Below, one piece after another: positions 1-64,000 of a DNA stretch of 64,000 nucleotides (position 1 is the first letter of the stretch; each line of letters starts with the position of its first letter). The stretch is from NCBI RefSeq assembly GCF_036010325.1, contig NZ_CP108549.1, positions 5,270,001-5,334,000 of the forward strand. Direction: 5' to 3'. The notes beneath the pieces are model-generated. The model saw nothing but the letters and a program-made list of their open reading frames with translations. It ran no database searches and was not told the origin of the DNA. Origin of the DNA: Streptomyces sp. NBC_01210. GTDB lineage: Bacteria > Actinomycetota > Actinomycetes > Streptomycetales > Streptomycetaceae. Made by a program: the position numbers and the translations under genes.

Positions 1-2
1 AC

Positions 3-185
3 ACCGGCGCCCTCGACGTGGAGGACGCACGCCTGATCACCCGCTACTACCGGGACAGTCCAGCGCCGGACACGATCACTTCCCGGCCTTCGAACCGGGC
101 CGGAGCCAGCCAGCGTCAGCGCCGCAGCCGGGCCGTCCGCCGCCTGACGCACGCAGCTTCTGACAGGTTCGCGACAGCGAAGTGA
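3..185 (+). CDS. C-terminal end of an unidentified protein (partial)
   Basis: An open frame enters from the left edge and stops at TGA 183-185, about 60 residues. The visible part starts with TGALDVEDARLITRYYRD and then becomes rich in Arg, Ser and Ala. It runs in the same direction as the conjugation-like operon that starts about 230 bases later, so it may be the last part of another gene of that element. There is no recognisable domain in the visible part and no start codon in the window. I cannot name it, and the frame could be chance, although the GC-rich third positions favour coding. Confidence 0.4.
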   Translation, partial: TGALDVEDARLITRYYRDSPAPDTITSRPSNRAGASQRQRRSRAVRRLTHAASDRFATAK

Positions 186-233
186 CACCCTCGTGACACA
201 AGTCACCTGAACTTTAGGTCAGTTGGGTGTCAC
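182..233. repeat. Inverted repeat, possible terminator or operator
   Basis: GTGACACCC at 182-190 is mirrored perfectly by GGGTGTCAC at 225-233. Between the arms is a second, imperfect pair (CACCT / AGGT). It sits directly after the stop of the partial upstream gene and before the TcpC-like gene, so it could end the first transcript or be an operator for the second. No T-tract follows. Confidence 0.35.
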
Positions 234-413
234 ACCAGAACCAGTGGGCGCACCTCTCACATGAGGGACCCAATTTCCCGCCCATCAGCACAGCCATCAG
301 AGAGGCCCCGGAGGACCCGTGATCGCCATCCCCGCAGCGTCCTTGGACGAGGACGGACGAAACGTCGTCGATCCCCGACGCCTGGTGCTGTGGAACGCTC
401 ATGGAGGCATGCG

Positions 414-1643
414 ATGAAACGCGGCCGGAAGCTCAAGAACAAGAAGCAGGAGACGGAGCGGCCGCCCGCGGGCCGCACGCCCGGCCGGGCCGCGCGCTAC
501 CAAGCACGGCCGCCGGAGGGGGCCGATGGCCTCAACGATGCCGATGAGCTCAACGATGCCGATGAGCTCGACGATGCCGATGGGCTCGACGAAGCCGCCA
601 CCGGCTGGCAGCAGACCACCGTCAAGATGGCCGGCCTCACCAGACTTGCCACGGCCTGCATCTGGGCTCTGCTGCTGGCCGGACCGGCGATCGGTCTCTT
701 TGCGGTGGCCGTCGCCGGGTCCTCGCGTGCCGCACCGACCACGACGGCGGCACCGACAGCCGACCAGCCCTCGGCCACCGGCCCCACCGGATTCGCGGAG
801 CTGTATCTTGCGGCGTACATCTCGGCGGGGGAAGGAACGGAGGACAGTCTCGCGCCCTACTACGCCGAGCCCGTGACGCTTGCCAACAAGCCTGGCTCGC
901 GCACCGCCACCCGTATTGTCACGGTGGCAGCCCAACCGGTCGGCAAGGGCTACTGGGCCATGACGGTCGCAGCCCAGATCTCGGCGAAGGGCGAGAACGG
1001 CAAGACCACCGACCGCGGGCTGCACTACTTCCGGGTCGGAGTCCAGGTCTCCGGGACCCCCGAGGCCGGCGGTACCGCCAAGCCCGCCAAGGCCGGATCC
1101 AAAGAGGCGCTCTACGCCGCGACCTCACTACCGGCCGAGGTCAACGCCCCGGCCACTGCGGAGCACGGGGACCTCACCTACGGACCGGGCGACGGGGTGA
1201 GCGAGAGCGACCCGGTGAGCGACACGGTGAGCCGCTTCATCGCCGCCTACCTGACCGGCCAGGGGGAACTGAACCGCTACGTCTCCCCCGGACTCCGGGT
1301 CACGCCGATCGTTCCGGCTCCCTACGCAGCGACGCTCGTCACCGGGCTCCGGGACGATCAGGAGGAGGACGGGGACAGCACGGACGACGACTCGATTCCG
1401 GCGGACGGCACTCGGCGGCGCGTACTGGCCACCGTGAGCGCGACGTCGGGAGGCGAGGACTACCTGCTGACCTACGCACTCACTCTGAGCACGCGGGACG
1501 GGCGCTGGGAGGTGGCGGCGCTCGACACCGCGCCCGCTCTCTCTGCCGAACAGACCGGACCGGTGTCCGGAAGCGCCTCGCCGACGCCGAGCGTCGCGCC
1601 GAGCGAGAACTCAGCCTCCCCGACGGACTCCGCCGGGGACTGA
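414..1643 (+). CDS. TcpC-like conjugal transfer protein
   Basis: This 409-residue protein has a highly charged N-terminal cytoplasmic segment, one membrane helix at about residues 76-98, and a large outer domain with Thr/Pro/Ser-rich linkers. The layout matches TcpC-type conjugation proteins (VirB8-like fold, NTF2-like repeats), which sit in the membrane and scaffold the transfer channel. I chose ATG 414 because GGAGG at 403-407 lies just upstream; the frame is open from 261 but without a comparable site. It is the first gene of a seven-gene run that includes VirB4-, VirB6- and VirB1-like proteins. An acidic 6-residue tandem repeat lies between residues 40 and 60. The family call rests on architecture and neighbours more than on motifs. 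Confidence 0.7.
   Translation: MKRGRKLKNKKQETERPPAGRTPGRAARYQARPPEGADGLNDADELNDADELDDADGLDEAATGWQQTTVKMAGLTRLATACIWALLLAGPAIGLFAVAVAGSSRAAPTTTAAPTADQPSATGPTGFAELYLAAYISAGEGTEDSLAPYYAEPVTLANKPGSRTATRIVTVAAQPVGKGYWAMTVAAQISAKGENGKTTDRGLHYFRVGVQVSGTPEAGGTAKPAKAGSKEALYAATSLPAEVNAPATAEHGDLTYGPGDGVSESDPVSDTVSRFIAAYLTGQGELNRYVSPGLRVTPIVPAPYAATLVTGLRDDQEEDGDSTDDDSIPADGTRRRVLATVSATSGGEDYLLTYALTLSTRDGRWEVAALDTAPALSAEQTGPVSGSASPTPSVAPSENSASPTDSAGD
531..590 (+). repeat. 18-bp tandem repeat inside the TcpC-like gene
   Basis: CTCAACGATGCCGATGAG occurs at 531-548 and again exactly at 549-566. A third unit at 567-584 differs at two positions, and a partial fourth starts at 585. It encodes the acidic repeat L-N/D-D-A-D-E/G, so copy-number changes would keep the frame. 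Confidence 0.85.
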
Positions 1644-1678
1644 CACACCAAGCAGCTCATCACACGAGGGGATTACAC

Positions 1679-2020
1679 ATGAGCTACGCGAGCACTGACA
1701 TGGTCCAACTCGCCGCGAACGGCGATGTCTTCCAGTGGGTCAAGGACACACTCGGCAATATCAAGACCCTTGCCGTCTCAGCGGCCACTGTGATGGCCAT
1801 CGTCGCCACGGTCATGGCCTATGCGAAGACGAAGTCCTGGGCGGGCACCCTTACCGCGGCCATCCTGGGCGCCGTTGTCGTGTTCGCCGTATCGAACATC
1901 GACGACCTCAGCAACATGGTGGACAGCGAGGTGCCCGACAAGAAGGGATCCGGCCCGGTCTCCGTCGTGGAGGTACCCCAGCCGCTGGGACACACCGTCA
2001 AGCAGGCTGACCTGCTGTGA
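1679..2020 (+). CDS. Small two-helix membrane protein, VirB2/TrbC-like position
   Basis: A 113-residue protein with two hydrophobic stretches at about residues 32-48 and 57-74, separated by a short Lys-containing loop (AKTKSW), then a hydrophilic tail. Size, topology and place in the operon (before VirB3- and VirB4-like genes) resemble pilin-type VirB2/TrbC proteins, but there is no signal-peptide cleavage region typical of Gram-negative pilins. GAGGGG ends about eight bases before ATG 1679. The next gene starts inside its stop codon (GTGA), so the two are translationally coupled. Role inferred from context. Confidence 0.7.
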   Translation: MSYASTDMVQLAANGDVFQWVKDTLGNIKTLAVSAATVMAIVATVMAYAKTKSWAGTLTAAILGAVVVFAVSNIDDLSNMVDSEVPDKKGSGPVSVVEVPQPLGHTVKQADLL

Positions 2021-2595
2021 GCGAGGGGCCGTCCGAGGAACGGGTGCTGGTCGGGCATTCCTACACCCGGGCACGCAAACACCCTCTCGTCATCGGCAAG
2101 CTCCCCGGCGGCGGGCGGATCCCGGGTGGCCCGTACACGATCACCCAGATCGTCACCATGGTGGGGGTCTTCATACTCCTGCTGGGCCTGAGGGATCTGT
2201 GGGCGGTCTTCGGACTGGGGAACGCCCTCATCCTGATCGCGTTTCCCTGGGGACTCGCGTGGCTGATGCGGTACGCCCGGATGGACGGCCGCGACCCCGC
2301 GCGGGCGCTGCTCGGTCTGATCACCTACGGCACCTCCCCGCCGGGCGGCCGGCTTGCCGGCCGCCCACAGCGGACGTTCCGTTCCAAGTCGGTCACCGCG
2401 CGGGTGACGGTCCGGCTGCGGCCCCCGACCGCGGGTTCGGCCCCGGCACCCGCCGCCGGGGCCCAGCCGGTACGGCTCATCACTACGACGGGCCGTACCG
2501 GCGGGCAGCGGCCCGACGCGGCACCCGCCACCCAGGCCGCCGCCCGGCCCCGTACACGCCTTCAGGAACTGCTCGACGATGCAGAGCGGAAATGA
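2017..2595 (+). CDS. PrgI/VirB3-like membrane protein
   Basis: This 192-residue protein has two closely spaced hydrophobic segments (about residues 42-60 and 67-85) near the N-terminus, followed by a long Pro/Ala/Arg-rich cytoplasmic tail. That is the VirB3/PrgI layout of small inner-membrane partners of the VirB4 ATPase. GTG 2017 overlaps the previous stop. The VirB4-like gene follows after 33 bases, which supports the assignment because the two usually act together and are often adjacent or fused. The sequence itself is poorly conserved, so the call leans on topology and gene order. Confidence 0.7.
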   Translation: MSEGPSEERVLVGHSYTRARKHPLVIGKLPGGGRIPGGPYTITQIVTMVGVFILLLGLRDLWAVFGLGNALILIAFPWGLAWLMRYARMDGRDPARALLGLITYGTSPPGGRLAGRPQRTFRSKSVTARVTVRLRPPTAGSAPAPAAGAQPVRLITTTGRTGGQRPDAAPATQAAARPRTRLQELLDDAERK

Positions 2596-2628
2596 ACAGG
2601 CACTGAACCGAAGGATGGACGAACTGCC

Positions 2629-5259
2629 ATGCGTCTTCCCGTGCGCCACATCAGCGGCAATCTGATCTGGACCACCAACGCGACGGTGTGGGCTGTGTGG
2701 CGGGTCGACTCCGACAACTACAGCCACGCCTCCAAGTCAGCCAAGCGCGAGAGGCTCAACGCGCTGGAGGCACTCTTCAAATCGCTCAAGGGAGAGGCCC
2801 TGCTGCTCAGCCTCTGCCCGCAGGTGGATGCCGCGAGCGTCGTCACCCGTATGACAGCGGGCATCGACCTGGACGCGTCCCCGGAGTACGTGGACCTGTC
2901 CCTGCGTGTTCTCGACGAACTGGAGGAGATGGAACTGTCGGGACGGGTCGACTTCCTCGCCGTACCGATGAAGCACACCGACTTCAAGCAGGCCACCAAG
3001 TCGGTGCTGTCGTCCGCTCACTACGAGGTGATGAGCACCTTCGGTCTGCCCACCACCCCGATCTCCAAGGCCGAGGAGGAACGCCGGATCGAGCAGGCCC
3101 GGCATCTCGCAGCCACCTGGCCGTCCGCCATCCGGCTGCGCCCCGCGACCGAGGGCGAGATCCTGTGGATCTACGGGCACTGCGCACGCCGGGGGCTGGC
3201 CGAACCCCTGCTTCCCGAACACGACGAGCCCCGCGCCGTGGTGGGCCGTGGCCGCGCCGTGGCGGCGTACTCGGAGGTGATTCTCGACGAGGGAGGGCGC
3301 AGCGACGGCATCGAGGAACGCCGTGGCGTGCCCCTCAATCCGTTCCGGCACCGCTATGTGAAGGCAACGACCGAGTTCGGCGACAGCTACCAGGCCTTCT
3401 CCATCCTGTCCGAGATGCCGGATGCCTTCGCCTTCCCCGGCAGCGAATACCTTGCCGCCCTGGACGACTTCGGGTTCCCGGTGGACTGGGCGGTACGGCT
3501 GCACATCGAGCCGGGCTCCAAGGCCGAGCCGAAGTCGCGCCGCCAGGCACGCGAACTGGCCCACCAGCGAGGGGAGTACGAGGGTGAGACGGCCGGCATC
3601 CCGGCCAGTCTGGACAAAGCAAGTACCTCCCTCAACGAGTACCGATCCCGGCTCACCTCGTCGTCCACCGAGGTGGAGGTCAGGGCGAGCGTGGTCACCT
3701 GCGTCTGGGGCCCGAGCCCGGAGGAGGCCGAGGAGAAGGCGGCCGCGCTGATCAACCACTTCGGCGGCAATGACTACACCCTGGTGCGGCCGATCGGGGA
3801 ACAGACTCCGCTCTTCCACAGCATGCTGCCCGGTACCCTCGTACCCCGGGTGATGAACGACTACGCGCAGTACCTGCTGGCCAAGGATTTCGCGATGGCC
3901 CTGCCCTTCTGCGGCCAGCAACTCGGCGACGACGGCGGATCGCTCTTCGGACTGCAGCTGAACGGCGGTGGAGCGCGCCCGGTCCTGGTGGACTTCAGCC
4001 TCGGCCCCCGGCTGAACGCCTCGGCTTCGGCGGTGTTCATCGGAGAGCTGGGTTCCGGCAAGTCGGTGGCCATGAAGACGGCCCTGTACTCGATCCTCAC
4101 CACCGGCCGTCGCATCGGCCGGGCCCGCAGCCGCGGCCGGGCGCTGGCCATCGACCGTACACCCCAGCAGGAGTGGGCCCGCTTCGCGCGTGCTTGCCCG
4201 GGCGAGACCCAGATCATCACCGTGGACGAGGAAGCCGAGGTGTCCCTGGACCCGCTGCGGGTCTTCAGCGGACCGCGTGCGGCCCGCTACACCGAGTCCT
4301 TCCTCACCCCGCTGCTGGACATCGCATCGATGAGCACCGAGGGCGTCACCCTCGCCGACGCCATCGACGCCACCCACAAGTCGCCCAACCCCAGCATGCG
4401 GCTGCTCCTGGACACCTTGACGGAACGCGCTCATACGGCCGATCCGAAGGATCCGGACGACCACAACGTACGGGCCGCGGCGAGTGAACTGGCCCGCAAG
4501 CTGCGCTCACTGGCCAAGAAGGACCTGGGCCGGGTGGTCTTCGACCCCGACCTGCCCGTCGTGGAGATCACGGACGCCGACACGATTGTCTTCTCGGCCT
4601 CGAACATCGGTCTGCCCAAGAAGACCGAGCTGGAAGGCCACCGACTCTCCAGCCTCGAAGTGGAGAAGAAGTTCGGCTGGCGGCTGATGTACCTGGTGGC
4701 CGCACTGTGCCGGGAGATTGCCTTCGCCGACCCCGAGGAGTTTGTCGGGGTATTTCTCGACGAGTGCTGGTGGCTGACCTCTTCGGCCGAGGGGACCGAA
4801 CTGCTGCTGGAGATCATCAATGACGGCCGTAAGCACGGCTGCGGCGCCTTCGCCGGCTCCCACGACCCGTACGACGTCGGTCCCGCCAACTCCGAGTACG
4901 GCGAGAAGATCCGTGGTCTGGTCTCGCACCGCTTCCTCTTCCGCCACCGCAACAAGCAACTGGCGGCCCGTGGACTGGAGTTCCTTGGCCTGGACGGCAA
5001 TGACCCGGAATTGATCAAGCTGGTGACCGAGAACCTGTCACCGATCAACGTCTCCGACGACGAGCGGCTGCTGCGGTCCGGCGAATGCCTCTACTACGAC
5101 CTGAAGAAACGGATTGGCGGCATGAAGGTCCTCATTCCCGCCGACGAGGAGGCCGCCGAGGCCATCCACACCACCCCTGGCCGCGCCACCCTCGACGAGC
5201 CGGTCGAAGCGGCGGGGGCGGTCGACCTGGTGAAGGCTGACGAGGTGGCAACCATATGA
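2629..5259 (+). CDS. VirB4/TraC-like conjugation ATPase
   Basis: An 876-residue ATP-binding protein. The Walker A motif GELGSGKS is at about residues 472-479, and the Walker B segment VFLDECWWL at about 706-714, followed by a helicase-like C-terminal part that includes an H-R-x-x-x-R stretch. The N-terminal half (about 1-450) matches the membrane-contacting region of VirB4/TraC family proteins, which power assembly and substrate transfer in type IV secretion systems. The start is ATG 2629, preceded by AAGGA-type bases. Its stop overlaps the ATG of the polytopic membrane protein (ATATGA at 5254-5259). It is the most confidently identified transfer component in the window. Confidence 0.9.
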   Translation: MRLPVRHISGNLIWTTNATVWAVWRVDSDNYSHASKSAKRERLNALEALFKSLKGEALLLSLCPQVDAASVVTRMTAGIDLDASPEYVDLSLRVLDELEEMELSGRVDFLAVPMKHTDFKQATKSVLSSAHYEVMSTFGLPTTPISKAEEERRIEQARHLAATWPSAIRLRPATEGEILWIYGHCARRGLAEPLLPEHDEPRAVVGRGRAVAAYSEVILDEGGRSDGIEERRGVPLNPFRHRYVKATTEFGDSYQAFSILSEMPDAFAFPGSEYLAALDDFGFPVDWAVRLHIEPGSKAEPKSRRQARELAHQRGEYEGETAGIPASLDKASTSLNEYRSRLTSSSTEVEVRASVVTCVWGPSPEEAEEKAAALINHFGGNDYTLVRPIGEQTPLFHSMLPGTLVPRVMNDYAQYLLAKDFAMALPFCGQQLGDDGGSLFGLQLNGGGARPVLVDFSLGPRLNASASAVFIGELGSGKSVAMKTALYSILTTGRRIGRARSRGRALAIDRTPQQEWARFARACPGETQIITVDEEAEVSLDPLRVFSGPRAARYTESFLTPLLDIASMSTEGVTLADAIDATHKSPNPSMRLLLDTLTERAHTADPKDPDDHNVRAAASELARKLRSLAKKDLGRVVFDPDLPVVEITDADTIVFSASNIGLPKKTELEGHRLSSLEVEKKFGWRLMYLVAALCREIAFADPEEFVGVFLDECWWLTSSAEGTELLLEIINDGRKHGCGAFAGSHDPYDVGPANSEYGEKIRGLVSHRFLFRHRNKQLAARGLEFLGLDGNDPELIKLVTENLSPINVSDDERLLRSGECLYYDLKKRIGGMKVLIPADEEAAEAIHTTPGRATLDEPVEAAGAVDLVKADEVATI

Positions 5260-7622
5260 CGGCTCTCACGGGGGTGGTCCGGCAGCCGCGCTTCTGGCTG
5301 CGCCTGCTGGTCCTGGTGGCAATACCGCTCATCGTCACACTGATCCTCGGGCACCAGGCCGCCTGGGCCGCAGACGACTGCCGGCCCAAGGACGAAGTAC
5401 CGAACCTCTACTGCGAGCCGCCGAAGACCACGGACGGGGGCAAGGTCCTCGGCGTCTTCGACGTCGTCGACAAGAACGGCGTCCCGATCAGTGCCTACGG
5501 TCTGAACGTCGACCAGGGGGGCACGTTCGATGTACTCAGCAAGATCAACGCCTTCCTGATCAGCATGGGCTTCGGCCTGATCAAGATCGTGATCGGCTTC
5601 GCCTGCTGGCTCGTCGCGTGGGCCCTGGACTTCGGCCTGGCCAAAACGCTGCTCGATCCGGTGTCCGATGTGGCCGCCACCATCAAGCTCCGGGTGCTCG
5701 ACAGACTCGAGCTGAAGGTGCTCTTTCTGACGCTCGCGACTGTCTGGGCCGGCTACCACATCCTGTTCAAGAAGCGGTCCAAGGGATGGGCCGAAATCTC
5801 CATGTCCCTTGTCATCGCCTCTCTCGCCACGGTCACGCTGGCGAACCCGGGCGCGGTGCTGATCGGCAATGCCGACGACACGGGTGTGCTCGGCACAACC
5901 AAGCAGTTCTCGCTGACGATCGCCGATGTGGTCCTCGAGGACGACTGTGCCGCCGGGCCCAAGGCCGGCACGGACAAGAACACCAAACCGGCCTCCTGCT
6001 CAGGTCAGAACAAAGGGGACAAAAAAGCGGATGCGGTGAGCCGCCCGATCACCGATGGCCTGGTCGACGCCTTCATCCAGCGCCCGGTCTGGGTTCTCTA
6101 CACGGGCAAGCCCATCGACGGGAAATGCAGTGCAGCGTATGGCAAATCCACCCTTGCCCGGTACAACTTCAACCGGATCGTGCTGCCGCGAATCATCGAA
6201 AAGATGGAGCAGGATGAGGCCGACGACAGCTGGCTCGACGACCTCGGCAAGGCCTTCGCCGATGCCTTCTCGCTCACGTCGTTGAAGGACGCCCTGCTGA
6301 TCGCCACTGGCAATCCGTGGGCCATCTACACGGTGGTCACAGAGAATCAACAACAGGCAGTCGACAAGTTCAGAAAGGACCTGGAGAAGACTCCGGCCTG
6401 GGAGCAGTACGTCAAGCCCGCTGACCAGGAAGTCGAGGCGGCATGCGGTGGTGGCCGCCCCTTGGAGGACCAGCAGCTGTCCGCCTCACTGGACAACGTC
6501 CTCAGCGTCTGGTTCATCGCGCTGGCCGCGCTCATCGTCGTGGTGCTGGTGGTGGCCGTCTCCCTCACGTTCCTGACCTCACAGGTGTGGATGGCCATCG
6601 AAGTCATCCGGGCCCAACCGGCCCTGGTCGCGGGCATCCTGCCGGGCGGCGGCCGCACGGCGATGTGGAACTGGGTCTCCGGGGTCACCCGGGTGGTGTT
6701 GGCGATCTTCATGTCGGTGATGTTCCTGACCTTCTTCCTCATCATGGTCATCGCGGTGCTGGACGCCAGGACCGGCGAGATCATGACGGTCAAGTTCCTC
6801 ACCATCGACATCCTCGCCGTCGGATTCGTGGTCTTCCGCAAGAAGGTCACGGCCGCCGCCAAGAACATCGCCACCAACTTCGGCCAGCGGATGGCCAGCA
6901 AGACGGGCGGTGCCGTCAACGAGGACGAGCTCGCGCCGTCCGCCTTCTACAACTCCACGGCCGGAGCGCCCTCGGCGCTGTCTCAGCTCAAGGATGACAA
7001 GGGCACGCTCGGCAAGATGGGCAAGGGTGCCCGCGACTTGTGGCTCGGCAAGCCGAAGGAAGGCGGCGCTGAAGGCGGTGCAGCCGGCCGTGGCGGCGGT
7101 GGAGGCGGTGGCAAGCCGAAGAAGAACCTGAAGCAGCGGATCGGGGGCGCAATCAGAGTGGGCACCGAGGTGGCCGCTGCCGTCGGTTCCGGTGGCACGA
7201 CCGCCGCTGTTCAGGCCACGGCCAAGACCGCCCTGAAGAACCGGCTCAAGAACGCGGCGAAGAACCGCCTGTCGAAGAACCGCGTCGGGCGTGCCACTCT
7301 CGCCACGGCCCGTACTGGCCGCTACATCGCCAAGGAAGCCCCCGTCACCCGCGGCCGGTTGAGGGACCAGGTCGGTGAATCCAGGCGCGACCTCGAGCGG
7401 GAGTCGCGACAGCAGTCCCGCGAGGGCGACCAGACCCGCAACGCCCAGCGGGACGCGAACAGGCAGATGCGCCAGACGAGGAGTCAGCAGCGCAACGACG
7501 GGCAGCGGTTGAACCGCACGCTGAACAACAGGCGCAACCAGCAACAGAACCGGCGCCGTTCCGGTGGCAATGGACGCAACAACCGCCGCAATGGAAGGGG
7601 CGGTGGAGGTAATGGCTCGTGA
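5256..7622 (+). CDS. TrbL/VirB6-like polytopic membrane protein with basic tail
   Basis: This 788-residue protein begins with a hydrophobic segment (residues 12-35, possible signal anchor ending in AWA). It has further membrane helices near 95-130, 155-205 and, in the middle, around 415-445 and 470-530. The C-terminal 240 residues are hydrophilic: a Gly-rich linker (GRGGGGGGGKPKK), a stretch of Lys/Ala repeats, then an extremely Arg/Gln/Asn-rich tail. A polytopic core after VirB4 is typical of TrbL/VirB6 channel components. The tail could bind DNA or acidic surfaces, which is inference. It overlaps the genes before and after it by four bases, so the operon is tightly coupled. Confidence 0.85.
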   Translation: MTALTGVVRQPRFWLRLLVLVAIPLIVTLILGHQAAWAADDCRPKDEVPNLYCEPPKTTDGGKVLGVFDVVDKNGVPISAYGLNVDQGGTFDVLSKINAFLISMGFGLIKIVIGFACWLVAWALDFGLAKTLLDPVSDVAATIKLRVLDRLELKVLFLTLATVWAGYHILFKKRSKGWAEISMSLVIASLATVTLANPGAVLIGNADDTGVLGTTKQFSLTIADVVLEDDCAAGPKAGTDKNTKPASCSGQNKGDKKADAVSRPITDGLVDAFIQRPVWVLYTGKPIDGKCSAAYGKSTLARYNFNRIVLPRIIEKMEQDEADDSWLDDLGKAFADAFSLTSLKDALLIATGNPWAIYTVVTENQQQAVDKFRKDLEKTPAWEQYVKPADQEVEAACGGGRPLEDQQLSASLDNVLSVWFIALAALIVVVLVVAVSLTFLTSQVWMAIEVIRAQPALVAGILPGGGRTAMWNWVSGVTRVVLAIFMSVMFLTFFLIMVIAVLDARTGEIMTVKFLTIDILAVGFVVFRKKVTAAAKNIATNFGQRMASKTGGAVNEDELAPSAFYNSTAGAPSALSQLKDDKGTLGKMGKGARDLWLGKPKEGGAEGGAAGRGGGGGGGKPKKNLKQRIGGAIRVGTEVAAAVGSGGTTAAVQATAKTALKNRLKNAAKNRLSKNRVGRATLATARTGRYIAKEAPVTRGRLRDQVGESRRDLERESRQQSREGDQTRNAQRDANRQMRQTRSQQRNDGQRLNRTLNNRRNQQQNRRRSGGNGRNNRRNGRGGGGNGS

Positions 7623-8809
7623 GCACGGACGCCGCAGACGAGCCCATGAGCGCCGCCAAGAAGCTACTTATAGCGCTCGCGATCGCCACGGTTCTTCCCT
7701 GGGTCTTCCTCTTTCTGGTGATATCCATGGCGGCGAACCTGCTGCCCGGCGGCGACGACGACTCGAAGCAGAAGGTTCCACCCGAGGTGAGTTGCGTCAA
7801 GGTCGCGGGCATTCCCAAGCCGACCTGCGAGGCCTACCTGTCGGCCGAAATCAAGATCAAGACGGTCCGGCCGAAGTGCACGAACCTCCGATGGACGCTG
7901 CTGGCCGGCATCGGAAAGATCGAGTCCAACCACGGCCAGTACGCCGGTGCCAAGGTCATCGACAAGTACGGGAAGGAGTACGGCAATGTCGTGCCGCCGG
8001 TCATCGGCATTCCGCTGAACGGCCGCGAGGGCACCGCCCTCATCTACGACACCGACGACGGCAAGTACGACAACGACACGGTCTACGACCGGGCCGTGGG
8101 CCCCACCCAGTTCATACCTCAGACCTGGGAGAGCGTCGCCCAGGACGGTGACGAGGACGGTGACACCGATCCGCAGAACGTCTTCGACTCGGCGCTCACC
8201 ACCGCGGCGTACCTCTGTGGGACGGGCGAGGCGGACTTCTCCGACAAGAAGGTGGAGCACGACGCCATCCTCCGCTACAACCACTCGGAGAAGTACGTCT
8301 CCGACGTCCTGGCGGCGAAGGCCGAGTACGACGCCCTCGGTGACGTCTCAGGTCCGATCGACGCCTCGGAGAAGGCCCAGAAGGTCATCGCGGCAGCGCG
8401 TAAGCACAAGGGCGTCGACTACTCCTGGGGAGGCGGTGACGCGCACGGCCCGTCGTACGGCATCTGCTGTTCCCCCGGCGGGCATGACGGCAGGAAGACC
8501 TTCGGGTTCGACTGCTCGGGCCTGACCGAGTACGCATATGCCCAAGTCAGTCTGATGATCGGCAGCACGGCGCAGGCACAGCACGACAGTGGCAAGGTTC
8601 GGGTCACCAGCTCACCCGGAAGTCTGGCCGGCGCGAAACCGGGGGACTTGCTGTTCTTCTCGGACAATCCGGGCAGCGGCAAAGGTCTCCACCATGTCTC
8701 CATCTATCTCGGCAAGAACATGCAGATCGAGGCACCGCGCACGGGGGACGTCGTCAAGGAGTCCCCAGTACGGAGCAACGAGCTGGACAGCATCGGACAC
8801 CTCGAATGA
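7619..8809 (+). CDS. VirB1-like lytic transglycosylase fused to NlpC/P60 peptidase
   Basis: A 396-residue bifunctional cell-wall hydrolase. One membrane anchor lies at about residues 15-38. A soluble lytic transglycosylase domain follows, with catalytic Glu102 in KIESNHG and the GPTQFIPQTW motif. The C-terminal NlpC/P60 domain has Cys299 in FDCSGL and a downstream His in GLHHVSIYLG. The two activities cut glycan strands and stem peptides, opening the wall locally for the transfer apparatus, as VirB1/Orf14-type proteins do in Gram-positive conjugation. GTG 7619 overlaps the previous stop; its own stop overlaps ATG 8806. The start could alternatively be ATG 7646 without loss of the anchor. Confidence 0.9.
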   Translation: MSTDAADEPMSAAKKLLIALAIATVLPWVFLFLVISMAANLLPGGDDDSKQKVPPEVSCVKVAGIPKPTCEAYLSAEIKIKTVRPKCTNLRWTLLAGIGKIESNHGQYAGAKVIDKYGKEYGNVVPPVIGIPLNGREGTALIYDTDDGKYDNDTVYDRAVGPTQFIPQTWESVAQDGDEDGDTDPQNVFDSALTTAAYLCGTGEADFSDKKVEHDAILRYNHSEKYVSDVLAAKAEYDALGDVSGPIDASEKAQKVIAAARKHKGVDYSWGGGDAHGPSYGICCSPGGHDGRKTFGFDCSGLTEYAYAQVSLMIGSTAQAQHDSGKVRVTSSPGSLAGAKPGDLLFFSDNPGSGKGLHHVSIYLGKNMQIEAPRTGDVVKESPVRSNELDSIGHLE

Positions 8810-9438
8810 TGACTCGTGCGGAGCGCCAGGGAGTGGCGATGCTCGCGGCATCCGCCGTTCTCTCCGTGATCGGCGTGATCCTCCTCTGGCCTGACCTGAG
8901 CCCCAACCCCTCCGCCGCGGACGGGCCGCCGACGCCTGCTCCCACGGCGTCGGCGTCCCCGTCCGTCCGGCCGACGGTCCCCAGCGACCCGAAGCCGGCC
9001 CCCTCGTCGGCGTCCCCGACGCCGTCCGTCGCGTCCTCGCCGGACGGTGACGCACTCGCCGGCGAGGTGAGCGACGCCGCGCTGCAGCGGGCACTGGAGC
9101 AGAGCCGACGGGTATCTGTCCCACCCAACCTCGAGAAGCGACTGGTGGAGCTCGGGGGCAAGGTCCTGCTCGCCGATGTCACCGGCGAGGGCCGCAATGC
9201 CTTCCCGGAGTACTTCAGGGGCCAGCCCGCCACGGACCGCTGGCGTGACAGCCGCATCCGGGCGGGCGTCGCCGAACGCTACAAGGACCGGTCCGACGCG
9301 GTCCAGGTCCACCTCGTGTGGGCCGGCACGAGCCCGGAGGGCATACGGGACGAACGGCAGCCGACGACAGTGCTGCTGGTCAGGGATCAGGCCAGCGGCG
9401 TCTGGTTGCCACGGCCGTTCTCGGCCGGGCCGGAGTGA
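8806..9438 (+). CDS. Membrane-anchored protein of the transfer operon, unknown function
   Basis: A 210-residue protein with one N-terminal hydrophobic helix (about residues 8-26), a Pro/Ser/Ala linker (about 30-85) and a compact C-terminal domain of about 120 residues. There is no Cys lipobox, so it looks like a single-pass anchored extracellular protein. It starts at ATG 8806 inside the stop of the wall hydrolase and is the last gene of the operon. I do not recognise the domain. The layout recalls TcpC-like outer domains, but the similarity is not strong enough to call. Confidence 0.75.
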   Translation: MMTRAERQGVAMLAASAVLSVIGVILLWPDLSPNPSAADGPPTPAPTASASPSVRPTVPSDPKPAPSSASPTPSVASSPDGDALAGEVSDAALQRALEQSRRVSVPPNLEKRLVELGGKVLLADVTGEGRNAFPEYFRGQPATDRWRDSRIRAGVAERYKDRSDAVQVHLVWAGTSPEGIRDERQPTTVLLVRDQASGVWLPRPFSAGPE

Positions 9439-10048
9439 CCTCCCCCGAGGCCCAGGTGTGGGCCGTCGACATCAACGGCCGGGCCCTGCAATTGCGCAAG
9501 GACAACGACCGGCACCCAAGCCCGAGAACGTCGTTGGCATCGACTGAAGAAGTAGACGAGCGGGACCGTTTGTTTTTATTTACTCGAATCCAGTCATTCG
9601 AATCGGAAAGCCACCGCTGCACGCAATGCTCTGTATGTCGACGAGAGGTGCGTACCACCTGTGCGCCAAGGGGATCGGTGCAGGGCTCTCAACGGAAGTG
9701 ATTTTCGCCACGCCCCCGCTCCTGTTCGGTCCGCCCCCAACATCCCCGCTACCCCCAGTGCAGCACTCGTCACCGAGCGCTGGTGCGACAGGTCATTTTG
9801 TGCCGAACACTCGCATCCGATGCGCCCTCAGCCGCAACCGAATCCAACTGACTGTGACTCATATCCGGGTGTAGAACTTGAGTTGTGAGTCCAGTGGGGA
9901 TCAACGGGACTCGTTTACTCTTTGATCGACACGTGCAACCTGAGGGAGTGGGGCACGATGTGGCTGGATCCACCACGTGAGTGGGCATCAGATATGAGGG
10001 GGCATCAGAATTGATGCATACGTTGCCAGCAGCGACAGGTGTCGTCCG
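9439..10048. other. 610-base non-coding interval after the transfer operon
   Basis: No convincing gene is seen. It holds an AT-rich patch at about 9570-9605 with a T-run and the inverted repeat TCGAAT / ATTCGA (9584-9589, 9596-9601), and another inverted repeat GAGTCC / GGACTC (9887-9892, 9907-9912) about 140 bases before the XRE gene, which could be an operator. The drop in GC content marks a junction between the transfer operon and the island. Confidence 0.5.
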
Positions 10049-10528
10049 ATGACGGCCCCGTCCGGAGCCATTGCCCAGCGGCCCGCCAGGGCCAACCGAC
10101 GCGCCTGCCTCAGCTGCGGGTGCCACCTGAGCGCCTACAACGACGATGAGCTCTGCGCCGCCTGCACGCGCACGAGGGTCTCGCCTGACGAAGAACTGCC
10201 CCGGATACCCGAGCGGGTCTGGCAGGACCCCGAGGTGCGTCAGGCCCTGGCCGCCTTCGACTTCGGCCAAGTCAGCAAGCTCGTACGCCAACTGGGGTCC
10301 ATCCGGCAGGAGGATCTGGCCCAGCTCGCCGGTCTCAGCCAGGGCTTTCTGTCCATGCTCGAGTCCGGCGTCCGACGCCTCACCAGCATCGACCGGATCG
10401 TCGACTTCCTCGACGGCCTGAACGTCCCCGCCCACCTCGTGCAGATCCCGCGCCGTAGCACCATCGGACCCCCCGAGTGCGCTTCCCCGGCACTCGAACC
10501 GGACCTGCCCGGGCGACAGACTGTGTGA
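10049..10528 (+). CDS. XRE-family regulator with N-terminal zinc ribbon
   Basis: A 159-residue protein. Cys20, Cys23, Cys36 and Cys39 form a likely zinc ribbon (a fifth Cys is at 25), followed by a charged linker and a helix-turn-helix of the Cro/C1 type at about residues 78-130 (IRQEDLAQLAGLSQGFLSMLE). The last 25 residues are Pro-rich. It is probably a DNA-binding regulator, and its place directly upstream of the biosynthetic genes, in the same direction, suggests it controls them or itself. The start is ATG 10049 with a weak AGGTG-like site. It has no sensor domain that I can recognise. Confidence 0.85.
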   Translation: MTAPSGAIAQRPARANRRACLSCGCHLSAYNDDELCAACTRTRVSPDEELPRIPERVWQDPEVRQALAAFDFGQVSKLVRQLGSIRQEDLAQLAGLSQGFLSMLESGVRRLTSIDRIVDFLDGLNVPAHLVQIPRRSTIGPPECASPALEPDLPGRQTV

Positions 10529-10906
10529 TGGGTGCATGCTGGGCGCCGGTACGCCTGTGGGGCGGTCGGCGCCGAGCCGGGTGTGGAAGTTCCTGCCGAT
10601 CAGGCCAGGGACCGAACGAGGACCACATCGGATCGTCGATCGGAATTGTCTAATTCTGCCCGCTTCTCACCGCTGGGTGGAAAAAATGCCGCCGCGACTG
10701 CTCCCGAATCACCAATGTAGGCACACCGAGATGTCCATCTCATCGCGCATTCTATCGGCGAATTCACAGATTCTCGCCGGTTCAGCATCACACCTCTCGC
10801 TACGTCGCGCATTAACCCGGTTATATGCCAAGAGTCAGTACTCGCACTACACTTGACTGCGCGTCACAGAGATCGCGAGCAGGTCGACCAAGGGGCGACT
10901 TTCCAG
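10529..10906. other. 378-base low-GC interval before the biosynthetic operon
   Basis: GC content falls noticeably here. I see no long open frame consistent with Streptomyces codon use. The stretch is a likely location for the promoter of the biosynthetic operon: candidate elements are TTGACT near 10853 and an AT-rich patch TTATATG near 10820, but they are not spaced as a clear -35/-10 pair, so I do not place a promoter. Confidence 0.45.
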
Positions 10907-10993
10907 ATGACTATCCAAAACAAAATCGCCGAGCAGCTCGCGGATATCTGGGCTGCCGGGAGAGTTACCTCGTTCATACCGGATGTGCGATGA
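10907..10993 (+). CDS. Possible 28-residue peptide coupled to the aldo/keto reductase
   Basis: ATG 10907 opens a 28-codon frame (begins MTIQNKIAEQLADIW, ends FIPDVR) whose TGA overlaps the ATG of the next gene (ATGA at 10990-10993), the same junction type used between the other genes here. The upstream GGGGCGA-like bases could serve as a ribosome site. It could be a leader peptide, a small carrier or scaffold peptide, or the remnant of a longer gene. Nothing in the sequence shows a modification core (no Cys, few Ser/Thr), so I give no function. Confidence 0.4.
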   Translation: MTIQNKIAEQLADIWAAGRVTSFIPDVR

Positions 10994-11925
10994 CAGACAA
11001 TAAGCGAGACCCGCTCTCACTTCCTTTCTCTCAGGATGCCGAGACCCTGTGCATCGTTCTGGGTGGACGCTTCGGCGAGGAGCCGGAGCAGCTTTCCTTC
11101 GAGCGGCTGGAGCGTTTCTCCTCCGCCGGCGGGCAGTGGGTCGACACAGCCCACAGCTATGCGGACGGGCGCTCGGAGGAAATCATCGGAAAGTGGATGA
11201 GTACTCGTCCCGGCACGCTGCGGGTCATGGACAAGATCGGACATCCTTCGGCGGACGGTTCTCTCGATCTCACCGGCCGGAACCTCCGCAAGGAGGCCGA
11301 ACAGTCTTGCCGGCGGCTGCAGGTGCCCTCGCTCGACGTCGTGATGCTCCACAGGGACGATCCGGGGCGCACTGTGGAGGAACTGGTCGAGACACTGGTC
11401 GGTCTGGTGTCGTCAGGCCTGGCCGCACGTGTCGGGGTCTCCAACTGGCGGGCGGACCGCCTGGCGGAACTGGTTCCTCTCCTCGTAGCCGCTGGCCATG
11501 TCCCTGTGGTCAGCTATCAGTTCAGCCTCGCTGTACCGAGCCGACCCCTGTGGCCAGGAACGTTGCACGAGTGCGACGCGCTGCGCGCAGTCATCACGCA
11601 GCACGATCTGCCGCTCGTTGCCTGGGCGGGGCAGGCACGTGGATTCTTCGCCGGGGCCGGCGAGCCGGTCGGGCCCGGGGTGAGCGACCCGTTCGACACC
11701 CCGCGGAACAGGGAACGGCGGCGCCGGTGCCAGGCCGTCGCCCATGACCTCGGGGTCCGGCCCGAGACCGTCGCGCTGGCCTGGACCTTGCACCGACCGG
11801 GCGTCTGGCCAGTGATCGGGGCCCGCTCCGTGGACGAGGTGGATATTTCGATGGCCGCATCCTCGCTCACGCTCGACGAGACGGTGGTCCAGTGGCTCAA
11901 GGCGGAGGACGGAAAGCACGCGTGA
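10990..11925 (+). CDS. Aldo/keto reductase
   Basis: A 311-residue NAD(P)H-dependent oxidoreductase with a TIM-barrel fold. The catalytic tetrad is in place: Asp52 and Tyr57 (VDTAHSYADGRSE), Lys82 (MDKIG) and His121 (VVMLHRDDP). The C-terminal segment PVIGARSVDEVD matches the NADP-binding end of the family. It likely reduces a carbonyl on a sugar or cyclitol intermediate. ATG 10990 overlaps the stop of the small upstream frame, and its own stop overlaps GTG 11922 of the first glycosyltransferase, so the operon is coupled. The N-terminal 20 residues are atypical for the family (no early strand motif), so a slightly different start is possible. Confidence 0.9.
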   Translation: MTDNKRDPLSLPFSQDAETLCIVLGGRFGEEPEQLSFERLERFSSAGGQWVDTAHSYADGRSEEIIGKWMSTRPGTLRVMDKIGHPSADGSLDLTGRNLRKEAEQSCRRLQVPSLDVVMLHRDDPGRTVEELVETLVGLVSSGLAARVGVSNWRADRLAELVPLLVAAGHVPVVSYQFSLAVPSRPLWPGTLHECDALRAVITQHDLPLVAWAGQARGFFAGAGEPVGPGVSDPFDTPRNRERRRRCQAVAHDLGVRPETVALAWTLHRPGVWPVIGARSVDEVDISMAASSLTLDETVVQWLKAEDGKHA

Positions 11926-13145
11926 GCCATTCCATCGAGAACCACACCTTCCTCCCAAGAGCCGAAGGGATCGACCCCACCATGCCCCTGACGGTCCTGC
12001 ATGTTCTCGTTCCCGAGCCTCCGGGTGAAGTAGGAGGCGCAGACCTGCATGTGATTGACCTGGCCGCCCAGCAAGTGGCCGACGGGCATCGCGCGATGGT
12101 CGTGGAACGAGGCTCGACCGAATTTGCCGACCGCGTGCGTGAGACGGGATTGGATGTCGTTTCGGCCACGGGACACTCCTTCCTGAGTGCCGTTCGGCTT
12201 CTTGCACAGAAGATCACCGCGACGGACGCCGACATCATCCACGCTCACGGATATGACGCGGACTACTGGGCTGCGGCCGCTCGGATTCTGTACCCCAGGG
12301 TCTTTTCCGGGCGTCCTCTGGTCCTCACCCAGCATGGAGTGGTTGACGACACCCTCTGGCACAAGAGCAAGACCGCTCTCGACGTGCTGTGCGCCAGGAC
12401 CGCGGACGGCATCATCGCGACGGCGGAGAACCTTGTTCCCAGGATGCGGAAATGGTGTCCCCGTGGAAGCGTCGCCTACATCCCCAACGGTGTGCGGCAG
12501 CTGCCGCGGGTGCCGAAGCAGGAGGCCCGCGTATCCCTGGCGGAACGGTACGGGGTCCCGCTCGCGGGGGAGTTGATCGCCTACGTCGGGCGGCTGTCCG
12601 AGGAGAAGGCGCCGGAGCGTGTGCTGACTTTGGTGGCGCAGGCACGGGCGACGGGGCGGAAAGTCCATGCCCTCGTGGTCGGCAGTGGTCCCATGGACCA
12701 GCAACTCAAGTCACAGGCAGACGAGTTGGGCATCGCGGACGCTGTGACCTTCACCGGCATCGTGCGCGATGTGGAGACGGTGTACGGGGCCATCGATGCG
12801 TTCGTCCTGCTCTCCTGCACGGAAACGACATCACGGGTGGTCATTGAGGCCATGACGTCCGGGATCCCCGTGGTCGCGTCCGCCGTCGGGGGGATCCCTC
12901 AGCTCCTGGACTCCGGAGAGTGCGGCGTCCTGGTCCCGTCCGGTGACGAGAACGCGGCGCTCGCCGGACTGATCCGGGTTCTCGACGCTCCGGAGCCGTA
13001 CATAGAGCCTGCACGTCATCGGGCCTTGAGCTCCTTCGCAATCTCGACGATGGGCTCCGGAGTCGAGGACTTCTACTCGACCCTGCTGGCACGTCACCAG
13101 CGCGGCGTCCGGACTCGGAGCGCGACCTCCGGCACTGAGGGGTGA
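11922..13145 (+). CDS. GT4 family glycosyltransferase (MshA/BshA-like architecture)
   Basis: A GT-B fold retaining glycosyltransferase of 407 residues from GTG 11922, or 387 from ATG 11982; both have usable ribosome sites. The N-terminal Rossmann domain carries a glycine loop (GEVGGADLH), and the C-terminal domain has the EX7E nucleotide-sugar motif in ETTSRVVIE followed by PVVASAVGGIPQLL. The same plan is seen in MshA and BshA, which start mycothiol and bacillithiol synthesis by moving GlcNAc from UDP-GlcNAc to an acceptor. Donor and acceptor here are unknown. It is coupled to the reductase before it and to the second glycosyltransferase after it. Confidence 0.9.
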   Translation: MSHSIENHTFLPRAEGIDPTMPLTVLHVLVPEPPGEVGGADLHVIDLAAQQVADGHRAMVVERGSTEFADRVRETGLDVVSATGHSFLSAVRLLAQKITATDADIIHAHGYDADYWAAAARILYPRVFSGRPLVLTQHGVVDDTLWHKSKTALDVLCARTADGIIATAENLVPRMRKWCPRGSVAYIPNGVRQLPRVPKQEARVSLAERYGVPLAGELIAYVGRLSEEKAPERVLTLVAQARATGRKVHALVVGSGPMDQQLKSQADELGIADAVTFTGIVRDVETVYGAIDAFVLLSCTETTSRVVIEAMTSGIPVVASAVGGIPQLLDSGECGVLVPSGDENAALAGLIRVLDAPEPYIEPARHRALSSFAISTMGSGVEDFYSTLLARHQRGVRTRSATSGTEG

Positions 13146-13150
13146 AGGCC

Positions 13151-14323
13151 ATGCCATCACGAACGCGTCGTCTCCGGGCCCTCTACCTCACCCACCACGC
13201 ACCATGGCCCGTCACCAGTGGCGGGCGGCTCAGGGACGCCGCACTGGTGCCCCGCCTGGCGCAGGGTGCCGACCTGGAAGTGTGGGCGGTGTCCCGTCAA
13301 GGCGACGAGGACCGGGCTGCCGTCGCTGATCACGCCGACGGAACGGTCGTGCGCGTCTTCGACGACGAAAGCACGCGTCACCCCTACCCGACCCGTGATT
13401 CCTGGGTGGCTCGCCGGTCGCTGGCCCGGGCAGCGGCAGAGCAGCCCGGCTTCGACGTCGTGCACGTCGAGGGGCACTACCTGTTCCATCTGCTTCCAGA
13501 GCAGCTCGCACGGCGCAGTGTCGTGGTGGAACACAATGTCGAGTCACACCTGATCGAGCAGCGCATGGGGTTGGGAGCACAGAGCCCTCAGCTACTCCAG
13601 GACCTGGCCACCGTACGCGCCTCGGAAGAGCACGTGTGGCGGACCGCCCGGCTCGTGCTGACCTTGTCAGACGAGGACATGCGACGCGTGTCCACGCGGG
13701 TCCCGGAGGCCAGGGTCCGCCGGGGCATGAATGGCGCCGATCATGTGCCGGCGTATCCGGCCCAGCCACGAAACCACAGTGCGCTCCTGGAGACCGCTCC
13801 ACGGATCTGCTTCCTCGCCAACTTCGCGTACCTGCCGAACCAGGACGCGCTCGACTGGCTCATCCGGTCCATATTTCCGCGAATCCAGAGCTACATCCCG
13901 GGCGCCGAACTGCTGCTGGCCGGATCGGGGTCGAAAGAGGCATTGCAGAAATACGGAAGCCCCATGGGAGTGAGGGCCCTCGGCTGGATCGATGATCTCT
14001 CGGACGTCTGGTCGACCGCGGACGTCATGGTGAGCCCCCTGCGTATCGGAGGCGGCGTCAAGGTGAAGATGATCGAATCCATACGCGGGGGCTGTCTCAC
14101 CGTTGCCACGACCCTGAGTATGGAGGGGCTGCCCCGGGCGGCGGATTCGGCCGTCGTGGTCAGGGACGACCCGGACGAGTTCGTCGAGGGTGTCGTGAGT
14201 CTGTGCAAGGACGACGACTTCCGCGCGCAGCGGGCGGCGAGCCTGCATCGCGTTCAAAAGGCATTGCCCAGCTGGTCCGATGCCGCGGCAGACCTGGTCA
14301 GCCACTGGTCCACCATTCACTGA
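13151..14323 (+). CDS. Second GT4-like glycosyltransferase
   Basis: A 390-residue GT-B glycosyltransferase. The N-terminal domain has the acceptor-side glycine loop PVTSGGRLRD. The C-terminal domain has PLRIGGGVKVKMIESI, the variant donor-binding motif found in many GT4 enzymes that lack a perfect EX7E, and an ICFLANFAYLPNQDA segment typical of the group. I prefer ATG 13151, with GAGGGG eight bases upstream, over GTG 13142, which would overlap the previous stop. Two consecutive glycosyltransferases suggest a product with at least two sugar or pseudosugar units. Confidence 0.88.
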   Translation: MPSRTRRLRALYLTHHAPWPVTSGGRLRDAALVPRLAQGADLEVWAVSRQGDEDRAAVADHADGTVVRVFDDESTRHPYPTRDSWVARRSLARAAAEQPGFDVVHVEGHYLFHLLPEQLARRSVVVEHNVESHLIEQRMGLGAQSPQLLQDLATVRASEEHVWRTARLVLTLSDEDMRRVSTRVPEARVRRGMNGADHVPAYPAQPRNHSALLETAPRICFLANFAYLPNQDALDWLIRSIFPRIQSYIPGAELLLAGSGSKEALQKYGSPMGVRALGWIDDLSDVWSTADVMVSPLRIGGGVKVKMIESIRGGCLTVATTLSMEGLPRAADSAVVVRDDPDEFVEGVVSLCKDDDFRAQRAASLHRVQKALPSWSDAAADLVSHWSTIH

Positions 14324-14341
14324 GCCAACAGGAGCACGTTC

Positions 14342-15574
14342 ATGACCAGCAGTGCCTATACCGTCCCCTATCTCCCGACCGGCAGTGTGTACGGCCCGGC
14401 GGAAATGGATGCCCTCACCCGCTTGCTCCAATCCGGTGCCAAGCTGTCCTGCGGGCCGGAGCGTGACGCCTTTGAGCAGGAATTTGCGGCGTACGCCGGA
14501 GTGGATCACGCACTCTCGCTCACCAATGCCACCATTGCCCTGGAGCTGGCTACTTATCTGCTCGACCTCCAGCCCGGGGACGAGGTCATAGCGGCGACCC
14601 AGACCTATCAGGCGAACGTCACGCCTCTGCTCGCGCTGCCGGTCAAGGTTCGTTTCTGCGATATCGACCCCAACAGTCTCAATATTTCTCCGGACGCTCT
14701 TGCCGGCCTCGTCAACGACCGCACGAAGGCCATATACCTGGTCCATCACGGCGGCATGCCGGCCGACATGGAGCCGATTCTGAAGATCGCCGCCGAGAAC
14801 AATCTGACGATTGTGGAGGACTGTGCTCACGCGCTGGGCACCAAGTACCACGGGCGGACCCCCGGCACCTTCGGTCACCTCGGATGCTGGAGTTTTCAGT
14901 CGTACAAGAACATCTCCACTCTTGGTGAGGGCGGAATGCTCACCCTGTCCAACCCCGAGTGGGCCGAGCGAGTCGGCCGTGTGCGCTCGATCGAACCGGA
15001 TGCCCGCTTCACCTCGCGTGCGCAACTCGCCCTCGGTGACTACACGCTGCCTGCCGACGGGATCGAGCGGCACGAGAAGAACTCCTATGCGGAAGACTGC
15101 GTCGAACTTCGTCATCCCGGCACGAACTCGACGCTGAGTGAACCGGCCGCCGCCGTGGGGCGCGTCCAACTTCGCAATCTCGACGCGTTCGTCGCACGTC
15201 GGCGCGCGATCGCTGAGCGCCTGGACGCAGGTCTGAAGGAGATCCCGGGGATCCGTGTGCAGACCAGGGAAGCCGGGATCGAGAGCTCCCACCACCTCTA
15301 CACGTGCTTCCTCGATTCCAGCACGGGGATAGACCGGGACGCCTTCATCAAGCGGCTCGACGAGCAGGGGATTCACATCCAGCTCCGGTACTTCCCCATC
15401 CATCTGCTGCCCGAGTGGCGGCAGCGCGGGAACGGCCTTGGCGAGTGCCCGGTCGCCGAACGCATCTGGTTCCATGAGCAGATCAATCTGCCCATCTATC
15501 CCCAACTCGAGGACTGGCAGGTCGATTTCATGGTCGAGACTGTGGCCCGGACCATGGGCGACTTCTCTCGGTGA
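14342..15574 (+). CDS. DegT/DnrJ/EryC1/StrS-family PLP aminotransferase
   Basis: A 410-residue PLP enzyme of the sugar aminotransferase family. The PLP Schiff-base lysine is Lys189 in SYKNISTLGEGGM, Asp160 in EDCAHA is placed to hold the pyridine nitrogen, and the C-terminal half carries the RYFPIHLLPEW segment typical of the family. Such enzymes convert keto-sugars or keto-cyclitols to amino sugars using Gln, Glu or Asp as donor. The aldo/keto reductase and glycosyltransferases beside it fit a deoxy- or amino-sugar pathway. The ribosome site is CAGGAG nine bases before ATG 14342, and its stop overlaps the start of the broken PIG-L gene. Confidence 0.93.
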   Translation: MTSSAYTVPYLPTGSVYGPAEMDALTRLLQSGAKLSCGPERDAFEQEFAAYAGVDHALSLTNATIALELATYLLDLQPGDEVIAATQTYQANVTPLLALPVKVRFCDIDPNSLNISPDALAGLVNDRTKAIYLVHHGGMPADMEPILKIAAENNLTIVEDCAHALGTKYHGRTPGTFGHLGCWSFQSYKNISTLGEGGMLTLSNPEWAERVGRVRSIEPDARFTSRAQLALGDYTLPADGIERHEKNSYAEDCVELRHPGTNSTLSEPAAAVGRVQLRNLDAFVARRRAIAERLDAGLKEIPGIRVQTREAGIESSHHLYTCFLDSSTGIDRDAFIKRLDEQGIHIQLRYFPIHLLPEWRQRGNGLGECPVAERIWFHEQINLPIYPQLEDWQVDFMVETVARTMGDFSR

Positions 15575-16109
15575 CCGAGACGGAGGTGTCGGGGGATGCG
15601 GCGGTACTCGCGGTATCGCCGCACCCTGACGACGCGGTCATGGCAGAGGCCCAACACTCGCCGCCCACGCCGAGTCCCCTGCGCCCTTTTGGCGACGCAT
15701 GGCTGCTGCCCGCTCCACGTTCCACGTTTGCCCCGGATCTCCCGGACGCGACGGAACTCGAGAACGTCATTGCTGACCGTCCCGCGTCCCTGATCCGCAG
15801 AGACCGCCCGGCGGAGCTCTGGACGGGGCAGCTGTCGGCGAGCACATCGATCACCGTCTGATGAGAAGGGCGACCGACAAGGCCTGTCAGGGATCCGGCT
15901 CGGGGCTGCGCCTTTGGGAGGGGCTGCCGCACCACCTGGGCACCGACAGGCCGGTACTCAGTCACCCACCCTGGGCGATGGCCCGCGCCGACGCCTCGTA
16001 CAGGGAGAAGAACAGGGACTACGGCGTGCAGGAGCTTCTCCGGGACGTGAAGCGGACGCGTGATTCGACAACGCGACCAAGGAAATCGATTTCAAAGGGG
16101 TACGCATGA
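15571..16109 (+). pseudogene. Broken PIG-L family deacetylase
   Basis: The first frame (GTG 15571, GTGA overlap with the aminotransferase) begins like a LmbE/PIG-L deacetylase with AVSPHPDDAVM, the metal-binding HPDD motif. It then loses similarity and ends at 15861. The second conserved motif, AAVGEHIDHRLMRRAT, is in another frame from about 15822 and continues as WEGLPHH and YREKNRDYGVQELL to the stop at 16109. So there is at least one frameshift near 15835, and the middle is too short by perhaps 60-100 codons. An intact paralog with the same two motifs lies at 22243-23094. The old C-terminus still overlaps the next gene (ATGA), showing this was once a working operon member. Confidence 0.72.
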
Positions 16110-17785
16110 GTGAGCAGGACGTATGGGTTGCCGGCCTCAACCACGGAGCACACGACTCGTCCGCGGCGCTGCTGCGGAACGGTCAACTGGTTGCGGTCGT
16201 GGAGCAGGAGCGCTTCTCGCGGCGGAAAAGGGCGATGGACCAGCCTCCCGTCGAGGCGCTTGAGTGGTGCTTGAACCACGCGGGGATCACCCTGTCCGAC
16301 CTTTCCGCGATAGGTCTGGGAAGCGACCACGACGTCCTCGCCCAGTGGCTGGGGCTGACTCCTGAAGAGCGCAGGACGGAGCTGGATCTCGACAACCCGG
16401 AACGTCTCTTCCCGAAGAGCGTCTTCGGCGCGTCCGAGCTCCCGCCGGTCGTGCCGGTCCGCCATCACCTGGCGCACGCCGCCAGCGCGTACTGGGCCAG
16501 CGGCTACGAGGAATCCGCAGTCCTCGTTATCGACAACCGAGGCGAGGACGAGTCCACCACCCTGGCCTACGCCACGCCCGATGGCATAGAAACGCTCGAG
16601 TCCTACCCCATCGAACACTCCCTGGGACTCTTCTACCGAATCGCTACGCAATACGTTGGTCTGTACACCAAGGACGGCAACGCCGGCAAGCTCATGGGGC
16701 TGGCCTCGTACGGAAAGCCCCTCTACGAGGTCGGGCTGAGCCACACCCCGGACGGCCCCCGCTGGAAGGGTGTTCCGTCCGCGACCACGACCGGACGCGC
16801 ACTGCCGCCGGAGCGCACCCGGCAGCTGCTGGCCTTCCTGGAGGAACAAGCCTTCCCGTACACCGTGGGTCTGAAGGACGACATCTTCTCCTACATCGAC
16901 TTCGCGGCTTCGGTACAGACTGCGCTGGAGGACACCATCCTGGGTCTGCTGCGTGACCTCAAGGAGCGCACAGGCTCCGCCAACCTGTGCCTCGCCGGCG
17001 GTGTGGCCCTCAACTGCACTGCGAACGGGCGCATCGCCAAGGAGGCTCTGTTCGACAACGTCTACATCCAGCCCATGGCCCACGATGCCGGCTGCGCCCT
17101 CGGAGCCGCGTACGAGGCTACTCGTGAAGTGGCACCGCAGTCCTTCCGGCCCGATGTGATGGACCATGCGCTCTGGGGACCGGAGTACGGGGACGACGAG
17201 ATTCTGGCCGCCCTGGACAGCCGAGGTCTCCGGGGTGAGCGGCTCACTCCGGACGAGTTGGTCTCACAGGTGGCGTCGGTCATCGCTCAGGGGGGCATCG
17301 TTGCATGGCACCAGGGCAGGGCGGAGGCCGGGCCGCGGGCGCTCGGAGGGCGCAGCCTGCTGGGTGATCCCCGGCACCGCTCGACGCTCGTGCGGCTGAA
17401 CACCATCAAGAAGCGGGAGATGTGGCGCCCGCTGGCACCCAGTGTGCTTGCCGACAGCTACGAGAAGTACTTCGACGGCACACCGAACCCGTTCATGATC
17501 ATGGCGGCCGAGGTGCGTCCCGAAGTGCGGTCACTCATTCCCGCGGTGGTCCATGTGGACGGCTCCGCACGACCCCAGGCAGTGACCCGTGAGGCGAACC
17601 CTCGCTATGCGGCCCTTCTCGAGGCATTCGCACGGGAGTCCGGTATCCCGATTCTCGTCAATACGTCCTTCAACACCGCCGGCATGCCGCTGGTGAACCG
17701 CCCGGAGGAGTCGGTGGACACGTTCCTGGACACGGATATCGATGTGCTGGCGATCGGGTCCTTCCTGGTGCGCCGCCCCCAGTAG
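16106..17785 (+). CDS. NodU/CmcH/TobZ-type O-carbamoyltransferase
   Basis: A 559-residue carbamoyltransferase. The N-terminal Kae1-like domain starts with GLNHGAHDSSAAL, has EQERFSRRK, and carries the metal/catalytic histidines in RHHLAHAASAYW (His120, His121, His124), LAGGVALNC and MAHDAGCALGAA. The C-terminal YrdC-like half has AGPRALGGRSLL and VNTSFN. These enzymes use carbamoyl phosphate and ATP to make carbamoyl-AMP and transfer the carbamoyl group to a hydroxyl of an antibiotic or nodulation factor. The start ATG 16106 has AAGGGG seven bases upstream. It ends the forward operon, and a strong hairpin follows at 17807-17836. Acceptor unknown. Confidence 0.95.
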   Translation: MSEQDVWVAGLNHGAHDSSAALLRNGQLVAVVEQERFSRRKRAMDQPPVEALEWCLNHAGITLSDLSAIGLGSDHDVLAQWLGLTPEERRTELDLDNPERLFPKSVFGASELPPVVPVRHHLAHAASAYWASGYEESAVLVIDNRGEDESTTLAYATPDGIETLESYPIEHSLGLFYRIATQYVGLYTKDGNAGKLMGLASYGKPLYEVGLSHTPDGPRWKGVPSATTTGRALPPERTRQLLAFLEEQAFPYTVGLKDDIFSYIDFAASVQTALEDTILGLLRDLKERTGSANLCLAGGVALNCTANGRIAKEALFDNVYIQPMAHDAGCALGAAYEATREVAPQSFRPDVMDHALWGPEYGDDEILAALDSRGLRGERLTPDELVSQVASVIAQGGIVAWHQGRAEAGPRALGGRSLLGDPRHRSTLVRLNTIKKREMWRPLAPSVLADSYEKYFDGTPNPFMIMAAEVRPEVRSLIPAVVHVDGSARPQAVTREANPRYAALLEAFARESGIPILVNTSFNTAGMPLVNRPEESVDTFLDTDIDVLAIGSFLVRRPQ

Positions 17786-17806
17786 GGAAATGCCCCGGCA
17801 GCAGTT

Positions 17807-17836
17807 GCGGTGGCTGGTGCGGACACCAGCCACCGC
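17807..17836. terminator. Bidirectional hairpin terminator
   Basis: GCGGTGGCTGGTG at 17807-17819 pairs perfectly with CACCAGCCACCGC at 17824-17836 across a four-base CGGA loop. It lies between the converging carbamoyltransferase and methyltransferase genes and probably ends both transcripts. There is no U-tract, as is common in Streptomyces. Confidence 0.8.
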
Positions 17837-17862
17837 TCTGCGCGGACCACCGGCCGGGACGG

Positions 17863-19014
17863 TCACACCGGCCGGGACCGGTACTCCTGCCATGCCCCGA
17901 CTATGCGCATGATCAAGCTGGTGTCCCCTCGGAGTTCGAGCTTGCCACGGTAGTGCAGCTCCCAGAGGTCGGAGCGGCCCTCCAGCAGGGACACCAGGTC
18001 GCCGTTCGTGATGAGGGCGACACTGTCGAAACCGGTGTACGAGGAATCGTCAATGGCGTGCGGGCGGACGGTGACGCCGGCATCGGTGAGCACGACCTGC
18101 CAGGCGGACTTGGCATCCGGTTCTGCGAACAGCACGTCCCCATGACGTTCGCGTGCCACCGGTCCCAGCGCGTCGGGCAGCTCTTCGCTCAGCGCCCTGC
18201 TCAGATCGTCGACCGCGCTCGTGTGCGGAAACCCGACTTCCGTGCCCGGTCTCGATCCCACGGGCTTCGTGAGCTGCAGGGCCCCGAAGGAGTACTGCAG
18301 GACGCGCAGGTCGTGACCGTCCATGGTGCTGACGGGAAGTTTCACCGGTCCATCGGCGGCGAGCTCCGCGCCCGAGGGAGGTGTGGGAAGTTCACCGACG
18401 AGCGACAGCCCCGATGCGGAGATCAGCTCCAGCAGCCCCGGCACCGAGACAACGGGGTCGCTCACGCCCCTCGCGCCGTCGCCGTAGTCGAAAGTGAGCA
18501 GCAGGGTCCCGCCGTCAACCAGTACCCGTCGCGCCTCCTGCCAGAAGAGCCGCCGTCCCCACGTGGTCAAGCCCTCGTAGACGGAGACGGCGATGAGGCA
18601 GCTGAATGAGTTGTCGGGGAACGGCCAGGGCTCGTGTCCGTTGTAGAGCGACGACTTCAGCAGCCGGGAGACACCCGCCCGTTCTGCTCCCCGCTGCACG
18701 TCCTCATGCACGGCAGGGTCGACGTCCAGGACGTGGGTTTCGATACCCGAAGCGGCCATCATGTAACCCACAATGCTATTCCCTCCGCCGAATTCGAGAA
18801 CCGGCCCGGAAATCTCTCCGGACGCCCTTGTTCGATCAAGCTCGAGAAGTACGTGCACGGGTTCCCATATTCGCGCGAAGTCATGACGCAGCGGGATTCC
18901 GACCCCCTCGAGCTTCTCCTCGAGGGCCAGCATGTCACGCTTCTTCCGGTCGTACTCAGGCCTCTCGAGGAAATCAGCAAAACGGCGCACGATGACGTTG
19001 AATGAATCGGCCAT
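17863..19014 (-). CDS. SAM-dependent methyltransferase with C-terminal extension
   Basis: A 383-residue protein. The class I methyltransferase core spans about residues 45-215, with motif I VLEFGGG (residues 72-78), the acidic motif II in LDVDP (Asp97/Asp99), and a later DYGDG after a VLVDGGTLLLTF strand. The remaining 170 residues are an unrecognised domain. ATG at 19014 is preferred to the longer open frame because the upstream part runs into the neighbouring gene and is not protein-like. It is the last gene of a leftward group with the PhyH oxygenase and the tRNA-synthetase-like gene. Substrate unknown; N-, O- or C-methylation cannot be told from sequence. Confidence 0.85.
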   Translation of the reverse strand: MADSFNVIVRRFADFLERPEYDRKKRDMLALEEKLEGVGIPLRHDFARIWEPVHVLLELDRTRASGEISGPVLEFGGGNSIVGYMMAASGIETHVLDVDPAVHEDVQRGAERAGVSRLLKSSLYNGHEPWPFPDNSFSCLIAVSVYEGLTTWGRRLFWQEARRVLVDGGTLLLTFDYGDGARGVSDPVVSVPGLLELISASGLSLVGELPTPPSGAELAADGPVKLPVSTMDGHDLRVLQYSFGALQLTKPVGSRPGTEVGFPHTSAVDDLSRALSEELPDALGPVARERHGDVLFAEPDAKSAWQVVLTDAGVTVRPHAIDDSSYTGFDSVALITNGDLVSLLEGRSDLWELHYRGKLELRGDTSLIMRIVGAWQEYRSRPV

Positions 19015-19040
19015 CAGGCCCTCCCGATATGGAGCATGAA

Positions 19041-19838
19041 TTACCAACCGAACAGTTCCTGGACCGCGGCGGGCCAGGCTTCGAGCGTGGTGGCAGGGGC
19101 GGTCACCGATTCGTGGTACCGCCATTTCAGCCAGTTCCTCTTGTAGACCAGAGAGAGCATGCTCCGGGTTTGCGAGGAGTTGTTCGGCATGCCCCGGTGC
19201 CACATACGCACATCCCGAATGACAAGGGACCCGGCCGGCGCATTGAGTCTTCGGGAACTCAGCGCCTCGGCTCTCGCCTCGACCGGAAATTCAGATTCCT
19301 CGGCCCAATGCGAGTCCATCACGAGATGACTTCCCGGCCACACCTCAGTACTGCCGGTCTCGGACGTGAAGTCGCTCAACAGGACGTTGACAACAAGGGA
19401 GAACGGGGGAGTGGGTACGCTCATCTCCCCGTCGAACAGATGCGCATTGTCTCTGTGAATCCGCTGAGCGTCCGATCCTGGTCGGGCGAGGTTCGAATTG
19501 TAGTAGAGGATGCGCAGATCGTTCCCCAAGATCTCACGCATGCAATGCATCGCCAGGGGATTGGCGACCAGTTCCGTGGACTTGAAAATTCCGCGCAAGG
19601 GGGGCTGGATCTGATAGTGGCCATTCCCGCTGTGGCTCCGCTGCAGCCTGTCCGTATTACCCGATGAATGCAGTTCCTCGAACAGCGCCATGTATTCACC
19701 GCGGAGGGCCTTGACCAGGTCGGAGTTCAGCGCCCCTTCGAGCACGACATAGCCGGCATCACGGATATGCATCACGCTCTCTGCGAGATGGGCCGCCGAC
19801 AGCTTCCCCTCGGACAGCTCGGCAGAGGTGATTATCAT
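19041..19838 (-). CDS. PhyH-type Fe(II)/2-oxoglutarate oxygenase
   Basis: A 265-residue member of the phytanoyl-CoA dioxygenase family. The iron triad is visible: His128 and Asp130 (HRDNAH) and His214 (MWHRGMPNN), with Arg225 placed to bind 2-oxoglutarate. The segment VNVLLSDFTSETGSTEVWPGSH is characteristic. These enzymes hydroxylate or otherwise oxidise small molecules, and many act in natural product pathways. ATG 19838 follows GGGGAGA. It lies 104 bases after the tRNA-synthetase-like gene and 26 before the methyltransferase. A fragment of a second PhyH gene is at 23194-23340. Confidence 0.9.
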   Translation of the reverse strand: MIITSAELSEGKLSAAHLAESVMHIRDAGYVVLEGALNSDLVKALRGEYMALFEELHSSGNTDRLQRSHSGNGHYQIQPPLRGIFKSTELVANPLAMHCMREILGNDLRILYYNSNLARPGSDAQRIHRDNAHLFDGEMSVPTPPFSLVVNVLLSDFTSETGSTEVWPGSHLVMDSHWAEESEFPVEARAEALSSRRLNAPAGSLVIRDVRMWHRGMPNNSSQTRSMLSLVYKRNWLKWRYHESVTAPATTLEAWPAAVQELFGW

Positions 19839-19942
19839 CTGTTCTCCCCATTGCCTGTTCGGGTTCCACACATGCGGATGCCGGCATGGACGGCCTGCGA
19901 GAGGCCGTCCATGCCGGCGGCTCCGGAAAGCCGGGCGACTGC

Positions 19943-20860
19943 TTAGACGATGGCGTTGCCCTCGGTGATGACCGCCGGCCACTTCTTCGGGTCGAAGCCG
20001 TGCTGGAAAAGGAAGCCGATGACGAGCCGGTTGAGGCCCACCCCGCAGCAGCCGCTCCAGATCTCTTCGCCGGTGGTGCTGGTGATGCCGAAGGACTCCA
20101 GATGGTGGCTGCCTTCGATGGTGCATCCCGCGATCTCGTCGAAGTCCGCCGCAGTCAGCTCGCCCGGGGACTTGGCCTCACGCACACGCAGCTCGATGTC
20201 GATCACGGGCACTTCGCTCGGTACCTTCGCGTCGAGCGTGCGCTGGGTGACCTCGGGGATAGGCATGCAGCCCTCCCCGACTACCGTCTGAGTGGAGAGC
20301 CCGAGCTCCAAGAGCAGAGAGGTGACGCTGCCCAGGACCTCCTCCCGGATCTGAGTCGTCGCCTCAGGGGTGCCGAGCCAGACATGCTCGAACCGCAGGA
20401 ACTCCTTGGCGCGGAAGACACCGTCGAGTTCCTCCTCGCGCTCCTTCCGCCAGGTCCAGCCGCCCAGCGTCTCCACGACCTTCAGTGGAAGGTCCGTGAC
20501 ATCGATCGAGCTGTCCCGGAGGGAATGGTAGAAGGGCAGGCACTGCACCGGGTCGAGCACCTGCTCCCCGCCGTCCACCCTCCACAGAAGACCCGGCTTG
20601 AACTGGCTCAGCTTGAAGTCGTCGAGCGCCTGGGCGGGAATCATCCGAGGGAACGTGTGCTCGTTGAACCCCATGCCTGTTGCACGCTCACGCAAAAGGT
20701 TCTGGAGCCGACGGACCAGGGCGGTCCATTCCGCTCCGTAAACATATTGCCCGACACCGAACGACTTGATCCATTTCCTGTCCAATGCCTCCTGTGTTAC
20801 GTTCCCGCCCACCGGATCGACATCGACCAGCTTCAGGTCAACAACCTCAAAGAGTTCCAT
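19943..20860 (-). CDS. Orphan class II tRNA-synthetase-like ligase (SerRS / aa:carrier-protein ligase superfamily)
   Basis: A 305-residue protein consisting only of a class II catalytic core. Motif 2 is at about 150-158 (FRAKEFLRFE) with WLGTPE after it, and motif 3 is GVGLNR at 273-278. Cys107 (VQCLPF), Glu158 and Cys271/272 (SGCCGVG) match the Cys/Glu/Cys zinc set known in archaeal-type SerRS and in bacterial amino acid:[carrier protein] ligases. There is no N-terminal coiled-coil tRNA-binding arm, and the length fits the carrier-protein ligases (about 320). It should activate an amino acid with ATP and transfer it to something other than tRNA: an amine, a carrier or a peptide. No carrier protein gene is visible nearby. 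The amino acid cannot be read from the sequence. Confidence 0.85.
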   Translation of the reverse strand: MELFEVVDLKLVDVDPVGGNVTQEALDRKWIKSFGVGQYVYGAEWTALVRRLQNLLRERATGMGFNEHTFPRMIPAQALDDFKLSQFKPGLLWRVDGGEQVLDPVQCLPFYHSLRDSSIDVTDLPLKVVETLGGWTWRKEREEELDGVFRAKEFLRFEHVWLGTPEATTQIREEVLGSVTSLLLELGLSTQTVVGEGCMPIPEVTQRTLDAKVPSEVPVIDIELRVREAKSPGELTAADFDEIAGCTIEGSHHLESFGITSTTGEEIWSGCCGVGLNRLVIGFLFQHGFDPKKWPAVITEGNAIV

Positions 20861-21029
20861 TGTCTACCTCTCTGGCATTCTGATGCATGTTTTTTCGAAA
20901 GGCCTGCCGGTCAGGATAACCCACCAGCGATCTTTCCGCATATAACTGGGCTAATTGACTGATTGCATTCGATACCGGCATCCTGATTCGCACGCTTCTT
21001 TAAACGTTCGCTGCGACGGGGTGAATGCT
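20861..21029. promoter_or_regulatory. AT-rich divergent promoter region
   Basis: This 169-base gap separates the leftward ligase-oxygenase-methyltransferase group from the rightward GNAT/PIG-L group and is markedly richer in A and T than its surroundings (CATATAAC near 20940, TTGACT near 20955, a T-run near 20890). It is the only sensible place for promoters of both groups. Exact -10/-35 pairs cannot be assigned with confidence. Confidence 0.4.
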
Positions 21030-22058
21030 GTGGACATTGCAAGCGAGGCCATCTCCGCTCGTGCCGTGGAGTCATCGGCACGGCCGATGCTCCGCGGGCG
21101 TTCGGCGATTGATTTTGTTCAGAATGCGTGGCCGCAACTCACGCCGACCGAGTTTGTCTCGGCCGAGTGGATCCTTTCCGTATGGGAATTTCTCCCGGAG
21201 CTGGGTTCCCCTGCGGTTGTCGTATCTGGGAGCCATGCGGGATGGGGTGCGATCGCACTGACCGAGTCGCGGGGCGATGCAGGCCGCAGTCTTGTGGTCG
21301 CCGGCGCGCCGCTCGTCGACGAACACGAAGTGGTCACCTCCGGTCCCGTCGACGTCGACGCCGTTTCGCGTGATCTCGTGCACATCCTCCGACAGGAGGC
21401 GAAAACCGGCACAGCGGTGCAGCTGGACTGTGCCGTCCCGGACAGCCACCTGGCCCGCGCTCTGGCAGCGCACAGGGCACATTGGTCCCTTGAACCGGAA
21501 CCGGCTCCCGTCATCGATCTCTCCGCGCTGTCCGTCAACGCACTCCGGCACTCGAAGCGGCTGAATCGCCTGGCTCGTACCGGTCCGGTCACTTTCGACG
21601 TGATCGAAGGGCACCGGCTGACCGCTGCCGTGGGAACTTCTTTTGTCGAACGGCGGCTGATTTCCTGGGAAACACGCGGGCGCATCCACGAGCTGCCGGA
21701 CGTCGAGCGCTCTCCTGCCTTTCCGGTATTTCTCGGGGAGATGGTGCACCGGATGGCGGTCGACAGGAATGCGCGCCTGCATGTCGTCAGGGCCGGCGGC
21801 CGGACCGTGGCAGAAGACCTCATGCTCGGGCCGGTCAGTGATCCGCTCCTCTACATGCGGAGCTACGATCCGGCGTTCTCCGCGTGCAGCCCCGGGCGCA
21901 TTCTTCTCGAGCACACCCTGCTCGGCATGTCCGGATCGGCACTCCGGCGCCTGCGCACCGGCAGGGGTGACGAGGCCTACAAGCTGGCCGCAGGAGCGGA
22001 CCGGTCCTGTGTCATCACTGCCGTAGTGGGGCCGCACGGTTCAGGGCAGACGAAATGA
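21030..22058 (+). CDS. CelD/BcsL-type GNAT acyltransferase
   Basis: A protein of about 342 residues whose C-terminal half resembles the Acetyltransf_6 (CelD/BcsL) branch of the GNAT fold: a middle segment LRHSKRLNRL, then LHVVRAGGRTVAEDLML, YMRSYDPAFSACSPGRILLEH and RRLRTGRGDEAYK. This branch is related to FemX-type aminoacyl transferases, so acyl-CoA or an activated amino acid are both possible donors. The frame is open from TTG 20955; I prefer GTG 21030, with GGGGTGA about six bases upstream. It is divergent from the tRNA-synthetase-like gene, and the pairing of ligase and GNAT recalls MshC/MshD. Confidence 0.78.
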   Translation: MDIASEAISARAVESSARPMLRGRSAIDFVQNAWPQLTPTEFVSAEWILSVWEFLPELGSPAVVVSGSHAGWGAIALTESRGDAGRSLVVAGAPLVDEHEVVTSGPVDVDAVSRDLVHILRQEAKTGTAVQLDCAVPDSHLARALAAHRAHWSLEPEPAPVIDLSALSVNALRHSKRLNRLARTGPVTFDVIEGHRLTAAVGTSFVERRLISWETRGRIHELPDVERSPAFPVFLGEMVHRMAVDRNARLHVVRAGGRTVAEDLMLGPVSDPLLYMRSYDPAFSACSPGRILLEHTLLGMSGSALRRLRTGRGDEAYKLAAGADRSCVITAVVGPHGSGQTK

Positions 22059-22242
22059 TCCGGCCGTTCGGCCTGTTCGATCAGCACTTGATGAAGGAGT
22101 ACGACGGTGTCGCACGCTCACGCTCGTTCCGGACCTCCGGCAGCTCATCATGAACTCTCGCGTGAGGTGGGGACGGCTCGAGAAGCCCTCGCCGCCTTCC
22201 GGCGCACCCGGCTCCGCGATGGCTGCTGAAGGGCGGGAGCGC

Positions 22243-23094
22243 ATGGCCGGGAACACTGCAAACCCCTTCACTGTTGTCACACGGCTGGTGGTGCTGTCGC
22301 CGCACCTCGACGACACCGCCCTCTCCTGCGGCGCTGCCACGGCCGCTGCTGCGTCGGCGGGCACGGACGTGGTTTCGGTCACCGTCTTCGACGGCGAGCC
22401 GCAGGGCCAGCTGTCGGCCGCTGCCCGCGAGTTCCATCACGCCTGCGGCCTCGGCGACGACGCCATGTCCCACCGTCGCGCGGAGGACGACGCGGCGTTG
22501 GCCCGGCTCGGTGTCGTCCCGGTGCGGCTGGGACTGGCCGAAGCGCTGTACCGGCGCGATGCGGCCGGCGACCCTCGCTATCCGGGAGGCCAGGACATAT
22601 TCGGTCCGGGTTTCGGCCCCGGGTGCGGGACGGCCGCAGATGACCCGGGCGGTGACGCGGCTGCCCCCGACCCGTACGGCCTCGAGCCGGATGTCGTCGC
22701 TGAGGTCGCGCGGCGGCTCACCAGCCTGCCGGCCGTGCGGGAGGCGGAGCTGCTGCTGGCGCCGCTCGCCGTCGGCGGCCACGTCGACCACCGCATCACA
22801 GCGGCTGCCGCCCGGCAGCTGGATCGCCCGCTGCTGTGGTACGAGGACATCCCCTACGCGTTGTTCGACCGCTGTCGCGGCTGGCAGAAGACCCTGCGGC
22901 CCGCCGGACCGTTCGTGCACCGGGCGAGCACCGCGGACTGGGCGGCGAAGCTCGACGCGATCGACTGCTACGTCTCCCAGCACCCGGTGCTGTGGGAGGA
23001 GCCCGACCGGCGCAGGCAGGTGCTCACCGCGTACGGCACCTCGGTCGGAGCGGACGCCGCGCCGGCCGAGCGGTACTGGAGAGACCGGGGCTGA
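22243..23094 (+). CDS. PIG-L/LmbE family N-deacetylase (intact)
   Basis: A 283-residue zinc-dependent deacetylase. His21, Asp23 and Asp24 lie in SPHLDDTAL, and His180, Asp182 and His183 in LAVGGHVDHR, the two metal and catalytic motifs of the LmbE/PIG-L fold used by MshB, BshB and antibiotic GlcNAc deacetylases. It would remove an N-acyl group from an amino sugar, exposing the amine for later acylation. The frame is open from 22150, but I favour ATG 22243, with GAAGGG nine bases upstream. A Gly/Asp/Pro-rich insert (about 108-146) is unusual. A broken paralog lies at 15571-16109, so this copy may have taken over. Confidence 0.87.
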   Translation: MAGNTANPFTVVTRLVVLSPHLDDTALSCGAATAAAASAGTDVVSVTVFDGEPQGQLSAAAREFHHACGLGDDAMSHRRAEDDAALARLGVVPVRLGLAEALYRRDAAGDPRYPGGQDIFGPGFGPGCGTAADDPGGDAAAPDPYGLEPDVVAEVARRLTSLPAVREAELLLAPLAVGGHVDHRITAAAARQLDRPLLWYEDIPYALFDRCRGWQKTLRPAGPFVHRASTADWAAKLDAIDCYVSQHPVLWEEPDRRRQVLTAYGTSVGADAAPAERYWRDRG

Positions 23095-23193
23095 CCGCTG
23101 CGCTCTCCGTGTAGGCCCTCTCCCGACCCCGCCTGCCCAGCCAGCGCCTGTCCGCGACTCACCGGCCGGCCCGATCCCTTCAGGAGCGACTGA

Positions 23194-23340
23194 GCGAATG
23201 AGACGGAGCGCTATCTCTTCGACCTCAACGGCTACATCGTGCTGCGTGGCGTGCTGGACGTCGAGCAACTGAAACAGCTGTACAGCGCGGTGGACGCGGC
23301 GGAGGTCCCGGATCTGTTAGCCACGGACTGGAAGCCGTCG
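23194..23340 (+). pseudogene. N-terminal fragment of a PhyH-type oxygenase
   Basis: After a stop at 23191-23193 the frame reads ETERYLFDLNGYIVLRGVL then DVEQLKQLYSAVDAAEV, the usual first 40 residues of a phytanoyl-CoA dioxygenase family protein. There is no in-frame ATG; the nearest ATG (23198) is in another frame. The frame runs on to 23553 but loses any PhyH character after about 23340, and no iron-binding HxD...H follows. A TTA codon is at 23317-23319. It looks like a decayed gene of the island, related to the intact oxygenase at 19041-19838. Confidence 0.6.
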
Positions 23341-23365
23341 AGCACGGCGCAGCGCGTTCTTGGGA

Positions 23366-24490
23366 TTACCGCGAGAATCGGCCGACGGAGCGACGGAAGG
23401 TGCTCATGCCCACGAGCAGGGGCTTTTCAGGCTCGTGCGCCGATCGGCGACCGGCAGCCCGCTTCATTCCCGCCGGTCCGGCGGCTCGTCGGCCGCCCAC
23501 GAGGACCGTGGCCGGGTGACCGTTCACGAGGATCTCATGGGTCGCATCGATGACGAAGGAAACGTCTTCCATGCTTTCACGGAAAAGGGGAGCGCTTCTC
23601 CGCGCACAGAGTAGTACGAACCTTCCGGTCTTGGGGTTGAGGGCCCGGTCGAAGGATCCGGAGACGGCGCGCGTGAACTCCGGGTACGGCATGGCCACGT
23701 CCTCGTGTTCCCCCCATGGGGGGTCGGTGACGATGACATCGACTGTTCCGTCCGCGATCGACGGAAGGGTGAGGGCGTCATCGGCAAGAAAGCGTACGCG
23801 CCGGTCGCCCGTCAGTTCGCTCGGGAATTCCTTCCGATGCGAGCTCAACTCCGTATCGGAGTAGAGGATCTCACGGGCAGGCATATCCAGCCGGGCAAGG
23901 ACGAACGACCCACTGCCCGCGAAGGGGTCGAGGTAGACGTCCTGAGGCGTGGGGTCCGATGCCAGCACGAACATCGACGACAGTTCGTAGGAGACCGCCC
24001 CACGGGCCTTCTTCGGGCGCGCCGCTTTGGGGAGCCTCGCGCAGAACAGCAGTTCGCGCAGGTCAAGGCGGCCGATGACCCAGTACTCCTCACAAAGGCC
24101 CCGCGGCTCCACGCGGCTACCCGTGCCGGCGGCCACGGTCCGCTCGATATCCCTTTTCGCTCCCTGCTCGATCGAAGACAGTTCGCCGTCGATGTGCGCC
24201 ATCACGCGAAATCCACGAGAGCGGTCGGGGAGGGAAGGGAAGGGCTTTTCACCCAGCGTCCGAGAGAGCTGCCTTACGCTCTGATCGACACTGCTCCGCC
24301 GCGTTTTCGCGATGACCACGAATGCATTCTTGACAAAGGGAATCGACGACACTCGATCCGCTTTCGAGGTCGAGTCGAAGATCATCGCGCTGTCGTCTTG
24401 GTAGTGAATGCTGAAATTTTCGACGTAATGCGAGACGGCATCGGCGACGAGTTCACTGGTCCCGGCTGGATATTGAATGAAATAGCGCAC
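23366..24490 (-). CDS. THUMP-domain RNA methyltransferase (UPF0020/Trm-like)
   Basis: A 374-residue protein. The N-terminal 150 residues fit a THUMP-type RNA-binding region (RGFRVMAHIDGE at about 92-103). The methyltransferase domain has RPKKARGAVSYELSSM, motif I DPFAGSGSF (188-196) and catalytic motif IV DPPWGEHE from Asp256, the D/N-PPW/Y type used for N-methylation of RNA bases, usually guanine N2. The last 40 residues are basic and Gly/Arg-rich. It is read from GTG 24490 with no strong ribosome site. It converges on the island's PIG-L/PhyH end, so it may belong to the island as a resistance or RNA-modifying gene. Target (tRNA or rRNA) unknown. Confidence 0.85.
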   Translation of the reverse strand: MRYFIQYPAGTSELVADAVSHYVENFSIHYQDDSAMIFDSTSKADRVSSIPFVKNAFVVIAKTRRSSVDQSVRQLSRTLGEKPFPSLPDRSRGFRVMAHIDGELSSIEQGAKRDIERTVAAGTGSRVEPRGLCEEYWVIGRLDLRELLFCARLPKAARPKKARGAVSYELSSMFVLASDPTPQDVYLDPFAGSGSFVLARLDMPAREILYSDTELSSHRKEFPSELTGDRRVRFLADDALTLPSIADGTVDVIVTDPPWGEHEDVAMPYPEFTRAVSGSFDRALNPKTGRFVLLCARRSAPLFRESMEDVSFVIDATHEILVNGHPATVLVGGRRAAGPAGMKRAAGRRSAHEPEKPLLVGMSTFRRSVGRFSR

Positions 24491-24607
24491 TCATTGAGAG
24501 TACACCGGCGTTCATGCCTCGGTGTCGCCACCGCAGCCCGGCATCCAGGGTCTGCTCGGGGCCGGGGATGCGCGGCGCCGGCCGCCCCACGGGGCTCCGG
24601 TCGCCGC

Positions 24608-25233
24608 TCAATCAATGTCATCGACCTCACGGCCCGCACGATCCCGTACTCGGAGCTGCGGGCGAAGTGCTCGGTCGCCACCGGGATCGAGGATCCGTTC
24701 CTCACGGCGTACCGCGAGGGCGGCTTCTGTCGGTGCGGGTGAGCACGACGTACGCAGAGCGAGGGACCTACCCGCCGGGCCCTCGGGGCGGTGCCTGAAC
24801 GAGGCGATCGCGAACGTGGAGAGGACCACGACCAGCAGCACGCCGCCGACCTCGAGCACGCAGTCGGCGGCGAAGAGGCCCAGCAGTACAGAGCGGGCGC
24901 GGGCGCCGATGCGCAGATACGACGTCACCCACGCGACGGCGATCAGTGTCAGGCCGAAGAGACCCCGAAGGTGAAGGTCTTGCGCCAGGAGACCGGGCCG
25001 GTCCACGGGCCGCCGTCGACGAAGAAGACGCCCAGGTGGAAGAGGCCTGCCCCGATCAGGGCGGCGCCGGTGACGTAGCAGAGGCGCTCGACCGCGCGCG
25101 GCCGACGGCGCTTTTCGAGCAGGTGCTGGCGCCGGTGCTGGTCGAGCTGCTGCCTGAGCTGGTCCCCGAGCTGCTGCCTGAGCTGGTCCCGGAACCGGCG
25201 CCTGAGCCGGTGCCTGAGGTCTGCGCTGGTCAT
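24608..25233 (-). pseudogene. Frameshifted, internally deleted membrane protein gene
   Basis: From ATG 25233 the frame encodes a basic/Gln-rich N-terminus, then a membrane helix and FFVDGGPWTGPVSWRKTFTFG, but stops at 24949. The continuation LFGLTLIAVAWVTSYLRIG and GLFAADCVLEVGG is in a second frame that starts upstream of that point, so a frameshift lies near 24965. DCVLEV is then joined directly to a late hydrophobic strand (VVVLSTFAIASF), suggesting an internal deletion, and the tail to 24608 is not membrane-like. I recall intact proteins with this GPVSWRKP...LTLI signature in Streptomyces as multi-pass hypothetical proteins, but cannot name a function. Confidence 0.65.
25144..25191. repeat. 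24-bp tandem repeat
   Basis: Two nearly identical 24-base units starting GAGCTGCTGCCTGAG lie at 25144-25167 and 25168-25191, followed by degenerate copies to about 25225. On the minus strand they encode repeated D-Q-L-R-Q-Q-L near the start of the decayed membrane protein gene. Confidence 0.8.
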
Positions 25234-25502
25234 GGGGGAAGCATCCGCCCGGACGGGGTGCGACCGCATCGTCCGGGCGGAGACACCACCGGTACGTCCG
25301 CAGGAGTACCAGGTGGTACCAGGTCTGTGGAGTACCGGGGAATCAGCGGATCCGGCCACGGCGGCGACACTCCCCCGAGTGTGGCTGTCCACGCCGAGCA
25401 CCGGCGGGCCGGATCCGATGCATCGATCCAAACAGTCCTCTCCAACGGATCGCTAACATATGGCCAACAGTCATACCGGTGGCTTGAAAGTGGAGGATGC
25501 TG

Positions 25503-28352
25503 ATGCGGTTCGGCCTGCTGGGTCCGCCGGCAGTGCACGATGCCGCGGGCGAGCCGCACCCCCTCGGCAGCGCCAAACTCCGCGCCCTGCTCGCCGCGCT
25601 GCTGCTGCGGCCCAACCGGGTGGTCCCGGTGGACGAGTTGAAGGCGGCCCTGTGGGGCGACGAGCCGCCCGCCTCCGCCCATGCCTCCCTGCACAACCAT
25701 GTGACGCGGCTGCGCCGGCTGCTCGCCGAGGCAGACCGGCTGCGGGCCGTACCGCCCGGCTATCTGCTGCGGGTCGAGCCGGGCGAGCTGGACACGGACG
25801 TCTTCGAGGCACGCGTGCGCACCGCCCGTGCCGCGTACGCCGAGGGCGACTGGACCGCCGTGGCCGAGGCGGCCCTCGCGGGGCTCGCGCTGTGGCGCGG
25901 CAGCCCGCTGGCCGGTCTGTACGACCCTGACGAGGGCACCCCGGCACTTGTCCAGCGGCTGCGGGAGTCGCGGCTGCTGATGCTGGAGTGGCGGTACGAC
26001 GCCGAGATGCAGCTGGGCCGCTATGACGGGCTCGTACCCGAACTGGCCGCACTGGTCGCGGAGTTCCCGCTGCGGGAGGCCTTCCACCGGCAGCTGATAC
26101 TGGTCCTGCACCGTACGGGACGCCAGGCGGAGGCGCTCGCCGCCTACGGGTCGCTGCGCCGCAGGCTCGTGGAGGAGCTGGGCGTCGAACCGGGCCCGGC
26201 CGTCCAGGAGGCGCACCAGGAGGTGCTCCGTACACCCGCGGCGGCGGCCGAGCCACGGCCGCCGCGGCCCGCCCAGCTGCCGCCCGCGCCCGGCCACTTC
26301 ACCGGTCGCGACACGCTCGTCGCCGAGCTGAGCGCCGTCCTCACGCGTCGCGCCGGCAGCCCCGCCGTCGTCTCCGGTATGGCCGGAGTCGGCAAGTCCG
26401 CCCTCGCCGTGCATGTCGCCCACGCGCTGCGCGACGAATTCCCCGACGGGCAGCTGTACTTCAACCTGCACGGCGCCATCCCCGGCGTGGCCCCGCTCGA
26501 CCCCGGCCACGCACTCGCCGCGCTGCTGCGCGACCTCGGCGTCGACCCGCGGCAGATCCCCGACGACATGGACGCGGCATCGGCCCTGCTGCGCTCCACC
26601 CTCGCGCCGACCCGGACCCTGCTCGTGCTCGACGACGCGGCGTCCGCCGCGCAGGTGCGGCCGCTGCTGCCGGCCGGGAGCGGCTGCGCGGTCGTCGTCA
26701 CCAGCCGCTCCCCGCTGACCGCGCTCGACGGCGCTGCACGGTTCCCGCTCGCGCCGCTGTCGGCCGAGGACAGCGGGACGCTGCTGCGGGCCGTCTCAGG
26801 ACGCGGCCTCGACGAGGGTCTGGAGCGGCTCGTCGAGCGGTGCGGGCGGCTGCCGCTCGCACTGCGCGTCGTCGCCGCCCGCCTCGCCGCCCGCCGCGCG
26901 CTCACCGCCGATGTACTCGCCGGGCTGCTGGACGCCGAGGCGGGCCGGCTCGACCATCTCGAGTACGACGACCTGAGCGTGCGCGGTTCGCTCGCTGTCG
27001 CGCACGACGGCCTCGACCCGGACGCGGCGCTCGCGCTGCGCCGTCTCGGCGCGGTTGACCTGCCCGAGTACGGTGCGCCCGCCGTCGCCCGGCTGATGGA
27101 GACCGATGAACGGCGCGCGGCGGCCGCCCTGGACCGGCTCGTCGATGTGTCGCTCCTCGAGGAGGTCTCGTACGGCAGGTTCGTCCCGCACGACCTGGTA
27201 CGGGACTTCGCCCGCGAACTGGCAGAACGGGACGGCGACCGGCCGCAGACCACCGAGCGCGTGCTGCGCTGGTACGCCGAGTCCGCCCGCCAGACCGGTG
27301 TCGCGCTGCTCCCGTCCGGCCAGGAGGCCGAGCTGCGGCTGCCGCCGCCGATCGGCGACGCCGCACCGTTCGACACCGCCGAACAGGCCCTGGCCTGGGG
27401 AGACCTCGAACTGGCCAACCTGGTGGCGCTGACCGAGCGGTACGCGGCCGTGTCCCCGACAGCGCTGCTGCTCGTGCGGTCCTGCTTCATCTATCTCCAG
27501 CGCCGCGGCAGGCTTCAGGAACTGGCCGTTCTCGGCGAACTGGCCCTGGCAGCCGCCCGCGCGGCAGGCGACGCCGAGGCCGAGGCGCATGCTCTCACCG
27601 ACCTCGCGGGCAGGAACTTCCTCAGCGGCAGGCCCGAGCGTGCCCTCTCCCTGAACGAGCAGGCCGTCGCGATCTGGCGCACCCTCGGCGAGGACCGCCG
27701 CATCCAGCGCGGCCTCGGTAACCGCGGCATGCTGCTGGAGGGCCTTGGCCGGTACGAGGAGGCGGCCGGTGCGCTGGAGTCCGCGATCGAGTACGCCCGC
27801 AGGCTCGGCGACGATCACGGTGAAGCGGTCGTCCTCAGCCATCTGGGCAATCTGTACGAGCACACCGACGCCCGCGCAGCGATCGGCTACCACGAGCGCA
27901 GCCTGGCCGCCGGCGTACGGCTGGACAGCGAGATCCTGCGGCAGACCGCCCACTGCAATATCGGCTTCGCCCATCTCACCCTCGGCGAACCGGCCGAAGC
28001 CGCACGGCACTTCGACGAGTCGCTGGCCATCCTCGGCGACGACGGCGACTGGCACGGCCAGTCCCAGTCCCGCATCGGCCGGGTCCGTGCCCTGCGCGAA
28101 CTGGGCCGCGCCGAGGACGCCCACCGGGAGTGCGGGCTGCTGCTGGAACGGGCCGAGTCACGGGCGGACACGCATATGCAGGCGCTCGTCCACCATCAGC
28201 GTGGACTGCTGCTGCACGCGGAGGGCCGCGAGTGCGAGGCGCGAGAGCGGTGGCGCCGGGCCTTCACCGCGCTTCAGGCGCTGGACGGGGAGCATGCGCG
28301 GCTCCTGGAGGAGTTGCGGGAGCTGCTGGGCGACCGGTCCGTGCCCGCGTGA
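25503..28352 (+). CDS. AfsR-like SARP regulator with NB-ARC and TPR domains
   Basis: A 949-residue transcriptional regulator. The N-terminal OmpR-type winged helix (about 1-95) and BTAD domain (about 96-245, with AFHRQLILVLHRTGRQAEALAAY-like TPR helices) are followed by an NB-ARC ATPase with P-loop GMAGVGKS at 292-299 and LLVLDDA, then tetratricopeptide repeats to the C-terminus (GLGNRGMLLEGLGRYEEAAG and others). AfsR-type proteins bind direct repeats near the -35 of target promoters and switch on antibiotic genes. ATG 25503 has GTGGAGG at ideal spacing; ATG 25497 is too close. It is near the island but separated by a pseudogene, so whether it controls the island is open. Confidence 0.93.
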   Translation: MRFGLLGPPAVHDAAGEPHPLGSAKLRALLAALLLRPNRVVPVDELKAALWGDEPPASAHASLHNHVTRLRRLLAEADRLRAVPPGYLLRVEPGELDTDVFEARVRTARAAYAEGDWTAVAEAALAGLALWRGSPLAGLYDPDEGTPALVQRLRESRLLMLEWRYDAEMQLGRYDGLVPELAALVAEFPLREAFHRQLILVLHRTGRQAEALAAYGSLRRRLVEELGVEPGPAVQEAHQEVLRTPAAAAEPRPPRPAQLPPAPGHFTGRDTLVAELSAVLTRRAGSPAVVSGMAGVGKSALAVHVAHALRDEFPDGQLYFNLHGAIPGVAPLDPGHALAALLRDLGVDPRQIPDDMDAASALLRSTLAPTRTLLVLDDAASAAQVRPLLPAGSGCAVVVTSRSPLTALDGAARFPLAPLSAEDSGTLLRAVSGRGLDEGLERLVERCGRLPLALRVVAARLAARRALTADVLAGLLDAEAGRLDHLEYDDLSVRGSLAVAHDGLDPDAALALRRLGAVDLPEYGAPAVARLMETDERRAAAALDRLVDVSLLEEVSYGRFVPHDLVRDFARELAERDGDRPQTTERVLRWYAESARQTGVALLPSGQEAELRLPPPIGDAAPFDTAEQALAWGDLELANLVALTERYAAVSPTALLLVRSCFIYLQRRGRLQELAVLGELALAAARAAGDAEAEAHALTDLAGRNFLSGRPERALSLNEQAVAIWRTLGEDRRIQRGLGNRGMLLEGLGRYEEAAGALESAIEYARRLGDDHGEAVVLSHLGNLYEHTDARAAIGYHERSLAAGVRLDSEILRQTAHCNIGFAHLTLGEPAEAARHFDESLAILGDDGDWHGQSQSRIGRVRALRELGRAEDAHRECGLLLERAESRADTHMQALVHHQRGLLLHAEGRECEARERWRRAFTALQALDGEHARLLEELRELLGDRSVPA

Positions 28353-28412
28353 AACATTCCACGGAGGTCATCGCGTCAAGGGGGTGAAGGTCGGTCACGA
28401 GAACGGAGAGAC

Positions 28413-28922
28413 ATGAGACGGTCCCGCACGGACGACTTCAGGGAGTTCGCGGCCGGGCGCGCCAGTCACCTCTTCCGTTCAGCGTGCCTCCTGACCAGTG
28501 GTGACACTCATCTCGCCGAGGACCTTGTGCAGGAGACGCTGGGCCGGATGTACGCGCGGTGGGGGCGTATGTCGCGGATAGACAATCCGGCCGGTTACGC
28601 CCAGACCGTTCTTGTCCGCACCTTCCTCACCCATCAGCGGCGGCTCTCCGCCACGGAACGCCCCATCGGCGAAGTCCCCGACAGCGCTCTGCAATCCGGT
28701 GACGACCCGGCGCTGCGCATCGCGCTGCTCGGTGCGCTCGGGCGGCTCGCGCCCAAGGACCGGGCGGTGGTGGTGCTGCGGTACTGGGAGGATCGCAGCG
28801 TCGAGGAGACCGCCGCTGCCATGAAAGTCAGCTCTGCCGCCGTACGCACCAGAACGACGCGCGCGCTCGCGAAGCTCCGGGAGCAACTGGGTGGAAGTCT
28901 TGCCGAGTTCGCCGCCCACTAA
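28413..28922 (+). CDS. SigE-family ECF RNA polymerase sigma factor
   Basis: A 169-residue extracytoplasmic-function sigma factor. The sigma-2 region (about 10-80) includes HLAEDLVQETLGRMYARW, and the sigma-4 region (about 105-160) has RAVVVLRYWEDRSVEETAAAM with its helix-turn-helix. Small actinobacterial factors of this type usually respond to envelope stress. GGAGAGA precedes ATG 28413. The next gene, 41 bases on, encodes a single-pass membrane protein that is probably its regulator. Confidence 0.93.
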   Translation: MRRSRTDDFREFAAGRASHLFRSACLLTSGDTHLAEDLVQETLGRMYARWGRMSRIDNPAGYAQTVLVRTFLTHQRRLSATERPIGEVPDSALQSGDDPALRIALLGALGRLAPKDRAVVVLRYWEDRSVEETAAAMKVSSAAVRTRTTRALAKLREQLGGSLAEFAAH

Positions 28923-28963
28923 GGCTCTCTGTTCCCTTATCGACCCAGAAGTGGTGGTTCATC

Positions 28964-30154
28964 ATGCCCTTTGAAGACGAACTGGGCGATGCGCTGCGCC
29001 GTACCGGAGAGGCCTACCGGTCGGCGGGCGGCAGCGCTCTGGTGGACGGCGGCTTGGCCCGCGGCCGCCGCAGGCTCGCCCGCCGCCGTGTCTCCGCGGT
29101 GGCCGGAAGCGCGCTGACCGTGGCTGCCGTGGCCTCGACTGCGCTGTACCTGGGGGGATCGTTCGGCGGTGACACGGCGGACCGGGCCACCGACCCGGTG
29201 CCGCCGGCGGGCTCGGGGCACTTTCAGGTCACGGCCGACGAGATGAAGAACATCCTGCAGAACGGTATGGAAAGGGCGGGGATCGGCATCGTCCGTCCGA
29301 AGCTGCAGGGCAGCGGAAGCTCCGAAGCGGCCCAGGCCGCGACGTCGTCCATCGTCTTCGAGGACGGCTGGGGCGGTGCGACCGTGACGCTGTCGGTCCG
29401 CCGTGTCGAACCGGGGGACCCGAAGCTCAAGAAGCTGATCACGTGCCCGCCCCAGGAGGGATCACCGTATGAGGAGTGCACGGTGCAGCCCGGCAACAGG
29501 GCCGTGAAGGGGTACACCGATGCGGGCAAGGCGGGCGGCGTCAAGAAGTGGGCGGTCACGACGGTCTCGTCCAGCGGGTACCTCATCGAGCTCGCCACCA
29601 ACAATCTGAAGGGGGAGCAGGGGGAGTCGCCGGCCGGCCGCAATCCGCGGATGAACCCCGGCAAGTTGCGCCATCTCGCGCTGTTCGTGGAAGGCTCGTT
29701 CACCACGGCCGGTGAGCCGAACCCGTTCGGTGATGTGAAGCCGGGTTCCTCGGATGAACATGGCGACCTGCTGCCCATCCTCAAGTTCCTGCTGCCCAAG
29801 CGCCTCGAGGTTGTCTCCGAGGGAGTCGGCGGTGCCGACGGGCACGTCGTCGTGGTCGACAGGAACACCGGGGACCGCACCTACATCGAGGCGGTGCGGA
29901 CGGCCGGCGGGGAGGCCGTCTGGACGGAGACCCGCCCGGACGGTCTGAAGTTGGCCGCCGTGGAGAAGGCGGGCGCGCATCCGGGCGTCCTGCACCGGCA
30001 GGTCGACACCTTCCGGCCGAACGGTCTGACCATGCAGGTCTCCGCCTACAACGCCCCGACCCCCAACTCGCTCAAGAGCGGCAAAAAGCCCCTGATCACG
30101 ATGGCGGAACTGAAGGCCATCGCCACGGACCCGGTGTGGCTCGTGGCCCGCTAG
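28964..30154 (+). CDS. Membrane protein paired with the SigE-family sigma factor (putative anti-sigma)
   Basis: A 396-residue protein with a short basic cytoplasmic N-terminus (about 1-42, with GLARGRRRLARRR), one membrane helix at about 43-62, and a large extracytoplasmic part with no recognisable domain. This layout, directly after a SigE-family sigma factor, is standard in Streptomyces and usually taken to be the anti-sigma or signal-sensing partner, but there is no zinc-binding ZAS motif (HxxxCxxC). There is one Cys pair at about residues 156 and 167 (CPPQEGSPYEEC) that could form an extracellular disulfide. Confidence 0.75.
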   Translation: MPFEDELGDALRRTGEAYRSAGGSALVDGGLARGRRRLARRRVSAVAGSALTVAAVASTALYLGGSFGGDTADRATDPVPPAGSGHFQVTADEMKNILQNGMERAGIGIVRPKLQGSGSSEAAQAATSSIVFEDGWGGATVTLSVRRVEPGDPKLKKLITCPPQEGSPYEECTVQPGNRAVKGYTDAGKAGGVKKWAVTTVSSSGYLIELATNNLKGEQGESPAGRNPRMNPGKLRHLALFVEGSFTTAGEPNPFGDVKPGSSDEHGDLLPILKFLLPKRLEVVSEGVGGADGHVVVVDRNTGDRTYIEAVRTAGGEAVWTETRPDGLKLAAVEKAGAHPGVLHRQVDTFRPNGLTMQVSAYNAPTPNSLKSGKKPLITMAELKAIATDPVWLVAR

Positions 30155-30158
30155 CGGC

Positions 30159-30230
30159 AAGGTGCCTCAAGCCGCAGGGCACCTCTCAACCGTAAGGTGC
30201 CTCAAGCCACAAGCTCCCTCAAGCCACAAG
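30159..30230. repeat. Direct repeats and hairpin between convergent genes
   Basis: AAGGTGCCTCAAGCC appears at 30159 and 30194, with shorter copies (CTCAAGCCACAAG) at 30201-30213 and 30218-30230. AGGTGCC at 30160-30166 can pair with GGCACCT at 30178-30184. It lies between the convergent sigma-partner and polymerase genes, so it may act as a terminator that has expanded. Confidence 0.6.
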
Positions 30231-30235
30231 GTGCC

Positions 30236-31921
30236 TCACTTCGCATCCGCGTAGCACTGAACCACCGCCGTCGTGAACGGAAACCGCACCGGCGTCTCCC
30301 CGAAGGCGATCCGCCCGGCCAGCTCCCCGGCCGCCCGGATCGCCTTCGCGACGTCCTCCGCCTCCTCCGCCGGGCAGTGCACGATCACCTCGTCGTGCTG
30401 GAAGAACACCAGCTCGGCCCGTATCTCCGCAGTGGACTGCCGCAGCGCCGCCAGCATCAGCAGCGCCCAGTCCGCCGCGCTGCCCTGCACCACGAAGTTA
30501 CGGGTGAAGCGGCCCCGCGCCCGTGCGTTCGACGAGGCGTATCCAGGCGTGAACTCGCTTTCTGTGGATGGGAGTTCCTCGCTCGCCTGCGGGATCCCCG
30601 CCTCGTCGTCGTCGCCCGAGCCCGCCGCCCGCGGGCTGGTCCGGCCCAGCCAGGTCCGTACGAGCCGGCCCTCCTCGCCGGCCCGCGCCGCCTCGTCGAC
30701 GTATGCCACGGCCTTCGGGAATCTGCGCCGCAGCATGGCCAGGTTCTTCAGGCCGTCGCCCGACGTCTGGCCGTAGATCGCGCCGAGCAGCGCGACCTTG
30801 GCGTGGTCGCGGTCACCGGAGAACGCCCGGTGGGACAGGGCCGCGTACAGATCGCCCTCGTGTCCCGCCACATCCATCAGGCCCGGGTCGCGGGAGATCG
30901 CGGCCAGCACGCGCGGCTCCATCTGGTCGGCGTCCGCGACCACCAGCCGCCAGCCCTCGTCGGCGACCACTGCCCGCCGGATGACCTTCGGGATCTGAAG
31001 TGCCCCGCCGCCATTGGTCGTCCAGCGGCCCGAGACCGTGCCGCCGGGCAGATACTCGGGCCGGAACCGCCCGTCACGGACCCAGTCCTGGAGCCAGCCC
31101 CAGCCGTGCGCCGTCCAGATCCGGTACAGCTTCTTGTACTCGATCAGCGGCTTCACGGCCGGATGGTCGAGCTCCTCCAGCTCCCAGCGCCGTGTGGACT
31201 TCAGCTTGATCCCGGCCTGCGCGAACGCCTTCACCACATCCGCCGGCAGATCCGGTCGCACCCGACGGCCGAACGCGGCCGACACCTCGTCCGCGAGCTC
31301 CGCCAGCCGGCGCGGCTCGCCGCCGCCCGCGTACCGCTCGCCCAGCAGCTCGTGCAGCAGGGCCCGGTGCACGTCCGCCCGCCACGGCAGCCCCGAGCGG
31401 TTCATCTCGGCGGCCACCAGCATCCCGGCCGACTCGGCCGCGGTGAGCAGCCGCATCCGCCCCGGATGCTCGGCGGCATCGTGTCTTCGCTGCTGATCGG
31501 CGTAGACCTCGAGGAGAGCCTCCAGCGGAACGGACACGGGCTGCGGCTCGAAAAGCGAGGACTGTGAGCCCGGTTCGGCCGCGCGCTGCGGCGGATCGGG
31601 CGGTACGGGAGCGTTGCGCAGCCGCGCCCAGGCTGCCGCCGCCGAACGGGGCTCCCCGAGCCGGCCCTCGTGGCCGAGCAGGAGCAGCTCCGCGTCCTCG
31701 ATGTCGTAACACCGCTCGACCCGGACCCCGGCCGCCAGCAGCCGCGGATAGATCTCGGCGGTGGAGCGCCAGACCCACCTGCCGACCTCCGGCCGGGAGC
31801 GGACGGCCTCGACCAGGTCGGGCTCCTCCTGGACGTGCCCGGCGGGCAGACCGTCGGGGCCGAGGGCGACGAGCCGCGCCCCGTCACCCTCCGCCGCCGC
31901 CAGAGCCCATCGTTCGCTCAT
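30236..31921 (-). CDS. DNA polymerase I-like protein (family A polymerase)
   Basis: A 561-residue protein with a family A polymerase domain in its C-terminal two thirds: motif A in VVADADQMEPRVLA, motif B region with AIYGQTSG, and motif C in VFFQHDEVIVHC. The N-terminal 190 residues resemble the exonuclease-like region seen in actinobacterial proteins annotated as bifunctional 3'-5' exonuclease/DNA polymerase; the 5' nuclease of true Pol I is absent. ATG 31921 is preferred to TTG 31951. It probably acts in repair synthesis alongside the housekeeping polymerase. I recall S. coelicolor SCO3434 as the counterpart. Confidence 0.9.
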   Translation of the reverse strand: MSERWALAAAEGDGARLVALGPDGLPAGHVQEEPDLVEAVRSRPEVGRWVWRSTAEIYPRLLAAGVRVERCYDIEDAELLLLGHEGRLGEPRSAAAAWARLRNAPVPPDPPQRAAEPGSQSSLFEPQPVSVPLEALLEVYADQQRRHDAAEHPGRMRLLTAAESAGMLVAAEMNRSGLPWRADVHRALLHELLGERYAGGGEPRRLAELADEVSAAFGRRVRPDLPADVVKAFAQAGIKLKSTRRWELEELDHPAVKPLIEYKKLYRIWTAHGWGWLQDWVRDGRFRPEYLPGGTVSGRWTTNGGGALQIPKVIRRAVVADEGWRLVVADADQMEPRVLAAISRDPGLMDVAGHEGDLYAALSHRAFSGDRDHAKVALLGAIYGQTSGDGLKNLAMLRRRFPKAVAYVDEAARAGEEGRLVRTWLGRTSPRAAGSGDDDEAGIPQASEELPSTESEFTPGYASSNARARGRFTRNFVVQGSAADWALLMLAALRQSTAEIRAELVFFQHDEVIVHCPAEEAEDVAKAIRAAGELAGRIAFGETPVRFPFTTAVVQCYADAK

Positions 31922-32001
31922 GGATGCGAGTGTGGCAGCCGGGTCTGACAACGCAGCGGACCCGGCAACTCAGCGGACCCGACAACGCAGAGTGCGGAGT
32001 G

Positions 32002-33270
32002 TCAGGCCACCGCGTGGAAGACCGCCGACGCCTCGCCGCGCGACGCCACCCCCAGCTTGGTCAGGATGTTCGCGACGTGGAACTTCACCGTCGACTCACT
32101 GATGTGCAGCTCCTGCGCGATCAGGCGATTGCGGTGCCCGCGGGCCAGATGCGTCAGTACCTCCAGCTCCCGTGCCCCCAGCGAGGCGAGCGGATCGGCG
32201 CGCGGGGTCTCCGGCGCTCCGAGCGGGATCGTCGCCGTGACCGTGGTGCCCCAGCCCGGCACCGCGTCCACGTCCAGCCGCCCGCCCAGCGCTTCGAGCC
32301 GCTCGCCGACCCGGTGCGGGCCGAGCGTGCAGGTGGAGAGCTCGCCGGGGCCGTCGTCCCGTACCGTCGCGCGCAGCTCGTTCTCGGTGAGATGCCAGCC
32401 GACATGGATCCGGTTCACATCGTCCTGCTCGAGGACGGTCAGCAGCACCGCCCGTACGACCGCGCGCGCCGCGTGCGCGACATCGGCGGCCAGCGGCCGG
32501 CTGCTGTCGGGCGCGCCCAGCTCCAGTCGGACGGGGCTGTAGCGCAGCATCGGCCGCAGCGAGTCCGCGAGCCGGGCGAAGGCCTGCCCCGCGGGTTCCT
32601 CGGCGACCGCCTGGTCCCGTTCCGTCTCGGCGCGCAGTTCGACCAGCGCGGTGACGGCCAGCTCGACGGCTGTTGTGCGGGCGGCCGCGTCGTCCATACC
32701 CCGGCTGCGCAACACGCCGAGCAGCCCCGACAGCGCCGTCGCATGTGTCTCGGTCAGCTCGGCGATCACCCTGGCCCGCTCCCCGGCGGAGGCCCGCGAC
32801 TGGGCGAGCGTGCCCGGCGTGGCCTCGGTGGCGAGCCGGTCGCGATGGCTGGTCACCAGGTCCCACATGGCCTGTACGACGGCGGTGCCGGACGCGGCGA
32901 GGACGCTGTCCTCACTCCGTACGAGGACCAGCAGCGCCCCTCGCGGCGTCGCGTCGCTGGCCACCGCGAGCACCGGATGCTCGGCCCCGCCGATGCCGGC
33001 CGTGCCCTGCCAGGGCTGCCCGGCGGGCACCGAGGCGACCAGCGGATGCAGTTCGGCGGCGGTGATCCGGCCGGCCGGCGAACCGCTGTCGCCGTACGTC
33101 TTGAACGGCGAGTGCGCGCAGTTCGTCGACAGCTCGGCGGCGGCCGGATGCGGGACGATCGTGCCCAGGATCGCGGACAGCCGCGGCAGGATCTGGCCCA
33201 GCGGCTGCCGGATCACCTCGTAGGCGGCGGCCAGGGCGGGCGCGGCGGGCACGGATCCGGTGAGTTCCAT
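32002..33270 (-). CDS. LuxR-type regulator with a HATPase-like sensor region
   Basis: A 422-residue protein. The C-terminal 65 residues form a LuxR/FixJ helix-turn-helix (ARELEVLTHLARGHRN, then SESTVKFHVANILTKLGV). Before it is a HATPase_c-like segment (RATVRDDGPG and LEALGGRLDVDAVPGWGTTV), as in fused histidine-kinase-like regulators. There is no receiver domain. It is divergent from the oxidoreductase gene at 33397. The longer open frame upstream is an artefact of GC bias; ATG 33270 gives a protein-like N-terminus, though without a strong ribosome site. Confidence 0.88.
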   Translation of the reverse strand: MELTGSVPAAPALAAAYEVIRQPLGQILPRLSAILGTIVPHPAAAELSTNCAHSPFKTYGDSGSPAGRITAAELHPLVASVPAGQPWQGTAGIGGAEHPVLAVASDATPRGALLVLVRSEDSVLAASGTAVVQAMWDLVTSHRDRLATEATPGTLAQSRASAGERARVIAELTETHATALSGLLGVLRSRGMDDAAARTTAVELAVTALVELRAETERDQAVAEEPAGQAFARLADSLRPMLRYSPVRLELGAPDSSRPLAADVAHAARAVVRAVLLTVLEQDDVNRIHVGWHLTENELRATVRDDGPGELSTCTLGPHRVGERLEALGGRLDVDAVPGWGTTVTATIPLGAPETPRADPLASLGARELEVLTHLARGHRNRLIAQELHISESTVKFHVANILTKLGVASRGEASAVFHAVA

Positions 33271-33396
33271 GACGGCCAGCGTACGGCCGCGAGCGGCGCG
33301 GGCGGCTGTCCCTTCGGCCAGGTCGAACCGTCCGAAGGACTGGCCGGTCCTGGCCCGCCGGAGACCGAGGGTTGATCCCGGCGGAAGGAGCCAGAC

Positions 33397-34314
33397 ATGG
33401 AAGCGATCGTCTTCGAAGAGTTCGGCGGACCCGAGGTGCTGAGCCCGGCGCAGGCCGAGGAGCCGCACGCCGGTCCCGGCCAGGTGCGGGTGAAGGTCAT
33501 GGCCGCGGGGGTCAACCCGCTCGACTACAAGATCCGTTACGGCTGGATGGAGCAGCAGTTCCCGACGGCCCTTCCCGCGATCCCGGGCGTGGAGTTCGCC
33601 GGGATCGTCGACGAGGTCGGCGAGGGTGTGACAGCCGCCGCGGTCGGCGACGAGGTGCTGGGCTGGTCCACCACCGGTGCGTATGCGCAGTACGCCCTGG
33701 CCGAGTCCTTCGTCCCCAAGCCGGCCGGACTGGACTGGGCGGAGGCCGCGGCCCTGCCGGTCGCGACCGAGACCGCCCAGCGGGTGCTCGATCTGCTCGG
33801 CGTGCGCAGCGGCGAGACGTTGCTGCTGCACGGGGCCGCGGGGGTGGTCGGCGTGGTGGCCGTCCAGCTCGCCGTGGCGGCCGGTGTGACGGTCATCGGC
33901 ACGGCTTCTCCGGCCAACCACGACTCTCTGCGGGAGCTGGGCGCGACTCCGGTCGCGTACGGCGACGGTCTCGTCGAGCGCGTCCGCGCGGCCGCTCCCC
34001 AGGGTGTGGACGCCGTCTTCGACGCGGCGGGTAAGGACGCGCTGCCGGCCTCGGTCGAGCTGCGTGGCGGCACCACGGACCGGATCATCACGATCGCGGA
34101 CCCGGACGCGGCCGCGCACGGAGTCCGCTTCTCGGCGGGCGGCACGGAGCCGCCGGAGATCGCTCTGGCGGAGCACGTCCGGCTGGCGGCCGACGGCAGG
34201 ATCCGGATCCCGGTCGCGGAGGTCTTCCCGCTGGCGGAGGCGGCCAAGGCCCACGCGCTGAGCGAGACGGGCCATGTGCGCGGAAAGCTGGTGATCACTC
34301 CGTTCGAGGGGTGA
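33397..34314 (+). CDS. Zinc-free NADP-dependent oxidoreductase (quinone reductase-like MDR)
   Basis: A 305-residue medium-chain dehydrogenase/reductase. The N-terminal GroES-like domain has VNPLDYKIRYG and PGVEFAGIVDEVG; the Rossmann domain has LLHGAAGVVGVVAVQLA. The catalytic zinc ligands are absent, as in quinone oxidoreductases that reduce alpha,beta-unsaturated carbonyls or quinones. GGAAGGAG lies upstream of ATG 33397. The gene is divergent from the LuxR-type regulator, a likely controller, and overlaps the 3' end of the acetyltransferase gene by 20 bases. Confidence 0.93.
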   Translation: MEAIVFEEFGGPEVLSPAQAEEPHAGPGQVRVKVMAAGVNPLDYKIRYGWMEQQFPTALPAIPGVEFAGIVDEVGEGVTAAAVGDEVLGWSTTGAYAQYALAESFVPKPAGLDWAEAAALPVATETAQRVLDLLGVRSGETLLLHGAAGVVGVVAVQLAVAAGVTVIGTASPANHDSLRELGATPVAYGDGLVERVRAAAPQGVDAVFDAAGKDALPASVELRGGTTDRIITIADPDAAAHGVRFSAGGTEPPEIALAEHVRLAADGRIRIPVAEVFPLAEAAKAHALSETGHVRGKLVITPFEG

Positions 34315-34876
34315 CCGTGGGGGTGAGCGTACGGACGACGCGGGCCGGGTTGCCCACTGCGAGCACCCCGGCCGGCAGGTCCTTGGTGACCACGGAGCCG
34401 GCGCCGACCACGGTGTTCTCGCCGATGGTCACGCCGGGGCAGACGATCACCCCGCCGCCCAGCCAGACGTTGTCGCCGATGCTGATGGGGGAGGCCCTCT
34501 CCCAGCCTGCCCGGCGTCGTTCGGTGTCCAACTCGTGTGCGGGGGTCAGGAGTTGGACGTTCGGTCCGATCTGAACGTCCGCGCCGACCGTGATCGGAGC
34601 GGCGTCCAGGAAGACCGCGTTGAAGTTGATGAACGTACGGTCGCCGATGGAGATGTAGCGGCCGTAGTCGCACTGGAACGGCGGCCGGATGCGTACGTCC
34701 TCGCCCACCGAGCCGAGCAGCTCGGCGAGGATCTCCGCGCGCCGGCCGGGGGCCGCGCCGCCGTTCGCGTTGTACGCGGCGCAGAGCGCGGAGCGCCGCT
34801 CGGTGTCCGCGCCCAGCTCGGGGTCGTCCGGGAGGTACCACTCGCCGGCCAGCATGCGGTCCTTGTTCTCGCCCAT
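34295..34876 (-). CDS. Maltose/galactoside O-acetyltransferase family
   Basis: A 193-residue left-handed beta-helix acetyltransferase of the LacA/Maa type. The N-terminal Mac domain (MLAGEWYLPDDPEL) is followed by hexapeptide repeats (IGDRTFINFNAVF, VGADVQIGPNVQLL) and the catalytic His in TPAHELDTERRR, ending with IGENTVVGAGSVVTKDLPAGVLAVG. It transfers acetyl from acetyl-CoA to a sugar hydroxyl. ATG 34876 has GGAGGG seven bases upstream. Confidence 0.92.
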   Translation of the reverse strand: MGENKDRMLAGEWYLPDDPELGADTERRSALCAAYNANGGAAPGRRAEILAELLGSVGEDVRIRPPFQCDYGRYISIGDRTFINFNAVFLDAAPITVGADVQIGPNVQLLTPAHELDTERRRAGWERASPISIGDNVWLGGGVIVCPGVTIGENTVVGAGSVVTKDLPAGVLAVGNPARVVRTLTPTVTPRTE

Positions 34877-34954
34877 CCCACGTCCCTCCACGGCGGTCGG
34901 CCTCTCTAGGATCGATCATGCGTGTTCGAACTGACCCAGGGGTGGGGAATCGTT

Positions 34955-35638
34955 GTGCGAGGTCTGATGCGCGGCACAGCTGTGGGACTGGTCCCGGCGG
35001 TGCTGGCGATGGTGGTGCTGACCGGCTGTTCGTCGGAGCCCGAGCCGGACAGGCCGGCGGGCGGGGCGAAGACCGCCGCGAAGGGCGGGACGGAGAGTGC
35101 TGGGAAGGGCGGGACGAAGAGGGCCGAGAAGGGTGGGACGAAGAGTGCCGCGAAGGGCGGCGCGGTCGGAGCCGCGGGTTCGCCGTGCGCACTGCCCGTC
35201 TCGTTCGACCTCGCGGCGGACTGGAAGCCGAAGGCCGTCAAGGACGACCCGGAGTTCGGGCTGCCGAAGCAGGGCCTCGTCACTCTCGTCTGCGAGATCG
35301 ACGCGAAGCCGGCCGGGAACATCGGCTTTCTCCGTGTCTGGACCGGCGGCGGCAGCGGCGACGATGCGCGCAAGGCGCTCGAAGCGTTTGTCGCGGCGGA
35401 GGCCAAGAGCCGTGACAAGGTCGCGTACAGCGCGACGAAGGCGGGCCAGTACGCCGCCGCCGAGGTGACCTACCTCAACACCAACGAGTTCCTGGACGCG
35501 CCGAAGAAGGAGCGGGCGCTCGCCTTCACGACCCCGCGGGGTGTGGTCGTCCTGCACCTCGGCGGACTGGACTCGGCGGAGCACGAGCAGATGCTCCCGG
35601 CCTACGAGCTGGCGAAGAAGAGCGTGCGCAGCGCCTGA
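34955..35638 (+). CDS. Secreted lipoprotein of unknown function
   Basis: A 227-residue protein. A signal peptide with lipobox LTGC places Cys25 as the lipidated residue. A low-complexity Lys/Gly/Thr/Ala tandem-repeat linker (about residues 40-70) leads to a globular domain with a Cys pair (CALPVSF and LVCEID). The longer frame from 34922 lacks a ribosome site; GTG 34955 has GGTGGGGA about six bases before it. No enzyme motif is visible. Probably tethered outside the membrane. Confidence 0.82.
   Translation: MRGLMRGTAVGLVPAVLAMVVLTGCSSEPEPDRPAGGAKTAAKGGTESAGKGGTKRAEKGGTKSAAKGGAVGAAGSPCALPVSFDLAADWKPKAVKDDPEFGLPKQGLVTLVCEIDAKPAGNIGFLRVWTGGGSGDDARKALEAFVAAEAKSRDKVAYSATKAGQYAAAEVTYLNTNEFLDAPKKERALAFTTPRGVVVLHLGGLDSAEHEQMLPAYELAKKSVRSA
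35081..35161 (+). repeat. 24-bp coding tandem repeat in the lipoprotein
   Basis: Units starting AAGGGCGGGAC lie at 35081-35104, 35105-35128 and 35129-35152, with a partial fourth to 35161. They encode the eight-residue repeat KGGT-x-x-A-x, a flexible basic linker after the lipidated Cys. Confidence 0.85.
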
Positions 35639-35723
35639 CGGGCCGCGCTCTTCCCGGGCGGGCCGGTATCCGTACGGGCCCGCCCGAAGTGCCCGATCGT
35701 CGCGTCACTGCGAGGCTTGGTCC

Positions 35724-36563
35724 ATGCGAGTGGCACTGGCACAGACCGACTGCGCACTGGGTGAGGTGGACCAGAATCTCCTGACGGCTCGCGAGCAGAT
35801 CGAGCAGGCCGCCGCCCAGGGCGCGGACCTCGTCGTCTTCCCGGAGCTGAGCCTGCACGGCTACCACCTGGGTGCGCTCAAGCGGGACACCTCGGTGGAG
35901 GCGCGCGATCCGCGGCTGCTTGAGTTGGGGACGCTCGGCCCGGATGTGGTGGCCGGGTTGCACGAGCACACCCGGCTGCGGGCGTACAACACCTCCGCGT
36001 ACTACAGCGGCGGTGAACTGCTGCACGCGCACCGGAAGTTGTACCTCCCCAACTATCTGGCGTGGGAGGAGCGCAAGCACGTCAGTCCGGGCCAGTCGGT
36101 GCGCGCGTACGACCTGCCGCGCGGCCAGGGCCGGGCCGCGACCCTCGTCTGCAACGACGCCTGGCAGCCGGTGCTGCCGTGGCTGGCCGTGCAGGACGGC
36201 GCCGAGGTCATCGTCGTGCCCACGAACAGCGCGGCCAGCCTCGATCCGGAGGCGATGGACACGGGCCTGTACTGGGACACGCTGCTGTCCTACACGGCAC
36301 GGATGCTCCAGTGCTGGGTCGTCTTCGTGAACCGGGTGGGGAGCGAGAACGGTGCGTCGTTCTGGGGCGGGTCCCGCGTCGTGGACCCGCGCGGAGCCGT
36401 GGTGGCCCAGGCTCCCAAGTGGGAGCCCGGCCTGGTCACCGTCGACATCGACGTCCACGAGGCGCGCCGCCAGCGGCGGGCCGTGCCGCTGGTGGCGGAG
36501 GCGCGCCTCGGTCTGATCGACCGCGAGGTGCGGCGGCTGATCGACGAGGGCGGGGACAGCTAG
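35724..36563 (+). CDS. Nitrilase-superfamily carbon-nitrogen hydrolase
   Basis: A 279-residue amidase-type hydrolase with the complete catalytic triad: Glu41 (VVFPELSL), Lys105 ([10 protein letters not shown]) and Cys143 (LVCNDAWQ). It hydrolyses an amide or nitrile; the subfamily (N-carbamoyl, omega-amidase or NAD synthetase-like) cannot be told from sequence. ATG 35724 gives the canonical [10 protein letters not shown] start; the open frame before it is shadow. Confidence 0.93.
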
Positions 36564-36682
36564 GCCGCACATACCGCTCCGCCGATGCCGCGATGGATGC
36601 AGGTCGGGGTCGGGTGACTGTCGAGGTGGGGTGACTCGGGCCTCGGGGTGGGGCCGGCCGTACCACCTGGGATCATCGGTAT

Positions 36683-37270
36683 GTGAGTACGGTCGAGAAG
36701 GCGCTGGCAGGTGCGCTGTACGTGGCGGACGACTCGGCGCTGGACACCGCGGCCTCACTGCTCGCGGCAGACCGGGCGGCCGATGCGGAACTGCGGCTGC
36801 GCGGCGAGGAGTTTGTCCGCCGGGCGTGGGAGCGGGGCTGGCAGCCGGCCGATGCCGTACGGATCGTCCGGCGCGACCTGGACGAACATCATGTACGGCT
36901 CGTCTGCGGCCTGATCGCCGAGGAGACGAAGCGGTACGGGGAGCGGCTGCCGCCCCGCTGGTCCGCGCAGCTCGCCGAGCTTGAGGTGGGGCAGTGGCGC
37001 GCCGACCGCTTCTCGTACGCGACGGCGGTGCTGGAGCTGTACCGGTTGCTGGTCCGGCTGCCCTCGATCGAGCCCGTCGGCCCGGTGCCGGGCGCTTCCG
37101 CCCTGCACGTGGTCCCGTCGGCCGGGGAACCGCGCATGCTCACCCGGATCCGCGCGCTGCTCGCCAAGGACCAGCCGCCGTGCCGCATGGCGCGGTTCAT
37201 CGTCATCCTGGCGCCTTTCGCGTTGTGCATTGGGGTGCCGGTGAACCGGACGACTCCGTACGAGAGTTGA
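36683..37270 (+). CDS. Truncated DUF2786-type protein
   Basis: A 195-residue frame from the GTG start at 36683. The first 160 residues are acidic/basic helical and match the N-terminal part of actinobacterial DUF2786 proteins (AWERGWQPADAVRIVRRDLD, LYRLLVRLPSIEP). The DUF2786 domain itself begins with RMLTRIRALLAK at about 151 and is then cut off: the remaining 33 residues are unrelated. Intact relatives are about twice as long. The break at about 37170 is followed by sequence with no gene, so the frame is probably a decayed gene. Function unknown. Confidence 0.6.
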   Translation: MSTVEKALAGALYVADDSALDTAASLLAADRAADAELRLRGEEFVRRAWERGWQPADAVRIVRRDLDEHHVRLVCGLIAEETKRYGERLPPRWSAQLAELEVGQWRADRFSYATAVLELYRLLVRLPSIEPVGPVPGASALHVVPSAGEPRMLTRIRALLAKDQPPCRMARFIVILAPFALCIGVPVNRTTPYES

Positions 37271-37309
37271 GGGTCCCGGTACGCCTCCGCGCTCACCGCC
37301 TGTGCATGT

Positions 37310-37329
37310 GAGGCTGTCCCAACAGCCTC
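37310..37329. terminator. Small perfect hairpin after the truncated gene
   Basis: GAGGCTGT (37310-37317) and ACAGCCTC (37322-37329) pair perfectly around CCCA. It could be a terminator, or the end of a lost insertion element; no transposase is present. Confidence 0.4.
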
Positions 37330-37525
37330 CGCAGCCACACCAAGAGGAGGCAAAGTTGTAGTTGAGGGTGAAACTGGCGGCTGTTCGACTCGGTCCGTGA
37401 GGAACTCTGTGCAGCGGCAGCGGATGCCGCCACCCGGGGCTGAGCAACCGGCGCAATCTTCCTCTCCCCGTGCTGAGCAGGACGGGCCCGGGACGCTGCA
37501 CCCCGGGCCCGTAGTCATGCCGAGG

Positions 37526-37816
37526 TCAGCAGGTGCGCCCGACGTAATACGCACCTTGGATCTTGTCGGCCGATCCCAGCCAGGTGTCGCCGGGGGCCAC
37601 GCAGCGCTCGTAGTTGGGCCCGAACACCTCGACCTCGATGACTACGTGTGAGCCGTCGCTCGTGCAGTGGTTGTAGTGGGCGTCGCTGCTGGTCTCGTAG
37701 AACCCGCAGGGGTTCATCGCGGCCACTGGGCCGGGAGCGGCGGATGCCGCAGTGGGCAGACCGAGGACAAGAGCTGCAGCGCCGACAGCGGCCAACAGGG
37801 AACGGCGAACACGCAT
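37526..37816 (-). CDS. Small secreted protein, DUF6355-like
   Basis: A 96-residue secreted protein. The signal peptide is residues 1-27 (RRSLLAAVGAAALVLGLPTAASA), leaving a 69-residue mature form with four Cys: NPCGFY, NHCTSDG, ERCVAPG and the final C, likely two disulfides. WLGSADKIQGAYYVGR near the end resembles, from memory, small secreted actinobacterial proteins called DUF6355; that name is uncertain. AAGGAG is eight bases before ATG 37816. Function unknown. Confidence 0.82.
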   Translation of the reverse strand: MRVRRSLLAAVGAAALVLGLPTAASAAPGPVAAMNPCGFYETSSDAHYNHCTSDGSHVVIEVEVFGPNYERCVAPGDTWLGSADKIQGAYYVGRTC

Positions 37817-38134
37817 GGGAAGTCTCCTTCTTGAGATCGCGATGCCCGAGTACTGATCACTCGTGCACCTGGAGACCATTGCGCCAGTCGATCCGGGTAG
37901 TCACGCGATCTCGCTCGCACGAGTGAGGGAGTGCACTGGATCGAGTGCCGACCGTTTGGTCGCCGCCGGCAGAAGTTCGACCTCCGCGGTGGTCCCGGGC
38001 CGGCCGACCCTGCTCCGTCGTGGCCGCGCGCCGGAGAGTGGCCGCACGACGACGGGCCTCGGATCCGTGAAGGTCCGAGGCCCGTAACCGACGTCGTACG
38101 TCGGGGAGTCGGGATGCCCGTCGGCAGCCCTGCG
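37817..38134. other. 318-base non-coding interval
   Basis: It holds the upstream region of the secreted-protein gene and, at its right end, the strong hairpin and the copied 3' end of the lipoprotein gene, both listed separately. No gene is seen. Confidence 0.6.
38052..38085 (-). terminator. Hairpin terminator of the lipoprotein gene
   Basis: ACGGGCCTCGGA (38052-38063) pairs perfectly over 12 bases with TCCGAGGCCCGT (38074-38085) around a 10-base loop. It lies downstream of the leftward lipoprotein gene and ends its transcript. Confidence 0.75.
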
Positions 38135-38165
38135 TCAGGGAGTCGGGATGCCTGTCGGCAGCCCC
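38104..38165. repeat. 27-bp direct repeat spanning the lipoprotein stop
   Basis: GGGAGTCGGGATGCC followed by C/TGTCGGCAGCCC occurs at 38104-38130 and 38138-38164, differing at one base. The right copy includes the last codons and the left copy lies beyond the stop at 38135, so part of the 3' end has been duplicated downstream. Confidence 0.75.
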
Positions 38166-38593
38166 GTCGGCAGCTTGCCCGCCGCCGACCTGGTCAGCGT
38201 GTCCTTCGCACCCGCGTCCCATGAGATGACCAGCGTCTTGCCGTCGTTGGACTCGATCGTCCCCATCGTGCGGTCGGTGTTCCCGTCCGCGCACTTCAGC
38301 GACAGCATCTGCTTGCCCATGTCCGACACCTCGCCGGTGCAGGCGTGCCCGTCGGCCAGCAGCACCGCCTTCGTGCCGGTGACGGCCAGGGACACGGCCT
38401 TGCTCTCGGTCACGCCTGCCCAGGCGCCCTCGATGTTCCCGCTCGCGGCGTCGCCTCCCCCGCCGCCGGTCTGCGTCGGCGCGGTGGAGGGCTTGTCCTT
38501 GGCCGAGTCGTCGCTGCTGCCACCACAGCCGGTCAGCGCGAGAGCGGCGACAAGTCCCGCCGCGGCGACTGACCTACGTACGAGCTTGTGCAC
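38135..38593 (-). CDS. Small secreted lipoprotein
   Basis: A 152-residue protein. The signal peptide ends in the lipobox ALTGC, with Cys23 as the lipidation site, followed by a Ser/Asp/Gly-rich linker and a compact beta-rich domain (residues 52-135). Two later Cys (HACTGE, LKCADG) could form a disulfide. It ends in a Pro/Thr repeat, GLPTGIPTP. No enzymatic motif is seen. It is followed by a strong terminator. Confidence 0.85.
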   Translation of the reverse strand: MHKLVRRSVAAAGLVAALALTGCGGSSDDSAKDKPSTAPTQTGGGGGDAASGNIEGAWAGVTESKAVSLAVTGTKAVLLADGHACTGEVSDMGKQMLSLKCADGNTDRTMGTIESNDGKTLVISWDAGAKDTLTRSAAGKLPTGLPTGIPTP

Positions 38594-38632
38594 TTATCGG
38601 TCCCCCATGTCGGTTTGCAAGACCGCGCCAAG

Positions 38633-38938
38633 CTACCAGGAGGACTTGCGCACCCCTGGAAGGAATCCGGCGTGCGCCTGCTCACGGAGCCGCACCCGGG
38701 AAAGGCCGAACTTCCGCAGATGCCCGCGGGGTCGACCATCCACACTGTCCCGGTTCCGCACCCGCGTGGCGCTCGCGTCGCGCGGCTGACGCCGCAACTC
38801 CGCCTGCGCGGACAGCCGTTCGGACTCACTTGTGCCCGGACGGCGGATGATCTCCTTCTACTCCGCCCGACGCGCCGCGTATCGCTCCACGATCACCTTG
38901 CGCCGCTCATTACGGACAATCTTGCTCTTCTTCGCCAT
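38633..38938 (-). pseudogene. rpsN: rpsN paralog (uS14, zinc-independent) with an in-frame TAG
   Basis: Read from ATG 38938, the frame starts [20 protein letters not shown] and at codon 27 meets TAG (38860-38858) where homologs have Leu (AARRAELKEII). Past the stop the frame continues without a break as [25 protein letters not shown] and ends in [11 protein letters not shown] at 38633, giving a perfect 101-codon S14. No Cys residues occur, so this is the zinc-free C-minus form induced when zinc is short. It shares a base with the stop of rpmB. The single-base change (TTG or similar to TAG) either inactivates the paralog or is read through. I call it a pseudogene provisionally; the coding region is otherwise undamaged. 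Confidence 0.85.
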
Positions 38939-39174
38939 CAGACCTTCACCCCGCGGGCACGGATCCGGGCCACGGCCGCCTCGATGCCGATGGTGTCGAC
39001 GGTCTTGATCGCACGGGCGCTCAGTGTCAGCCGGACATGGCGGCCCTCGCTCGGCAGCCAGTAGCGCTTGGGCTGGATGTTGGGGTCGAAGCGGCGGGAC
39101 GTGCGCCGGTGCGAGTGGGAGATGTTGTTGCCGAAGCCCGGCTGGGCGCCGGTCAGCTGGCAGTGCGCGGACAC
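38938..39174 (-). CDS. rpmB: 50S ribosomal protein L28 paralog
   Basis: A 78-residue L28 (starts [20 protein letters not shown]). It has one Cys only and no CxxC pair, so it is the zinc-free version. GTG 39174 opens it; its stop shares a base with the start of the S14 gene (38938), so L28 and S14 are one leftward operon. The divergent L33-L31-CobW-S18 operon shares its control region with the Zur-like box at 39214-39230. In Streptomyces such paralogs replace zinc-binding versions to free zinc. Confidence 0.95.
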
Positions 39175-39207
39175 AGGTCATTCGCCTCTCGTTGACAGGG
39201 CCCCCAT

Positions 39208-39235
39208 TTGGTAATGGAAACCATTTCCATATACT
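39208..39235 (+). promoter_or_regulatory. Candidate promoter for a leaderless rpmG transcript
   Basis: TATACT at 39230-39235 is preceded, 16 bases upstream, by TTGGTA (39208-39213). The predicted start point would be at or within a base or two of ATG 39243, so the mRNA could be leaderless. The Zur-like palindrome lies inside the spacer, an ideal position for repression. Confidence 0.45.
39214..39230. promoter_or_regulatory. Zur-like operator
   Basis: ATGGAAA / CCA / TTTCCAT is a perfect 7-3-7 palindrome, close to the Streptomyces Zur consensus (TGaaAatGatTTTCA type). It lies between the divergent zinc-independent ribosomal protein operons. With zinc present, Zur should bind and repress both; in zinc starvation they are released. 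Confidence 0.72.
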
Positions 39236-39242
39236 AGCCCTC

Positions 39243-39407
39243 ATGGCCCGCAACGAACTCCGCCCGATCATCAAGCTCCGCTCCACGGCAGGCACCGGCT
39301 TCACCTATGTGACCCGTAAGAACCGCCGTAACGACCCCGACCGCATGACGCTGCGCAAGTACGACCCGGTCGTCGGCCGGCATGTCGATTTCCGCGAAGA
39401 GCGCTGA
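39243..39407 (+). CDS. rpmG: 50S ribosomal protein L33 paralog
   Basis: A 54-residue L33 without the CxxC...CxxC zinc ligands (starts [17 protein letters not shown]), the zinc-independent form. ATG 39243 lies eight bases after the candidate -10, so translation may start on a leaderless message. It heads the rightward operon rpmG-rpmE2-cobW-rpsR. Confidence 0.96.
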
Positions 39408-39429
39408 CCCGCCGAGGAGGCCCACGACC

Positions 39430-39678
39430 ATGAAGCCCGGAATCCATCCCGCGTACGGCCCAGTTGTCTTCCGCGACAAGGCGGCCGACTTCGCCTTCCT
39501 CACCCGCTCGACCGCCACCAGCGAGAAGACGGTGGAGTGGGCGGACGGCAACACCTATCCCGTCATCGATGTCGAGATCTCCTCGGCGAGCCACCCCTTC
39601 TATACGGGGACCGCGCGTGTGCTCGACACGGCCGGCCGCGTGGAGCGCTTCGAGCGGCGTTACGGAGGCCGGGGATGA
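39430..39678 (+). CDS. rpmE2: 50S ribosomal protein L31 type B
   Basis: An 82-residue L31 type B (starts [17 protein letters not shown]), without zinc ligands. GAGGAGG precedes ATG 39430. When zinc is scarce it replaces L31 type A, releasing the zinc held by the latter. Its stop overlaps the start of the CobW-like gene (ATGA). Confidence 0.96.
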
Positions 39679-40823
39679 TGCAGCTGGCCGTCGCGCTCGT
39701 CGGCGGGCTGCACTCCGACGCCCGTAAGGCCGCCGTGGAGCGGCTGCTGGCCACCGTGCCGGGCAGTGTCGCGCTCCACCACGACCTCTCGACTGCCGTA
39801 CAGGGCACGGTCGTCCGAACCGTCCGCGACGCACGCGGCGTCCGCGACACCGGAGAGGCGCCGCTGGTCAACGACTGTGCCTGCTGCGCACTGCGCGAGG
39901 ACCTGGTGCCCGAGCTGGAACGGCTCGCGGACGACGGAGCCACCCTGCTCGCGGTTGTGGAGCTCTGGGACTCGGTCGAGCCCAAGGCGATGGCTGAGGT
40001 CGTCGCGGCGCACGGCGGCGAACGGCTGGTCGTCACCGCGGTGATGACCGCCGTCGATCCGGCGCTGCTGCTGCCGTACCTCGGCAACGGCGACGACCTG
40101 ATGGACGCCGGACTCGCGGCCGCCACCACCGACCGGCGCACCGTCGCCGACACCTGGGCCCGCCAGCTGGAGTACGCGCCGGTGCTCGCCGTCGTCGACA
40201 GTGAAGGGCCCGAGGGTGCTTCCGACGAGGACCGCGCACTGCTGGCGCAGCTGCATCCGACCGCCCGCCAAGTGGCTGTCGAAGGACCGGACTTGGCCGT
40301 CGCCGCGCTGGCCGGCTTCGATGTCGAGGCGGCCGCGGCCGCGCAGCATCCGGCCTGTGCGCTGCTGCCGCAGGACGCGGACGACTGTGGCGTCGGTACG
40401 TACGTCTGGCACCGCAGCCGCCCCTTCCACCCGGAGCGGCTCTACCGGGCGCTGGAGGACCTGACCTGCGCGGCGGCCCGCAGCCGCGGCCGGTTCTGGC
40501 TGGCCGACCGCCCGGACACCCTGCTGGCCTGGGATGCGGCGGGCGGCGCGCTCTGCGTGGAGAACGCGGGCCCCTGGCTCGCCTCGCTGCCGGACGCCGC
40601 CTGGGAGCTGGTGCCGCCGGTCCGCCGGGCCGCGGCCGCGCTGGACTGGCACCCCGAGCACGGTGACTGCTGCCAGCACCTGGTCTTCACCTCACCGGGC
40701 CTGGACCGCGACGGCCTGGAGCAACTTCTCGAATCCTGCCTGCTGACCGATGCCGAGTACGCCGCGGGCCGCGAGGCCTGGAAGCGGCTGCCGCCCGCCT
40801 TCGACTCCCTCCTGGAGGTCTGA
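39675..40823 (+). CDS. CobW/COG0523 zinc metallochaperone with a degenerate P-loop
   Basis: A 382-residue protein of the COG0523 metallochaperone family, found in zinc-starvation operons. The CxCC metal motif is intact ([12 protein letters not shown]), and the C-terminal CobW_C domain is present with a metal-rich [10 protein letters not shown]. The Walker A site, normally GFLGAGKTT, here reads [11 protein letters not shown] with no Lys-Thr pair, so GTP binding by the usual route is doubtful. It is translationally coupled to rpmE2 (ATGA) and to rpsR (TGATG). Perhaps it acts as a GTP-independent zinc binder, or in complex with an intact paralog. Confidence 0.88.
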
Positions 40824-41065
40824 TGTCCCCGCGCCGCCCCGAGCCGCGCAAGCCCGTCAAGTCCCGCCCCAACCCGCTGGACCACGCGGGGATCACCTAT
40901 ATCGACTACAAGGACACCGATCTGCTCAGAAAGTTCATCTCGGACCGCGGCAAGATCCGAAGCCGCCGGGTGACGCGGGTGAGCGCCCAGCAGCAGCGCC
41001 AACTGGCGCTGGCGATCAAGAACGCCCGGGAGATGGCGCTGCTGCCGTACTCCTCCGTCCGCTGA
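40823..41065 (+). CDS. rpsR: 30S ribosomal protein S18 paralog
   Basis: An 80-residue S18 (starts [19 protein letters not shown]) with no Cys, the zinc-independent form. It overlaps the CobW-like stop by one base (TGATG) and is the last gene of the rightward zinc-starvation operon, followed by a strong hairpin at 41083-41110. Confidence 0.97.
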
Positions 41066-41082
41066 CGGGCCGACGACGACTT

Positions 41083-41110
41083 CCCCGGGGGCCGGACGGC
41101 CGGCCCCCGG
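41083..41110 (+). terminator. Rho-independent-type hairpin after rpsR
   Basis: CCCGGGGGCCGG (41083-41094) and CCGGCCCCCGGG (41099-41110) form a perfect 12-base stem with a four-base loop, 18 bases after the stop of rpsR. It ends the zinc-starvation operon. Confidence 0.87.
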
Positions 41111-41327
41111 GTCTGCCGGGTCGATCGATTACCTGAACATGGGAGCCGGAACGGCGCGGCACACGTCTCTTCCTTGTGTAAGAAGGATTCGGCGCTGCGG
41201 GAGACGCTGGAGAAGCTGTAACCGAGGGGCCACCCCGCGTGCACGTGCATCTGCTCATGCATTGGCATATGAACAGAGCTATGATCCGGGACAGTTGACC
41301 TATGCACCTTGTCCCCGGGAGCGACTC

Positions 41328-41570
41328 GTGCACCACGCGTACAACGGCATCGCGGCCACGGAGCTCCACGGGGTCGTCTGGCAGAAGAGCAGACACAGCA
41401 ACTCCCAGGGCTCGTGCGTGGAGTTCGCCAAGCTGCCGGGCGGAGACGTGGCGATGCGCAACTCACGGCACCCCGACGGCCCCGCACTCGTATATACGCC
41501 CGCGGAGATAGAAGCGTTGCTTCTGGGCGTCAAGGACGGGGAGTTCGATCACCTGATCGTGGGGAGCTAG
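41328..41570 (+). CDS. DUF397 protein (WhiJ-type partner)
   Basis: An 80-residue DUF397 protein: WQKSRHSNSQGSCVEFA, then a KLPGGDVAMRNSRHPDGPAL strand pair and a C-terminal helix. In Streptomyces such proteins pair with DUF5753 XRE regulators and modulate their DNA binding, as in WhiJ-type developmental switches. GTG 41328 has GGGAG six bases before. The ATPase and XRE genes that complete the trio are at 41603 and 42421. Confidence 0.88.
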   Translation: MHHAYNGIAATELHGVVWQKSRHSNSQGSCVEFAKLPGGDVAMRNSRHPDGPALVYTPAEIEALLLGVKDGEFDHLIVGS

Positions 41571-41571
41571 A

Positions 41572-41585
41572 CCGCCCGAAGGCGG
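41572..41585. terminator. Small hairpin between convergent genes
   Basis: CCGCC and GGCGG pair around a CGAA tetraloop, immediately after the DUF397 stop and before the end of the convergent ATPase gene. Confidence 0.4.
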
Positions 41586-41602
41586 GCCCGCTCACCCCGG
41601 AG

Positions 41603-42109
41603 CTAGCCCAGCAGGAACAGCGCCCAGACAACCTTTCCGTGGAGCGCCCCGGCGAGCGGGTGCCAGCCCCAGCTGTCGCTGAAGGAGTCCACCAGGAACA
41701 GACCGCGGCCCGACTCGGCCGCACCACTGGGGTCGGGAAAAGGGATGTCGTCGCTCTCGCCGGTTCCGGGACTGACATGGCTGGGGTCGCGCACCGCACA
41801 CACCAGCCGGCTGGTCCAGTGCATCAAGTGCAGCCGTACGGGCGGTTCCTGAACCTCCCGCTGAGCGTCCGCGGGCAGTGCGTGCCGCAGGGCGTTGGTG
41901 ACGAGTTCGGAGACGACCAGCGCGACATCGTCGAATCTGTCGCTCAGATCCCACTGGCCGAGCGTCGCCTTGGTGAACTGCCGTGCTCCGCGCACCGCTT
42001 CATAGCGGGCGGGCAGGGCGCACGAGGCTGAGCTGGAAACCGCTGCGGGATCGATGGGGGGAAGCCCCTGCCGTAACGGCTCGAGCATGGTCGATCCATT
42101 CATCCCCAT
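41603..42109 (-). CDS. HATPase_c protein, RsbW/SpoIIAB-like anti-sigma regulatory kinase
   Basis: A 168-residue GHKL ATPase. The N-box is SELVTNALRHA; the G1 region is CAVRDPS, and GRGLFLVDSFSD is the later glycine motif. Such proteins are serine kinases that hold anti-anti-sigma factors or act with DUF397/XRE trios. Start ATG 42109 with GGGAG upstream; other ATG codons at 42103 and 42088 are possible. It converges on the DUF397 gene and is divergent from the DUF5753 regulator. Confidence 0.88.
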   Translation of the reverse strand: MGMNGSTMLEPLRQGLPPIDPAAVSSSASCALPARYEAVRGARQFTKATLGQWDLSDRFDDVALVVSELVTNALRHALPADAQREVQEPPVRLHLMHWTSRLVCAVRDPSHVSPGTGESDDIPFPDPSGAAESGRGLFLVDSFSDSWGWHPLAGALHGKVVWALFLLG

Positions 42110-42420
42110 GCGAGGCACTCCCGGGAATCGCGGCTGTGACGCTACAACACGAACGAGCACGCAGGTGCGCGAGGACCATGGTTCCGAATGCGTAGAGCAG
42201 ATGCAAGGGCAGATGCACGTGCACGCGCCGGACCTGTCCGCTCCCGTGCCGGTTCTTGCTCATTTCTTCCACCAATCTCTTTCGCCCCCTTCCCGAAGCC
42301 TTCTCATCTCCGTAATCGAATGAGTACGGGCTGAAGCGTTTTGGTGGCAGAATCCCGGGTCTCGGGGTTCGGGGGTGCTCCGTCAGGCATACCTATGAGG
42401 CGATGGGGAGGGTTGGGGTC

Positions 42421-43284
42421 GTGACCGCAGGCGAGTCGAGCGGTTCCGTGGTACGGCGCATCCTGTTGGGCTCACAGCTGAGGCGGCTGCGCGAATCGCG
42501 TGGCATCACCCGTGAGGCGGCTGGGTACTCCATTCGCGCATCCGAATCCAAGATCAGCCGCATGGAGTTGGGACGGGTGAGCTTCAAGGCGAGGGACGTC
42601 GAGGATCTGCTGACGCTCTACGGAGTCGCCGACGAAGCAGAACGAGGATCCCTGCTGGGCCTCGCGAAGGAGGCCAATGTCGCCGGGTGGTGGCACAGCT
42701 ACGGCGATGTGCTGCCCGGCTGGTTTCAGACATATGTGGGGCTGGAAGGCGCCGCCTCACTCATCCGCATCTATGAAGTGCAGTTCGTGCACGGCCTGTT
42801 GCAGACCGAGGCGTACGCCCATGCCGTCGTCACCCGCGGCATCCCCGACGCGCCCCGGGCCGAGATCGACCGCCGGGTCTCGCTGCGTCTCGAGCGTCAG
42901 AAGGTTCTCGTCTCCGAGCGCGCGCCGCGCTTCCAGGCCGTGCTCGACGAAGCCGCGCTGCGCCGTCCGTACGGCGACCGGGCCGTGATGCAGGGCCAGT
43001 TGAGGCATCTCATCGAGATCTCCGAACAGCCCAACATCACACTGCAGGTGATGCCCTTCAGCTTCGGCGGGCACGCGGGCGAGAGCGGAGCCTTCACCAT
43101 GCTGCGCTTCCCGGAGTCGGACCTCTCCGACATCGTCTATCTGGAGCAGCTCACCAGCGCCCTGTATCTCGACAAGCGCGAGGAGGTCGCTCAGTACGAA
43201 CGGGTCATGCGGCGGCTGCAGGAGGACAGTCCGGATCCGGCCGAGAGCCGTGACCTTCTCCGTGGTCTTCTCCAACTCACCTGA
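42421..43284 (+). CDS. XRE-family regulator with DUF5753 domain
   Basis: A 287-residue regulator. The N-terminal helix-turn-helix (about 13-68, QLRRLRESRGITREAAGYS) is followed by the DUF5753 sensor (about 95-275, with IYEVQFVHGLLQTEAYA and LQVMPFSFGGHAGE). Regulators of this class work with DUF397 and HATPase partners, both here. GTG 42421 is preferred, with GGAGG upstream; ATG 42403 is also possible. Confidence 0.92.
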   Translation: MTAGESSGSVVRRILLGSQLRRLRESRGITREAAGYSIRASESKISRMELGRVSFKARDVEDLLTLYGVADEAERGSLLGLAKEANVAGWWHSYGDVLPGWFQTYVGLEGAASLIRIYEVQFVHGLLQTEAYAHAVVTRGIPDAPRAEIDRRVSLRLERQKVLVSERAPRFQAVLDEAALRRPYGDRAVMQGQLRHLIEISEQPNITLQVMPFSFGGHAGESGAFTMLRFPESDLSDIVYLEQLTSALYLDKREEVAQYERVMRRLQEDSPDPAESRDLLRGLLQLT

Positions 43285-43353
43285 AACGTCAGTACGATGA
43301 CGTCACATCAGGCATCTGCCTCTGCAGTCTTCTGAGGTTAGGAATCGGATCAC

Positions 43354-44811
43354 ATGTCCTTCTTCACCGAGCTGGCCCACCAGTACATCGATGGCGAGTG
43401 GAGGCCGGGAAGCGGCTCCTGGGACATCATCGATTTCAACCCGTACGACGGCGAGAAGCTGGCCTCGATCCCGGTCGCCACCGCTGTGGAGGTGGACCAG
43501 GCCTACCGCGCCGCCGAGCGCGCGCAGGAGGGCTGGGCCGCGACCAATCCGTACACCCGCCGACTGGTCTTCGAGCGTGCTCTGCGAGTCATCGAGGACC
43601 GCGAACAGGAGATCGCCGAGACGATCATCGCGGAGCTCGGCGGTACCCGTCTGAAGGCGGCCTTCGAGCTGCACCTCGCCAAGGAGTTCCTGCGCGAGGC
43701 GGTGCAGCTTGCGCTGCGGCCCGAGGGCCGGATCCTTCCTTCGCCGACCGACGGCAAGGAGAACCGCGTCTATCGCCTGCCGGTCGGCGTCGTGGGCGTC
43801 ATCAGCCCCTTCAACTTCCCCTTCCTGCTGTCGATCAAGTCGGTCGCGCCGGCGCTGGCGCTCGGCAACGCCGTGGTGCTCAAGCCGCATCAGAACACCC
43901 CGATCTGCGGCGGATCCCTGGTGGCCAAGGTGTTCGAGGAGGCGGGCCTGCCGGCCGGTCTGCTGAATGTCGTCATCACCGACATAGCGGAGATAGGGGA
44001 CGCGCTGATCGCGCACCCGGTGCCGAAGGCGATCTCCTTCACCGGTTCCGACAAGGTGGGGCAGCATGTCGCCACCGTCTGCGCGGCGAACTTCAAGCGA
44101 GCCATCCTCGAACTCGGCGGCAACAGCGCGCTGATCGTGCTCGACGACGCCGATGTCGACTACGCGGTGGACGCGGCGGTCTTCAGCCGCTTCGTGCACC
44201 AGGGCCAGGTCTGCATGGCGGCCAACCGCATCCTGGTGGACCGGACGGTGGAGAAGGAGTTCACCGAGAAGTTCGTCGCCAAGGTCAAGACCCTGAAGGT
44301 CGGCGACCCGGCGGACCCGCAGACCCACATCGGCCCGCTCATCAACTCCACGCAGGCCGACGCGGTGACATCGCTCGTCGAGCAGACGGTGGAGGGCGGC
44401 GCGACCGCGCTGCTGCGCGGGACCGCCGAGGGCAATCTGGTGGGTCCCTCGGTGCTGACCGACCTGGCGGACGACTCGCCGATCCTGTCGCAGGAGATAT
44501 TCGGCCCGGTGGCGCTCATCGTGCCGTTCGACGGGGAGGACGAGGCGGTCAGGATCGCCAACGACACTCCGTACGGCTTGAGCGGCGCAGTGCACACCGG
44601 TGACGTCGAGCGCGGGGTACGGATCGCGCACCGGATCAACACCGGCATGATCCACATCAATGACAGCACGGTTCACGACGAGCCCATCGTCCCGTTCGGC
44701 GGCGAGAAGCACTCCGGCAGTGGGCGGCTGAACGGTGAGTCGATGATCGAGGCGTTCACCACCCAGAAGTGGATCTCGGTGCAGCACGGCCGCTCGCAGT
44801 TCCCGTTCTGA
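43354..44811 (+). CDS. Aldehyde dehydrogenase
   Basis: A 485-residue NAD(P)-dependent aldehyde dehydrogenase. PFNFPFLLSIKSVAPALALGN, the FTGS cofactor motif, catalytic Glu253 (LELGGN) and Cys287 (GQVCMA) are all in place, 34 residues apart as usual. The sequence is closest in style to benzaldehyde/vanillin dehydrogenases. No neighbour tells the substrate. ATG 43354. Confidence 0.95.
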   Translation: MSFFTELAHQYIDGEWRPGSGSWDIIDFNPYDGEKLASIPVATAVEVDQAYRAAERAQEGWAATNPYTRRLVFERALRVIEDREQEIAETIIAELGGTRLKAAFELHLAKEFLREAVQLALRPEGRILPSPTDGKENRVYRLPVGVVGVISPFNFPFLLSIKSVAPALALGNAVVLKPHQNTPICGGSLVAKVFEEAGLPAGLLNVVITDIAEIGDALIAHPVPKAISFTGSDKVGQHVATVCAANFKRAILELGGNSALIVLDDADVDYAVDAAVFSRFVHQGQVCMAANRILVDRTVEKEFTEKFVAKVKTLKVGDPADPQTHIGPLINSTQADAVTSLVEQTVEGGATALLRGTAEGNLVGPSVLTDLADDSPILSQEIFGPVALIVPFDGEDEAVRIANDTPYGLSGAVHTGDVERGVRIAHRINTGMIHINDSTVHDEPIVPFGGEKHSGSGRLNGESMIEAFTTQKWISVQHGRSQFPF

Positions 44812-44962
44812 CCCGGGTGTCCAGCCCCTCTCTCCGACCCTGCTTCAACTTTGCGCCCACGGACCCTTGCGGACAGAACCTGACCGCAAGGGACCGTAGC
44901 GTGAGTGGTGTCAGAAGGAGGGCGGACAGCCTCTCCGTGAAGCACCCGGAAGGGCGGACATC

Positions 44963-45511
44963 ATGGTCACTCACGTTCCCGCAGAGGCCCACGGCGACGA
45001 GCGCGGCGCGCTCCTCTCCTTCGTCGAGGCGCAGCGCGGCGCGATCCGCCGCTCCGTACTCGGACTGACCGAGGGGCAGGCGGCGAGCCGCCCGAGCGCC
45101 GGCGAGCTCTCGCTCTCCGGACTGCTCAAGCATGTCGCGGAGACAGAGCTCGGCTGGCTCCGGCTGGCGCAGCAGAAGCCGAACGAGAAGCAGCGCACCG
45201 AGGAGACCTGGGACGACAGCTTCCGTCTCGTCGAGGGCGAGACGGTTCCCGGGGTGCTGGCCTTCTGGGACGAAGTGGCCAAGGAGACCGCCGAGTTCAT
45301 CCACTCCGTGCCCAGCCTGAACGACACCTTCCCGCTGCCCCCGCAGCCCTGGTACCCCAAGGACGGTGCGGTGTCGATGCGCTGGCTGCTGCTGCACCTG
45401 GTGGAGGAGATCGGCCGGCACGCGGGCCACGCGGACATCGTCCGTGAGTCGCTGGACGGCAAGACCGCCTTCGAGCTGGTGGCCCTGGAGAGTGGCCAGG
45501 ACTGGGGTTAG
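44963..45511 (+). CDS. DinB-family protein (DUF664)
   Basis: A 182-residue four-helix-bundle protein of the DinB/DUF664 group, with metal-binding His in LLKHVAE (residue about 56) and in LHLVEEIGRHAGHAD (about 142-156). Related enzymes are mycothiol- or bacillithiol-dependent S-transferases or unknown. Its 3' end overlaps the convergent VOC gene by four bases. Confidence 0.9.
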   Translation: MVTHVPAEAHGDERGALLSFVEAQRGAIRRSVLGLTEGQAASRPSAGELSLSGLLKHVAETELGWLRLAQQKPNEKQRTEETWDDSFRLVEGETVPGVLAFWDEVAKETAEFIHSVPSLNDTFPLPPQPWYPKDGAVSMRWLLLHLVEEIGRHAGHADIVRESLDGKTAFELVALESGQDWG

Positions 45512-46158
45512 GACTCCCCGGCATCCACCGCGGCGGCCCGTGCACGCAGACGGGCCGCCGTGTCGTCGTCGTGGAGCTGTTCGGCGACGTCCGCCCGCAG
45601 CGCGAGGAGCCGGACGAGCTGTTCGGCGGTGGGCTGCTCGTCCTCCAGGCCCAGCACCCGGTCCAGGATCTTCGCGGCGCCCGCCGGATCGTCCTTGGAG
45701 TCGGTGAAGAGCGTCGCCATGTGCAGAGCACGCGCGAAGGTCTCCCGGGGAGCCGGCCGGTGGTGCTGGTCCTCGGTGATCTGCTTCCCGACACGGATGC
45801 AGTTGCCGCCGGGGTCGGTCATCAGAAACTGACGCACCCCGTAGCTCATGTCCTTGAGCGTCCCGAGGCGCGGCAGACCGCGCGTCGGGATCTTTCCGTA
45901 CGCTGCCTTCAGACCGGTCCGGAAGGACTCGTACAGCGCGTCCACCTCGTCCGTGGCGACGTAGCAGGTGCTGAAGGATCCGGCGGGGTCGTACTTCTTC
46001 ATCCCGAAGAACTGCAGCTGGATGCCGCCGCGCTCGACGACGGCGTACGGATGGGGGCTCTTCTGCTGGAAGGCCACCTCGAAGCCGAGCGCGGTGTAGA
46101 AGTCGAGCACCGGCTGGAGGGTCTGGCACGGCAGGATCGGAATCGTCTTCTCGGCCAT
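45508..46158 (-). CDS. VOC/glyoxalase-fold protein with helical C-terminal extension
   Basis: A 216-residue protein. The first 130 residues form a VOC fold (LDFYTALGFEV, then RQFLMTDPGGNCIRVG), as in bleomycin-resistance and glyoxalase relatives. The remaining 80 residues are helical (AKILDRVLGLEDEQPTAEQL). It is divergent from the PadR regulator at 46199, with a palindrome between them, so it is probably PadR-controlled. Start ATG 46158; the ATG 18 bases upstream is also in frame. Confidence 0.85.
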   Translation of the reverse strand: MAEKTIPILPCQTLQPVLDFYTALGFEVAFQQKSPHPYAVVERGGIQLQFFGMKKYDPAGSFSTCYVATDEVDALYESFRTGLKAAYGKIPTRGLPRLGTLKDMSYGVRQFLMTDPGGNCIRVGKQITEDQHHRPAPRETFARALHMATLFTDSKDDPAGAAKILDRVLGLEDEQPTAEQLVRLLALRADVAEQLHDDDTAARLRARAAAVDAGES

Positions 46159-46172
46159 GCCAGCTACTCTAG

Positions 46173-46182
46173 TCAAAGTTGA
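46173..46182. promoter_or_regulatory. Candidate PadR operator
   Basis: TCAAAGTTGA is a 4-2-4 palindrome in the 40-base gap between the divergent VOC and PadR genes. PadR-type regulators usually bind such sites near their own promoters. Confidence 0.4.
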
Positions 46183-46198
46183 ATAGAAAGGTACGCGG

Positions 46199-46840
46199 AT
46201 GTCTGCGATCCGGCTGCTCGTCCTCGGAGCCGTACGCCAGCACGGGCGGGCGCACGGTTACCAGGTCCGCAACGACCTGGAGTACTGGGGCGCGCATGAG
46301 TGGTCCAACGCCAAGCCCGGCTCGATCTATCACGCGCTGAAGCAGATGGCGAAACAAGGGCTGCTGCACGCTCATGAGATCGCTCCGTCCACGGCCGGCG
46401 GGCCGCCGCGCACCGAGTACGAGATCACCGAGAAGGGCACCGAGGAGTACTTCGCGCTGCTGCGCGAGTCGCTGACGTCCTACGACCAGAAGATGGACGT
46501 GCTCTCGGCGGGGATCGGCTTCATCGTCGATCTGAAGCGGGAAGAGGCCGTGGCGCTGCTCAAGGAGCGGGTGCGCGGACTCCAGGAGTGGCGGTCCTCG
46601 GTGACGGACTACTACACGCCCGAGGACGGCCCGGAGTCGATCGGGCACATCGGCGAGATCATGAATATGTGGGTCTCCTCGGCGGACTCGGGTGCGGAGT
46701 GGACGCAGGGCCTGATCCGGCGGATCGAGGGCGGGGCGTACACCTTCGCGGGGGAGGGCGAGCCGTTTGTGGGGGTGCTCGCCGAGGGCGAGGAGAACCC
46801 GTACGCGACGGGCGAGCCGCATGAGGAGGATCAGAGCTGA
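46199..46840 (+). CDS. PadR-family transcriptional regulator
   Basis: A 213-residue regulator. The winged helix (about 1-85) has VLGAVRQHGRAHGYQVRNDL and GSIYHALKQM, followed by the wing TEYEITEKGTEEYFALL. The C-terminal helical domain (90-200) mediates dimerisation. It probably represses its own gene and the divergent VOC gene. Confidence 0.93.
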   Translation: MSAIRLLVLGAVRQHGRAHGYQVRNDLEYWGAHEWSNAKPGSIYHALKQMAKQGLLHAHEIAPSTAGGPPRTEYEITEKGTEEYFALLRESLTSYDQKMDVLSAGIGFIVDLKREEAVALLKERVRGLQEWRSSVTDYYTPEDGPESIGHIGEIMNMWVSSADSGAEWTQGLIRRIEGGAYTFAGEGEPFVGVLAEGEENPYATGEPHEEDQS

Positions 46841-46947
46841 TCTGGTCTCCCCATCGGGACCCCCGTCCCGTCGTGGACCTTCGCCTCGTCGTGGACCTGG
46901 GCGCGTCGCCCGGCCGGCTCGGCGGCCGACACCGGAACCGGCGGAAG

Positions 46948-48369
46948 TCAGTGGTGGAAGGCTGTTGCCGCCGCCGTGTACTTGCTCATGGGGTGGGGCT
47001 GGCGGCGCAGTTCCGGCATCAGCGTCCGCAGGTCTTCGAGCAGCAGCTCGCTGAGGTCGGCCGAGAAGCCGTTGCGGCAGACCACCCGCAGCACCGAGAG
47101 ATCCTCGCGGTTGGCCGGGAAGGTGTACGCGGGCACCAGCCAGCCGTGCTCGCGCAGCCGTCGCGAGACGTCGAAGACATCGAAGTTCTGCACGTCCGGG
47201 GCGGTGGTCACGGCGAACACGGGCAACTGGTCGCCACGGGTGAGGAGTTGGAAATCACCCAGGGCCGCGATCTCGTCCGCGAGCCCGAGGGCGACATCGC
47301 GGGTCGTCTGCTGGACGGCCCGGAAACCCTCGCGCCCCAGCCGCAGGAACGTGTAGTACTGCGCCACGACCTGCGCGCCGGGCCGGGAGAAGTTGAGGGC
47401 GAAGGTGGGCATGTCGCCGCCCAGATAGTTGACCCGGAAGACCAGCTCCTCGGGCAGCTCGGCGGACGAGCGCCACAGCGCCCAGCCGACGCCGGGATAG
47501 ACCAGGCCGTACTTGTGCCCGGAGGTGTTGATGGAGGAGACCCGCGGCAGCCGGAAGTCCCAGACCAGCTCCTCGTCGATGAAGGGCGCGACCATCGCGC
47601 CGGACGCGCCGTCGACATGGACGGGGATGTCCAGGCCGGTGCGCTCCTGGAGGGCGTCCAGGGCCGCGCAGACCTCGGCGACCGGTTCGTACGACCCGTC
47701 GAAGGTCGAGCCGAGCACGGTCACGACGCCGATGGTGTTCTCGTCGCAGAGATCGGCGGCGGCCTGCGGGTCGAGGTGGAAGCGGTCGCCCTCCATGGGC
47801 ACGAGCCGCGGCTCGACCTCCCAGAAGTTGCAGAACTTGTCCCAGCAGACCTGAACGTTGACGCCCATGACGAGATTCGGCCGGGCGGTGGCGGGGTAGC
47901 GGTCGCTGTTGCGCTGCGTCCAGCGGCGCTTGAGGGCCATCCCGGCGAGCATGCAGGCCTCGCTGGAGCCGGTGGTCGAGCAGCCGACCACGGCTTCGGG
48001 GTCCGGGGCGCACCAGAGGTCGGCGAGCATGGCCACACAGCGCCGCTCCAGTTCGGCCGTGCGGGGATACTCGTCCTTGTCGATCATGTTCTTGTCCCGG
48101 CACTCGCCCATCAGCACCCCGGCCTGCGGCTCCATCCAGGTGGTGACGAAGGTGGCGAGGTTGAGCCGGGAGTTGCCGTCGAGCATCAGCTCGTCATGGA
48201 CCAGCCGGTACGCGGTCGCCGGCGGCATCGGACCGTCGGGAAGCCGGTGCCTGGGCGGGGCCAAGGTCATTCCACTGACCGGGTCGGTCTCCCCGAAGAA
48301 GGGGTTGAGGGCGAGCCGGCGCCGCGCCTGCTCGTCGGGGGAGTCGCTTGCGCCCTTGTGGAGTGGCAT
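46948..48369 (-). CDS. gad: Glutamate decarboxylase
   Basis: A 473-residue PLP decarboxylase that converts L-glutamate to GABA and CO2. The PLP lysine is Lys286 in NTSGHKYGLVYPG; other family marks are GCSTTGSSEACML, VHVDGASGAMVAPF and MDLGRECxxx-like LMGECRDKNMIDKDEYP. The start is ATG 48369 (the long upstream frame holds the tandem repeats and is not protein-like). In bacteria it helps acid tolerance by using up a proton. It lies back to back with the TipAL gene, leaving a 221-base shared control region. Confidence 0.95.
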   Translation of the reverse strand: MPLHKGASDSPDEQARRRLALNPFFGETDPVSGMTLAPPRHRLPDGPMPPATAYRLVHDELMLDGNSRLNLATFVTTWMEPQAGVLMGECRDKNMIDKDEYPRTAELERRCVAMLADLWCAPDPEAVVGCSTTGSSEACMLAGMALKRRWTQRNSDRYPATARPNLVMGVNVQVCWDKFCNFWEVEPRLVPMEGDRFHLDPQAAADLCDENTIGVVTVLGSTFDGSYEPVAEVCAALDALQERTGLDIPVHVDGASGAMVAPFIDEELVWDFRLPRVSSINTSGHKYGLVYPGVGWALWRSSAELPEELVFRVNYLGGDMPTFALNFSRPGAQVVAQYYTFLRLGREGFRAVQQTTRDVALGLADEIAALGDFQLLTRGDQLPVFAVTTAPDVQNFDVFDVSRRLREHGWLVPAYTFPANREDLSVLRVVCRNGFSADLSELLLEDLRTLMPELRRQPHPMSKYTAAATAFHH

Positions 48370-48395
48370 CCGTCGCTCTGCCTTCCTCGGTCCGT

Positions 48396-48458
48396 ATGAG
48401 TTCAGGCGCGATGAGTTCAAGCGCGATGAGTTCACGTGCCGCGATGAGGTCAAGCGCG
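48396..48458. repeat. 15-bp tandem repeats upstream of gad
   Basis: ATGAGTTCAGGCGCG (48396-48410), ATGAGTTCAAGCGCG (48411-48425), ATGAGTTCA from 48426 with a three-base insertion, and ATGAGGTCAAGCGCG (48444-48458) form a head-to-tail array just upstream of the decarboxylase start. It could be a multi-site operator or only an expanded repeat. Confidence 0.72.
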
Positions 48459-48523
48459 ACGATACGGACAAAGGGGACTGATGGCTCGTCGGGCGGCGAT
48501 GAGGCTGCGTCGCACTATTGGGC

Positions 48524-48554
48524 TTGCACCTCACGTGACGTGAGGACTCAGGCT
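48524..48554 (+). promoter_or_regulatory. tipA-type promoter with TipAL palindrome
   Basis: TTGCAC at 48524-48529 is a -35 that merges with CCTCACGTGACGTGAGG (48529-48545), a perfect 8-1-8 palindrome. The same arrangement, with an overlong spacer before a weak -10 (about 48549-48554), is known for the thiostrepton-inducible tipA promoter. MerR-type activators untwist such long spacers, so TipAL probably activates its own gene here. Confidence 0.78.
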
Positions 48555-48590
48555 GAGGCGCGTACCGAGAAACGAAGGGAGCGGAAGGCG

Positions 48591-49349
48591 ATGAGCTACT
48601 CCGTGGGACAGGTCGCCGGTTTCGCCGGAGTGACGGTGCGCACACTGCATCACTACGACGAGATCGGACTGCTCTCCCCGAGCGGCCGCAGCACTGCGGG
48701 CCACCGGCGTTACGACGACGCCGACCTCGACCGGCTGCAGCAGATCCTGTTCTACCGGGAGCTCGGCTTCCCGCTCGAGGAGGTCGCGGCGCTGCTCGAC
48801 GACCCGGATGCGGACCCGCAGGAACACCTGCGCCGGCAGCACGAGCTGCTGTCCGCCCGGATCACCAAGTTGCAGCAGATGGCCGCTGCCGTCGAACAAG
48901 CCATGGAGGCGAAGAAGATGGGCATCAACCTCACGCCCGAGGAGAGGTTCGAGGTCTTCGGGGACAAGGACCCCGAGCAGTACGCGGAGGAGGCGGAGCA
49001 GCGCTGGGGCGGCACCGCGGCCTACGCCGAGTCGCAGCGGCGGGCCGCGGCCTACACCAAGGACGACTGGAAGCGCATGCAGGCCGAGGTCGCCGACTGG
49101 GGCGCGCGCTACGACGCCCTGATGGCGGACGGCGAGCCGCCGACCGGTGAGCGGGCCATGGACCTGGCCGAGGAGCACCGGCAGCACATCACCAAGTGGT
49201 TCTACGAGTGCACCTACGAGTTCCACACGTGCCTCGGCGACATGTATGTGTCGGACGAACGGTTCCGCGCCTTCTACGACTCCACCCGGCCGGGCCTCGC
49301 CGTCCATCTGCGTGACGCGATCCTCGCCAACGCGGTGCGCAACAGCTGA
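48591..49349 (+). CDS. tipA: TipAL, MerR-family regulator with thiopeptide-binding domain
   Basis: A 252-residue protein. The N-terminal MerR winged helix (VGQVAGFAGVTVRTLHHYDE) and a dimer coiled coil (about 75-108) lead to the TipAS domain (110-252). Cys214 in FHTCLGD matches the Cys that thiostrepton-type antibiotics modify covalently in TipA; Cys207 is also present. Binding of the drug activates the promoter upstream. ATG 48591 has GGAAGG nearby. The internal start of TipAS is annotated separately. Confidence 0.95.
   Translation: MSYSVGQVAGFAGVTVRTLHHYDEIGLLSPSGRSTAGHRRYDDADLDRLQQILFYRELGFPLEEVAALLDDPDADPQEHLRRQHELLSARITKLQQMAAAVEQAMEAKKMGINLTPEERFEVFGDKDPEQYAEEAEQRWGGTAAYAESQRRAAAYTKDDWKRMQAEVADWGARYDALMADGEPPTGERAMDLAEEHRQHITKWFYECTYEFHTCLGDMYVSDERFRAFYDSTRPGLAVHLRDAILANAVRNS
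48918..49349 (+). CDS. TipAS, internally initiated drug-binding form
   Basis: ATG 48918 (Met110 of TipAL, reading MGINLTPEER) has its own GGAGG at 48905-48909, eight bases upstream. In the known tipA system an in-frame internal start makes an excess of the drug-binding domain TipAS, which sequesters thiopeptides. The conserved site suggests the same here. Confidence 0.65.
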   Translation: MGINLTPEERFEVFGDKDPEQYAEEAEQRWGGTAAYAESQRRAAAYTKDDWKRMQAEVADWGARYDALMADGEPPTGERAMDLAEEHRQHITKWFYECTYEFHTCLGDMYVSDERFRAFYDSTRPGLAVHLRDAILANAVRNS

Positions 49350-49422
49350 GGGACTCCTGTGGGTGGGTGATTCCTGGTCCGGATTCGGGCCCGTCCGGTC
49401 CGGATTCGGGTCCGTCCAGGGC

Positions 49423-49788
49423 TCAGGTACGGGCCAGGATCACCGCCGTGCCGTATGCACAGACCTCCGTGCCCACATCCGCCGCTTCCGTCACATCGAA
49501 GCGGAACATCAGCACCGCGTTCGCGCCGCGCGACCGCGCCTGCTCGACGAGCCGCTCCATCGCCTGGTTGCGGGTCTCGACCAAGGTCTTGGTCAGCCCC
49601 TTCAGCTCGCCGCCGATCATCGACTTGAGGCCCGCGCCGATCTGGCTGCCCAGATGCCGCGAGCGCACCGTCAGACCGAAGATCTCGCCGATGACCTCCT
49701 GCACCTGGAATCCGGGTACGTCGTTCGTGGTGACGACCAGTACGTCGGACTGCGGGCCCTGTCCGCCGCCGTAATCCTCGATGCCCAT
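49423..49788 (-). CDS. YbjQ/DUF74 family protein
   Basis: A 121-residue YbjQ family protein: VLVVTTNDVPGFQVQEVIGEIFGLTVRSR is the signature, followed by GLTKTLVETRNQAMERL and a C-terminal strand with VCAYGTAVIL. These proteins form pentamers of unknown function. ATG 49788 has AAGGTGGA upstream. Confidence 0.92.
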   Translation of the reverse strand: MGIEDYGGGQGPQSDVLVVTTNDVPGFQVQEVIGEIFGLTVRSRHLGSQIGAGLKSMIGGELKGLTKTLVETRNQAMERLVEQARSRGANAVLMFRFDVTEAADVGTEVCAYGTAVILART

Positions 49789-49972
49789 CTGCGTCCACCT
49801 TCCGTACCGCTGCCGTCCGGGGCTTGTGACGCACAGCTTTGTCCCAGTCCGCGCACAGTGCATCCTGAACAGGCAGATGGAACGTGGAGGTGCCCGAAGG
49901 CGTTGATACCTTTGGGCGGCCGACCATGCCGATCGCCGATCGACCGACTATCGACTCAGGAGCCCGGACCTC

Positions 49973-50668
49973 GTGACCACCCTTGCGCTCGGACCGAGCT
50001 GGCTGGACCCGGACTATCTGATCGGGACTTTCGGCCTCATCGGTGTCCTGGTCATCGTCTTCGCCGAGTCCGGCCTGCTCATCGGCTTCTTCCTGCCGGG
50101 TGACTCGCTGCTGTTCACCACCGGCCTGCTGGTGACGACCGGGAGCCTGAACAGCCTTCCGCTGTGGGCGGTGTGCGCCTTGGTGGTGCTTGCCGCGGTC
50201 GTCGGTGACCAAGTCGGCTATCTCTTCGGCCGAAAGGTCGGCCCCTCTCTCTTCAAGCGCCCCGACTCCAAGCTCTTCAAGCAGGAGAACGTGGAGAAGG
50301 CGCACGAATTCTTCGAGAAGTACGGCCCCAAGTCGCTGGTCCTGGCCCGCTTCGTGCCCATCGTGCGGACCTTCACGCCGATCATCGCCGGTGTGAGCCG
50401 GATGAACTACCGCTCGTTCATCACCTTCAACGTCATCGGCGGCACGCTCTGGGGCGCGGGTGTCACCCTGCTCGGCGCCGCGCTCGGCAACGTCGAGTTC
50501 GTCCACAAGAACATCGAAGCGATGCTGATCCTGATCGTGCTGCTCTCGGTCGTCCCGATCGGGATCGAGTTCCTGCGGGCCCGCTCCAAGAACAAGAAGG
50601 AAGCCGCCGCTGCCGGACCGGCCGCCGAGGTGCCGTCGGCCCAGCGCGGCCGCCACGCCAAGCGCTGA
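49973..50668 (+). CDS. DedA-family membrane protein
   Basis: A 231-residue polytopic DedA protein. FxPGDSLLF in LLIGFFLPGDSLLFTTG, GDQVGYLFGRKVGP and RFVPIVRTFTPIIAGVSRM are family marks. DedA proteins are probably lipid scramblases/transporters or proton-dependent exporters that recycle undecaprenyl phosphate. Start GTG 49973, with CAGGAG upstream. It ends with an Ala/Lys-rich basic tail. Confidence 0.93.
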   Translation: MTTLALGPSWLDPDYLIGTFGLIGVLVIVFAESGLLIGFFLPGDSLLFTTGLLVTTGSLNSLPLWAVCALVVLAAVVGDQVGYLFGRKVGPSLFKRPDSKLFKQENVEKAHEFFEKYGPKSLVLARFVPIVRTFTPIIAGVSRMNYRSFITFNVIGGTLWGAGVTLLGAALGNVEFVHKNIEAMLILIVLLSVVPIGIEFLRARSKNKKEAAAAGPAAEVPSAQRGRHAKR

Positions 50669-50670
50669 TC

Positions 50671-50687
50671 CCTTCCCGCCGGGAAGG
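50671..50687. terminator. Hairpin between convergent dedA and exporter genes
   Basis: CCTTCCC (50671-50677) and GGGAAGG (50681-50687) pair perfectly across a three-base loop directly after the DedA stop. It may serve both strands. Confidence 0.45.
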
Positions 50688-50750
50688 TCCAGCAGTTCCC
50701 CGGAGGGTTTTCGAAGTCCCGCCGGAGGGTCCCGAAGATCCCGCCGAGGT

Positions 50751-52403
50751 CTAGAAGCCGCGTGTCCGCTTGGCCGCGCGGCGCCCGGCCGGCCCCTCGG
50801 TGACCGGCACCCGCAGGAACAGCCGGGAGATCTCCCCGCCCAGGTTCACCCCGATCGCGATGGCCAGCGCCAGCGCCGCCGCCTTGGACAGTGAGGCGAG
50901 GCCCGCGTTGAGGTCGTTCCTGGCAATCTCCAGCAGCCCGAAGTACGTCGCGCTACCCGGCAGCAGCGGCCCGATCGCAGCGGTGACGTACGGCAGCGCG
51001 GACGCGAACCGGTAGCGCGAGAGCATCTGCCCGAACAGGCCCACCAGACCGGCCGCGACGGCCGTCGCGGCGACCGGCGGTGCACCCGCGGTGTCCGCCA
51101 GCGCCCCGTACACCACCCAGGCCACTCCACCGTTGAGCGCCGCAAGCAGCACCGTGTTGCGCTCCTGCTGCAGCAGTACGGCGAAGCAGAGCGACAGCGC
51201 CATCGCCGCCAGCGTCTGGATCTCCGGTCGCTCCACGCTGTGGATGGCGGTCTCCGGGTTGAGGCCCGCGTCCAGCGCGACGCCCAGATAGAGCACCATC
51301 AGCACGCCGACGACGATGCCGACGACGAGATAGCCGACCTCGAGCAGCCGGGCGGCCGCGGTGATGTAGAAGCCCGTCAGGCCGTCCTGCACACCGGCGA
51401 CGAGAGCCCTCCCCGGGATCAGCGCGAAGAGTCCACCGGTGATCACCGCGGAGGCGCGTACCTCCAGCGGTGAGAGCGTCAGGGCAACACCCATCGCGGC
51501 CGGCGGCATGGCCGCGACGACGAACTGGTAGAACTCCGGCAGCCCGCGTCCCGCGCACAGCCAGGCCAGCCGGTCGCCGAGCACCGCGCCGATCGCCGCC
51601 GCCAGGAACACCACCACATCACCGCCGACCAGCACGGATGCCGCGCCGGCCAGCAGACCGCCGGACGCGGTGAGCGCCCAGCCCGGATACGGGTGCCGGT
51701 TACGCCGGATCTCCGCAAGCCGCCGGTAGGCCTCCTCCAGGGAGATCTCCATCTCCTCGGAGCTGATGTCGTGGACGAGGCGGTAGACGGCCGCCAGCCG
51801 GGTGTAGTCGGTGCCACGCCGCCGCACCGTCCGGTTCGCCGTCACCGGATCGTCGACCAGCGAGGGCTGATACGTGATCGACAGCAGGGTGAAGGTGACG
51901 GTCGGCTCGCAGCGGTCCAGGCCGTACGAACGCGAGATGGCGAACATGGCGGCCTCGACATCCTCCGCGCCCTCGCCTCCCGCGAGCAGCAGTTCGCCGA
52001 TACGGAGCGTCAGGTCCAGCACGCGGGGAACGGCGGGACCGCCCTCGTCGTGCTTCTGCACCGCTTCGGGAACCGGCCGTTCGCCCACCGGCATCCGCAG
52101 CATTGCCCGCATCCGGTCCTGCCAGGGCCCGTCCTTGGTGAGCCGGACCGCGGGGATGCCGTGCGCGGGGGTGAAGGCGGGCGGTGAGTCCTTGGCGCTG
52201 TAGGTGCGGGGCGGGGCGAAAGCGGAACCCTCCGGCTCGGCCGGAGCTTCGGTGCCGATCCCGGCCGGAACGGCGAACTCCGAGGATGGATGGTCCTCCT
52301 CGGGCGCTTCCGGCTGTCCCACCCCCGCCGGCGGGGTGAAGGCGCTGTGCGCCTCGTCGGACTGAGGCTTCCGGTCTTCCGGACCCTCCGGCTCCGCCAC
52401 CAC
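50751..52403 (-). CDS. ThrE-family threonine/serine exporter
   Basis: A 550-residue protein. The first 150 residues are a Pro/Glu-rich hydrophilic N-terminus with repeated FTPPAG/FAVPAG motifs, then the DUF1212 domain (LTLRIGELLLAGGEGAEDVEAAM) and ten membrane helices ending in IGVNLGGEISRLFLR. Homologs export threonine and serine with the proton gradient. GTG 52403 is the most likely start (AGGA seven bases upstream); the frame is open further without a better site. Confidence 0.87.
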   Translation of the reverse strand: MVAEPEGPEDRKPQSDEAHSAFTPPAGVGQPEAPEEDHPSSEFAVPAGIGTEAPAEPEGSAFAPPRTYSAKDSPPAFTPAHGIPAVRLTKDGPWQDRMRAMLRMPVGERPVPEAVQKHDEGGPAVPRVLDLTLRIGELLLAGGEGAEDVEAAMFAISRSYGLDRCEPTVTFTLLSITYQPSLVDDPVTANRTVRRRGTDYTRLAAVYRLVHDISSEEMEISLEEAYRRLAEIRRNRHPYPGWALTASGGLLAGAASVLVGGDVVVFLAAAIGAVLGDRLAWLCAGRGLPEFYQFVVAAMPPAAMGVALTLSPLEVRASAVITGGLFALIPGRALVAGVQDGLTGFYITAAARLLEVGYLVVGIVVGVLMVLYLGVALDAGLNPETAIHSVERPEIQTLAAMALSLCFAVLLQQERNTVLLAALNGGVAWVVYGALADTAGAPPVAATAVAAGLVGLFGQMLSRYRFASALPYVTAAIGPLLPGSATYFGLLEIARNDLNAGLASLSKAAALALAIAIGVNLGGEISRLFLRVPVTEGPAGRRAAKRTRGF

Positions 52404-52474
52404 GTGCTGTCCTCGCTCCCTCTCGTGTCGCCGTGTCAGCTCAGTATGAGCACGGACACCTGGCCACACGAACA

Positions 52475-52507
52475 ACGGGCGGTACACCCCGAGGGTGTAC
52501 CGCCCGT
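52475..52507 (-). terminator. Terminator of ppa
   Basis: ACGGGCGGTACACCC (52475-52489) and GGGTGTACCGCCCGT (52493-52507) pair perfectly over 15 bases around CGA. It lies 67 bases beyond the stop of the leftward ppa gene. Confidence 0.87.
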
Positions 52508-52573
52508 ACGAGCAGCTCAGCGGCGTATCAGTACGCGCTCAGCGCCGGCTCGGTGAGCCCGCCCAGCGGGAGC

Positions 52574-53068
52574 TCAGTGAGCCCCGCCCTGCGCCTCGAG
52601 GCGCTTGTAGGAGGCCTCGATCTCCGCCTCGGCCTCGGTGCGGCCGACCCAGTTCGCACCCTCGACGGACTTGCCCGGCTCCAGGTCCTTGTAGACCTCG
52701 AAGAAGTGCTGGATCTCCAGGCGGTCGAACTCGGACACGTGGTGGATGTCGCGCAGGTGCTCCACTCGCGGGTCGGAGGCCGGCACGCACAGCAGCTTGT
52801 CGTCGCCGCCTGCCTCGTCCGTCATCCGGAACATTCCGATGGCGCGGCACTTGATGAGGCAGCCGGGGAAGGTCGGCTCGTCAAGGATGACCAGCGCGTC
52901 CAGCGGGTCGCCGTCCTCGCCGAGGGTGTTCTCGACGAAGCCGTAGTCGGCCGGGTAGCTGGTCGAGGTGAAGAGTCGACGGTCCAGGCGGATCCGACCG
53001 GTCTCGTGGTCCACCTCGTACTTGTTCCGCGAACCCTTCGGGATCTCGATGGTGACGTCGAACTCCAC
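52574..53068 (-). CDS. ppa: Inorganic pyrophosphatase
   Basis: A 164-residue soluble family I pyrophosphatase. The active-site stretch [10 protein letters not shown] holds three metal-binding Asp residues, with [12 protein letters not shown] and KDLEPGK also conserved. It hydrolyses PPi made by biosynthesis. GTG 53068 ([12 protein letters not shown]) is the canonical start, with GGAGG seven bases before; upstream ATGs are too long. It is divergent from dacB. Confidence 0.97.
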
Positions 53069-53154
53069 GGGTGGCTCCTCCATGATCAACACATACGTCT
53101 GGTGGTTAAGTGTCCCTCACGCAGGTGTGTGATCGCGAAAGGGGCTGGTGCGAG

Positions 53155-54558
53155 GTGCCAGAGGTCAGGACGTGGCAGCTCGCTGCGGGCGCCGCCGTGG
53201 TCGGCCTCGCCCTCGCTGCCGGGGCGGTGGCCGCGGCCGGTCCTTGGGACTCGGGCCAGCGTAAGGCCGAGAGGCAGCGGGTGGCTGCCCAGAGCGACGT
53301 GGGTGGCGCACATCACGAGGTCCGCAGGCCGAAGCGGCCGGCGCCCGCGCCCAGCGCCCCCGGAGTGCTCGCCGCGCTCGGCGCTCCGGCGACCGCGCCC
53401 GCGACGGCCCCGGCGACCGCACCCGCCGGGCTCGCGAAGCTGCTCGCGCCGCTCCTCGGCGACCCCGGCCTCGGAGCGGTCCATACGGCCTCGGTCGTCG
53501 ATGTGGCGACCGGCAGGCAGCTGTACGGGAAGGGGGCCGCGGACCCGATGACACCGGCCTCCACCATCAAGATCGCCACCTCGGTCGCGGCGCTGTCGGC
53601 GCTCGGCCCCGACCACCGCATCCCCACCACGGTCGTCGCGTCCAAGGACGGCAAGACGCTCACCTTGGTCGGCGGCGGCGACGCGAGCCTCGACAGGGCC
53701 GGTCTGGGCAGGCTCGCCGACCGGACGGCACGTGCCCTGCGCGACCGTGGGACCACCACGGTCCGCCTCACCTACGACACTTCGCTCTACGCGGGCCCCG
53801 GCCGGCACCCCATCGGCCCCAACGGCAACATTGCCCCGGTCAGCGCGCTGATGGTCGGCGAGGGCCGGATCGACGACAGGACCACCGGCAACGCCGGGCG
53901 CACCGGGGACCCGGCGGGCGACGCGGCCCGCGCCTTCGGGCGCCTGCTGTCCGAGCGCGGCATCAACACCTCCGCGGAGCCCGCTTCCGGCCGGCCCGCC
54001 GCCGGTTCGGTCCCTCTCGCCAAAGTCCTCTCCGAACCGCTCTCGGCGCTGGTCGAGCGGGCGCTGACCAACAGCGACAACGACATCGCCGAAGCACTCG
54101 CCCGCCAGACCGCGATCGCGACGGGCGAGGAGGTGAGCTTCGACGGGGCCGCGCGTGCCGTCACCAAGCAACTCGCCAAACTGAAGCTCCCGTTGACCGG
54201 CGCGCACTTCGCCGACGGCAGCGGTCTGAACCGCGACGACAAACTCTCCGCGAGCCTGCTGACCGCGCTGCTGACCCGCGCCGCCGACCCGGCCCACCCC
54301 GAATTGCGCCCGGTCCTGACCGGCCTCCCGGTCGCCGGCTTCAGCGGCACGCTGCAGACCCGCTACGGCGCCACCTCGCCCGGCACCGGCCTGGTGCGCG
54401 CCAAGACCGGCACCCTGAGCGGCGTCAACGCCCTGGCAGGCACGGTCGTAGCCCCGGACGGACGCTTCCTCGCCTTCGCTTTCCTGGCAGGGAGCACCCC
54501 GTCCGCGGAGGCCGCCCAGCCCGCCCTGGACCGGCTGGCCGCCGCACTGGCTTCGTGA
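53155..54558 (+). CDS. dacB: D-alanyl-D-alanine carboxypeptidase/endopeptidase (PBP4 type)
   Basis: A 467-residue class C penicillin-binding protein. A hydrophobic N-terminus (about 6-28) anchors or exports it. The catalytic motifs are Ser136-T-I-Lys139, Ser307-D-N and Lys417-T-G. A Lys/Arg-rich linker and an Ala/Thr/Pro repeat (about 55-95) precede the catalytic domain. It trims or cuts peptidoglycan stem peptides. The start is GTG 53155; GTG 53110 is longer without a better site. Confidence 0.95.
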   Translation: MPEVRTWQLAAGAAVVGLALAAGAVAAAGPWDSGQRKAERQRVAAQSDVGGAHHEVRRPKRPAPAPSAPGVLAALGAPATAPATAPATAPAGLAKLLAPLLGDPGLGAVHTASVVDVATGRQLYGKGAADPMTPASTIKIATSVAALSALGPDHRIPTTVVASKDGKTLTLVGGGDASLDRAGLGRLADRTARALRDRGTTTVRLTYDTSLYAGPGRHPIGPNGNIAPVSALMVGEGRIDDRTTGNAGRTGDPAGDAARAFGRLLSERGINTSAEPASGRPAAGSVPLAKVLSEPLSALVERALTNSDNDIAEALARQTAIATGEEVSFDGAARAVTKQLAKLKLPLTGAHFADGSGLNRDDKLSASLLTALLTRAADPAHPELRPVLTGLPVAGFSGTLQTRYGATSPGTGLVRAKTGTLSGVNALAGTVVAPDGRFLAFAFLAGSTPSAEAAQPALDRLAAALAS

Positions 54559-54625
54559 CGTACCCGGCGAATCGGCCGGTTCCAACACCTGACCGCCGCC
54601 GGAGCCGACAACGTACGGTTGACGC

Positions 54626-55756
54626 ATGACGAGCATCGGTGGTGTCGAGATGGTCGACTGGAATCTCGCTGTGGCGACCGCAACCCGCTTCGTGCGGCCG
54701 GGCCCCGACGTGAGCCGGGACGAGGCGCGTGCCGTCGTCGCCGAGCTGCGCCGGCATGCCAAATCATCTGAAGAGCATGTGCGGGCCTTCACCCGGATGA
54801 TCCCCGAAGGCCATGAGCCGCAGGACACCCCCGTCCTCGTCGTGGACCGGGCGGGCTGGGTCAAGGCGAATGTCGCGGGCTTCCGCGAGCTGCTGAAGCC
54901 GTTGCTGGACAAGATGCAGGAGCGCCGCTCCGGCAGCCCGGGAGGCGCACTGGTCGGCGCGGTCGGCGGCAAGGTGACCGGCGTCGAGCTGGGCATGCTG
55001 CTGTCGTTCCTGGCCTCGCGGGTCCTCGGACAGTACGAGACCTTCGCCCCCGCCACCCGTGAGCTGCCCGCCGGTCAGAACGGCGGCGGGCGGCTGCTCC
55101 TTGTCGCCCCGAACATCGTCCATGTCGAGCGTGAACTCGATGTCGAACCGCACGACTTCAGGCTCTGGGTCTGCCTGCACGAGGAGACCCACCGCACCCA
55201 GTTCACCGGCGTGCCGTGGCTCCGGGACCATCTCGAGGGTGAGATCCAGTCATTTCTCGGCGAGACCGAGGTCGACCCGATGACCGTTCTGGAGCGGTTC
55301 CGGGAAGCCGCCCAGTCGCTCTCCGGCGCCCGCCCCGAGGGCGAGGAGGACGAGGGCGGCCGCTCCATCGTCGAGCTGGTGCAGACCCCCGCCCAGCGCG
55401 AGATCCTCAGTCGGCTGACCGCCGTGATGTCGCTGCTGGAAGGCCATGCGGACTTCGTGATGGACGGCGTCGGACCAGATGTCGTGCCGTCCGTCGCCGA
55501 GATCCGGGAGAAGTTCCAGCAGCGCAGGGCCCGTGGCGCGAGCCGTCTCGACCAGGCGTTGCGCAAGCTCCTGGGGCTCGACGCCAAGCTGCGTCAGTAC
55601 CGCGACGGCGAGCGCTTTGTTCGCTCCGTGGTCGATGAGGTCGGTATGGATGGATTCAACCGGGTCTGGACGTCCCCGAACACCCTCCCCACCAAGGCGG
55701 AGATCGCCAAACCGGCGGACTGGGTCGCGAGGGTGCACCGTAAAACAGAGTCGTGA
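54626..55756 (+). CDS. Zinc-dependent metalloprotease-like protein, F420-associated (DUF2342)
   Basis: A 376-residue protein with a gluzincin-like motif HEETH (His185-Glu186...His189) in LHEETHRTQF and a helical C-terminus. It belongs to the family called coenzyme F420 biosynthesis associated uncharacterised protein, which is conserved in actinobacteria and lies next to tilS/hpt. No function is established. It follows dacB by 67 bases and precedes tilS by 187. Confidence 0.9.
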   Translation: MTSIGGVEMVDWNLAVATATRFVRPGPDVSRDEARAVVAELRRHAKSSEEHVRAFTRMIPEGHEPQDTPVLVVDRAGWVKANVAGFRELLKPLLDKMQERRSGSPGGALVGAVGGKVTGVELGMLLSFLASRVLGQYETFAPATRELPAGQNGGGRLLLVAPNIVHVERELDVEPHDFRLWVCLHEETHRTQFTGVPWLRDHLEGEIQSFLGETEVDPMTVLERFREAAQSLSGARPEGEEDEGGRSIVELVQTPAQREILSRLTAVMSLLEGHADFVMDGVGPDVVPSVAEIREKFQQRRARGASRLDQALRKLLGLDAKLRQYRDGERFVRSVVDEVGMDGFNRVWTSPNTLPTKAEIAKPADWVARVHRKTES

Positions 55757-55943
55757 GCGGGAGGCGTCCGACGGCAGAAGGACGCCCCCCTAATCACCCA
55801 TCCGAGGGACCGTAGGCAATGGGTAGGCGTGCAATGCTCGGGTATCGGCCCGGTTCTGTCACCATCGACGCACTCTGAGTGACTGAATCTTCCGTCCCGA
55901 CTCCGACCGAGGCACCCCCCAACTTTCACGAAGGGCACCGGAC

Positions 55944-57020
55944 ATGGGTCCCCATCCTGCGGTCGCGGCGATACGCCTGGCGGTCCGCCGCGTACTCCAC
56001 GACGTACTCACCGAACACTGCGAACGCGTCTCGCGCTCCGTGGGCCACGCGGCTCCCGCGCACTCCTCCTCCACGACCTCCCCCCTCCACGCCGCGCCCT
56101 CAGGCGAGCAGCCGCTCGTCCTTGTGGCGTGCTCAGGCGGCGCCGACTCCATGGCCCTCGCCTCCGCCCTCGCCTTCGAGGCCCGCAAACTCTCCGTCCG
56201 GGCCGGCGGCATCACCGTCGACCACGGCCTCCAGGACGGCTCCGACCTCCGTGCTGCCGAAGTCGCCGCACGGCTCACCGCGATGCAGCTCGACCCCGTC
56301 GAAGCCATCGCCGTACGAGTCGGCCGCGAGGGCGGCCCCGAGGCCGCGGCCCGCGATGCCCGCTACGCCGCCCTCGACGACGCCGCGGAGCGCCATGGCG
56401 CCGCGGCCGTTCTGCTCGGCCACACCCGCGATGATCAAGCTGAAACCGTCCTGCTGGGCCTCGCCCGCGGCTCCGGCATCCGTTCGCTCTCCGGAATGGC
56501 GGCCGTCTCGGGGGCGGCGGGCCGTTACCGTCGCCCCTTCCTCCAGCTCGACCGGCAGACCGCCCGCAAGGCCTGCATGGTCCAGTCGCTGCCCGTCTGG
56601 GACGACCCGCACAACGCCGACCCGGCCTACACCCGCTCGCGGCTGCGCCACGAGGGCCTGCCCGCCCTGGAGAAGGCGCTCGGCAAGGGCGTCGTGGAGG
56701 CCCTGGCCCGTACCGCCCAGCTCTCCCGCGACGATGCGGACGCCCTGGACACCTGGGCCGCCGATGTGGACTCCTCCGTACGCGACGACGCCGGGCGGCT
56801 CGAGTGCGCGAAGCTCTACGCGCTGCCGCCCGCCGTCCGCCGCCGGGTGCTGCGCCGGGCCGCCATCGAAGCCGGTGCGCCGGCCGGTTCGCTCTTCGCC
56901 CGGCACGTCGAGGAAGTCGACCGGCTGATCACGAGCTGGCGCGGTCAGGGAGCCATCAATCTGCCGGGGCGCGTCGAGGCGCGGCGGCAGGGTGGCAGAC
57001 TGGTCATCCGGCAAGGCTGA
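55944..57020 (+). CDS. tilS: tRNA(Ile)-lysidine synthase
   Basis: A 358-residue N-type ATP pyrophosphatase. The PP-loop is SGGADS from Ser64, followed by AACRLTAMQ-type helices and [19 protein letters not shown]. TilS attaches lysine to C34 of the AUA-reading tRNA(Ile), changing its decoding from Met to Ile. ATG 55944 has GAAGGG upstream. It stands just before hpt, an arrangement common in bacteria. Confidence 0.95.
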
Positions 57021-57056
57021 CGCAGCTGCAGCGAATGCACAACGAAAGTGACCCGG

Positions 57057-57611
57057 GTGAACGAGAAGGACATGGGCACCGACCTCCAGTCGGTGCTCAT
57101 CACCAAGGAAGAGATCGACGCGAAGCTGGCTGAACTGGCTGCGAAGATCGACGCGGAGTACGCGGGCAAGGACCTGCTCATCGTCGGTGTCCTCAAGGGC
57201 GCCGTGATGGTGATGGCGGACCTGGCGCGTGCGCTGTCCACCCCCGTCACGATGGACTGGATGGCGGTGTCGTCCTACGGCGCGGGCACCCAGTCCTCGG
57301 GCGTGGTCCGGATCCTCAAGGACCTGGACACCGATATCAAGGGCAAGCACGTCCTGATCGTCGAGGACATCATCGACTCCGGCCTCACGCTCTCGTGGCT
57401 GCTGTCGAACCTCGGTTCGCGCGAGCCGGCCTCCCTCGAGGTCTGCACTCTGCTGCGTAAGCCGGATGCCGCAAAGGTGGCGATCGACGTGAAGTGGATC
57501 GGCTTCGACATCCCGAATGAGTTCGTCATCGGGTATGGGCTGGATTACGCGGAGAAGTACCGCAATCTGCCATTCGTCGGCACACTCGCGCCACACGTCT
57601 ACGGCGGCTGA
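57057..57611 (+). CDS. hpt: Hypoxanthine-guanine phosphoribosyltransferase
   Basis: A 184-residue purine salvage enzyme that converts hypoxanthine or guanine with PRPP to IMP or GMP. The PRPP loop is [36 protein letters not shown] is the base-binding end. Starts at GTG 57057 (VNEKDMG) or GTG 57048; the methionine at 57072 would give a shorter form. Conserved order: tilS-hpt-ftsH. Confidence 0.95.
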
Positions 57612-57783
57612 CCCCGCCGGGAACCTCAGCCCCCTTCTCGCCGTTGGAGCATGGGAGGGCGGGTTTGTCAGCCGTACCGTGCGGTCGCGGTGACGATGCT
57701 GGGGTACCGTCCGAAGAACAGTCTTTTCTCACAGCAGCATTTACCTACGGGCAGGAGGGACGGGGCGATTTCGCTCCGTATGG

Positions 57784-59814
57784 ATGGACGTGAAGCGATA
57801 CTTCCGTGGGCCGGTCATGTGGATCGTGCTGGCCGTCCTCGCCGTGGTCGTGTTGATGCAGGTCGTCGGCTCGTCCGGCGGCTACAAGACGGTGGACACT
57901 GGCGAGGTCGTCCAGGCGATCGACAAGAACCAGGTCGACCAGGTCAAGCTGACCACCGGCGACGAACAGATCATCAAGGTGGATCTGAAGGACGGCCAGA
58001 AGGTCAAGGGCAGCGACAAGATCCAGGCCAGCTATATCGGCACCCAGGGTGCTGATCTTGCGACCACTCTGCAGAAGAAGTACGAAGCGGGCGACATCGG
58101 GAAGGGTTACACCGTCTCGCCGTCGAAGCAGAGCCCGTTCGTCTCGGTGCTGCTCTCGCTGCTGCCCTTCGTCCTGATCGTCGTGGTCTTCCTGTTCCTG
58201 ATGAATCAGATGCAGGGCGGCGGCTCCCGAGTCATGAACTTCGGGAAGTCCAAGGCCAAGCTGATCACCAAGGACACTCCGAAGACGACCTTCGCCGATG
58301 TGGCGGGGGCCGACGAGGCCGTCGAGGAGCTCCACGAGATCAAGGAGTTCCTGCAGGAGCCGGCCAAGTTCCAGGCGGTCGGCGCCAAGATCCCGAAGGG
58401 TGTGCTGCTGTACGGCCCGCCCGGTACGGGCAAGACGCTGCTCGCTCGCGCCGTCGCGGGCGAGGCGGGCGTCCCCTTCTACTCGATCTCGGGTTCCGAC
58501 TTCGTCGAGATGTTCGTCGGCGTCGGTGCCTCCCGAGTGCGTGACCTCTTCGAGCAGGCCAAGGCGAACGCCCCGGCGATCGTCTTCGTCGACGAGATCG
58601 ACGCCGTCGGCCGGCACCGCGGTGCGGGTCTCGGCGGTGGCCACGACGAGCGCGAGCAGACGCTGAACCAGCTGCTCGTCGAGATGGACGGCTTCGACGT
58701 GAAGGGCGGCGTCATCCTGATCGCCGCCACCAACCGGCCGGACATCCTCGACCCGGCGCTGCTGCGCCCGGGCCGGTTCGACCGGCAGATCGCCGTCGAC
58801 CGTCCCGATATGCAGGGCCGTCTGGAGATCCTCAAGGTTCACCAGAAGGGCAAGCCGGTCGCCCCGGACGTCGACCTGGGCGCTGTCGCCCGTCGTACGC
58901 CCGGCTTCACCGGCGCGGACCTGTCGAACGTGCTGAACGAAGCCGCGCTGCTCACCGCACGCGGCGACAAGAAGCTGGTCGACAACCACGCCCTGGACGA
59001 GGCGATCGACCGCGTCGTGGCGGGCCCGCAGAAGCGGACCCGGATCATGTCGGACAAGGAAAAGAAGATCACCGCGTACCACGAGGGCGGTCACGCCCTG
59101 GTCGCGGCGGCCTCACCGAACTCCGACCCGGTCCACAAGATCACGATCCTGTCCCGTGGCCGCGCGCTCGGCTACACCATGGTCCTGCCGGATGAGGACA
59201 GGTACTCGACCACGCGCAACGAAATGCTCGACCAGCTGGCGTACATGCTGGGCGGGCGCGCGGCCGAGGAGCTCGTCTTCCACGACCCGACCACCGGTGC
59301 GGCCAACGACATCGAGAAGGCCACGACCACGGCCCGCGCGATGGTCACGCAGTACGGCATGACCGAGCGGCTCGGCGCGATCAAGTTCGGTGGCGACAAC
59401 ACCGAGCCGTTCCTGGGCCGTGAGATGGGTCACCAGCGCGACTACTCGGAAGAGGTTGCCGCGCTCGTCGACGAAGAGGTCAAGAAGCTCATCGAGACCG
59501 CGCACAACGAGGCCTGGGAGATCCTCGTCGAGAACCGCGACGTTCTCGACAACCTGGTCCTCCAGCTGCTGGAGAAGGAGACCCTCGGCAAGGAGCAGAT
59601 CGCCGAGATCTTCGCGCCGCTCGTGCGGCGCCCGGCCCGCCCCGCGTGGACCGGCTCCTCGCGGCGTACGCCGTCCACGCGGCCGCCGGTGCTCTCGCCG
59701 AAGGAGCTGGCGCTGACCAACGGCGCCGTCGGCTCCAACGGCTCCAACGGCGCGCAGCCGACGGATGCCGCTCCGGCCGTCGAGGCGGTCCCGGAGGAGC
59801 GTCCGGAGGGCTGA
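57784..59814 (+). CDS. ftsH: ATP-dependent zinc metalloprotease FtsH
   Basis: A 676-residue membrane protease. Two membrane helices at about 11-30 and 117-139, AAA+ ATPase with Walker A GPPGTGKT (from Gly211) and [14 protein letters not shown], and the peptidase motif HEGGH (433-437). It degrades misfolded and regulatory membrane proteins. The last 60 residues form a Pro/Ser/Ala-rich tail. ATG 57784 is preferred over the one at 57780, which is in another frame. Confidence 0.97.
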
Positions 59815-59849
59815 CCCTGCCGTCGCTCCGGTCACTCGGGGCCCGGAAT

Positions 59850-59893
59850 GAATGCCGCGCCCCCCAGGTTTTAGCCTGGGGGGCGCGGCATTC
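59850..59893. terminator. 19-bp hairpin between ftsH and folE
   Basis: GAATGCCGCGCCCCCCAGG (59850-59868) pairs perfectly with CCTGGGGGGCGCGGCATTC (59875-59893), with loop TTTTAG. It follows ftsH and precedes folE by 40 bases, so folE needs its own promoter or read-through. It is one of the most stable hairpins in the window. Confidence 0.87.
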
Positions 59894-59932
59894 TTGTATG
59901 CACGCACGCGAAAGCACAGGAACGAGGCACAG

Positions 59933-60538
59933 ATGACCGACCCGGTGACGCTGGACGGCGAAGGCACGATCGGCGAATTCGACGAGAAGCGGGCCGAGAA
60001 CGCCGTACGCGAGCTCCTCATCGCGGTCGGGGAAGACCCGGACCGCGAGGGCCTGCGGGAGACGCCGGGCCGCGTGGCGCGCGCGTACAGGGAGCTCCTG
60101 GCCGGCCTGTGGCAGGAGCCCGAAGAGGTCCTGACGACGACGTTCGACCTGGGGCACGACGAGATGGTCCTGGTGAAGGACATTGAAATCGTCTCTCTGT
60201 GCGAGCATCATCTGCTGCCGTTCCATGGAGTTGCCCACGTCGGCTACATCCCGGCCGACACGGGCAAGATCACGGGCCTGTCGAAGCTGGCCCGCCTCGT
60301 CGACGTCTTTGCCCGTCGGCCGCAGGTGCAGGAGCGACTTACCACGCAGATCGCGGACTCGCTGATGCGCATCCTCGAGGCGCGCGGCGCGATCGTGGTC
60401 ATCGAGGCGGAGCACATGTGCATGTCGGTCCGAGGCATCCGCAAGCCCGGCGCCAAGACGACCACGTCGGCGGTGCGCGGCCAGCTGCGTGACTCCACCA
60501 CGCGCTCCGAGGCGATGAGCCTGATACTGGCGCGATAG
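59933..60538 (+). CDS. folE: GTP cyclohydrolase I
   Basis: A 201-residue enzyme opening GTP to dihydroneopterin triphosphate, the first step of folate synthesis. [12 protein letters not shown] with its zinc Cys and His, RDFARRPQxQERLT-like [15 protein letters not shown], and [16 protein letters not shown] are family marks. ATG 59933. It faces the folP-folB-folK operon. Confidence 0.97.
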
Positions 60539-60815
60539 CCGGATTGTCAGTGGTGCCCGATACGGTCCTGGAGCAGCGGAGTCGATCGCTGATCAAGGGG
60601 GATCGCGATCGGCTACGGGCTTCCGAGCAAGCAGACTGTGCACGTCGTCGGCGGGCGCGAACAGGCCAGGAACGTCCGGAGCGGCTCCACCTTGTGGACC
60701 TTGTGGACCTTGGACGGGGAGCGGACCGTGCAGACGACCGGCACGGAAGTGACGGTCGTCAGGGCGCGAAGCAGTGGACGTTGCCCATGGTGAACCAGGG
60801 CACTGCGCGCGCCGC

Positions 60816-61292
60816 TTACACCGGGGCCGCGTTTTCGTCGTCGTCCTCCGGGAGTTTGCAGACCCGATCCAAGAAGAACGCCGCCGCGATCACGCCGATG
60901 CCCGCCACCACCGAGAAGCCCGCGTAGATCGCCTGGTCCCGGCGGGCCGGGATGTCGAGGGAGCCCAGCAGGAACACGCCCGTGCCGCCGTACATCCCGC
61001 AGACCAGCGCCGCCACCAGTGCGCTCGCCTGGCCGAAGACCACCGCGCGCGCCGCCATCAGCGGCTCCACGCCCTTCGCGCCGGGGCGCCGCTCGCGCTG
61101 AGCCTTCAGGCGGGCGCGGAGCGAGAGCGCGGTCGCGGTGAGGACGACCGCGATCACCGCCAGCACGATCGGCGCGGCCAGCGGCACGCTCGGCAGTGTG
61201 CCGAACGATTCCCAGAGCCGGGCGCCGCCCCAGCTCAGTACCCCGGCCACGATGAAGAGACCGGCCAGTACCCCGAGCCGCAGTTGCTTCAC
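60816..61292 (-). CDS. DUF3180 membrane protein
   Basis: A 158-residue protein with four hydrophobic segments (about 5-25, 36-58, 83-103 and 118-140) and a short acidic C-terminus (EDDDENAAPV). DUF3180 proteins are found after folK in actinobacteria; their function is unknown. It is the last gene of the folP operon. Confidence 0.9.
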   Translation of the reverse strand: MKQLRLGVLAGLFIVAGVLSWGGARLWESFGTLPSVPLAAPIVLAVIAVVLTATALSLRARLKAQRERRPGAKGVEPLMAARAVVFGQASALVAALVCGMYGGTGVFLLGSLDIPARRDQAIYAGFSVVAGIGVIAAAFFLDRVCKLPEDDDENAAPV

Positions 61293-61353
61293 CCAGCGCC
61301 CCTCATCTGTTTGTCGTGTGCCGCGTGCCGTACGGATCCGAAGAGCCTAACGA

Positions 61354-61977
61354 CTACTCGGGCAGACGGAGTTCCAGGTCGGCCCGGGCAAGCACACCGT
61401 CCTGGCCGATGCCGGCCAGCAGTTCAACGACCGGGCCGCGGCCCGGCAGCTGGGCCTCCGGCTCGACGTCGTGCCACGGGGCGAGCACAAAGGCGCGCTG
61501 ATGGGCCCGCGGGTGGGGAAGGGTGAGAACCGGGTCGTCCGAGACGACATCCGCGTACGCCACGATGTCGACGTCGATCGTGCGTGGGCCCCAGCGCTCC
61601 TCACGGACCCGCTCGAAGGCCTCTTCGATGGCCTGGCCGCGCTCCAGGAGGGAGGACGGGGGCAGTGTGGTCTTGATCACGACCACCGCGTTGAAGTACG
61701 AGGGCTGGCTGCCGGGCGCGACGCCCCACGGCTCCGTCTCGTACACCGGAGAGACCGCCTTGACCCGCAGGCCGGGCGTGTCCTCGAGCGCGTCGATCGC
61801 GCCCTGAAGCGTCTCCAGGCGGTTGCCCAGGTTGGAGCCGAGAGAGATCACGGCCCGTTTCGGATTGGACAGTGTGACATCGGCCGCGTCGACCTGTTCC
61901 ACCACGGAGGCGGGCACCGGCTGCACGGTCGGGTCGCTCTGCGTCCAGTCCGAAGGGAACGACGAAGATACGGTCAT
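61354..61977 (-). CDS. folK: 2-amino-4-hydroxy-6-hydroxymethyldihydropteridine pyrophosphokinase
   Basis: A 207-residue HPPK. SLGSNLGNRLETLQGA, PVYETEPWG, RWGPRTIDVDIVAY and LPHPRAHQRAFVLAPW are the signatures. It transfers pyrophosphate from ATP to the pterin for FolP. ATG 61977 overlaps the folB stop (ATGA). The N-terminal 38 residues are an extension common in Streptomyces. Confidence 0.96.
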   Translation of the reverse strand: MTVSSSFPSDWTQSDPTVQPVPASVVEQVDAADVTLSNPKRAVISLGSNLGNRLETLQGAIDALEDTPGLRVKAVSPVYETEPWGVAPGSQPSYFNAVVVIKTTLPPSSLLERGQAIEEAFERVREERWGPRTIDVDIVAYADVVSDDPVLTLPHPRAHQRAFVLAPWHDVEPEAQLPGRGPVVELLAGIGQDGVLARADLELRLPE

Positions 61978-62333
61978 ACTCGGCTCCGGGTGATCGTGAT
62001 GGTCACGTCGTCGAAGGGCACGGTGATCGGGGCGTCCGGCTTGTGCACGACCACCTCGACCTCCTCCACGCCGTCGTGCTTGAGGCACTGCTGGGCGATC
62101 CGCTCGGCCAGCGTCTCGATGAGGTCGACGGGCTCGCCCTCGACGACCGCGACGACCTCCTCCGCGACAATGCCGTAGTGCACGGTCTTCGCCAGGTCGT
62201 CGCTGACTGCCGCGGGGCGTGTGTCGAGGCTCAGCACCAGATCCACGATGAAGGTCTGCCCCTCCTCGCGCTCCCGGGGGAAGACGCCATGGTGCCCGCG
62301 GGCCTTGAGGCCGCGCAGCGCGACACGATCCAC
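61974..62333 (-). CDS. folB: Dihydroneopterin aldolase
   Basis: A 119-residue enzyme cleaving dihydroneopterin to the hydroxymethylpterin. DRVALRGLKARGHHGVFPREREEGQ and the catalytic Lys near KPDAPI are family marks. GTG 62333 has AGGAG nine bases before. It overlaps folK by four bases. Confidence 0.95.
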   Translation of the reverse strand: MDRVALRGLKARGHHGVFPREREEGQTFIVDLVLSLDTRPAAVSDDLAKTVHYGIVAEEVVAVVEGEPVDLIETLAERIAQQCLKHDGVEEVEVVVHKPDAPITVPFDDVTITITRSRV

Positions 62334-62522
62334 GCGAATCACTCCTGCTGTCGTTGGTCTTGCGGGCACACAGCCACGTGCGGGCGGCTCGGTGTCCAGA
62401 TTCGAATCTACCTGCGAGCACCGACAGTGCTCGCCCACGGGTTGTGGACGGGCATGCCGCGAGGCTGGTAGCCGCCCTACCCGGGACCCGGATTTCCAAT
62501 CCCCCAAAGTGCGCCTACCCAC

Positions 62523-62969
62523 TTACGAGGGGGTCTCGTTGTCCTCTTCGTCGTCGCTTTCCGTCAGGACGGGTGAACCGTGGTGTGACCACATCTTCCA
62601 TCCGTCCGATGTGCGGCGGAACACATTGGTGGCCACGACGAGCTGCCCGACGAGCGGTCCGAGCGCGCCGCTCTCCTCGGCCGGGCCGCCGCTGAGGATG
62701 TTCTCGGTACAGGTCACCAGCGCGGTGTCGCCGGCCAGGCTCACCGTCACATCGGTGAGGAAGAACTGGATGTACTCGGTGTTCGCCATGATCAGCGCGT
62801 ACGAGCGGAGCACCTCGCCGCGGCCCGAGAGCACCGGCCATCCGGGATGGATGCACGAGATGTCGTCCTCGAGCCACAGACCGGAGAGCTCCTCGAAGTC
62901 TCCGCGCTCCATCGTCTCGTAGAACGCGGTGTTGGCCTCTTCGACCAGTTCTACGTCGGTACGGCTCAC
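62523..62969 (-). CDS. NTF2-like/SnoaL-type protein in the folate operon
   Basis: A 148-residue NTF2-like protein (cone-shaped alpha+beta barrel): EEANTAFYETMERGDFEELSG and ISCIHPGWPVLSGRGEVLRS. It resembles ketosteroid isomerase/SnoaL relatives. It lies between folP and folB and overlaps the folP stop (ATGA). The role in folate synthesis is unknown; the last 15 residues are acidic (TESDDEEDNETPS). Confidence 0.87.
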   Translation of the reverse strand: MSRTDVELVEEANTAFYETMERGDFEELSGLWLEDDISCIHPGWPVLSGRGEVLRSYALIMANTEYIQFFLTDVTVSLAGDTALVTCTENILSGGPAEESGALGPLVGQLVVATNVFRRTSDGWKMWSHHGSPVLTESDDEEDNETPS

Positions 62970-63823
62970 CGGGCGGCCTCGACGGCCCGCGCGACCCGGA
63001 CGGCGTCGGCCGTCGCCCGTACTTCATGGACCCGTACCGCCCACGCGCCCTCGTGCGCCACGATCGCGGAGACCGCGGCCGTGGCGGCGTCGCGCTCCCG
63101 GGCCGGCGGCGCTGCGCCCTCCTTCGCCAGTACGCGGCCGAGGAACCGCTTGCGCGAGGCGGCGACCAGCACGGGGCGGCCCAGCGCGCGCAGTTCGGAG
63201 AGGTGGGCGACGAGAGCGAGGTCGTGCTCGGCCTGCTTGGCGAAGCCGAGGCCGGGGTCGATGACGAGGCGTTCGGGCGCGATGCCGCCCGCGACGACGG
63301 CCTCCATACGCTCGCGCAGCTCGGCGACGACCTCGGCGACGACGTCTCCGTATACGGCACGGCTGTTCATGTCCTGGCTGAAGCCGCGCCAGTGCATGAC
63401 CACGAAGGGGACGCCGGTCGCGGCGACCGCCGGGACCATACGGGGGTCGGCGAGGCCGCCGCTCACGTCGTTGACGAGCACCGCGCCGGCCGCGACGGCC
63501 TGCTCGGCGACGGTGGCGCGCATGGTGTCCACGGAGACGGTGACGCCTTCGGCCGCCAGGCCGCGTACGACGGGAACGACCCGCCGCAGCTCCTCGTCCT
63601 CGTCGACCCGGCTGGCGCCGGGCCTGGTGGACTCACCGCCGACGTCGACGAGGTCGGCACCCTCGGTGACGAGGTCGAGGCCGCGCTTGACCGCGGCCGT
63701 GGTGTTGAACCAGCGGCCGCCGTCGGAGAAGGAGTCGGGCGTCACATTGACGACTCCCATGACCGCACAGCGATCCCACTCCGGCAGGCCGTCGGCCGTG
63801 CCCCGTCCACGCAACGTACTCAT
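62966..63823 (-). CDS. folP: Dihydropteroate synthase
   Basis: A 285-residue TIM-barrel enzyme joining pABA to the pterin pyrophosphate, the sulfonamide target. MGVVNVTPDSFSDGGRW, DVGGESTRPGA, VNDVSG, DPGLGFAK and SRKRFLG are all present. ATG 63823 heads the operon folP-NTF2-folB-folK-DUF3180. Confidence 0.97.
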   Translation of the reverse strand: MSTLRGRGTADGLPEWDRCAVMGVVNVTPDSFSDGGRWFNTTAAVKRGLDLVTEGADLVDVGGESTRPGASRVDEDEELRRVVPVVRGLAAEGVTVSVDTMRATVAEQAVAAGAVLVNDVSGGLADPRMVPAVAATGVPFVVMHWRGFSQDMNSRAVYGDVVAEVVAELRERMEAVVAGGIAPERLVIDPGLGFAKQAEHDLALVAHLSELRALGRPVLVAASRKRFLGRVLAKEGAAPPARERDAATAAVSAIVAHEGAWAVRVHEVRATADAVRVARAVEAAR

Positions 63824-63907
63824 ACGCCCAGCCTAGGCCCGCCGGGAGGGGCGGAGGTCACGCCGGTGGGCCCGGGAGGGTCTGCCGCACCCGCCCGCCC
63901 TCGGCTG

Positions 63908-63928
63908 TGTGGGTACGGGATACCCACA
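63908..63928. terminator. Hairpin upstream of folP
   Basis: TGTGGGTA (63908-63915) and TACCCACA (63921-63928) pair around CGGGA. It lies just after the stop of a leftward gene that enters from the right, so it probably ends that transcript before folP. Confidence 0.5.
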
Positions 63929-63944
63929 GTCAAGGGCTCGGCTG

Positions 63945-64000
63945 TCACGCCGCGCGGACCTCGTGTTCCGCCTTGACGGTCATGTGTGCGCAGGGGCGCG
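63945..64000 (-). CDS. C-terminus of a gene entering from the right (partial)
   Basis: On the minus strand the last residues read RPCAHMTVKAEHEVRAA before TGA (63945-63947). The frame is open to the window edge. It is followed by a hairpin and then folP. I cannot identify it from 17 residues. Confidence 0.45.
   Translation of the reverse strand, partial: RPCAHMTVKAEHEVRAA

Follow-up and report, generated by a model that had tools for sequence, protein, structure and literature searches.

A putative Streptomyces gene cluster for a carbamoylated, aminoacylated amino-oligosaccharide that encodes a stand-alone seryl-tRNA synthetase-type ligase

Background

What might be made by a set of genes that combines glycosyltransferases and a deacetylase with an enzyme resembling an aminoacyl-tRNA synthetase? 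This question is raised by an island at 10990-23094 of the window, that is, the whole stretch of 64,000 nucleotides from Streptomyces sp. NBC_01210 that we analysed. A preliminary description had likened its enzymes to MshA-MshD of the mycothiol pathway and had proposed an aminoacylated, carbamoylated amino sugar as the product. In our reading, to which we give a probability of roughly 0.55, the island was acquired horizontally and directs the biosynthesis of a small amino-oligosaccharide that is both carbamoylated and aminoacylated.

Results

Gene content and location

According to Pfam, the island encodes an aldo/keto reductase (AKR), two GT4 glycosyltransferases (GT4a and GT4b), a DegT aminotransferase, a carbamoyltransferase, a methyltransferase, a PhyH oxygenase, a class II ligase, a GNAT and a PIG-L deacetylase (Table 1). 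The enzyme types named in the preliminary description are all present close to where it placed them, and the ligase does belong to class II and not, as MshC, to class I. Several gene starts are internal start codons that we picked (for example, the open frame of GT4a begins at 11892). The plus-strand ORFs 17953-18609, 18606-18995, 19002-19667, 19886-20962 and 23705-24742 were rejected as genes; they are domain-free, and the domains lie on the opposite strand. The regulator directly upstream of the island may or may not belong to the cluster.

Table 1. Features in and around the island (window positions)
Feature	Position	Strand	Evidence and remarks
HTH_3/HTH_31 regulator	10049..10528	+	PF01381 1.7e-07
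Aldo/keto reductase (AKR)	10990..11925	+	PF00248 4.5e-41
GT4 glycosyltransferase a (GT4a)	11982..13145	+	PF00534 1e-32; internal-ATG start
GT4 glycosyltransferase b (GT4b)	13142..14323	+	PF13692 3.9e-20
DegT/DnrJ/EryC1/StrS sugar aminotransferase	14342..15574	+	PF01041 2.9e-92
Second PIG-L deacetylase, broken remnant	about 15571..15953	+	pieces matching the L010 PIG-L
NodU/TobZ-type O-carbamoyltransferase	16106..17785	+	PF02543; PF16861 5.6e-63
SAM methyltransferase, weak SCP2-like C-terminus	17863..19014	-	PF08241 9.8e-07, PF02036 0.0074; internal-ATG start
PhyH-type Fe(II)/2-oxoglutarate oxygenase	19041..19838	-	PF05721 6.1e-19; internal-ATG start
Stand-alone type-2 SerRS-core class II ligase, 305 aa	19943..20860	-	PF00587 2.5e-7
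Double-GNAT-fold (aminoacyl or acyl) transferase, predicted	about 21021..22058	+	PF13480 2.9e-17
PIG-L type N-deacetylase, intact	22150..23094	+	PF02585 3.4e-13
UPF0020-type methyltransferase	23366..24490	-	PF01170 8.8e-11

An accessory segment that follows tRNA-Thr(CGT) holds the island, with conjugation-type genes adjoining. As a right-hand attachment repeat the window yields just 11-12-base matches, and the island DNA matched no plasmid DNA. Single genes have relatives on plasmids, namely the carbamoyltransferase (49.5% identity in Agrobacterium and 46% in Moellerella, both within different gene sets) and the PIG-L protein (two records, 28-31%). Within the island we recognised no nucleotide-sugar, cyclitol or DOS-type gene that would point to the sugars or the acceptor.

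Conservation and rarity

The gene set is a conserved unit. In an actinobacterial MAG (locus L010) eight of these genes lie inside about 10 kb, and Nocardia asiatica (locus L015) has seven, the carbamoyltransferase not being among them (no match at E 1e-4). Both loci combine the ligase and the GNAT with both GT4s, PIG-L, DegT and AKR, and ligase and GNAT co-occur in all three loci that carry the GT4/PIG-L set. This agrees with the view of a single pathway island and contradicts the possibility, raised in the preliminary description, that ligase and GNAT are never conserved together with the glycosyltransferases. The identities to L010 and L015, respectively, are highest for DegT (71.0% and 56.9%), followed by GT4a (56.2% and 39.7%), AKR (54.6% and 44.4%), GT4b (50.6% and 35.5%) and the intact PIG-L (34.3% and 38.3%); the carbamoyltransferase is 71.7% identical to that of L010. 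The GNATs of the three clusters share just 23-31% pairwise identity, so that their function may vary between clusters. The SAM methyltransferase and PhyH were found in neither locus.

The gene order is GT4b-DegT-PIGL-CarbT-GNAT in L010 and, in a related arrangement, GT4b-DegT-broken PIGL-CarbT, then GNAT-PIGL in the island, the PIG-L remnant occupying the position of the L010 gene. Its pieces match residues 1-25 (60%), 102-145 (36%) and 148-189 (45%) of the L010 protein; they are spread over more than one frame, the middle is absent, and the longest frame has no Pfam match.

The set is rare. Among 392 genomes of the genus that we sampled, four had the ligase, and in Nocardia the only match among 150 genomes was L015 itself. 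Most of 59 homologues of the ligase come from metagenomic sources. We also inspected DegT-anchored neighbourhoods in 7 of the 24 other genomes that matched: the 19-kb surroundings of these homologues (about 51% identical) contained no further cluster gene at E 1e-6, and in one of the seven (the strain of locus L012) the ligase lies right at the edge of the examined stretch. Since two further actinobacteria have the set, while the DegT homologues lack such neighbours, we regard it as more than a chance assembly.

Sugar-building and tailoring enzymes

The best PDB matches of the DegT enzyme and the carbamoyltransferase are TlmJ (5.5e-55) and TobZ (8.1e-106), respectively. The carbamoyltransferase has both Carbam_trans_N (165.7 bits) and Carbam_trans_C (212 bits) and stays below the NodU equivalog cut-off (177.9 bits, cut-off 1000); DegT stays below that of VioD (20.6 bits, cut-off 390.9), and our scan of the island genes revealed no further PLP enzyme. 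GT4a is closest to BshA in the PDB (6.3e-16), and the intact PIG-L matches the teicoplanin deacetylase Orf2 (3e-19).

The strict correspondence with mycothiol did not hold up. GT4a scores 72.2 bits against MshA (cut-off 462.5) and GT4b does not match that model; PIG-L, although its domain is present, scores 20.5 bits against Mca (cut-off 277). MshC itself is encoded elsewhere in the genome (678 bits, cut-off 485, at C1:1838505-1839728), with four model matches genome-wide and none in the window. A second mycothiol-like thiol pathway would have the same succession of enzymes (GT4, PIG-L, synthetase-like ligase, double GNAT) but would use a class II ligase that is nearest to serine enzymes, and it has no place for the carbamoyltransferase, DegT and AKR. 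We consider it very improbable.

Could the island serve to modify a polysaccharide or glycolipid of the cell surface and make no secreted small molecule? Enzymes of the PF13480 and DegT families are frequent in polysaccharide loci, the sole NCBIfam match of GT4b is an exosortase-linked stp1 glycosyltransferase (below the cut-off of that model), and no transporter was recognised among the ORFs scanned (9.7-24.5 kb). On the other hand, the genes scanned include no flippase, polymerase or priming transferase, the surroundings are an accessory segment next to conjugation-type genes, an ABC transporter pair is present at the related locus L012, and the window encodes a distantly EmtA-like methyltransferase. 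Taken together, a surface glycan seems improbable to us.

The latter, UPF0020-type methyltransferase has a counterpart next to the Nocardia cluster (L015 1474-2475, 43.6% identity) and was absent from all 40 relatives searched at E <= 1e-10. Its best NCBIfam model is the EmtA 23S rRNA methyltransferase, which is not reached (36.8 bits, cut-off 625). From sequence, this hints at a cluster-linked candidate gene for ribosome self-protection.

The ligase

The ligase corresponds to the catalytic core of a type-2 seryl-tRNA synthetase (SerRS), with three zinc ligands and two motif arginines retained. It has no tRNA-binding domain: its alignment to 3w3s starts at residue 176 of the latter, and the 26 relatives that we found in archaea carry 182-210 extra N-terminal residues. 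It reaches neither of the two type-2 SerRS models (161 bits, cut-off 611; 131 bits, cut-off 490). A cut-down relative of archaeal SerRS, it may be a new kind of amide-bond maker. Viral origin was considered and rejected, as 20 viral stretches matched a pattern and none encodes a relative.

Archaeal SerRS and the amino acid:[carrier protein] ligases are lineages with this core. The latter (for example, Bll0957 of Bradyrhizobium) share with our enzyme the zinc site and the missing tRNA-binding domain, and one could imagine that it loads a carrier encoded elsewhere, which the GNAT would then unload. Yet the ligase is far nearer to type-2 SerRS than to Bll0957 (5.4e-52 versus 2.3e-08), and it scores 50.2 bits against the carrier ligase model (cut-off 357). 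In the tree, a branch of 1.82 (support 100/100) separates 12 archaeal and four carrier-type sequences from the rest, a separation to be read with caution as long branches meet there; two further carrier-like sequences sit on very long branches, and two bacterial ones (P0076 and L016) do not join the main bacterial group. In both carrier-type loci that we examined (one annotated as such, one as a hypothetical protein), there is a carrier gene at a distance of two genes. The window contains none of the 61 PP-binding matches of the genome, the nearest of which (C1:5481953) is about 190 kb from the island, and the sole DSL-like motif in 9.4-25.5 kb is internal to a methyltransferase. In our view, a carrier-dependent role is quite unlikely.

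The ligase lineage is also found in sugar contexts where no GNAT of the island type was seen. Heptose-type genes lie near the ligase in L012 (the locus on which Pfam was run for this purpose), the GT4 and the HAD-like frame of L012 recur in L011 and L013, and at L014 and L016 there are relatives of the carbamoyltransferase. A large ORF of L012 and its counterpart in L011 encode an alpha-1,3-glucanase-like protein (Pfam). Tentatively, and with less than even confidence, we place the enzyme in a third lineage of the type-2 SerRS core, namely tRNA- and carrier-independent amino acid:amino-sugar ligases that would act as class II counterparts of MshC in several actinobacterial amino-sugar or heptose clusters.

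Upstream of the ligases of L011-L013 there are open frames of 204-214 residues, which we rejected as a tRNA-binding domain: Pfam finds the core alone in L011 and L012, the GC content by codon position, measured in L011, does not fit coding sequence, and another frame in this region resembles a HAD phosphatase by eye.

The GNAT and the route of aminoacyl transfer

The GNAT has a predicted double-GNAT fold whose nearest structures are Sba18/Sbb17, FemX and MprF; this predicted fold is nearer to FemX and the BD-12 synthases than to MshD, which lends the mycothiol comparison no support. Sba18/Sbb17 are aminoacyl-tRNA-dependent synthases crystallised with streptothrisamine, an amino sugar, and share 11-12% identity with the island protein. 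By sequence, all six GNAT members match PF13480, no FemAB model matches (FemAB_like reaches E 0.21 in just one of the six), and a PDB profile search gave no useful match. Lysine K321, a candidate counterpart of the catalytic Lys305 of FemX, is invariant in all six. The fold model makes the protein a candidate aminoacyl or acyl transferase.

How would ligase and GNAT cooperate? MshC transfers directly, with a class I fold. The likeliest route, which we put a little below even odds, is that our ligase likewise transfers the aminoacyl group directly and that the FemX-fold GNAT adds a second aminoacyl or acyl group. In second place comes a relay, in which the ligase charges a tRNA (or a mini-acceptor) and the GNAT passes the aminoacyl group on to the sugar amine. 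It has precedents: according to published work, Orf11 in BD-12 moves an aminoacyl group from tRNA to a sugar amine, and valanimycin biosynthesis uses a dedicated SerRS paralogue, VlmL, together with the MprF/Fem-type GNAT VlmA (PMC2922099, PMC12945691, PMC10156733). The predicted GNAT fold and its linkage to the ligase also favour a relay. Against it stands the missing tRNA-binding domain; moreover, at the five further loci whose ligase is unbroken (L011-L014 and L016) no such GNAT was found within the available flanks. We regard the relay as rather unlikely.

Discussion

We established which enzyme families occur, that their frames are open and that their linkage is conserved, and we predicted the folds of ligase and GNAT; from this we infer the steps of the proposed pathway. 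GT4a and GT4b would build a di- or trisaccharide, one unit coming from an N-acetylated aminosugar nucleotide, and PIG-L would take off the acetyl group to give a free amine. A second amine could be installed or prepared at a keto position by AKR and DegT, and the TobZ-like enzyme would O-carbamoylate the product. With its zinc site kept, the ligase would adenylate a small amino acid, either Ser, Gly or Ala, and the aminoacyl group would finally be amide-linked to an amine of the sugar. Strain-specific tailoring may be the task of PhyH and the SCP2-type methyltransferase, and the UPF0020-type methyltransferase may protect the ribosome of the producer. The product is most likely a carbamoylated amino di- or trisaccharide with a small amino acid.

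Several known systems resemble parts of this scheme. The streptothricin/BD-12 pathway has a glycosyltransferase, an N-acetyl-gulosamine deacetylase (in streptothricin of the PIG-L family), carbamoylated gulosamine and the Gly-tRNA-dependent transferase Orf11, and thus has in common with the island sugar transfer, deacetylation, carbamoylation and the aminoacylation of an amine that deacetylation has freed; its Sba18/Sbb17 are nearest in fold to the island GNAT. However, the latter is a distant PF13480 protein, the island adds the SerRS-core ligase, a second GT4, DegT and AKR, and no streptolidine (capreomycidine-type) synthase genes were recognised in it, DegT falling short of the VioD model. 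The tailoring of 2-DOS aminoglycosides uses KanF/KanE GT4s, PIG-L deacetylases, DegT aminotransferases and TobZ, and the island encodes GT4, PIG-L, DegT and TobZ-like enzymes as well. In the island, however, no 2-deoxystreptamine genes were recognised and the aminoacylation genes are extra. Valanimycin offers the pairing of a SerRS-type enzyme with an MprF/Fem-type GNAT, but the island synthetase is an archaeal-type core without tRNA-binding domain and its acceptor is probably a sugar amine. The carrier protein ligases differ in being less close to archaeal SerRS, and no carrier domain lies in the window.

In summary, the carbamoyltransferase, DegT and the pair of GT4s are accounted for by the comparison with aminoglycosides and streptothricin, but not by mycothiol. 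From the preliminary description, the pathway island and the aminoacylation of an amino sugar, which is the natural reading of the gene set, were retained; the specific Msh correspondence was not. It had also known of no described cluster with this set, and in the literature that we searched no paper on the cluster or on a SerRS-type amino-sugar ligase was recognised.

If our reading is true, it would add a route to sugar amide bonds that works without ribosome, NRPS or (perhaps) tRNA, with an archaeal-type translation enzyme stripped down for actinobacterial secondary metabolism. The cluster would be a rare, mobile one whose product, resembling aminoglycosides or streptothricin, is probably new, and the ligase would serve as a search handle, revealing sugar clusters that searches with glycosyltransferases or carbamoyltransferases would not single out.

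Gene content and recurrence of the island

Reading frames and domain searches gave ten open genes in the island (10990-23094). All of the enzyme kinds named in the preliminary description are there, while the remnant of a second PIG-L and a UPF0020-type methyltransferase had been overlooked. Compared with the PIG-L of L010, a locus from an actinobacterial MAG, the remnant lacks its middle and its pieces are not in one frame; the L010 gene occupies the position in its cluster that the broken copy has in the window. The best solved relatives of the island DegT, carbamoyltransferase, PIG-L and GT4a are TlmJ, TobZ, the teicoplanin Orf2 deacetylase and BshA, respectively.

Features of the island and its surroundings (C1, host contig coordinates; otherwise window coordinates)
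Feature	Position	Strand	Remark
tRNA-Thr(CGT) gene	C1:5256178-5256253		87 bases spanning 3' end and downstream flank repeated 1.2 kb further on (host stretch L052, 4178-5467)
TcpC, TcpE, AAA_10 (VirB4-type), NlpC/P60+SLT genes	261-8809		conjugation-type apparatus beside island
AKR, GT4a, GT4b, DegT aminotransferase, TobZ/NodU-type carbamoyltransferase	first block of island	plus
Remnant of second PIG-L	about 15571-15953		between DegT and carbamoyltransferase; three-piece match to L010 PIG-L
Ligase, PhyH oxygenase, methyltransferase	middle block of island	minus
GNAT, PIG-L	last block of island	plus
PIG-L of last block	22150-23094	plus	intact, differing from broken copy
UPF0020-type methyltransferase	23366-24490	minus

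A profile of the ligase (a stand-alone SerRS-core enzyme) matched 34 loci on genome contigs, 8 filed as bacterial (L010-L016 and L043) and 26 as archaeal. In L010 the ligase, AKR, GT4a, GNAT, carbamoyltransferase, PIG-L, DegT and GT4b lie together (2.1-11.5 kb), with 72% identity to the island for the carbamoyltransferase and 71% for DegT. L015, from Nocardia asiatica, holds AKR, GT4b, DegT, GT4a, ligase, GNAT and PIG-L (4.7-12.8 kb). It also has a GT2, a further methyltransferase and a HAD enzyme; no carbamoyltransferase match was found in this cluster. The L010 GNAT directly matches those of L015 (30.7%, 3.6e-20) and the window (34.5% over 148 residues, 3.1e-11). A GNAT profile made from these three and three database GNATs detected no additional GNAT in the 8 bacterial ligase loci.

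Of nine ligase loci, the window included, three have relatives of the GNAT, the PIG-L and both GT4s, and four have a carbamoyltransferase relative (L014 and L016 at only ~32%). The DegT and AKR matches in L011-L013 and L016 (26-30%) appear to be ordinary family likeness; L012 has an additional DegT at 51.7%. As a control we took neighbourhoods of ~51% DegT homologues from seven of the 24 other matching genomes, and in none of them did another cluster gene lie within 19 kb; one (L083, from the L012 strain) stops at that strain's ligase. Judged by these comparisons, the island genes form one unit, and the earlier claim of a single island is borne out by the recurrence of ligase and GNAT with the GT4s and PIG-L in L010 and L015.

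The ligase was found in 4/392 genomes sampled from the genus (the window's own and, apparently, those of L011-L013), in 1/396 from the phylum (the window's own) and in 1/150 from the genus of L015 (L015 itself). Homologues from Nocardia takedensis, Plantactinospora and Allocatelliglobosispora also came up when protein databases were searched. In the Streptomyces loci L011, L012 and L013 the same ligase lineage lies amid heptose-type genes, a set which may be septacidin/spicamycin-like; Pfam models, run on L012, identify SIS, GHMP kinase, Gfo/Idh, epimerase, UDP-sugar dehydrogenase, DegT, GT4 and an ABC transporter pair. In L011 and L012 there is also an alpha-1,3-glucanase-like gene nearby.

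Genomic setting

The window covers C1:5270001-5334000 of a 9.2-Mb genome. The tRNA-Thr(CGT) site is an integration hotspot, and a similar pair of tRNA end and copy is seen in a relative, G015. From the tRNA region to the homologue of window 28.4 kb there are ~4 kb in G015 versus 42 kb in the host. A second relative, G009, is again similar to the window from 25347 on, but there the tRNA region is ~60 kb off, so this genome has other cargo at that place. Together with the conjugation-type neighbours (the TcpE match being slightly below the model cut-off), the hotspot and these comparisons indicate that the island lies in an accessory segment. GC content is 0.61-0.68 in the island and 0.69-0.74 at 25-37 kb; since it is low again at 41-45 kb (0.65-0.66), the island GC is weak evidence. 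Neither the right end of the segment nor an integrase was found. Beyond the segment, 30236-31951 (minus) encodes a family A DNA polymerase of 571 aa, with 80-84% DNA identity in G009 and G015.

Proposed pathway and known systems

The GT4s would assemble an oligosaccharide with an N-acetylhexosamine unit, the amine of which PIG-L would free; AKR and DegT may make a further amine from a ketone, and the carbamoyltransferase would cap a hydroxyl. Other carbamoyltransferase relatives lie on plasmids: in Agrobacterium (L075, 11956-21515; 49.5%) with a glycosyltransferase, a second carbamoyltransferase, an ABC transporter and a PhyH-type dioxygenase, and in Moellerella (L076, 11992-17937; 46%) with DUF6270, SIS, histidine phosphatase and HAD hydrolase, flanked by IS elements.

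A small amino acid would be activated to the adenylate by the ligase. A relay from ligase to GNAT is favoured by their constant pairing in the three clusters with PIG-L and GT4s. In five loci (L011-L014 and L016), on the other hand, the ligase is unbroken but the examined flanks contain no GNAT of this kind. As this suggests that the ligase can act without GNAT, direct ligation of the amino acid by the ligase would be our first choice.

Published work describes comparable systems. In BD-12 a Fem-like enzyme attaches glycine to the C2 amine of streptothrisamine, and carbamoylated gulosamine is part of the streptothricins (PMC10156733; PMC12945691); for this gulosamine, a title cited in the latter paper mentions a glycosyltransferase together with a deacetylase acting on N-acetyl-gulosamine (PMC12945691). 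In valanimycin an MprF-like enzyme works with a SerRS paralogue, and MshC is described as resembling a synthetase and coupling cysteine to glucosamine with apparently no need of tRNA (PMC2922099). Carrier-protein ligases are described as class II homologues in which the tRNA-binding domain has been lost (PMC9437257). The specific correspondence to mycothiol synthesis drawn in the preliminary description was not supported, as the island proteins fall below the tested cut-offs and the strain's own MshC is encoded outside the island.

A candidate self-protection gene

The UPF0020-type methyltransferase has a relative adjoining the Nocardia cluster (43.6% identity); a search of 40 other genomes yielded none at E <= 1e-10. 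In L043 (Micromonosporaceae MAG) a UPF0020-type methyltransferase gene (8426-9814) lies beside a broken ligase of the same lineage, in pieces (10001-10699). The top curated model for the window gene is the 23S rRNA methyltransferase EmtA, a distant match (36.8 bits versus a cut-off of 625). EmtA confers resistance to an oligosaccharide antibiotic, and on these grounds it is a fair guess that the gene protects the producer's own ribosome.
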